The notes beneath the pieces are model-generated. The model was not told where the DNA came from. It saw nothing but the letters and a program-made list of their open reading frames with translations, and did not search any database. Of a stretch of DNA of 34,161 nt, positions 1 through 34,161 are shown in pieces. Both the position numbers and the translations under genes were made by a program. Position 1 is the stretch's first letter. Each line of letters begins with the position of its first letter. The DNA comes from Candidatus Uhrbacteria bacterium (GTDB lineage: Bacteria; Patescibacteriota; Patescibacteriia; JACQRZ01): contig JACQSB010000023.1 of the NCBI GenBank assembly GCA_016206175.1, positions 1 through 34,161 of the forward strand, in the 5' to 3' direction.

Positions 1-2
1 AT

Positions 3-776
3 ATCACCGGCATCTACCAATGGATGGTCGGTGTTGTTGCGATCCTCGCCGTAGTCGCTTTAATGGTCGGCGGCGTGATATGGATGCTTGCCGGCGGCAG
101 TAAGGGTAGAGTTGATTCTGCCAAAAAGACCATCACCAACGCTCTCGTGGGGCTCCTCCTTGCGCTCGGATCCTATCTTTTCTTATGGACCATCAGCCCG
201 CAACTGGTACAATTTCGGCCGATCATTTTGCCGATGGTTAAAGAAATAACACTCGCGATCGTCGGTAGAAACGTCACGCCCGGACAAGAAGGGAAAGTGG
301 AAGAATTCAATTCTATGGCATGTCCAGCAGCGTCAGAAACGGAATTCGACGCCTATTTCACTGCTTACTACACTCCCCCATACGGATCAAAAGGCAACTA
401 TGAAGATTTCTGGTGCAATATCGCCATGCAATGCTATTGTCCCAATAACAACAAACGAGATAAATCGCGTATTTGCCAAACAGCGAGTGGGTACCAGTGG
501 CATCCGTGCGTTGAATTTCCTCAAGGAACGCCGTATTGTACCAGCACCTCAAGCGGCAGACCACCGCAAGCAAATTATTCTCTTGCCGCTGACCAGACGT
601 GTTTCAAAAAGGGGTGTAAGCTTGAGGTAGATGGAAATACGTATGAAGTGCAAGATAAAGGTGATTTGATTAAAGGCCGTCATTTTGATCTTTATGCGGG
701 TGATAGCTTGCAAAATGCCGACTTTAGCGGTGTTAAACGAGTGAAAATCCTCAATCCAAATGAATGTCTTAGATAA
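3..776 (+). CDS. TrbC/VirB2-like T4SS pilin-type hydrophobic N-terminus fused to a Cys-rich region and a C-terminal 3D (Asp-Asp-Asp)/RlpA-like domain; 5' end truncated by window
   Basis: The frame stays open upstream of the ATG at 24 to the window edge (ITGIYQW-MVGVV...). Two hydrophobic segments separated by GGSKGRVDSAKKTITNA are typical of T4SS_pilin/TrbC-like proteins. C-terminus YEVQDKGDLIKGRHFDLYAGD matches the 3D-domain signature (xxDxGxxIKGxxxDLY). Confidence 0.72.
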   Translation: MTGIYQWMVGVVAILAVVALMVGGVIWMLAGGSKGRVDSAKKTITNALVGLLLALGSYLFLWTISPQLVQFRPIILPMVKEITLAIVGRNVTPGQEGKVEEFNSMACPAASETEFDAYFTAYYTPPYGSKGNYEDFWCNIAMQCYCPNNNKRDKSRICQTASGYQWHPCVEFPQGTPYCTSTSSGRPPQANYSLAADQTCFKKGCKLEVDGNTYEVQDKGDLIKGRHFDLYAGDSLQNADFSGVKRVKILNPNECLR

Positions 777-788
777 TTTGCATCTGTT

Positions 789-2120
789 ATGAATGCAGTG
801 ATCTACATCTGCTCCTCGTGCGACGCGCAAAGTTCCAAATGGGCGGGACGCTGCCTCGAATGCGGGGCATGGGGCACTCTTGCCGAACAGACATCGGACG
901 GAAAGAAAAAATCGGATGCTAAAAGAATACCGGCGTCTCAAACTGTCCCGTTCGCGGAAATTGACCATGTAAAAACGCCTCGGATCAAAACCGGGATGGA
1001 TGAGGTTGACCAAGTATTGGGCGGAGGAATTGTACCCGGCAGTTTTATCCTGCTTGGCGGTGAGCCGGGGATAGGAAAATCAACGATCCTTGCAGAGATA
1101 GCGCTGAAACTTGAAAACGTCCTGTACTGCTCGGGAGAAGAATCCGGCGAGCAAATCAAGCTCAGGCTCGATCGTATTATCGGCGCAAAAGGAAGAATAC
1201 CGCCAACACTCCGCTATGTGGGTGAGACGGTCTGCGAAAAAGTCTGCGCAACGATACAAGAAAAAAAACCTGCGCTTGCCATCGTAGATTCAATCCAAAC
1301 CATCGCCTCCAATGATGTGGATTCCGAGGCGGGAAGCATCGGACAAGTACGCGCTTGTACGGTCAAACTCCTCCAGACCGCAAAAGAGTGCACCGTGCCT
1401 ATCATCATCACCGGCCATGTGACGAAAGAAGGCGCGGTCGCAGGCCCCAAGACGCTCGAACATCTCGTTGATACCGTGCTCTATTTGGAGGGCGACAGCA
1501 ATCATTATTTCCGTTTGCTCAAAACCGCAAAAAACCGCTTCGGTTCCACGAATGAAGTCGGTGTATTTGAAATGACGGAATCCGGACTCAAAGAAGTAAA
1601 CAATCCATCCGCGGCATTCATCACGGATACCATGGATAACGTGCCGGGCACCTGCACAACCGTAGTTATGGAGGGAACGCGCGCGTTTCTGGTCAACGTG
1701 CAAGCACTTGCAAGCAAGACATACTTTGGCTATCCGCAGCGCCGCGCTGTAGGATTTGACGCAAACCGTTTGCAGCTCCTCATCGCGGTGTTATCAAAAC
1801 GCCTCGGCCTCAATCTCGGTGACCAGGATATTCATATCAATGTCGTCGGCGGGCTCAAAATCAGCGAACCGGCAGCGGATGCCGCCGTAACGAGTTGTAT
1901 TATTTCCGCATATAAGGGGAAGCTGTGCGACCCAAAGACGATATTTCTTGGCGAAGTCGGCCTCAGTGGCGAAGTTCGCACTCCGCCCGGCATGGACAAA
2001 CGCCTGCGCGAAGCCGAAAAGCTTGGATTTACAACAGCCTATATTCCAAAACAAACAAAAAAAATCTTGTCATCACTGAAACTCATTGAGATGAAATCCC
2101 TTCGCGATCTGGAAATTTAA
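789..2120 (+). CDS. radA: DNA repair protein RadA (RecA-like ATPase with N-terminal C4 zinc finger)
   Basis: CSSCDAQSSKWAGRCLECGAWGT zinc finger; Walker A GGEPGIGKST; KNRFGSTNEVGVFEM motif; C-terminal Lon-like region. Confidence 0.97.
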   Translation: MNAVIYICSSCDAQSSKWAGRCLECGAWGTLAEQTSDGKKKSDAKRIPASQTVPFAEIDHVKTPRIKTGMDEVDQVLGGGIVPGSFILLGGEPGIGKSTILAEIALKLENVLYCSGEESGEQIKLRLDRIIGAKGRIPPTLRYVGETVCEKVCATIQEKKPALAIVDSIQTIASNDVDSEAGSIGQVRACTVKLLQTAKECTVPIIITGHVTKEGAVAGPKTLEHLVDTVLYLEGDSNHYFRLLKTAKNRFGSTNEVGVFEMTESGLKEVNNPSAAFITDTMDNVPGTCTTVVMEGTRAFLVNVQALASKTYFGYPQRRAVGFDANRLQLLIAVLSKRLGLNLGDQDIHINVVGGLKISEPAADAAVTSCIISAYKGKLCDPKTIFLGEVGLSGEVRTPPGMDKRLREAEKLGFTTAYIPKQTKKILSSLKLIEMKSLRDLEI

Positions 2121-2130
2121 TTACTTTGAA

Positions 2131-4215
2131 TTACTCAAAATGCGCCTGGCGCTGAAAGGCATCGACACGATTTTTTAACTCCGGATATTCATCAAGCCTA
2201 ACTACATACTGCTCCGCGAAGGAGCGTGTTTTTTTTATAAGCTCAACATCTGCTAGTGAAGCAAGAGTTACGAGTGGCATGCCGGATTGCCGTTCTCCGA
2301 ATACATCCCCTTCTCCACGTAATTCTAAATCTTTTTCTGCCAGCGCAAATCCGTCGTTTGAAGATACTATTGCTTTGAGCCGCTGCTTGTTTTCGTGCGT
2401 CGCTTCCGTAGGAAGCAAAAAACAATAGGACTGATAGGCACAACGTCCAACCCGTCCCCGAAATTGATGGAGCTGGGCTAAGCCGAAACGTTCCGCGCCT
2501 TCGATGAGCATCACGGTCGCGCGCGGTATGTCAACCCCCACTTCAACTACGGATGTCGTCACTAACACATCGATATCGCCGGCTGCCATCGCGCTCATGA
2601 CATGCTCCTTTTCTTTTTGTTTCATCTTGCCGTGCAATACGCCGAGACGCACAGAAGCAAGATCACTTTCCTGTAAGCGCTTTGACTCTTCACCCACGGA
2701 GCGCACACCAAGAGTATCAGACGGATCAATAAGAGGACATACAATAAACACCTGTCGTCCGTGCGCGATCTCCTTTTTTATAAAATCATATACCCACTGC
2801 CGATAGTGCTGCGGCACGATCTTTGTGATGATCTTTTTTCTGCCCCGCGGCGCACCGTGTATCAGAGAAATGTCTAAATCTCCATACACAGTCAAAGCAA
2901 GGGAACGCGGGATGGGCGTTGCGGTCATGGACAGTAAGTGCGGCATAACAGCATTATCATTTTTCTCGCAGAGAGCTTTGCGTTGCGCGACGCCAAACCG
3001 ATGCTGTTCATCAATAATGGCAAGTGCGAGTTTTTTGAATATAATGTTAGGTTGGATCAACGCATGAGTACCGACGACAAGATCAATATCTCCATTTTGT
3101 ATCTCTTGTAAAAGAGATTTCTTTTCTTTTTTCGTTCCCTGATTCCTGATCCCAGATTCCTTATTCCATTTCTTATAAGCCGATGATGTAAGCAGCGCGA
3201 TCCGAACACCGATATTTTCATAGAACGTACAAAACGTTTCAAAATGCTGCACTGCCAATATCTCCGTCGGAGCCATCAAAACGCATTGATACCCTGACCG
3301 CACGGCGTTGAGAACTGCAAGCGCTCCAACAACAGTCTTTCCCGATCCGACATCGCCTTCCAGGAGCCGATTCATAGGAAAGTTTTTTTTGAAATCCTGT
3401 ATGATTTCCCACGCAGCCTCTTTTTGGCTTTTCGTCAGGGCATAGGGAAGCGAGGAGATAAATTCACTTGTCTCTTTTTTATGGAATGAAATAGCATAGG
3501 CCGGCAGCCGAGCAACAGCCTTTCGCGAAACAAGGTTGCATAATTGCAGAATGAATAATTCCTCAAATGAAAAACGTCGTTTTGCTTTTTGCGCCTCTTC
3601 GATCGTTGCCGGGAAATGGATTGCTTCAAGCGCCTGGGGCAATGCAAGAAGTTTTTCCTGATCAAGGATTTGGGAGGGCAAATACTCGGAGAGCAAGAAA
3701 CGAAAATCGTGCAGAGCTTTTTTTATAAGAGATCGTAATTGCTTCTGATGAAGCTGATGCGTGAGAGAATAGAGAGGGACAAGACGACCTGTATGAAGCG
3801 GCTCCGTGCCGGAAATAATCTTTTCATACATTGGACTTACGAGTGTAAGATCATAAAAATTATCACTCGTACGGCCCGACAAACTTAGGGTATCACCAAC
3901 TTTGATATTCTTCACGATATACGGCTGATTAAACCAAATTACTTTTATACTGCCGCTCTCATCATCGACAAATGCTTCGGTTACAATTTTATGCGTCCGC
4001 CACGAGCGTCTGTTTTGTAAATGGGTAACAGTGCCGCGAATCGTTGCTGTCATGCGAGCTTTCAGATCCTTGATGGCATACAATTTTGTAAAATCATCAA
4101 AACGATACGGCAAATAAAAAATAAGATCACGAACAGTCGTAATCCCCAACTTCTGCAATTCCTTTTCCGTGGCTTTGCCTATGCCGCTTATGTTGGATAC
4201 CGGCGCGTCGAGCAT
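2131..4215 (-). CDS. recG: ATP-dependent DNA helicase RecG
   Basis: Helicase motifs LLEGDVGSGKTVVG, IIDEQHRFGV, SMTATPIPRSL and HQFRGRVGR; wedge/OB N-terminus. Start reassigned from 4362 to the ATG at 4215 because the track ORF extension reads through a tRNA. Confidence 0.95.
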   Translation of the reverse strand: MLDAPVSNISGIGKATEKELQKLGITTVRDLIFYLPYRFDDFTKLYAIKDLKARMTATIRGTVTHLQNRRSWRTHKIVTEAFVDDESGSIKVIWFNQPYIVKNIKVGDTLSLSGRTSDNFYDLTLVSPMYEKIISGTEPLHTGRLVPLYSLTHQLHQKQLRSLIKKALHDFRFLLSEYLPSQILDQEKLLALPQALEAIHFPATIEEAQKAKRRFSFEELFILQLCNLVSRKAVARLPAYAISFHKKETSEFISSLPYALTKSQKEAAWEIIQDFKKNFPMNRLLEGDVGSGKTVVGALAVLNAVRSGYQCVLMAPTEILAVQHFETFCTFYENIGVRIALLTSSAYKKWNKESGIRNQGTKKEKKSLLQEIQNGDIDLVVGTHALIQPNIIFKKLALAIIDEQHRFGVAQRKALCEKNDNAVMPHLLSMTATPIPRSLALTVYGDLDISLIHGAPRGRKKIITKIVPQHYRQWVYDFIKKEIAHGRQVFIVCPLIDPSDTLGVRSVGEESKRLQESDLASVRLGVLHGKMKQKEKEHVMSAMAAGDIDVLVTTSVVEVGVDIPRATVMLIEGAERFGLAQLHQFRGRVGRCAYQSYCFLLPTEATHENKQRLKAIVSSNDGFALAEKDLELRGEGDVFGERQSGMPLVTLASLADVELIKKTRSFAEQYVVRLDEYPELKNRVDAFQRQAHFE

Positions 4216-4233
4216 AAATTCGTCGCCTTTCCT

Positions 4234-4306
4234 TGCACCCGCGGGGAATCGAACCTCGATTACGGGATCCGCAATCCCGCGTCCTATCCGTTGAACGACG
4301 GGTGCA
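4234..4306 (-). tRNA. tRNA-Arg, anticodon GCG
   Basis: Reverse complement GCACCCGTCGTTCAACGGATAGGACGCGGGATTGCGGATCCCGTAATCGAGGTTCGATTCCCCGCGGGTGCA folds as a cloverleaf: 7-bp acceptor GCACCCG/CGGGTGC, anticodon stem CGGGA/TCCCG, loop TTGCGGA. No encoded CCA. Confidence 0.88.
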
Positions 4307-4328
4307 AAGAAAGAAGATGGAAAATATC

Positions 4329-4820
4329 CTACAGTTTCAGGAGTCTCGCGAGCGAATCCCAAAACGGCTCATATTTATGGTCGAGGTCCTCCTCGAGCCA
4401 CATCTGTAAAAATCTTCGAAGAGTTTGCGGGTCTTGATCGCCGAGAGGCACTGGCAGAGTGGAACGAAATCCCGCCTTTTCCTGGACGTATAAAACATCA
4501 TGCCCATCATCATTCTCAATTATTGAAAAAGTGTCAAGGGCGTGAAAGGGGTAATACTTATTACCCAGCTGTACTCCTTTTGCGTCAATCATGCACTGCA
4601 CTTCTTGCGGATTGTGAATGTTATGCGTAAAAATGATAATCGTGGTGATAATCGTCAGAAGGCCAAACAAATAATTTTCCGTAGTATAGCTGTAGACAAG
4701 CAGTCCGGCGACTATGATACCTGCGGCCGCATACCATAGAATGCCACGCTCATATTTTTCATATTCATGGAATACCCATGAAAATGTTCTGTCCCTAAAT
4801 TTTTGTGTCTGCTCTTCCAT
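4329..4820 (-). CDS. Conserved-type membrane protein with two N-terminal TM segments and a C-terminal soluble domain, function unknown
   Basis: 163-aa ORF with TM pair ILWYAAAGIIVAGLLVYSY / YLFGLLTIITTIIIFTHNI and an acidic/aromatic C-terminus. Confidence 0.75.
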   Translation of the reverse strand: MEEQTQKFRDRTFSWVFHEYEKYERGILWYAAAGIIVAGLLVYSYTTENYLFGLLTIITTIIIFTHNIHNPQEVQCMIDAKGVQLGNKYYPFHALDTFSIIENDDGHDVLYVQEKAGFRSTLPVPLGDQDPQTLRRFLQMWLEEDLDHKYEPFWDSLARLLKL

Positions 4821-4975
4821 ATATCATTTATACGCGTTGAGGAAACGGCTCCATGCGATTGCGTTTACTGACTTACCACAATCAGTATAGCACAGATCAA
4901 ATCAATGCAAAAGGGGTTGCATAGGAAGGAAAAATGGGATATGGTGTGAGGAAATGAACGAGGTGTAAGCCGAGT

Positions 4976-4992
4976 AATGGAGAGGTGGCTGA
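4976..4992 (+). repeat. Left copy of a 17-bp direct repeat (AATGGAGAGGTGGCTGA) identical to the tRNA-Ser 5' end region
   Basis: Exact match to 5299-5315; flanks the GIY-YIG cassette. Confidence 0.9.
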
Positions 4993-4993
4993 T

Positions 4994-5021
4994 CCCGCGT
5001 AGCGGGACCCCGCTACGCGGG
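4994..5021. repeat. Perfect 12-bp inverted repeat / hairpin CCCGCGTAGCGG-gacc-CCGCTACGCGGG
   Basis: Direct reading; second arm is the exact reverse complement of the first. Core CGTAGCGGGAC also occurs near 13513. Confidence 0.9.
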
Positions 5022-5045
5022 GGTGGCTTTTCAAGTAGAGACCGT

Positions 5046-5296
5046 ATGTATTATAGTTACATCTTGCAGAGCTGCAAAACAAAGCGATATTATATTGGGC
5101 ATACAAACAATACGGAACTGCGACTCAGGAGGCACAACGACGGCAGAGTTTCTTCAACAAAAACGGATGTCCTTGGCAGATGGTCTATAGTGAATCATGG
5201 GAAACAAAAAAAGATGCGATAGCGAGAGAAATGGAAATCAAGAGATATAAAGGAGGGATTCTGTTTAAAAAGTTATTAGGTCTTTGGAAAGCTTAG
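5046..5296 (+). pseudogene. GIY-YIG nuclease (UPF0213/YhbQ-like size) with a frameshift near an A5 tract (~5161-5166)
   Basis: N-terminal frame MYYSYILQSCKTKRYYIGHTNNTELRLRRHNDGRVSSTK; the remainder continues in another frame as CPWQMVYSESWETKKDAIAREMEIKRYKGGILFKKLLGLWKA*. One extra A in ACAAAAACGG would restore a single frame. Confidence 0.78.
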
Positions 5297-5298
5297 AC

Positions 5299-5315
5299 AA
5301 TGGAGAGGTGGCTGA
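5299..5315 (+). repeat. Right copy of the 17-bp direct repeat, spanning the tRNA-Ser 5' end
   Basis: Exact match to 4976-4992. Confidence 0.9.
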
Positions 5316-5392
5316 GTGGTCGAAAGCGGCACACTGCTAATGTGTTATGCGGCTTCAAAACCGCATCGGGGGTTCGAATCCCCCCCTCTCCG
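5302..5392 (+). tRNA. tRNA-Ser, anticodon GCT (long variable arm)
   Basis: GGAGAGG/CCTCTCC acceptor, anticodon loop CTGCTAA, long variable arm, GGTTCGAATCC T-loop, discriminator G. Confidence 0.93.
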
Positions 5393-5415
5393 AATGTGAT
5401 CTGTACCCCAAATTC

Positions 5416-5814
5416 ATGACTGATTATCTTCCTTTTACGATACACGGAACTATCGTGCGCGGATCGCGGCAGGCTACTCGCCTTGGCTTCCCGACTGCAA
5501 ATCTTGATTCACTGCCGGACGCTCCTCTGTCGCACGGAGTCTATACAGGAACTGCCACATGCCAACCTTTCTTTATAGAAACACCTTGCATAGTCTTTTA
5601 TGGAAAACCATACACCCTTGATACAAACACCGACATACGCTTTGAAGCTCACATCATCAACGTGTCATTGCCCGATTTGTACGGCAAGACAATGACAGTG
5701 ACGTTAGCAAACTATATCCGCCCAAACCAGCAATTTATCAATGTTGATGAATTGCAAAAGGCGATAAAAAAAGATATTACATGTTCACTGGCATCATACA
5801 AAGCGTTGGCGTAA
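5416..5814 (+). CDS. Stand-alone riboflavin kinase (flavokinase) domain protein; lacks the N-terminal FAD synthetase domain of RibF
   Basis: IHGTIVRGSRQATRLGFPTANL ... GVYTGTA ... FEAHIINVSLPDLYGKTMTVTLANYIRPNQQF. The track ORF start at 5347 lies inside the tRNA, so ATG 5416 is chosen. Confidence 0.88.
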   Translation: MTDYLPFTIHGTIVRGSRQATRLGFPTANLDSLPDAPLSHGVYTGTATCQPFFIETPCIVFYGKPYTLDTNTDIRFEAHIINVSLPDLYGKTMTVTLANYIRPNQQFINVDELQKAIKKDITCSLASYKALA

Positions 5815-6386
5815 TTACTGCGCTTGAGAAAAAAAATAGCGCGGTTACGTGTACTATCAATCCTCTGTTGCGTCGAAAATGGAAAAAAGGCGAGAGTGTT
5901 TCAATAAACGGCATCTGTTCAACAATCATATCAGTGACAGGACATTCTTTCCTAGTTGCCTATATGCCGCACACGGTGCATCTCACGACAGTGAAACGAT
6001 GGAAGAAAGGCACGCGCGTCAATATCGAGCCCTCGCTTAAAGCAGGGGATGAGATATCAGGACATTTCGTCACAGGGCATATCGATGGTGTAGCGCGCAT
6101 TGTCGCGATGAAGTATGAGAAAGAACAAACAACGCTTTCTATACAAGTACCCCGGAAATTGCTACGCTATAGTATCCCTCGCGGATCGATTACAATCAAT
6201 GGTGTGAGTCTGACAATTGCTTCGGTGAAGAACGCCAAAGTGACGGTCAAAATTACACCATATACCTTATCGCATACCACCTTACAGTATACAGAGCGAG
6301 GAGCATCTCTCAACCTTGAGATCGATATGCTCGCCCGTTACCTCTTATGGAAAAACTCACCGTCAAAAAAAAGAAAACGCGCATAG
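5781..6386 (+). CDS. ribE: Riboflavin synthase alpha chain
   Basis: MFTGIIQSVGVI start; duplicated lumazine-binding domains (SINGICSTI..., TINGVSLTI...); FVTGHIDG. Confidence 0.95.
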   Translation: MFTGIIQSVGVITALEKKNSAVTCTINPLLRRKWKKGESVSINGICSTIISVTGHSFLVAYMPHTVHLTTVKRWKKGTRVNIEPSLKAGDEISGHFVTGHIDGVARIVAMKYEKEQTTLSIQVPRKLLRYSIPRGSITINGVSLTIASVKNAKVTVKITPYTLSHTTLQYTERGASLNLEIDMLARYLLWKNSPSKKRKRA

Positions 6387-6784
6387 CGCTTGTTGTTGCT
6401 ACTTTTCATACTTCTGTCATTGAAGTAATGGCAGCAGAGGCAAAAAAAACGATTGATGAGATGAACGGCCGCCTCGCATCATATACGGAAGTCCCGGGCG
6501 CGTATGAAATCCCGCTGGCAGTACAGCACGCTCTTCGCAATCCTCTCATCGATGCGGTAGTTGCTCTTGGCTCCATCGAGAAAGGAGAGACGCTGCATGG
6601 AGAAGTGATGGGGTACGTGGTGCATACCGCGCTCATGCGCTTGCAATTAGATTACGATAAACCGGTTGGGTTTGGCATCATTGGACCTGGAGCAACCACT
6701 GCACAAGCATGCAAGCGAGCTGCAGATACCGCACGCCGTGCCGTAGAGGCAGTATGCCATATGAATGCAGAGGGGATGACATGA
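6347..6784 (+). CDS. ribH: 6,7-dimethyl-8-ribityllumazine synthase
   Basis: VPGAYEIPLAVQ and VALGSIEKGETLHGEVM motifs. Confidence 0.94.
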   Translation: MEKLTVKKKKTRIALVVATFHTSVIEVMAAEAKKTIDEMNGRLASYTEVPGAYEIPLAVQHALRNPLIDAVVALGSIEKGETLHGEVMGYVVHTALMRLQLDYDKPVGFGIIGPGATTAQACKRAADTARRAVEAVCHMNAEGMT

Positions 6785-6791
6785 CATTTTT

Positions 6792-8015
6792 ATGAAGTCA
6801 TTACTCAAAAAAATCATTCCTCGCACCCTTATCAACTTTTTTTGGCACAAGCCGCTCGCTATAGCGGCTTGCGTTCGCTATGGCTTTCCGGCAAAAAAAA
6901 TGATCATTGTCGGCATTGCAGGCACAAAAGGAAAAACAAGCACTGCCTACGCCATCAGCCATATTCTCGACGAAGCAAAAAAACCAAACGCTCTGATCTG
7001 TACAGCGGCTATCAAAATCAACGGACAAGAGAGCCCGAATACAGTAAAAATGACATCGCCAAATCCGTGGTTTCTGAACCGCTTCCTTTCGGAAGCATAC
7101 GAGAAAGGCTGCCGATACGCGATCATAGAGGTATCATCACACGCGATAGACCAACATCGTGTGTTGAGCATACCATTTGCTGTTGTAGTGCTCACCAATC
7201 TCTACCCTGACCATCTTGAATACCACAAAGACGCTTTGGAATATCAGCAGATCCATCGGCGGATCGTATCAGGGGAGACTACTCTCATACTAAACGCGGA
7301 AGATACAGTGACTCGCAAATTCCGCGCGACTCCCAAACAGAAAATCTATGTGACACAGGAGGGGCCGCTTGCAAAGACACTAAACGAAACCGAGATTCCT
7401 CTCATGGCCGGCGTGCAGCGTTTCAACCTCTATGCCGCTGCAGCAACCGCGCTCTTCTTAGGCTGTGCTCCAGAGACAATATCACACGCTCTACAATCAC
7501 TCACTGCAATTCCCGGAAGATTCGAACATATCAAAGAAGGACAGCCGTTTGATGTGATTGTTGATTACGCTCATTCGCCTGTTTCTCTAACCGCCTTTTT
7601 CCAATCTCTGGCAGTCGATTCCCATAAACCTGTCATTGCTGTTTTTGGCGCTTGCGGCGAACGGGACCCACACACCCGAGCAGAAATGGGATCAATCCTT
7701 GACCAATTCGCAGATATCATCATTGTGACGAATGACGATCCTTACGGAGAGGATCCAAATAAAATAGCCGCCGAGTTGATCGGCGGCATTCCTCATAAAA
7801 CGGAAGGGGGTAATCTGTATACGATACTCGACAGAAAAGAAGCGATCGCGAAAGCGTTATCGCTCGCGTCTCCATATGCAACTGTCTGTATACTTGGAAA
7901 AGGAGCAGAACAATTTCAAGTCTTTAACCATACAAAGATTCCTTGGGATGATCGGCAAGTCGTACGGGAGCTTCTTCGTTTGACGAATTACCGTGCGCAA
8001 ACACAAGGCCAATGA
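6792..8015 (+). CDS. murE: MurE-type UDP-N-acetylmuramyl tripeptide synthetase (Mur ligase)
   Basis: GTKGKTST P-loop, MTSPNPW, IEVSSHAIDQHR, VDYAHSP, FGACGERD, TNDDPYGEDP. Confidence 0.88.
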   Translation: MKSLLKKIIPRTLINFFWHKPLAIAACVRYGFPAKKMIIVGIAGTKGKTSTAYAISHILDEAKKPNALICTAAIKINGQESPNTVKMTSPNPWFLNRFLSEAYEKGCRYAIIEVSSHAIDQHRVLSIPFAVVVLTNLYPDHLEYHKDALEYQQIHRRIVSGETTLILNAEDTVTRKFRATPKQKIYVTQEGPLAKTLNETEIPLMAGVQRFNLYAAAATALFLGCAPETISHALQSLTAIPGRFEHIKEGQPFDVIVDYAHSPVSLTAFFQSLAVDSHKPVIAVFGACGERDPHTRAEMGSILDQFADIIIVTNDDPYGEDPNKIAAELIGGIPHKTEGGNLYTILDRKEAIAKALSLASPYATVCILGKGAEQFQVFNHTKIPWDDRQVVRELLRLTNYRAQTQGQ

Positions 8016-8670
8016 CATCAGTTACACCCGCTGACCATAGTACGCCGGCAATCTCTGATAGCGTCGATCCTGTCGTGCTGATATCATCGACAAGAACTAC
8101 CCTTTTACCGGTGATGCGATGTGGTTCATCACACACAAACACGCCTTTCACGTTGCTGCGGCGCTGCTCTCGAGATAATTTCACTTGAGTGCATGTATCT
8201 CGTATGCGCCGTACCGCGGTTGCGCAGACCTCTTTTCCAAGAATGGATGCAACTTTTAGAGCAATGAGTTCTGCTTGATTAAATCCCCTTTCGCTTTGTT
8301 TGCGTTCATGCAACGGCACAGGGATAATCACCACCTCATCGCCATCAGAAGGAATATACTGGTATTCGCGGACAAGCGCTGACGCCATCGTATCTGCCAG
8401 TCCCCTCACCCCTTCGTACTTGCAGGTGCGCACGATCGACTGCGTAAGCCAATGATCATATGAATACGCCGCGCGAAAAAAAGAAAGGCTCTTAGAATAC
8501 TGCATGGCATGGGAGGATTGCGGCCGGTATCGCGGCAATGTTCCTTCACATGCCTGGCATACCCATACGCCATGCGTACGGCATCCGAGGCAGAACCGAG
8601 GAAAGAAAATATCGAGAAGAAGGGTAGTGAACTTACTTCTGCCAATACGCTCCGTCAACGAGCCAAACAT
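7924..8670 (-). CDS. comF: ComF family protein (zinc-ribbon + phosphoribosyltransferase domain)
   Basis: N-terminal CLGC...CQAC zinc-ribbon; IPVPLHERKQSERGFNQAELIA; PRPP-binding VVLVDDISTTGSTL. Confidence 0.92.
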   Translation of the reverse strand: MFGSLTERIGRSKFTTLLLDIFFPRFCLGCRTHGVWVCQACEGTLPRYRPQSSHAMQYSKSLSFFRAAYSYDHWLTQSIVRTCKYEGVRGLADTMASALVREYQYIPSDGDEVVIIPVPLHERKQSERGFNQAELIALKVASILGKEVCATAVRRIRDTCTQVKLSREQRRSNVKGVFVCDEPHRITGKRVVLVDDISTTGSTLSEIAGVLWSAGVTDVIGLVFAHGNSSNEEAPVRLADHPKESLYG

Positions 8671-9259
8671 TTTCCTGTTTTTTCAGTTTGATGAGGATAT
8701 CTTGGTTGTATGTTTTGAAATTTGTGCTTGTGCCAACGATCTCTTTCCGTTGGGTGCTCACCGTAAACTCTGCCTCTCCGGCATCCAAATCGAGTTTTGT
8801 CATATCCTGCGCAAGAGCACGTGTCGTCATTCCTTTATAGATTTCCGGCAGTGGTTTGGAGCGGGCTGCGGCGACTTCCCGTTGCGCCCATTCCTGCATC
8901 GAAGGTGTCATAAAACCAAGCAGGTCGGTATAATTTTCAAAGCTGCTTTGATTGGAATAACTGCCGAGCCGTTCCACAAACGGCATAATGATGGAAACGA
9001 TAGCGGCGCGTGCGCGATCTTGTTCAGATACCGGCTCACGCTGCTCTACGGGCGTGGTAACAACTATCGGGCCTGTCGGCTCCTCTTGTCCGACAGAAGG
9101 AATCTGCCCATCGACCGTTTCGCTGCCTGAAGTGGTGATGGGAGGAACGGAAGAAGGTTTCCGCGTAAAATACCCATACAGCCAAATCCCGATGCCGATT
9201 AATACCGCGACAACAACCGTAACGAGACTAATAAGAACGATGCGAAGTCGGAGGGACAT
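8633..9259 (-). CDS. Single-TM protein with C-terminal globular domain; candidate VirB8/TcpC-like T4SS component
   Basis: N-terminal TM (IVLISLVTVVVAVLIGIGIWLYGYF), Pro/Thr linker, C-terminal alpha+beta region ending VWLVDGAYWQK; adjacent to virB4. The VirB8-like assignment is inference from position and architecture. Confidence 0.5.
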   Translation of the reverse strand: MSLRLRIVLISLVTVVVAVLIGIGIWLYGYFTRKPSSVPPITTSGSETVDGQIPSVGQEEPTGPIVVTTPVEQREPVSEQDRARAAIVSIIMPFVERLGSYSNQSSFENYTDLLGFMTPSMQEWAQREVAAARSKPLPEIYKGMTTRALAQDMTKLDLDAGEAEFTVSTQRKEIVGTSTNFKTYNQDILIKLKKQENVWLVDGAYWQK

Positions 9260-9310
9260 ATACGAGGGGTTAGGGTAGAGAGGTTATAGGGTACAGTAAA
9301 GACAAGGATT

Positions 9311-11194
9311 CTACTGTTTTTCTTGTTCGGCCGCAAATTCTTTCTTTGCCGCTTCGATCTCGAGAAGTTGGCGCGGATCGGTCGTGATAAGCTGATCTTC
9401 CGAATACGATGCAACGATTTTAATGGCAACATGCTTTTGTCCCGCAAAAAATATCCCTTCACCGGGAGCGCTTTCCAGCAACAGATATTTTTCTCCTTCT
9501 GTCAGCATGAAGGTCTTTTGTACGAGATCGATAGCTGCAGGCGACTGCTTCAATAGTAGCTGCAATGACGAGTTCGTCAAGATCGCTTTCCCGTACTGTG
9601 AATTCAAAAAATCGTTCACGTCTTGGGTGATGGTGGTCAACCCAAGATAATATTTACGGCATCGCTTTGCCAGCGCGAAGACAAACCGAGCCGAATCTTC
9701 ATGCTGCATGAGCCACCATGCCTCATCGATCACGAGGATACGCCTTTTCACCTGCGAACGCACGACGTTCCAAATATAATTTACAATCGTATAGATAGCC
9801 ATCGGACGCAGCTCATCTTCCAAATCGCGTACCGAAAAAACAACAAGCTGGTTGCGCATCTCGACATTAGTCGGATGGTTCAATAGGCCCGAAAACGTTC
9901 CTTCGGTATATTTCTTGAGTCGCTCCACAAGAGTTCCGGTACCCACCATTCCTTCGAGTACGTCTTGCAGATCTTGCAGGGTCGGCGCTTGCGCGGTGGC
10001 AAGATCGGTCTGCGCGGTAATATCTTTTTTCGCATATGATTCGATCAGAGCCCGATCAACGATCGAATCTTCTTCCGGATTCAAATTGCCAAGCATGAGG
10101 CGCATCAATCCTTTCAATGTGATGACAGCACTCCTGATAACATCGGCGGTAGATACCTGCTCGCCGACCGGACGCGGCAGATCAAACGGGTTGATGCGGC
10201 TGGCAGATGCCAGTGAGATGTTGATATAGGTCCCTCCGACTGCCTCGCACAAATGCTGATACTCTTTTTCCGGGTCAATCACGATGACATCCGCGCCCAT
10301 CATCATCGTGCGCAGAACTTCAAGTTTGATGGCATAAGATTTACCCGCGCCCGAAGTGGCAAAAACCACAGAGTTGGCGTTCTGCAGAGAAAATCGGTCA
10401 AATAAAATCAAACTGTTGTTGTGGCGATTGATGCCGTACAGGATCCCTTTTTCCGAGGTCAGGTCAGAAGAGATAAACGGAAAACTTGCCGCGGCTGGAG
10501 ACGTGTTCATATTAAATCCGATCTCCAGTTCATCGAGACCGAGCGGCAAGGTGGAGTTAAACCCCTGCTCCGCCTGGTAGAACACTCGCTTGGTGTATAC
10601 AAGTTTTGTTCCAAATATCGCTTCGATGTCTTCTGTCAATTTGTCCAGTTTTTCCACGGAATCAGAATACAATGTGACGTATAATCCCAGTGAAAAAAAA
10701 TGCTCCGTGCCCTGCGTGAGATCATCACGCAGCTTCTCCATATCTTTGAGCGCGGTCTCGGCTGCCGGGTCGCGCGGCTTGCCGTGCTCTTGCGCCATGG
10801 AAATCTCTGCCTCTACGCGCCCGACCTTGTCTCGAAGCTGTTTGAGCACTGCCTGCACCGGCATGGGGTGCAAAAAAATCGAGATATCGAACGATGCGCT
10901 ATAGTTAATGATCGGCGCAAACCACCCGACAAAAATATACCGTGGGTAGCCAAGCACAAATAACGTACGCGCGAATTTCGAGCCGATGCGGATATAGCTT
11001 GACTGCGCCTCAAATGATGATGGGGAAATGATGTCACGCAGGGAAACCGTACCTTTACGGTAGTGGATCTCCTGTTCGAGCACCTCTTTTTCGAGCTGCA
11101 GTTTTTTCTGCTCTTCGAGCGCTTTGCGCTGCGCGACCGTCACCCGCTTTGGCGCTACTTTGCCTGTTTGTTTTACTTTCGGCTTGAATGCCAT
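9311..11194 (-). CDS. virB4: VirB4/TraC-family T4SS ATPase
   Basis: Walker A FATSGAGKSYAIKLE; VIVIDPEKEYQHL; Walker B RRILVIDEAWWLMQ; TTITQDVNDFL. Confidence 0.95.
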   Translation of the reverse strand: MAFKPKVKQTGKVAPKRVTVAQRKALEEQKKLQLEKEVLEQEIHYRKGTVSLRDIISPSSFEAQSSYIRIGSKFARTLFVLGYPRYIFVGWFAPIINYSASFDISIFLHPMPVQAVLKQLRDKVGRVEAEISMAQEHGKPRDPAAETALKDMEKLRDDLTQGTEHFFSLGLYVTLYSDSVEKLDKLTEDIEAIFGTKLVYTKRVFYQAEQGFNSTLPLGLDELEIGFNMNTSPAAASFPFISSDLTSEKGILYGINRHNNSLILFDRFSLQNANSVVFATSGAGKSYAIKLEVLRTMMMGADVIVIDPEKEYQHLCEAVGGTYINISLASASRINPFDLPRPVGEQVSTADVIRSAVITLKGLMRLMLGNLNPEEDSIVDRALIESYAKKDITAQTDLATAQAPTLQDLQDVLEGMVGTGTLVERLKKYTEGTFSGLLNHPTNVEMRNQLVVFSVRDLEDELRPMAIYTIVNYIWNVVRSQVKRRILVIDEAWWLMQHEDSARFVFALAKRCRKYYLGLTTITQDVNDFLNSQYGKAILTNSSLQLLLKQSPAAIDLVQKTFMLTEGEKYLLLESAPGEGIFFAGQKHVAIKIVASYSEDQLITTDPRQLLEIEAAKKEFAAEQEKQ

Positions 11195-11199
11195 AGGCG

Positions 11200-11907
11200 T
11201 TAGAATGTATCCTCAACCTGCAATTTATTGACCTCCACCATCTTTTCCTGCGGTGAGGTATCGGGGTTATAAAGGTTATAAAAAACTTCGATCAAACTTT
11301 GAGTATCAAGCCGGACGGCATTCAAACCCATCCCCAACAAACCAGCCGTGACATTATCGACACGCTGGTCGAGGAAGTGTTTGCGTTCCATAAACTGCTC
11401 CTGTCCGAGGAGAATGTCAGCCGGCGCGGAAAACATAGAACCGACGCGCGCAAAAAAACCACGTTTGGTGTCTCCGGCGGGATCATACGGAATGACAAGA
11501 AAAAACTTCTTATCCATGATATCTCCCAGACTCACAAGCTCTCCGATAAACTGACGGTAGTCTGCCATTTGCAGCTTAAGCAGATCATTTGTCTGTGCCG
11601 CTTCGAGCTTTTGGAGTTCTGCGATGTACTTCGACGGGTCAAACTGACGGGATTGGATGACAATCTGCACAGGGTAATCAAACGCGTTGAGAAAAGAAGT
11701 ATACGATTGGATTACCCCTTTTTGTTCATCATCTGATTTGAGGAAGAAATTGATTGATGAGATAAGTAGCACCGCGCGCAACGTACCGTCCTTCATGAGG
11801 ACTGTGTCATTACGGATTTCGCGCAACGCCAAATACCGACTCGTGGACGGCGTTCCTTTCCCTGCTTTCACATACGCTTCTTTTGTTTTTTTTGCTTTCT
11901 TTGCCAT
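11200..11907 (-). CDS. TraC-like / VirB4 N-terminal-domain-like protein encoded separately upstream of virB4
   Basis: ALREIRNDTVLMKDGTLRAVLLISSINFFLKSDDEQ...FDYPVQIVIQSRQFDPSKYI resembles VirB4/TraC N-terminal domains; six-nt gap to virB4. Confidence 0.7.
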   Translation of the reverse strand: MAKKAKKTKEAYVKAGKGTPSTSRYLALREIRNDTVLMKDGTLRAVLLISSINFFLKSDDEQKGVIQSYTSFLNAFDYPVQIVIQSRQFDPSKYIAELQKLEAAQTNDLLKLQMADYRQFIGELVSLGDIMDKKFFLVIPYDPAGDTKRGFFARVGSMFSAPADILLGQEQFMERKHFLDQRVDNVTAGLLGMGLNAVRLDTQSLIEVFYNLYNPDTSPQEKMVEVNKLQVEDTF

Positions 11908-12045
11908 AGCATGTATGGATCATATCCAGTGTAGCATTTTTCTGCCATCCTGAACATTAGTAGATCTTGAGGGTCGGGTCCTCTCTACTTCGACTCTCCC
12001 TCGGTCCACCACAGGTGCTTGACACAAGCAAGGGAGCTTCTTTCT

Positions 12046-12531
12046 TTAAAACAACTCTGTACCCTCTTCCTCATCCTCCGGACGATACGCGCCTCCCGTA
12101 TCCACCTGCAATGCCAGTTCGCTTAACCGCTGTTCACTGACTCGCTCTTTGGGCGTGGCTGTATATTTGCCCTTTGCCACTTTGGCAGCCTCGGTTGTTT
12201 TCTGGCGTTCTTTGTGCAACGTGCGGATCATGGTGATATCTGATCTTGTAACGTCCTTTTTCCATACGCGTACGCTTGGATTACGCATGGTTTGAACGAT
12301 ATTGAAAAGAAAAAAATGCACGGGCCTGCCGTTTACCTTGAGAAATGCAAGCACTCCTGAAAGAATGAGGATGAGCAGAGCCACAAAGATAAAAACCAAA
12401 AAATCAAAAACCTTGAATGCAACAAAGATCAGTACCCCACCGGTAAACAAAATCCCAAACTGCCGTACGGTGATCGGGCCGAGAATCTTGTCTTCGCTTT
12501 CAATAAATTGCGGGACGGTGATCTGTTCCAT
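12046..12531 (-). CDS. PrgI family (VirB3-like) membrane protein
   Basis: Start MEQITVPQFIESEDKILGPITVRQF, followed by a TM pair, is characteristic of PrgI-family proteins in CPR/Gram-positive T4SS loci. Confidence 0.88.
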   Translation of the reverse strand: MEQITVPQFIESEDKILGPITVRQFGILFTGGVLIFVAFKVFDFLVFIFVALLILILSGVLAFLKVNGRPVHFFLFNIVQTMRNPSVRVWKKDVTRSDITMIRTLHKERQKTTEAAKVAKGKYTATPKERVSEQRLSELALQVDTGGAYRPEDEEEGTELF

Positions 12532-12534
12532 AAA

Positions 12535-14715
12535 CTATACACGGATATTCTCATTCAAATCCAATAACGCTTCAAATTCTTCCGTCGTAAGATATGGTTT
12601 ACCTTCGCTCTTCCGTTTCTCAATGACATCGCTCATCTTGAGGCCTGCGCCGAAGCTCTCTTTGCCAATGTCGCGGTAGAGCTGGGATACTTCATTTTCT
12701 TTCCATGCTTCAATGCCCGCCATTTTCTTGGTATAGGAATCTTTTTCCAACAGCTGGATTTTTGTCGTCACTTTCGCGGCAGCCTCGACAGGGTTTGGTG
12801 AGAGGCGGCGAAAATCCTTGATCGTCATCGCGCGCAATTCCCCAACGGCATCCAAGAGGCGCGGCGGAGCTTTCACATCTGATATCGGCACCTTACCAAC
12901 GGTAGAGCCGGGGCGAACTTGCACGGGAATCTTCTGCGCGCCTTTCATTGCGGGCGGCGGAGGTGCTGGGGATGGTTGCTGAGCAGAAGCAGGGATCCAT
13001 TTCGGCTTCTGCTCCTCTATCACCACTGGCACGCCGTTCTCGTCTTCTTTAATTGCCAGAGATGGTGGTGGTGGTGTGGATTCGACAGTATTGTCATTCC
13101 CCTTCGCTTCATCCACCTTCGCTCCCGCTTCGGCGGATTGCGGTCGGGATGACACTATTGAAGGCTGGACATCACTCGGAATGACGTCTTTCCCTGATTC
13201 CTGATTCCTGATTCCTGATTCACTCTTGATTCCGTCCAGCACCTTCTCCGCATCCGCCGACGACAATCCAATCCCTCCTTCTGCAACCGCATCCATGAGC
13301 CGCAATTTTGTCTGGGTATCATTACGCACATTGCGCAAACGTGTGACGATGACCGTCTTGAGGCGAGATACGATGTCAGGAGACAACGTAAACCCACACT
13401 GCACAATGATATCTCCCGCGCTTTTTTCATAATCTTTTGGAGGCATACGTGATGATATGTTAGTGTCATTTCGAGACGGAGCCGTAATAGCACTGTCATT
13501 CCCGACGTCCCACGTAGCGGGACGATCGGGAATCCCGTGAGAGGTCACCGATGCTGCCGAGTCGGAGGCGAGGCTATCGGAGACGGGTTTCTTCTTCCCG
13601 GAAACAGATCCCTTCGCTTCATCCACCTTCGCTCCCGCTTCGGCGGATTGCGGTCGGGATGACACTATTGAAGGCTGGACATCACTCGGAATGACAGAAG
13701 AAGGTACGGGGGTTGCCGCTGCCTGACGAGGTGATGCCTTCGATACGAGAAGCTCTGAAAGTAATGCCTTAGAAGGCTGTGCGCCATTCAAAACTTCATC
13801 GGGCGGAAACGTGGGAGCAGCCACACCGCCGGGGATCTTGACCGGATCATAAGGGATTATCATCCATTGTTCCGGCGGTATCTTTGTCAAGCTATCGGGA
13901 AAATGCCGCAAGGTATAATACGTCTCGAAAAGCCGTTTGAGTGTTTCCCGCTCCTTTTCTGTCAATTTTCTCGCATTAGGACTTTGGCTGATATACTTCG
14001 CGATAGAAAGAGAAGTCACCTCGTCAGGACTGCTAAACGCATGAAGATCGCGAATCCATTCTGTGGCGAGCGGCTCATATCGCGCGTTATCCCGCACGAT
14101 TTTTTCCGCGCCGACTGTTTCCTTGTTATCCAGCATCTCGCCGATAAGCTCGAGATGATAACCTGACTTCTTTGCAAGGAGGTCAAAAATCAATCCATTC
14201 AGAGCAATTTTATAATTATCATCTGGCGAGGCATGCAGATCAACGATCTGCTCGCGAAATATTTTTTTTACATTCAACGCTTCCTGGTCATAATCCACTG
14301 TCTCTAGCGCTCGCAAGCGCGGCGCGATAATCTCCTGCTGTAATCGCAAGATGACAGGCAGAGTCTTACTCGCATTGACATCATCCTGTGTGCCGATAGT
14401 GGAAAAAAAATATTCCTGCCGGTCACCGAAGTGATCACCGAGTGGCAAGATGAGATTGACAAATATCTCCTTAATCAGTTGTTTCGTGGTTTTATCATCG
14501 CATTTCACTCGTGAAAGGATGGCATCCTGCAGAGCTTCAACAGTAAGACGTTTCTCAAAAAGATCGGCAATGAGCTTGACCAATTCCGCATCCTGCTCAT
14601 CTGCAAGATGATACTTTTCATGTAGGGAAAATAAGAACTCAAAATACTCCTCCGAAAGAATAAATTCTCTGATGTGTTCCGGCAGATTGTCGAGCTCAAC
14701 TGAAAAAGCTTGCAT
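12535..14715 (-). CDS. Large cytoplasmic protein of unknown function, T4SS-locus associated; central low-complexity linker invaded by repeats
   Basis: 726-aa ORF, no TM; folded-looking N-terminal ~300 aa, disordered Pro/Ser/Ala-rich centre with repeated VIPSDVQPSIVSSRPQSAEAGAKVDEAKG, helical C-terminus. Confidence 0.8.
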   Translation of the reverse strand: MQAFSVELDNLPEHIREFILSEEYFEFLFSLHEKYHLADEQDAELVKLIADLFEKRLTVEALQDAILSRVKCDDKTTKQLIKEIFVNLILPLGDHFGDRQEYFFSTIGTQDDVNASKTLPVILRLQQEIIAPRLRALETVDYDQEALNVKKIFREQIVDLHASPDDNYKIALNGLIFDLLAKKSGYHLELIGEMLDNKETVGAEKIVRDNARYEPLATEWIRDLHAFSSPDEVTSLSIAKYISQSPNARKLTEKERETLKRLFETYYTLRHFPDSLTKIPPEQWMIIPYDPVKIPGGVAAPTFPPDEVLNGAQPSKALLSELLVSKASPRQAAATPVPSSVIPSDVQPSIVSSRPQSAEAGAKVDEAKGSVSGKKKPVSDSLASDSAASVTSHGIPDRPATWDVGNDSAITAPSRNDTNISSRMPPKDYEKSAGDIIVQCGFTLSPDIVSRLKTVIVTRLRNVRNDTQTKLRLMDAVAEGGIGLSSADAEKVLDGIKSESGIRNQESGKDVIPSDVQPSIVSSRPQSAEAGAKVDEAKGNDNTVESTPPPPSLAIKEDENGVPVVIEEQKPKWIPASAQQPSPAPPPPAMKGAQKIPVQVRPGSTVGKVPISDVKAPPRLLDAVGELRAMTIKDFRRLSPNPVEAAAKVTTKIQLLEKDSYTKKMAGIEAWKENEVSQLYRDIGKESFGAGLKMSDVIEKRKSEGKPYLTTEEFEALLDLNENIRV
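13100..13185. repeat. 86-bp repeat, copy A
   Basis: cccttcgcttcatccacc...ggacatcactcggaatgac, identical to 13610-13695. Copy A is bounded by the 8-bp inverted termini GTCATTCC/GGAATGAC. Confidence 0.93.
13194..13221. repeat. Tandem heptanucleotide repeat (CTGATTC)x4 (minus strand GAATCAG)
   Basis: ctgattcctgattcctgattcctgattc read directly inside the 726-aa ORF. Confidence 0.95.
13498..13533. repeat. REP-like palindrome ATTCCCGA-CGTCCC-loop-GGGACG-A-TCGGGAAT
   Basis: attcccgacgtcccacgtagcgggacgatcgggaat; near-perfect inverted repeat inside the ORF. Confidence 0.88.
13610..13695. repeat. 86-bp repeat, copy B
   Basis: Identical to 13100-13185; offset 510 bp, so both copies are read in the same frame. 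Confidence 0.93.
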
Positions 14716-14727
14716 AAAATAAATAGA

Positions 14728-17700
14728 TTAGAACCTATCCTGACCCCAGCGAAACCTGCGCCACAGCGAGTTATCTTCCATTGCATTTTGCATTGCTTCT
14801 CTGAATTTCTTTTTTGCTTCACCCTTCAAGTCTTTTTTAATTTGATTTATTCTCTCTTGGTCTATTTGTATTGATCCAACATTATCTTCCGTAATACCAA
14901 TTTCGGCAGCAATGGTTGGATTTGATTCTAGCAGTACTTCAGCAAATACAGGTTTTTCAAGCGTGGCAATAACACCCTCTGAAATATTACCCATATTCGC
15001 CTTACCTCTGTCGGCAAGTGCCGTCGACATATTACGGAGGGCGGCTGCCACTTGAGTAGCCATCGGATTGCCTCCCTCTGCCGGAGAGATTGTTGGATCA
15101 AGCATTTTGGTAATTATCTCCATCACTTCGCTGTCTTTATGAGACATCATTGCGTTATGCATGGTCAAAGCAAAATACGGAGCAATATCGTCATCCTTCA
15201 TAGCTTCTTCTAAAGCAGCTTTATTAAAAGCTATTTCCGCATCAGTACCTTGAAATTTTCCATCACTGCTGATATTTAAAAATTCCGGATTATCAATATA
15301 ACCACGCGTTAATCCGATAGTTTTCATCATATGTATGAAATCCTTCATCTCTGGCTTTGATGCGTCGAAATCATTTCCCAAACTTTCTCTCATTCTCTTT
15401 GTTTCTTTCATGGCTTCATATTGCATGCGATTTTCCACAACAGGATCACCTTTCATTTGCGAAAGATACTTTGCAGAAACATTATTCCCGAGGCGCTCAC
15501 CAAGATGATTGATTGCGCGTAATAATTCTCCATTGATGGCATCAGCTCGGGATAGATCTTTCAGATTCACACGGTTCTTCTCCAGAAGAAGCGCCAATTG
15601 CGGAGCAGTCATGCCGTATGCCACCGAGGGATATTTGTTGAATACATCATAATCAAATGCTTCCATGGCAGCGGACCGCGCACCGCGTTCGGCAAACTGC
15701 CGTCGTGCGACTCCCACTTCTTCAGCTGTGTAGAGATTTCGCTTAATCATTTCGCGCTGCGCTCCCATCTGCTCCAACTTGGAATAGCCTTTCACTGCTC
15801 CGTTTGCTATCGCTTTCACAACTTCATCTCGAAGGCCGCCGAAATGTTTTTGAGATGCTTGGATCGCTTCCATCTGAATATCATCAACTTCGCGCATAAG
15901 GCGCCTCCCAAATCCGTTCATCGAGTCTGCCATGTCCGGAGCAAACGGCGCCATCATGCCTAATCCTGCAGCCCATGGCGCTATTGGCGCTCCGGCAAAC
16001 GCGAGCAGACCAGCAGAAAGCCCCTTTGTTACCCCGAGAACAATGTCTGGGGCAGCGGAAAGCGCCCTCCATCCAACTTGTTGGAGTTCCTTTCCTTGCG
16101 CTGCCAATTTGTATTTATCCGATTCTTTATCAAATTCGAGCGCTTTGTGCCTGTATTCTTCTGCTCTACGTTTTCTTTCCTCTGGGTCAGTAATAGCCTT
16201 ATCATCATCGAGTTCAGAGATGAGTGTTTTCACGTATTCTATAGATTTTTCGCGTCTCGCCTTTTCAGCTGGCGACTCATCTTCCGGCTCTTCTTCGAGT
16301 TTTTCGAGTTGCTCTTTCAGAAGATGTTGTTTTGCCTCGATATCTTCTTTTTTCATCAATACGCGACGCGCTCGTTCGCGATTATTTTCCGCTTTTTGAG
16401 ATGCTTCACCTGCTTTGTTTTTTTCTTCCTGAACATCGCCCATGATTCGGTCGAGCTTCTCGCCGATTACTTGCTTCGGTTTCGTATAAATTTTATCCCA
16501 TGACTTTCGAATAAAATCTGCGGCTGGCTTTGTTCTTTCCGACGTCATAAAAGTGCGCCATGCCGCATCTTTCAGCGCACCTCCGGCGGCTGCGATCATG
16601 GCAGGAGGCTTTGCAAGCAACATAAGATCTTGCTTTGCCTTCTCCGACCGCTCGTGTTCGCGCATTTTCGAATACGCGCTCCATCGATCGCGCGCCCAGC
16701 GCATGGGAGAAGGACCTTTCTTGCCTGCAACATAATCCTTTGCTCCCTGCACGACGGAACCTGCCATCTTGCCGCCTTCCACGCCGAGCTGCTGGGCTAC
16801 TGCCATACTGCCGAGAAGCATCACAATGCCCAAGAAAAAGCCAAGCGTGGTCTGTGGCGTGCCGATCGCCGTTCCCAGCTTGTTTGGTATCGGCGTAGTG
16901 GCAGTTGGGCTGACGGAGCTGATGGTGCGACCGATCTGCGGCGCGTTATTCGCACCCGCGCCACTGCTTGACGCCAATGTCGTAAAAGAAAGCCATAGGA
17001 AAAACAGCATGATCGGCCCCACGATCAGATAGTTGACAAACTGATCCCACCATTTCTTCGCGTATCCTTTATCGTCCGGCAGTGCGGAAAGGAAAAATGC
17101 CGCTGGCGAGAGCACGACGAGAAACCAAAGCGCCACGATGCGGAATATCAGGATAAACAGCATCACCACAACCACGATAAGGGCAATCACGGTAAACGCG
17201 AGGAGAATGACAAGCGATAAAAGGGTTTCCCACACTCCGACCGCGGACGTTCCTGGCTGGGCGACGTAATTTTGGAACTCATGCAATCCGGTGATCGCCA
17301 AAAAATTACCGCCGGCGGTATTTTCTATCGCGCCGGTAAAGGTGAGCATCACGACATTGGCAAAATCAATAAATATGCCCGCGATGGTTTTTGAAAAATT
17401 AATCATGATCGCCGCGATGATAAACTTCGGCAGCGTTTTTGAATAATGGTATTTTTCCTGCTGGAGGATCGTGCCCACGGCAATGGCAAGCAGGACGATC
17501 ACGAAAAACATATTCATCACATCACGCACGATCTCCCACCCGCGCGTCACCGGAATAGAGTCGATAAAACCGGTGTAACGGGAGACATCGATGATGAGAT
17601 ATACCACATTGATGAATAACCCGTTGAGGGCATCGATAACCATGCTCAATATCCATCCGAGACCGGAAAGCATCTGGTCTCTCGCGATGAAAGCGGCAAG

Positions 17701-17865
17701 TGCTCCGCCTGCTGCCGCTCCTAATCCGATAAGCAGCGGAATCGCCGCCTCTGCCGGACGTGGCGCAAACAATACCCCTGCCACAATAAACAGTAGCGCA
17801 ACGGCAATCGCGCCTGTGCGCCACCGCCACTGCGTGCGGAGATATGTTGTGATCAGAGTGAGCAT
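14728..17865 (-). CDS. VirB6/TrbL-like polytopic membrane protein with long hydrophilic C-terminal extension
   Basis: Multiple TM segments in first ~375 aa (WILSMVIDALNGLFINVVYLIIDV, VMNMFFVIVLLAIAVGTIL, VALWFLVVLSPAAFFLSALP, LIVGPIMLFFLWLSF), then ~670 aa charged/helical tail. Confidence 0.82.
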   Translation of the reverse strand: MLTLITTYLRTQWRWRTGAIAVALLFIVAGVLFAPRPAEAAIPLLIGLGAAAGGALAAFIARDQMLSGLGWILSMVIDALNGLFINVVYLIIDVSRYTGFIDSIPVTRGWEIVRDVMNMFFVIVLLAIAVGTILQQEKYHYSKTLPKFIIAAIMINFSKTIAGIFIDFANVVMLTFTGAIENTAGGNFLAITGLHEFQNYVAQPGTSAVGVWETLLSLVILLAFTVIALIVVVVMLFILIFRIVALWFLVVLSPAAFFLSALPDDKGYAKKWWDQFVNYLIVGPIMLFFLWLSFTTLASSSGAGANNAPQIGRTISSVSPTATTPIPNKLGTAIGTPQTTLGFFLGIVMLLGSMAVAQQLGVEGGKMAGSVVQGAKDYVAGKKGPSPMRWARDRWSAYSKMREHERSEKAKQDLMLLAKPPAMIAAAGGALKDAAWRTFMTSERTKPAADFIRKSWDKIYTKPKQVIGEKLDRIMGDVQEEKNKAGEASQKAENNRERARRVLMKKEDIEAKQHLLKEQLEKLEEEPEDESPAEKARREKSIEYVKTLISELDDDKAITDPEERKRRAEEYRHKALEFDKESDKYKLAAQGKELQQVGWRALSAAPDIVLGVTKGLSAGLLAFAGAPIAPWAAGLGMMAPFAPDMADSMNGFGRRLMREVDDIQMEAIQASQKHFGGLRDEVVKAIANGAVKGYSKLEQMGAQREMIKRNLYTAEEVGVARRQFAERGARSAAMEAFDYDVFNKYPSVAYGMTAPQLALLLEKNRVNLKDLSRADAINGELLRAINHLGERLGNNVSAKYLSQMKGDPVVENRMQYEAMKETKRMRESLGNDFDASKPEMKDFIHMMKTIGLTRGYIDNPEFLNISSDGKFQGTDAEIAFNKAALEEAMKDDDIAPYFALTMHNAMMSHKDSEVMEIITKMLDPTISPAEGGNPMATQVAAALRNMSTALADRGKANMGNISEGVIATLEKPVFAEVLLESNPTIAAEIGITEDNVGSIQIDQERINQIKKDLKGEAKKKFREAMQNAMEDNSLWRRFRWGQDRF

Positions 17866-17927
17866 GGGGGGGGTGATTTTATTGTGCCGCGTCCGTGTGT
17901 CTTGACATGGGAGGATTGCATGTTAGG

Positions 17928-20900
17928 TCAAAAAGGACAGCGGATAGCGCCGCTGCTAATGGCGTTGTCATCGACGCCGGTATGCGCAGCGCCGCTGCCA
18001 AACGAACAGTTGCCTTTTACGGTTGGTGGCCATTTTGTTGAGTCTATGTCCGTGGCTGTGTAGTCAGCGCCGCGTTTCACCTCAAAACTCGGTATCGCAA
18101 GATCGCCATTCGCTTGCTTTACAATCTTTCCGCACACAGCGGATTTTGCTTCCCAGTTATCCATTGCATAGATACAGATCGTCTTGCCTACCGGAGTATC
18201 GCGGTACATATGGCCAAGGCCAAAGGGTTGATTCTCGGGCGCGTTGCTGTAATCTGAAGATCCCTCACGATCACCCTTGCCGGTGCCTTCTATATTACTA
18301 TCTACAATCACACTGCGATTCGATACATAATCGCCCCAATCTACGATAAGTTTGCGTAAGGGAAGTTGGGCATTGCTTGTGGCATCAATGAAAAACTTAA
18401 TGTCGACTTTCTGGTAAATGCCCCTCTTATTGTGGATCAAAGTAAATGTATCTGCGGCATCACGCTTATAGTAGTCTGCTGTTGAGGATGCTGTAGCTCG
18501 ATAAAACGTGGGGCGATTTGCTTGAGCGCCACTTCTGGCATCGGACCACATTGTCTCAAGTGATGATTTATCCGCCGCTGATTCTGCTATCCAATGTCCG
18601 TTATTGGTATTTACATCGTAACTTCGAGTATTTTTGTTATAGACTGTGCTGGTTGCATAGGTCGATCCTCCCCATTCTCGCCATTTTTCATAGATTTTCC
18701 CGAATATTGTAGTCCGAAGGTCAGGGTTGATGGGCGTGATACTGTCCTTTAGCTGTGGGAAGGCGCGAACAAAGCCGGGTGTCGTGATAGTTGTGGGAGC
18801 AGCTGTGACGGCACTCAATGTATCCGCGGTGATCGTATCATTGCTATTACGGACCGCACGGCTTAGATCGCAGCCAGAGACGACGCCGCAGGCAAAATTT
18901 TTAGTGTAATCCAGCGCTTCTGGATATTTATTTAGATAAGTGCCGGCGCTGCCTGTAGGCGTTGTGTACCATGTATCGCCTTCCCATGTCTGTATTTTCG
19001 GCTCGAAGTAAAGCCGGGTGTTTTGTTTGTCAGGAGTGTCGATAAGGTATGTTTTTCCTTCATAAGTGAAGAAACTCCCCGACTGAGATCCTAATTGCCC
19101 TCTTGACTTGAGATAGTGCGCGATAGCTTCACTGTCAGTGCCAGTCGGTCGCACGAGCTCGGAACAATAATCGCCGTAGATATTTTTTCCTTTGTAGAAA
19201 TGGGTTGAGGTATAAGGTTTGAATTTGATCTTGATACTTACAGCGATCGTTTCGGCGTCAGAGCTAGTGGAATCATCGCAATATTTCCACCTCCAACCCT
19301 TTAAACGATTTGTCGTGGTATCTATTTCTGGTCCAATGGCAACAAAATTCTTACCGTCACCGCAGCCGTGACCGAAGAAACTCTCGGCATTCCATGTGGT
19401 TCCGCCGCTACACAACGCATCATTACTCTGTCCTCTCGGACCGCTCACTCTACACCTTCTTCCTTCCCTATTAGCCGGGTTTTCATCAAAATAGAAAGCT
19501 ACAGGACCCTTGACGTTATCCTGCCAATTATAAAGTGTGGTTCCATTTTTCCATACATCGCTTGCAAGACCTGCGCTTTTATTATAGTAAGTACGGTAAT
19601 TATCGTTAGCCGGATCTCCTGAATGCTTATCCCACATCAAAGCTATGAAGTTACTTGTACTGCCGGAGTAAATAGAATTACCGCCGGCCTTTCCCTGTCC
19701 TGTAAAAAAATCTTCAAACTCGTCTCTCCTTGCCCCTTCAATTGTATATTCGATTCCTGATATCGCATCCATGATAAGTCCGTTTCCGTTGAGTTTTTCA
19801 TCGCTATTTAATTCCACAAATCCCTTAACATCTGGGCTATTATTCGTTGTAGCATACAATATGGTACCAGCAGAAACTCCCAAACAAGCAGGGATTAAAC
19901 TTGTACCAACAAGAGGTACAAAAGATAACCCGCATGTAGCGGCGGAGGTTATGCCACCAAATACTATCCAGCCAACGCTTTTTTCAGTAGTTGTGATAAC
20001 TATATTACGACTCGTGGCACTATTCCCTGCATTATCAATAGTTTCAAGTCTACTGCCTGATTTTTTCAATCCCGACGAATTGCGCGTTTGAACATACGTT
20101 TTATCATGGTTCCCGGTGAAGCCAACATCTTCATAGATATAATGCGTTGCAGTTGTCGCAGCTTGAGTATCAAACACGGGCGATATGCCGCCATCTTGTT
20201 TGTTGATGCAGAGATAGATGTTGTTTGCCGTTCCTTCGTATGCTTTGATGTCGGCTCCGACACTCGCCCCCGCGCCGCTGGTGGTTTGCGCCGCGAGCTT
20301 ATCGCTCGGATACCACAGGAGGCACGAATTGCGGTAAGAGTTGTAGGCATAGCTGCCGTCTGCCACTCTATACCCGCCGTGAATGGTTGCGATGGCCGCA
20401 TCTGTTGATGTAGCGAGTTGGTCATTTACTCTATACAAAGTTTTTGGATCTGTGCCCGGCCCTACCCACTGTTGTTTGAATTGCGTAGCAAACTTCGGAT
20501 ACGGCTCAAGGCAGTACCCATACAGGCCGATATTCCATGTATCGCCTTCCGACCCTGCTGATTTATAATTACACGCGTCATTCCACTTGCCCATCTGTTG
20601 TTCGGGCGCGTTGGTTGATGGATACAGGCGGCACGAGTTTGCCACTTTGTAGGGGCCAAGATGTAACTCGTTTTGGAGTTTACTGCTATCTGAATCATCT
20701 ATACTAACGCTACTCCCTACTTGCACTGACCAGTCAAAGAAGCTATCGCGGTGAAGCACGCTCTGCGCTTGCAGGGTCTGTCCGGCAGCGAAGCGCATTG
20801 CCGGCCGCGCGTAGCCGGAAAGCATGCTGAAGTTCAAGTTGAGATCCGCCGTTGTTGCTGCAGAAGTCTGAATGGAAGGCGCGTCAAACGCGGCGACCAA

Positions 20901-23900
20901 CGACGCGGTGTCTTTGGCGCGGCAACCGCCTCCCGGCAACGGATCCCAAAAACAGTCAATGTTTGCGTTGCAGGTATCTTCTACTGTCTGTCGATTGCAA
21001 AAATTATTGAGCTGCACAAAATACGGCGCGTCGGCTTGTTTAAGGCATGTGCCGCCGCCGCAACCGGAATCACCCGTGCATCGTTTGGATGCGTCATTTG
21101 AACACACGCCGACTTCCACGCATCGTGCGCCCGCCGCTGTACCGACCACGCCCCTGCAGTCGGCATCCACGCCACAACCGGAAAGCGGGTTGCTTCCCTC
21201 GCACGCTTTGCGCGCGGAAAACCCGATACTCGCACATCCGCCGAATTCATTAGTGATCAGGCACGGCAGGCGTTGCGTGCATTGCGCGCTGCCGCCACTC
21301 GCTTGTTCTTCGGAGCATACGAGCGGAGTGCTGCACTCGCGGTCGAGCTTGGCTTTGAGAAGCACGTTGGCATCTTTGACATTCGCGCCGTACTGCGGCG
21401 GCGAGGATGTGCTGCTATACATCGAGGTACCATTGTTTGTATCCGCCTGATTGATTGTGATCGCACGCTTTGAGTTGTTGTACGCTTCATAATAATACTT
21501 CGAGTTGTATTTCAGATCCGGCGCGTCTTGATTCGTACTGCGGAACAGTACACAGCCATTTTCCGGATCCAGCTGATTACGGCATTCTTGTGCTCCCGTA
21601 TTTTCCGCTGACTTGACATAGTAATATTTTGTCCTGCACGCAGTGCCCGGTTCTCCTTTCCGCGGATTAAATCGACCGTAGTCTGTGATCAACGTCCCTT
21701 TCAATCCTGTGGGGTCAGAATCGGCGCAGTACTCATTGCCAGCGCCACAGGGACGGCAGTCAGTATCTTCGTACTCGGTACAGCCACTGACTTTGGCGCT
21801 GCACTGCTTGGCGTACGATACCGGACCAGACGTAATCCAATATGCTTTCGCATCCGCATCTTGTAACGGATTAATGGATGGGCTTGTAGTAGCATTAAAA
21901 GCAGGTCCCACCGGCTTATTGGCAGCAGTCACGTTGCCATATTTGTCTTTTTCCAGTTCGCAGCTGATATACGAGTCGCATTTTTCAGTGTAGATAGGCA
22001 CTTTGCCATCGGAGCGCGGATATTTGCCATTGAGTCCTGCGCAATCCGCATCGGTGCGGCAAGAAATATATGGGTAATCAAGCGCATTCATGTAGGTGGC
22101 GTTGAGCAGATTGTCCGATATCTTACCGCATGATTTGTAAAACCATCCGCCACTGCTGCCTTCCGGCCTTACCGGCTGGCCTTTTGCGCCTGCTGGAGTT
22201 GTGTCAAAAAATTGACACACATTTTTACCTGGATCCTTAAAGTATCGTTTTGATGCTGCCGTATCGTATGCTTTGCATCCGACTTCTTCTTGCTTGCAGA
22301 TCCCCGATTGATAGGCATTTGGATCAGTAGAGCTTGCGGCGATCATCTCGGGAGTGATCTTAAAATACAGTGTCTGCCATTGTTCCTTCCTGCTCGTTGT
22401 CGAGTATTGTGACTGGATATCTTCGGTTGTCGTAGCAGTGCTGCCTGATGTGTCTATGCCTTCCTGAATAGCTTTGGGAAAGCCGTACGCCGTACAATTG
22501 TTATTCACAGAATTGCACCGCGCTTTTGGATCGTCGACAAGAGTTAATACGCTTGCAGACAGGGTAAAATTCTTACACCCCACAAACGCGGCAGGGCAGA
22601 CATTTTGAAATCCGTAATACGCCACGCGATTATTATTCCCATCCACATACGGCCGTCCTGTGCGATCATTATAGAATTGGCAGCCAGTCTGATAGATGTC
22701 ATCAGATTCATCGGCCGTGGTGGTGCTGCCGGCGGTACGGCATACGGCTGGGCGCGCTTCTTCAGAAGAAATAGACGTATCGATCGCGTATACCGTCTTG
22801 CCCGATGCTTCTTTTAAATAAATGTTGTCGACATAGACGGCATTATTTACGCCGGAACCAAGGCTGCTTGCGCTTCCTTTGGAAAATACCAGTGAGAGCG
22901 TGGAAGTCGCGGTGGAAAACGTAGGAGAGCTTGTCGCCGTAAAGGTGATATACTGCCAGCCCGACGTGGTAAACGTATGGGTGCCGAGACTCTGGTCTAT
23001 CCCGCCAGCAAGGTCTTTGAGTGTCGCGGTAAGAGTATTTTGTGTCGCGGCACGGGCAGTGAGCGTAAAGGTGTAAGTATAATCGTTCTGTATGGTGACG
23101 CCTTTTTGCGCTTCGTATGAAGTCGGGGTGCCGGATTTTTTCTGCAGGCGCATGCTCCTGCCGCCGACGTTTTCTGACTCCAGCGAAGTGTCTGCCGTAT
23201 AGTCGGTCGTGCCTTCCGGCAGCTGCCAGCCAGCCACGCCCTGCGATTGGTCAAACGCATCGCGCACTACCAACTTATAGTTGCCTGCTTGTGTGGATAT
23301 ATATGTGCGGCATCCTTTGTACTGTGGCGCGCACTGTCTGCTCATGCCGGTGCTGTAAGTATACTCCTGTTGATCTTGCGAGCGGCGGTATTGCGTACAG
23401 TCATCAGTCTGATAGACAAGCTTATCGACAAGACGGTAAGACACGGTGCCATTCGCGGAGATAAATTCACGGCAGGCAGGCGGTCCGGAGGTATTGTAGT
23501 ATTGCTGGGTAAGAATCGCATCATCGCATACGACTGTATTGCCCGCAACCGCAATCGTGCTTGTTCCTGTACAGGTGTAGCCTGCTACGCAGTCCGGCAC
23601 GTTTGTATTGGTACCGTTTGGTTTGAGGGAATACGGCATGGGCTGCCTGCCACCCTGCTCGGAGCCAAAATAACTGTAAAATACCGTGCGCTCATTGGTG
23701 GGTTTTTGTTCACACGAAATTGTGTTGGTAAAATACGTCCGCGCTTCCGCGCCCGTGCGTTCTTGCGCCAGGTTTGTAAATTCTTCACATCCCGAGGCTT
23801 GCGCATTGCAGCTCTGCACTGCGGATGCCTTAAACGCATAAAACGCCGTTGACGCGGTAGGGTTGAAAAGGCTGGGCTGCAACAGATAATTTTCCAGCCC

Positions 23901-26783
23901 CACACATTGTCCGCTTACGCAGACAAGCGGCGTAGTCGCAGTCACCGGAGACTCAAATCTGCTTTCTGGTTGATAAAGCTGGCATCCGACAGCGTCAGCC
24001 GTGCAATGCAGGGCATACCGCTGACATTCGCCTCGCTGCCACGCGTCCGGTTCATCGCACTTAAGATATTTCGGCGCGATCTTTAAGTAATTGCCGTCCC
24101 CGAGATCGCGGCAACCTTCAAACTCGGCAGAACATTGTTCTGCCTTATAAGAAAGAAATACGCGATCGGTGCTTGATGCCGTCCATTCTTGCGCGGTTGT
24201 AAATGTTGAGCCGTCAGGGTGCCCCTCTCGGATCGTGCCGCAGAGAGCGGCTTTTGCTTGATAACTCGCGGTTTTCCAACTTGTATCTTCGAGATTTGTA
24301 GTTGTCGCGCTTGGATCAGTCCATAACACTTGCAAAGTTTTATTCTCCAACAGTTGCCGCTTGTTCACGTATTTGACATTGCCATTCCCTGCATCCTCCT
24401 TTATCTCGACTTTCAGCAGGCACGTCTCATACTGCCGACGTGCGGTTGAGAGCCAGCTGCAGCCAGCGTTATCCGCTTTGCATACGTTTGTGTTTGGGGT
24501 GTCGGCAAAGGTGATCGCGGGCAAGCTGTCTTTCAGGAAAAATTGCGTTTTGGCATTCTTGCCATCGCGACCGAGCTCGGTAAACGTATCACAGCTGCTA
24601 AATGCCCTCTTACATTGCGTTCCGCTAATCTGAAATACTTTTTTCTCTTCCACGCAGTAGCCGTAATCATCATTGCTGATAGATTTTTCCGCGCGCTCCC
24701 AGTCTTGCGGCGTGCCCTCATGGAGCCATGTGCGTTCGTCAAGGCACACCTCCGGACGAAATACCGGATCTTGCTCTTGCGTCGTGCCGGGCTTTAATGC
24801 CGCCGGACCGTATCCTTTCAACTCGCAACGCACTTGCGGGAGCTTCAAAACCCAGTTTGGATCTACGAGACGATAGAAGGGGCTTGATTTATTATCAAAA
24901 TTATTCACGAGGTCTTGCAGGGTGCAGTCGCGATTGTCGCAGGGACCTCCATCTTGATCTTGCGAATGGTCACGAATATAGAGAGCGGCGAGCTCCCATG
25001 CCACCGGCAGAATACGGTACTTGCGCATCACAACCATGGAGTCATACGGATAGTTGATTTTGTAATCGATCGGCTGCACCGGCTTATCCGATGTTGAGCG
25101 GCTGGTAAACCCGAATACACCGAGCGGATTCATGCCGATGTTGCCGCCGGACTCACGGTATTTCTTCATTGCCTCACCCACGGTCAGGCGGTCTTGGATG
25201 GCGCGGCCTGTGGCAGAGCCTAGGGTACAAGCATTGGGAAACGTATTGCAGTCTTGTATCTGCATTTCAGAAAGCACTTGCAGCATATCGCCGCTCGTAG
25301 TCTTGACTATTGCCAATTGCGCGCTACGGCGGGCAATGACTTCTTGTGGCGCAAAGTTCTGCGGGGCGGCATCGGGATTGTAAATGACACTAGAACTTAC
25401 CGGTGGCGAGACAAATTCTCCACCCTCACCAACCTCCACGCCTCCCTCCGCGAGCTGGGCATTTACTTCGTTTGCTTTCTTTCGCAGGCCATCAAAATAT
25501 AATTTTGTGGTGTTGCCGATGAGCGTACTCACAAAGGTATACACAAGATCGGCGGCATCCACGACCGCTTTGCCGGTCAGTCGCTTGCCGACGTCACTTT
25601 CCTCTTTGACCTGCTGTGTATACACCTGTTTGAGAAATGGCGCGGGAGTCATGATATTGCCCGCAACGTCTGCAACAGGCTTGAAGCCCTCTTGCTCGGC
25701 AAACCATCGTTTTATCATCTCCGAAACCTGCACCTGCTCTTGTTCCGCAATGATATTCTGGTGAATTGTCAATGCGACACCGATATTGCTCCGTCGAGGA
25801 TCAACGGCATCGGCAAGCGTCTGCCAGGGATTTTGCCCTGTCTGCTTCATAATATCTGAAATGGCAACACCGGTACCCTGAATCGCTCCTGTCCAATTCT
25901 GATATAATTGAGAAACTTTACAAACCGGCGGCTCAAGCTGTGTCCCCACTCCACCGAGCCCAAGGCCGATATTAAACTCAAGACCAAAATTCGGATTGCA
26001 CGCCCGGCGCAAGATTGAGGTGGCATTGGGGGAAAGAGCGCCTGCGCGGTTCTTCTGATATTTGAGAAAACGATCACCTTCGGAAGCATTAAATTGTCCG
26101 ATACGTTTTCTCACAGCAGAAGCTCTATCGTCTAATTGATCTGCTTGATTGCTTGCTTCTAACTGCTGATCATATTGCTGCCGCAAATCACCGCAGGCAT
26201 CCTTAGTGCTCCTCCCATCTTCTGTTCTCGACGCATTTGCTTCTTCATCTGTCATACCCCCGCTCACATACCGCTCACAATCAAACCCTTGCCAATCTCT
26301 GTCCAATTCGTCAGACCATTCGTCTGCTTGCTTGTGACTTTCATTTGCTAAATCGTCGTAACGTTTCGCATCCTTATCAAGATTTTTGATGCCCGCCTCG
26401 CTCGCGCGATTCATACTGTCAACCGTGAGGAAGTAACCTTCCGCGGCGCCGCCTGCCGCTTGATCTAAAACATCAATGCCAAATTGCATCCATGCGCGGT
26501 TATCCCACGCCGGCTGCCTTCCCACATACCCGCCGGTTGCAAAATCCATAAAGGCGTTGGAGGACGCTTCTGCCAATGTTTTGAGCGCGCCTTTCAAGCC
26601 AGTGTATAAAGCATTCTCCAGAATACCAAAACCAAGATCAACCCAAAAATTTTTCTCTGATACTGCATCAGCTACAGGCAATATTGCATCTGCGCGTTTG
26701 GGCGCACTCAACAAGAGTGCCGGTGTAAGAAATGCAACGGCAAGAAACGCGAGAATGGTTTTTTTGAGTGGCGAGAACGGCAT
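17928..26783 (-). CDS. Giant (2951 aa) secreted, Cys-rich modular surface protein, T4SS-locus associated
   Basis: Uninterrupted 8.9-kb ORF; signal peptide MPFSPLKKTILAFLAVAFLTPALLLSAPKRADA; nine C-x5-(G/S)-C motifs; jelly-roll-like segment ending NAVYVDNIYLKEA; PKD-like C-terminal segment. Confidence 0.92.
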   Translation of the reverse strand: MPFSPLKKTILAFLAVAFLTPALLLSAPKRADAILPVADAVSEKNFWVDLGFGILENALYTGLKGALKTLAEASSNAFMDFATGGYVGRQPAWDNRAWMQFGIDVLDQAAGGAAEGYFLTVDSMNRASEAGIKNLDKDAKRYDDLANESHKQADEWSDELDRDWQGFDCERYVSGGMTDEEANASRTEDGRSTKDACGDLRQQYDQQLEASNQADQLDDRASAVRKRIGQFNASEGDRFLKYQKNRAGALSPNATSILRRACNPNFGLEFNIGLGLGGVGTQLEPPVCKVSQLYQNWTGAIQGTGVAISDIMKQTGQNPWQTLADAVDPRRSNIGVALTIHQNIIAEQEQVQVSEMIKRWFAEQEGFKPVADVAGNIMTPAPFLKQVYTQQVKEESDVGKRLTGKAVVDAADLVYTFVSTLIGNTTKLYFDGLRKKANEVNAQLAEGGVEVGEGGEFVSPPVSSSVIYNPDAAPQNFAPQEVIARRSAQLAIVKTTSGDMLQVLSEMQIQDCNTFPNACTLGSATGRAIQDRLTVGEAMKKYRESGGNIGMNPLGVFGFTSRSTSDKPVQPIDYKINYPYDSMVVMRKYRILPVAWELAALYIRDHSQDQDGGPCDNRDCTLQDLVNNFDNKSSPFYRLVDPNWVLKLPQVRCELKGYGPAALKPGTTQEQDPVFRPEVCLDERTWLHEGTPQDWERAEKSISNDDYGYCVEEKKVFQISGTQCKRAFSSCDTFTELGRDGKNAKTQFFLKDSLPAITFADTPNTNVCKADNAGCSWLSTARRQYETCLLKVEIKEDAGNGNVKYVNKRQLLENKTLQVLWTDPSATTTNLEDTSWKTASYQAKAALCGTIREGHPDGSTFTTAQEWTASSTDRVFLSYKAEQCSAEFEGCRDLGDGNYLKIAPKYLKCDEPDAWQRGECQRYALHCTADAVGCQLYQPESRFESPVTATTPLVCVSGQCVGLENYLLQPSLFNPTASTAFYAFKASAVQSCNAQASGCEEFTNLAQERTGAEARTYFTNTISCEQKPTNERTVFYSYFGSEQGGRQPMPYSLKPNGTNTNVPDCVAGYTCTGTSTIAVAGNTVVCDDAILTQQYYNTSGPPACREFISANGTVSYRLVDKLVYQTDDCTQYRRSQDQQEYTYSTGMSRQCAPQYKGCRTYISTQAGNYKLVVRDAFDQSQGVAGWQLPEGTTDYTADTSLESENVGGRSMRLQKKSGTPTSYEAQKGVTIQNDYTYTFTLTARAATQNTLTATLKDLAGGIDQSLGTHTFTTSGWQYITFTATSSPTFSTATSTLSLVFSKGSASSLGSGVNNAVYVDNIYLKEASGKTVYAIDTSISSEEARPAVCRTAGSTTTADESDDIYQTGCQFYNDRTGRPYVDGNNNRVAYYGFQNVCPAAFVGCKNFTLSASVLTLVDDPKARCNSVNNNCTAYGFPKAIQEGIDTSGSTATTTEDIQSQYSTTSRKEQWQTLYFKITPEMIAASSTDPNAYQSGICKQEEVGCKAYDTAASKRYFKDPGKNVCQFFDTTPAGAKGQPVRPEGSSGGWFYKSCGKISDNLLNATYMNALDYPYISCRTDADCAGLNGKYPRSDGKVPIYTEKCDSYISCELEKDKYGNVTAANKPVGPAFNATTSPSINPLQDADAKAYWITSGPVSYAKQCSAKVSGCTEYEDTDCRPCGAGNEYCADSDPTGLKGTLITDYGRFNPRKGEPGTACRTKYYYVKSAENTGAQECRNQLDPENGCVLFRSTNQDAPDLKYNSKYYYEAYNNSKRAITINQADTNNGTSMYSSTSSPPQYGANVKDANVLLKAKLDRECSTPLVCSEEQASGGSAQCTQRLPCLITNEFGGCASIGFSARKACEGSNPLSGCGVDADCRGVVGTAAGARCVEVGVCSNDASKRCTGDSGCGGGTCLKQADAPYFVQLNNFCNRQTVEDTCNANIDCFWDPLPGGGCRAKDTASLVAAFDAPSIQTSAATTADLNLNFSMLSGYARPAMRFAAGQTLQAQSVLHRDSFFDWSVQVGSSVSIDDSDSSKLQNELHLGPYKVANSCRLYPSTNAPEQQMGKWNDACNYKSAGSEGDTWNIGLYGYCLEPYPKFATQFKQQWVGPGTDPKTLYRVNDQLATSTDAAIATIHGGYRVADGSYAYNSYRNSCLLWYPSDKLAAQTTSGAGASVGADIKAYEGTANNIYLCINKQDGGISPVFDTQAATTATHYIYEDVGFTGNHDKTYVQTRNSSGLKKSGSRLETIDNAGNSATSRNIVITTTEKSVGWIVFGGITSAATCGLSFVPLVGTSLIPACLGVSAGTILYATTNNSPDVKGFVELNSDEKLNGNGLIMDAISGIEYTIEGARRDEFEDFFTGQGKAGGNSIYSGSTSNFIALMWDKHSGDPANDNYRTYYNKSAGLASDVWKNGTTLYNWQDNVKGPVAFYFDENPANREGRRCRVSGPRGQSNDALCSGGTTWNAESFFGHGCGDGKNFVAIGPEIDTTTNRLKGWRWKYCDDSTSSDAETIAVSIKIKFKPYTSTHFYKGKNIYGDYCSELVRPTGTDSEAIAHYLKSRGQLGSQSGSFFTYEGKTYLIDTPDKQNTRLYFEPKIQTWEGDTWYTTPTGSAGTYLNKYPEALDYTKNFACGVVSGCDLSRAVRNSNDTITADTLSAVTAAPTTITTPGFVRAFPQLKDSITPINPDLRTTIFGKIYEKWREWGGSTYATSTVYNKNTRSYDVNTNNGHWIAESAADKSSLETMWSDARSGAQANRPTFYRATASSTADYYKRDAADTFTLIHNKRGIYQKVDIKFFIDATSNAQLPLRKLIVDWGDYVSNRSVIVDSNIEGTGKGDREGSSDYSNAPENQPFGLGHMYRDTPVGKTICIYAMDNWEAKSAVCGKIVKQANGDLAIPSFEVKRGADYTATDIDSTKWPPTVKGNCSFGSGAAHTGVDDNAISSGAIRCPF

Positions 26784-26804
26784 GGGGTTGAACGATATGC
26801 TAGA

Positions 26805-27686
26805 TCATGGCTTATAATCCTTTACGGTTTGCATGAATACATCTTTGAGGGTCTTATCATCGATCGTTTTGAGCTGCTCTTCAGTTAGCGATCCGGATGA
26901 ACGGATAATGTTTCGGATTTCTTCAGGTGTGAATGATTCGGGATTTTTAAGTCGCTCCGGATCGATCTGAAGAGTAGAATTTTGCGCCTGGGTTTGCGCG
27001 TCGCTCGACGGTATCGCAAGCGGCTTGTCGCTCAATGCCTTTTCGCTGAAATCCTTATATGTCTTCTGGTACACCTCCATCAGGGCTTTGTCATCGATCT
27101 TCGCAAGGTCTTCTTTGCTTACTCCTTGCGAAGCAAGCAGCTCACGCACTTGATCAATGGAGAGAGATGCAAAATCTTCTATTGACCGCGGACCTTGCGG
27201 ACCAAAGATAGTTTTCAATGATTCCGGCATTGCGTTTGCTGATGCGGTAGCTGGTGTGCTTGTGCTCACGGAAAATGCCGATCCAAAACAACTTTTCCCC
27301 GAAGCGCAGTTTGGATCATGCCCTGTTTTTAACTCCTCATCATCGGTGTACCCATCGCTATCCGTATCTTTTAAGTACGGACTTGTCCGATAGGTGTAGA
27401 GCTCGTCGTAATCAGTGAGCCCGTCACCATCAGTATCAGAGCTTTTCAATAGAGCGATACTCGGCTCTCCCGACTCGATATCTGCGGCAACATATCCTTG
27501 GCTCGATGCATCAAAGCGAAACGGCTCTTTGATATTGTTCAAAATGATCACAATGCCAAACACAAAGGCGAGCCCCGCAAGAAAAATTGCAAAGCTTAAA
27601 ACCCCGTATGGCACTGCGCGGGGTTTTTCACGCGTATTGCTCTCTCGATCATAGTATCCATGCTCGGACATCTGCGTGAATTCCAT
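26805..27686 (-). CDS. Single-TM protein with thrombospondin type-3/EF-hand-type calcium-binding repeats and a duplicated helical C-terminal module
   Basis: TM YGVLSFAIFLAGLAFVFGIVIIL; DTDGDGLTDYDE and DTDSDGYTDDEE repeats; start taken at MEFTQMSEH (27686) rather than the track start 27743. Confidence 0.85.
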   Translation of the reverse strand: MEFTQMSEHGYYDRESNTREKPRAVPYGVLSFAIFLAGLAFVFGIVIILNNIKEPFRFDASSQGYVAADIESGEPSIALLKSSDTDGDGLTDYDELYTYRTSPYLKDTDSDGYTDDEELKTGHDPNCASGKSCFGSAFSVSTSTPATASANAMPESLKTIFGPQGPRSIEDFASLSIDQVRELLASQGVSKEDLAKIDDKALMEVYQKTYKDFSEKALSDKPLAIPSSDAQTQAQNSTLQIDPERLKNPESFTPEEIRNIIRSSGSLTEEQLKTIDDKTLKDVFMQTVKDYKP

Positions 27687-27699
27687 ATTTACCTTACAA

Positions 27700-28602
27700 T
27701 TATAGTACTCTCTCTTTGCAGTGTACAGTGGATAAGAGTGCAAGATCTATCCATTGTTGCACCGACAACTCTTGCGCGCGTGATGTCAAGGCGATGCCGA
27801 GACGAGCAAACGCAGCTTCTATTGTCACGCGAGGGATACCCAGCCCCTTAACAAGGTTGCTGATAAGCAACTTTCGCGGAGCCGCAAAACCCGTTTTAAC
27901 AACACGAGTATACATTGTTGCCTCATCGCTATCCGAATCGCGGCTTGCGTCCAGCACAATGCGGATCACTGCACTGTCAACCTTTGGGGCAGGATAAAAA
28001 CACGTACGCGCTACCATAAAAAAAATTCGTACTTCCCCATAGTATTGTGTAATGGCGGCAAGCAAGTTCATGCGGGGCGGTTTTGCGCAGATTCGCTGCG
28101 CGACTTCCTTCTGCACCATGAGTATCATGTCGCTCGGTCGCGGTTTTTCTTCTAAAAATTTTCTGATCAGCAGCGAAGTGATATTGTATGGGATATTGGC
28201 AACGACACGGTAGGAGAAATCATGTGTTTGCCTCGCCATACGGCTCGGCTGTACAGGTGATCCGCTGACGGGATCCCTCGACAAGCTCGGGATGACATGA
28301 AGAGGAAGCGTACGGATATCCTGTTGGATAATCTCGACATTCGGATGCTTCATTTGCAAATCTGCCAACAGCGGAATCAGCGTTTTGTCAATCTCGATCG
28401 CATATACCTTGCCTGCTTTTTGAGCAAGTTGCTCGGTAAGGATCCCTGAGCCGCTCCCAATCTCGACGATCGTGTCAGATGCCTGAATATCCGCTTGCGC
28501 GATAATTTTGCGTACGATATTTTGATCTACCAAAAAATTCTGCCCTCGCGAACGCTTAGGATCGATACCATGTTGCTTGAGGATCTGCAGAGGTGATGCC
28601 AT
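27700..28602 (-). CDS. rsmA: 16S rRNA (adenine(1518)-N(6)/adenine(1519)-N(6))-dimethyltransferase RsmA/KsgA
   Basis: HGIDPKRSRGQNFLVDQNIVRKI, VEIGSGSGILTEQL, VVANIPYNITS, FYPAPKVDSAVIR. Confidence 0.95.
   Translation of the reverse strand: MASPLQILKQHGIDPKRSRGQNFLVDQNIVRKIIAQADIQASDTIVEIGSGSGILTEQLAQKAGKVYAIEIDKTLIPLLADLQMKHPNVEIIQQDIRTLPLHVIPSLSRDPVSGSPVQPSRMARQTHDFSYRVVANIPYNITSLLIRKFLEEKPRPSDMILMVQKEVAQRICAKPPRMNLLAAITQYYGEVRIFFMVARTCFYPAPKVDSAVIRIVLDASRDSDSDEATMYTRVVKTGFAAPRKLLISNLVKGLGIPRVTIEAAFARLGIALTSRAQELSVQQWIDLALLSTVHCKERVL
28220..28301. repeat. REP/RPE-like insert inside rsmA (core ggatccctcgacaagctcgggatgac at 28271-28296)
   Basis: Encodes HVIPSLSRDPVSGSPVQPSRMARQTHD immediately before the conserved FSYRVVANIPYNIT; absent from the RsmA consensus as I know it. 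Confidence 0.7.
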
Positions 28603-28605
28603 ATC

Positions 28606-29853
28606 TCACTTCCGCAGTAACGCGGCATCAGGAGGTGTTGGGATATACTCTCGTTTTTCGGAACCATCGAGTGAAAAATACAGCAGGCTATACGCGCCGC
28701 CGAGCAAAAACGCCGCCCACCACACTTCGCCAAAAAAATAGAAAATAGCAAACACGGCAATGAGTGCGGAAATCTTGCCGATCACAAGCGACATCTCAAA
28801 GTGCGTGACAATACGAAGGATTGAAGTCGCATTCCGGGCTTCGCCGTAAAGCATAGTAAAGAAAGGAAGCGCGAAAACGTATTTCGATACGCGGGAAAAA
28901 AAATCCACCATGACCACGCTCGGCGCTCCGCGAACGAGGAAACGGAACGCCCATGCGAACGCAATAAATATAACTCCCGCGTGATACAGCGCCGACTGCC
29001 TTCCCCCGTCAGCCAGACGACCGACAATAAGAATGACGAGCGAGGTAATGAGTGTCGATGTCGCAACAGCCAGTCCCGTACTGAGATAATCCTGGATAGT
29101 CACATAGATAAACACCGGCCAGACGAGCAGCACGATTAACTCTTCGCCGAATCCCATATAACCGATTGTTTTACGAAAATTTTTTCTATCAACAATGTCC
29201 TTGTACGGCTGCGCGTAGGAAAAGGAACCGGGGCTGAAGCGCTCGCGTATTATCAACAGAGGAATGTTTGAAAGCAGAATCACTACGCACATACCGGCAA
29301 AAAGTGCTGAAAAGCCAAATTGGCTCACCACGATACCGCCGACAAGTGGTCCCAACACATACGATACCGCATCCAGAATCGCAATAATGCCGATCTCTCG
29401 GGCGCGCTCATCCGCTTGGCTGAAATACGCAAAGTCGGCATGGTAGCCGGGCCAAAACATGGTTTTCTGCAATGCGGATGCAAGCACGGCTAGTACGATA
29501 AAAATAGGATGCGCGGAGATGTTGAGGAGAAAAACAAAATACAGGATCATGAATACTGATCCATACATGATTCCGTGCTCAAACCCTTTCCGCACCACGA
29601 CTTTTGCGCCAAGCGGCATCGTAAAAAAGTATACGCTATACACGCCAAGATAGAACAACGCCATCCACCAGATGGGATAGCCATTCGAATACAGATAAAT
29701 CGGTTCAAAAAGTATGCCGCTTGCAAGCGCAAAGTTCAAAACCGTCATCGCGATATAGAGTTTTTTCAGTTCGCGCGGGGCATGCGTCGGCAAAAACTTC
29801 TGTTCCTGCCGCACTGTGAATGCGATAATTTTTTTGAAATCAATATGGAACAT
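28606..29853 (-). CDS. Major facilitator superfamily transporter
   Basis: ~12 hydrophobic segments, ILDAVSYVLGPLVGGIVVSQFG motif; start chosen at MFHIDFKK (29853). Confidence 0.85.
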   Translation of the reverse strand: MFHIDFKKIIAFTVRQEQKFLPTHAPRELKKLYIAMTVLNFALASGILFEPIYLYSNGYPIWWMALFYLGVYSVYFFTMPLGAKVVVRKGFEHGIMYGSVFMILYFVFLLNISAHPIFIVLAVLASALQKTMFWPGYHADFAYFSQADERAREIGIIAILDAVSYVLGPLVGGIVVSQFGFSALFAGMCVVILLSNIPLLIIRERFSPGSFSYAQPYKDIVDRKNFRKTIGYMGFGEELIVLLVWPVFIYVTIQDYLSTGLAVATSTLITSLVILIVGRLADGGRQSALYHAGVIFIAFAWAFRFLVRGAPSVVMVDFFSRVSKYVFALPFFTMLYGEARNATSILRIVTHFEMSLVIGKISALIAVFAIFYFFGEVWWAAFLLGGAYSLLYFSLDGSEKREYIPTPPDAALLRK

Positions 29854-29959
29854 CCGGATAGGGATTAGGGGGTAGGGTTTAGTAAGATTAATGAAAATTG
29901 CAGATTGTATATCTTTTTGATATTGTAGAAATACTTTCAAATAGAGTATAGAGCAATTT

Positions 29960-31330
29960 ATGTCACTTTTCAAAGCGTACGATATCAGAGGGAAAATTCC
30001 TGCCGAACTGAATGCCGAGATAATCGAAAACATTACCCGTGCGTTCGCGTTTTATCTCGATGAACAGCGGCAGATAAAAGACACGCCACTCACAGTCGTA
30101 GTCGGCAGGGATAATCGTTCGACATCAGAAGAGTTTACGGATCGCACGATCAATGCATTTCTGGAGAGCGGAGTACATGTCATTGACATCGGCCTTGCAT
30201 CCACGCCATACTTCTACTTCGCGGCCGCATCGCAAAAGGCTGACGGCGGGATGATGATAACAGCTTCCCATAATCCACCGGAATACAACGGCTGCAAGCT
30301 GGTGGGACCATCAGCGCGGCCGATTGGCGCGGATTCCGGCATGCCGTATATCGAACAATTATATAAGGAAGGGAAAAAACTCGAGTCTCCGAACCGTGGC
30401 AGTAAAAAAACAGTGGAGCTCCTTGAAAGCTACATCGAAGAAAATATCAAACTCGCTCGCTTGGCAGATGCCCCACTAGTTCCATTGACCGTCGCCGTAG
30501 ATACCGGCAATGGCGTATCGGCTTTGATGTGCAAAGCGTTGTTCAACGTGCTGCCGGTACGGCTGGTGAAACTCTTTTTTGAGCTGGACGGCACATTTCC
30601 AAATCATATGCCAAATCCGTTGGAAGAAAAAAATACTGCCGCGCTCCGCCAGATGGTGGCACAAGAACATGCCGATATCGGCATTGCCATGGATGCTGAC
30701 GGCGACCGGTGTATCTTTATTGACGAGAAAGGTGAGACGATCTCGTCAGACCTCATCACCGCGCTGCTTGCCTCGGATATTCTTATGCATCATCCCGACG
30801 AAGCAGTGCTCTATGACGTACGATCAAGCTGGGCGGTGCCGGAAACAATACGCGCGCATGGCGGACGGCCAGCCGCCACGAAAGTCGGCCACGCGCTCAT
30901 CAAAAACCATATGAGGCGTGAACATGCGATCTTTGCCGGAGAATTGTCAGGGCATTACTATTACCGATTCGCAGATAATACCTACTACGAAGCTCCGCTT
31001 GCTGTCATCGTCTCTATCCTGCGCATCCTCTCGCATAGAAAGCAACCCCTCTCGCAGATCATATCCTCTTTGCGCAAATACTTTGCCACCGGAGAAATCA
31101 ATTTTCAGACAAGCGACAAACCCGGAAAAATGGAGGAACTTGAAAAGCATTTCCACGATGCAGCGCGCATTGACAAACTCGATGGAATTACGATTGAATA
31201 TGCTGACTGGTGGTGCAATGTGCGGCCGTCGAACACCGAAGACCTCTTGCGCCTTAACTTGGAAGCCAAGACTGCAGAGGTGCGGGATGAAAAATTACAT
31301 CTGCTAAAAACAATAATCGAACATCCATGA
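29960..31330 (+). CDS. manB: Phosphomannomutase/phosphoglucomutase
   Basis: FKAYDIRGKIP, MMITASHNPPEYNGCK, AMDADGDRCIFID, GELSGHYYYR. Confidence 0.93.
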   Translation: MSLFKAYDIRGKIPAELNAEIIENITRAFAFYLDEQRQIKDTPLTVVVGRDNRSTSEEFTDRTINAFLESGVHVIDIGLASTPYFYFAAASQKADGGMMITASHNPPEYNGCKLVGPSARPIGADSGMPYIEQLYKEGKKLESPNRGSKKTVELLESYIEENIKLARLADAPLVPLTVAVDTGNGVSALMCKALFNVLPVRLVKLFFELDGTFPNHMPNPLEEKNTAALRQMVAQEHADIGIAMDADGDRCIFIDEKGETISSDLITALLASDILMHHPDEAVLYDVRSSWAVPETIRAHGGRPAATKVGHALIKNHMRREHAIFAGELSGHYYYRFADNTYYEAPLAVIVSILRILSHRKQPLSQIISSLRKYFATGEINFQTSDKPGKMEELEKHFHDAARIDKLDGITIEYADWWCNVRPSNTEDLLRLNLEAKTAEVRDEKLHLLKTIIEHP

Positions 31331-31346
31331 ATGGAGCTCTATCGCT

Positions 31347-32189
31347 ATGTCAATAGGCATCTTTGATTCCGGCTTGGGCGGGTTGACGGTCCTCAAACAG
31401 ATCGTAAAACTGCTGCCGCAGTATGAGTACGTATACTTTGGCGACAATGCTCACGCTCCGTACGGCGACCGTTCCGAGGAGCGCATTTATGAGTTTACCA
31501 AGAACGGAGTTGATTTTCTTTTCCGCCAAGGATGCATACTCGTCATCCTCGCATGCAACACCGCAACAGCTGTCGCCTTGCGCCGCTTGCAGCAAGAGTG
31601 GCTCCCGACAGCATACCCTGACCGGCGCATCTTGGGCATCGTCTTGCCGGTTGTTGAAAGCGTGGTTACCATGAAAGTAAAGCGGCCCAAACGCATCGGC
31701 GTGATCGGCTCGCGTGCGACAGTGCAGTCAAACGCCTACGGCAAAGAAATCGCAAAGCGCGATCCCGCGCTCGTGCAGGTATTGTTTCAAAAGAGCTGTC
31801 CTCTCCTCGTGCCGTTTATCGAAGAAGGGATGCAGAAGTCTATCCCTGCAACCATGATTTTGAAACATTACCTGCGCCCCCTGAAACAAAAACAAATTTC
31901 GATTCTTATCTTGGGTTGCACGCATTACCCCATGATGAAAAAGAAGATTCAAAGCGTTATGGGCAGAAGCATCGTTATTGTTGATCCTGCCATCATCGCA
32001 GCCCGTTCGTTAAAGCTGTATTTTGAACGCCATCCGGAAATAGTCGCGCGGCTTGCGCAACATTCCGATGCCGATGAGTACACTGCTCGAGTACGATTTT
32101 TCACTACTGACATCGCGGAAAAAATCAAATCAAGCGTCGCGCGCTTTTGGGGCCGCCGCGCGGATGTGCAACGCATCGCGCTCGAGTGA
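31347..32189 (+). CDS. murI: Glutamate racemase
   Basis: IGIFDSGLGGLTVLKQ, YFGDNAHAPYG, ILACNTATA, ILGCTHYPMM. Confidence 0.96.
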   Translation: MSIGIFDSGLGGLTVLKQIVKLLPQYEYVYFGDNAHAPYGDRSEERIYEFTKNGVDFLFRQGCILVILACNTATAVALRRLQQEWLPTAYPDRRILGIVLPVVESVVTMKVKRPKRIGVIGSRATVQSNAYGKEIAKRDPALVQVLFQKSCPLLVPFIEEGMQKSIPATMILKHYLRPLKQKQISILILGCTHYPMMKKKIQSVMGRSIVIVDPAIIAARSLKLYFERHPEIVARLAQHSDADEYTARVRFFTTDIAEKIKSSVARFWGRRADVQRIALE

Positions 32190-32196
32190 ATGGATG

Positions 32197-34068
32197 TTAT
32201 ACCTTAATCATCACCGGTAAAACCATCGGCCGCTTTTCCGTTTTTTTGAATAACAACGCTCCGACATCGTCACGGATTCTGTTGCGCACCGGCGCCCATA
32301 ACTCAATATCAGCAAGATTCTGGCTCTCCAGTATCCTGATCACGATGGATTTGACTTCGCCCATGAGATGCTCGGAGCCTTTCACGTAGACAAAACCGCG
32401 CGAAATGACATCGGGCTCCACCGCAAGTTTCCCATTTTTATCAACCGGCGCGACGATAACAACCATCCCATCTTGCGCAAGCACCTGTCGATCGCGGATC
32501 ACGACGTTGCCAACATCTCCGACACCGAGGCCGTCCACCATGATGTAGTCAATATCAATTTTCTGCGGGCTCAAACGAGCGACGCCGGCATGATTCATCT
32601 CGATTGATTCGCCATTACCCATGATGAATATCGACTTGTCGCTCCACCCCATCTGGCGCGCGATTTCAGCATGGCGCACGAGCATGTATCGCTCGCCATG
32701 GATCGGCATGAAATACCGCGGACGAACCAAACCAAGCATGAGCTTCATCTCTTCGCGATAGGCGTGTCCGGATGCATGCACGTCAAAAAGTTTATTGTAC
32801 ACGACATCGGCGCCAAGCAAAAACAGATTATTCATCAAGTTCGTCACCGCGCGTTCGTTGCCCGGGATTGGCGATGAGGACAAAATAATCGTATCGCCTT
32901 TCTGGATTTTTACATGGCGATGTTCGCCGCGCGACATTCTCCCGAGAGCGGATGTTTCTTGCCCCTGGCTGCCGGTGGAGATGATGACAATACGGTTATC
33001 GGGATATTTGCTGATCTCATCGATTTTAATGACAGTGCCGCGAGGAACCTTGAGAAATCCAAGCTTAATGGATGTGGTCAAGACTTTCTCCATGCTCATT
33101 CCCGAGATGGCGACTTTACGGTCAAGCTCGGCCGCCGCTGTGACGATCTGCTGGATGCGGCTCACGAGAGAAGAAAACGTCGCGATAATGATCCGGCCGC
33201 TTGCCTTTGAGAACAGCAAACGAAGATTCTGTTCAATCTCCCGTTCTGACAAACAATAACCGGGGCGCTCTGCATTTGTGCTGTCAGAGCACAAGAGAAG
33301 AACACCATCCATACCGAGACGCGCCAGCTTGCCAAATTCTGTCGGCCGCTGGTCCTGTGGAGTATGGTCGAACTTCCAATCGCCGGTATGAATGACGGTG
33401 CCAACCGGCGTGTGGAGAGCAATGCCAATACTGTCAGGGATGTTGTGATTTACGCGGAAAAACGTCACGGTAAATACCCCAAGCTGGAGTGTATCGTCCG
33501 GATCGACTTCGGAAAGTCTGACATGGCGCGTAAGGTTAAATTCATCTAGCCGGTCGCGGATCATTCCTATTGTCAGTTTTGTGCCATACACCGTTGGCAT
33601 GCCAAGATCTCGAATGAAATATGGTATTGCGCCAGTATGATCGAGATGGCCGTGCGTGATCAGCACTCCTCTGATCTTGTGCCGATTCTTCTTTGCATAC
33701 GTAATATCGGGCAACACGTAATCCACGCCCGGCATGCTGTCGAGCGGAAACATCAAGCCCATATCAATGACAACCATGTCGTTGCCGTATTCAAAAAGCA
33801 TCATGTTGCGCCCAAACTCTCCAACACCGCCAAGCGGCGTGACGCGCAAACGGCGTTCACCCTCCGTAAAGCGAGCTGGCTGATCAGGCACTGCGCGCTG
33901 TTGGCTTGGTGGCCTACTCGCGCCAAAGCCTTGCGCGGAAGCGGGCCGTGGTCTCCCGCGCATAGGACCGCGCGTCGGGCGCTGCCCACTCCGCCGTCCT
34001 GACCGTCGCGGCGTGCGCGGATTGCCACGAACAGGAGTTACTGACATAGTTTGTATTTGTTCTGCCAT
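32197..34068 (-). CDS. rnj: Ribonuclease J (metallo-beta-lactamase/beta-CASP) with Arg/Pro/Gly-rich N-terminal extension
   Basis: LITHGHLDHTGAIPYFIRDLG, HTGDWKFDHTP, CSDSTNAERPG, PIHGERYMLVRHAEIARQMG. Confidence 0.95.
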   Translation of the reverse strand: MAEQIQTMSVTPVRGNPRTPRRSGRRSGQRPTRGPMRGRPRPASAQGFGASRPPSQQRAVPDQPARFTEGERRLRVTPLGGVGEFGRNMMLFEYGNDMVVIDMGLMFPLDSMPGVDYVLPDITYAKKNRHKIRGVLITHGHLDHTGAIPYFIRDLGMPTVYGTKLTIGMIRDRLDEFNLTRHVRLSEVDPDDTLQLGVFTVTFFRVNHNIPDSIGIALHTPVGTVIHTGDWKFDHTPQDQRPTEFGKLARLGMDGVLLLCSDSTNAERPGYCLSEREIEQNLRLLFSKASGRIIIATFSSLVSRIQQIVTAAAELDRKVAISGMSMEKVLTTSIKLGFLKVPRGTVIKIDEISKYPDNRIVIISTGSQGQETSALGRMSRGEHRHVKIQKGDTIILSSSPIPGNERAVTNLMNNLFLLGADVVYNKLFDVHASGHAYREEMKLMLGLVRPRYFMPIHGERYMLVRHAEIARQMGWSDKSIFIMGNGESIEMNHAGVARLSPQKIDIDYIMVDGLGVGDVGNVVIRDRQVLAQDGMVVIVAPVDKNGKLAVEPDVISRGFVYVKGSEHLMGEVKSIVIRILESQNLADIELWAPVRNRIRDDVGALLFKKTEKRPMVLPVMIKV

Positions 34069-34094
34069 AAAATAATTCTTTATAGATATATCAT

Positions 34095-34161
34095 TGCCCC
34101 CAAGAGGACTCGAACCTCTACGGCCTTGCGGCCACTAGCTCCTGAAGCTAGCGCGTCTGCC
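34095..34161 (-). tRNA. tRNA-Leu, anticodon CAG (5' part truncated by window end)
   Basis: Reverse complement GGCAGACGCGCTAGCTTCAGGAGCTAGTGGCCGCAAGGCCGTAGAGGTTCGAGTCCTCTTGGGGGCA: anticodon stem CTAGC/GCTAG, loop TTCAGGA, class II variable arm. Confidence 0.88.

Follow-up and report, generated by a model that had tools for sequence, protein, structure and literature searches.

Type IV secretion systems (T4SS) are essential in the one patescibacterium tested, a saccharibacterium that requires its system for epibiotic growth (PMC10633639). The window analysed here (the whole stretch of 34,161 nucleotides, which is the entire contig C19 of a Candidatus Uhrbacteria genome of 934 kb and 77% completeness) carries a T4SS gene cluster in which a gene for a giant secreted cysteine-rich protein is embedded. 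The bacterium itself is tiny and probably lives attached to other microbes. Does the giant belong to the machine and, if so, as which part of it? The reading we favour, with a probability of about 0.6, is that it represents an enlarged extracellular subunit of the patescibacterial T4SS in the class ABY1, with its N-terminal domain (ND) docked at the machine and its tail contacting the host.

A giant secreted protein of modular make-up

A preliminary description, prepared from the letters alone, had reported an uninterrupted open reading frame of 2951 aa at positions 17928..26783, and these figures are exact; the strand, which it did not give, is minus (ATG start), and all window coordinates below refer to that strand unless stated otherwise. 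The plus strand over the same interval is stop-rich and not open. That the 8.9-kb frame is a real gene is borne out by relatives that a translated search recovered from 54 of the 57 class genomes, spread over 46 families; a frame kept open and conserved to this extent is far beyond chance. The protein is Cys-rich, as had been proposed, with 92 cysteines (3.1%, versus 0.8% in the other proteins of the window). Its signal peptide (26685..26783; residues 1-33) likewise stands, comprising a hydrophobic stretch at residues 8-26 followed by RADA|ILP, with the AxA site at ADA|ILP; the motif alanines A31 and A33 are kept in 65% and 63% of relatives, respectively.

Following the signal peptide, we distinguish the helical ND (25446..26651; residues 45-446), with invariant Cys262 and Cys288; the most conserved core (24384..25286; residues 500-800), marked by RKYRIxPVxWELAA ... 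DPNWVLKxP; a first Cys-rich modular region (23280..24827; residues 653-1168), in which a CxxxxxGC motif is repeated; a jelly roll resembling carbohydrate-binding modules of the CBM4/9 type (22905..23273; residues 1171-1293); and a second Cys-rich modular region (21534..22766; residues 1340-1750). A hinge at about residues 1685-1757 (21513..21731) is where the gene is divided in some relatives. The C-terminal half (17931..21530; residues 1752-2951) is less conserved and forms a separate membrane-anchored protein in the split relatives; it includes a β domain with conserved Cys that resembles a PKD/Ig fold (18081..18530; residues 2752-2901), the fold being named from its motif and not significant in the fold search.

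The domain-wise AlphaFold modelling that had been suggested gave a divided answer. For residues 1-1165 the mean pLDDT was 64, with confident stretches at ~500-650 and ~960-1165, and the model is nearly all helix up to residue ~500, in line with the helical N-terminal part anticipated. The model of residues 1752-2951 (pLDDT 47) was too poor for use; the expected β-rich C-terminus is supported only in part, by the confident stretch ~2752-2901, which is β. Neither model matched the PDB at E<=0.001 in a fold search, and no known T4SS fold was recognised; the fold predicted for residues ~500-650 is novel-looking.

Searches of the whole giant against Pfam, NCBIfam and PDB profiles returned nothing but the CBM4/9 match, which at 20.8 bits falls under the curated Pfam cut-off of 25.9. 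Among relatives, Pfam (E<=0.01) recognised CBM4/9-like jelly rolls in 9 of the 38 N-terminal regions and in 3 of the 39 C-terminal ones, and a PDB profile search also found such modules. Some of the jelly rolls have E below 1e-6; in many relatives they are absent or sub-threshold. The modules in these several relatives make an adhesin role plausible.

A family confined to one class in the genomes searched

The named relatives of the giant come from Uhr-, Falkow-, Kerfeld-, Kuenen- and Buchananbacteria, which we take to constitute the class ABY1, and their frames are mostly 2,400-4,000 aa long. A profile of the core (residues 500-800) matched all 22 genomes of the class in a phylum-wide draw and none of the 265 genomes of other classes. 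Loci were searched for relatives with a profile built from 12 closer sequences. We found no description of the family in the open-licence literature.

Linkage to T4SS genes

Upstream of the giant gene lie those for an RsmA/KsgA rRNA methyltransferase (27700..28602) and for a membrane protein with TSP3 repeats of the calcium-binding type (26805..27743; Pfam TSP3_bac, 1.2e-6). Downstream follow genes for a VirB6-like polytopic membrane protein (14728..17865; weak match to NCBIfam conjugal membrane families), the 726-aa protein P726, conserved downstream of virB6 (12535..14715), a PrgI family (VirB3-like) protein (12046..12531; Pfam PrgI, 1.3e-7), a TrsD/VirB4 N-terminal-like protein (11200..11907) and a VirB4-like ATPase (9311..11194; CD1110 family, 2e-112). 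The two immediate neighbours are those that the preliminary description had named, and VirB4, TrsD, PrgI and VirB6-like genes are clustered as in a Patescibacteria-clade T4SS locus. Furthermore, comF, recG and radA lie near the T4SS, where the main text of a phylum-wide survey has them in ABY1 (PMC12102498).

The order rsmA / TSP3 membrane protein / giant / virB6-like / P726 / prgI / trsD / virB4 recurs across the class. The TSP3 gene is found upstream of the giant in 68 of 71 loci (median gap 24 bp), and 39 of the 49 named loci with sufficient downstream sequence have virB6 following on the strand of the giant. Synteny was also tallied by hand, comparing genome-wide virB6 positions with translated-search matches of the giant: the two genes lie no more than ~15 kb from each other on one contig in 35 genomes, are clearly apart in three (G024, G031, G034) and are undecidable in 16 owing to a contig end, a tally that is slightly favourable because positives were counted whatever the extent of the contig. 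As the relatives are of common ancestry, these counts are not independent events, and the three exceptions imply that tight linkage is not obligatory. Homologues consistently unlinked to T4SS genes, which would have spoken against the proposed association, were not seen.

These exceptions, together with the TSP3 gene and rsmA neighbouring the giant more constantly than virB6 does, would suit an explanation in which the giant has no part in the machine but works on its own at the cell surface, as an adhesin or a coat protein, its gene merely sitting in the rsmA operon alongside those of the T4SS. Adhesion-type modules do occur in the family, and other Patescibacteria are known to have surface proteins of large size (PMC13059738). 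We nevertheless consider this explanation unlikely, since in G051 virB6 still adjoins the giant though virB4 has moved, and since ND alone adjoins virB6 in five independent genomes of other classes (see below).

Several further features of these loci were recorded. By eye, ORF6N/KilA-N-type regulator-like genes lie between giant and virB6 in L119, L133, L134, L140, L144, L148, L149 and L162, the last with three of them in succession; the intervening genes are unlike pilins, many being such regulators or short membrane proteins. In G043 the giant, virB6 and virB4 each occur twice, in opposite orientation on one contig (C2:645088-647814 and 692732-694879), reflecting either a duplication or an assembly artefact. 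The VirB4 proteins of three close relatives (in G001:C7, at L235:814-4695, and in G002:C9 and G009:C22) are interrupted in frame, precisely at the Walker A motif (SGAGKS|...VHN|SYAIK in G001), by ~660 aa that by sequence look like an intein; the VirB4 of the window is without it. At the edge of the contig and adjoining radA, a T4SS pilin-like domain (Pfam T4SS_pilin, 8e-7) is fused to a 3D-type domain (9.7e-5, slightly below cut-off; 3-776, plus strand). Promoter scans (21 matches versus 22.8 in shuffled sequences) performed no better than chance, and terminator scans (27 versus 21.3) little better.

The N-terminal domain beyond the class

Smaller secreted proteins fill the slot ahead of virB6 in other classes, and the one of G077 matched the N-terminal region of the giant. 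A profile of ND (residues 45-446 of the window protein, with the G077 protein included), searched in 380 genomes of the phylum irrespective of position, recovered the members of the class and yielded further matches from other classes in G265 (6.6e-21), G346 (6e-14), G169 (3e-8), G140 (1.7e-7) and G183 (1e-6). These stand-alone ND proteins look secreted and are 280-538 aa long; in each of the five independent cases the gene precedes virB6 immediately or at a distance of one gene. Within the class, G054 also has ND as a separate gene. Two Cys and one Pro are the sole residues invariant throughout the joint alignment, and no Pfam family matches ND convincingly. In the other classes, no more than 6 genomes of the draw yielded ND; in the remainder the slot holds proteins with no detectable similarity, or nothing. 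G078, which is outside the class too, encodes a secreted protein of 1959 aa and 27 Cys between the TSP3 gene and virB6 (L171:9696-15572, minus strand); similarity to the giant was not detectable.

The portion of the giant that is common to other classes thus appears to be the portion tied to virB6, and this is the main new point of our analysis; it also lends the T4SS association proposed in the preliminary description a footing beyond the recurrent gene order. Given the homology of ND to small virB6-adjacent secreted proteins, the giant most likely arose in ABY1 by fusion, when a pre-existing subunit, secreted and T4SS-linked, acquired a Cys-rich tail containing carbohydrate-binding-like modules.

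Probable cysteine pairing and divided genes

About 50 Cys positions of the giant are 95-100% conserved among aligned relatives, although column statistics are rough in the variable C-terminal half because all giants were aligned by a plain progressive method (MAFFT). The number of mature Cys (those after residue 40) is even in 65 of 71 distinct full-length relatives, which display 41 different totals between 68 and 190 (binomial p 7e-14, a value that ignores relatedness). Cuts placed anywhere between residues 20 and 60 leave 60-65 of 71 even, and removal of nothing gives 53 of 71; for comparison, counts are even in 32 of 57 cases for the cytoplasmic RsmA and in 17 of 32 for MFS proteins. The simplest reading of this parity is that all mature Cys pair in an oxidising compartment, so that essentially all of them would be disulfide-bonded outside the cell. 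The giant carries the sequence signature of an extracellular disulfide-bonded protein, namely a signal peptide together with conserved, even-numbered Cys; this agrees with the extracellular placement suggested earlier, and nothing pointing to a cytoplasmic location was seen, the location being deduced from sequence. The genome of the window encodes two proteins of the disulfide-forming VKOR type, which is present in just 16 of 30 class genomes tested.

These properties bear on the possibility that the T4SS, within whose cluster the gene sits, exports or injects the giant as a large cargo protein. We hold this to be very improbable: the Sec signal peptide has a conserved cleavage site, a disulfide-rich protein is unlikely to cross a T4SS folded, ND exists in other classes as a conserved small secreted protein, and no toxin or enzyme domain was convincingly found in Pfam and NCBIfam searches. 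The constant length class and the near-invariant Cys also suggest a rigid, conserved architecture, as might be expected if, instead of binding the host as an adhesin, the giant served the T4SS of a single-membrane cell as a structural element, be it an envelope-spanning scaffold or a stalk; according to the main text of the survey, such systems have virtually none of the outer-membrane core genes (PMC12102498). Carbohydrate-binding-like modules and a fast-evolving C-terminal half better suit contact with varying partners, however, and a purely structural role seems to us quite unlikely.

Six relatives (one of them recorded twice, as L066 and L112) have the gene in two pieces, with the break near residues 1685-1757. 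All six N-terminal halves have odd Cys counts (67, 63, 57, 57, 57 and 99), two of them being 5'-truncated ahead of the first conserved Cys; the two chains of L112 have 67 and 37 Cys. The complete C-terminal halves contain 37, 59, 35 and 57; the last of these (L061) becomes an exception, with 56, if one Cys in the membrane segment is left out. Every C-terminal half begins with a hydrophobic segment of its own. An interchain disulfide between the halves would explain the odd counts; as the splits perhaps stem from only one or two events, this is a lead and not proof. Between the halves, a membrane-anchored protein of ~220 aa that by eye resembles a cohesin module is encoded in two loci (L112:13318-13983 and L124:3938-4606).

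Proposed role of the giant

Returning to the extracellular-subunit reading, the giant would leave the cytoplasm by the Sec route, lose its signal peptide at ADA|ILP and become oxidised, with essentially all Cys entering disulfides, as parity and conservation suggest. ND, the T4SS-linked part common to other classes, would probably seat the protein at the membrane complex near VirB6 and the TSP3-repeat membrane protein, and the tail of ~2,500 residues (core, Cys-rich modules, carbohydrate-binding-like jelly rolls and the PKD/Ig-like domain) would reach outward, most likely gripping the host cell surface so that the machine can act on the host. Computation has established the frame, its signal peptide, the conservation across the class, the gene linkage, the homology and position of ND, the Cys pattern and the CBM-like modules. 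That the giant physically joins the T4SS, touches the host and binds glycans is what we infer here, co-localisation of genes being no proof of assembly. A more specific version, to which we give somewhat less than even odds, is that ND is an undescribed subunit of patescibacterial T4SS that in ABY1 has grown into a host-contact arm of ~3,000 residues stapled by disulfides, and that in some lineages this arm consists of two chains joined by an interchain disulfide, the second being membrane-anchored. The model predicts that every Cys is paired, that ND touches VirB6 or the TSP3 protein and that split halves are disulfide-joined. The family would thereby offer a defined, strong candidate for the host-touching T4SS part across a whole uncultivated class, and the stand-alone ND proteins a small minimal version of 280-350 aa, tractable for structural and interaction work.

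Comparison with known systems

With the MPF_FATA-type T4SS of the Patescibacteria clade, as presented in the main text of the phylum-wide survey (PMC12102498), the locus shares VirB4, TrsD, PrgI/VirB3 and VirB6-like genes in one cluster; that text mentions neither the giant nor ND, and reports that no adhesin was detected in Patescibacteria. Like the minor pilin VirB5/TraC (PF07996), ND is helical and secreted and its gene sits just ahead of virB6, but it differs in possessing an invariant Cys pair. PF07996 did not match the giant, its best match in the genome of the window being 0.064 on another contig, and hhalign gave ND a probability of 1.5% against a single VirB5 sequence. Several relatives share jelly-roll modules of the CBM4/9 kind (PF02018); in the giants, by contrast, these are inserted among Cys-rich modules without a recognised fold.

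Homology to TraN of F-type conjugation (PF06986) was rejected, the hhalign probabilities being 3.3% and 0.2% and a search of the window's own genome with PF06986 returning no match at E<=1, whereas the E. coli control matched. TraN is about one fifth of the length of the giant, and what the two share is being secreted, Cys-rich and T4SS-linked, with a possible role in cell-cell contact. The functional parallel with TraN that the preliminary description had tentatively drawn is an analogy only.
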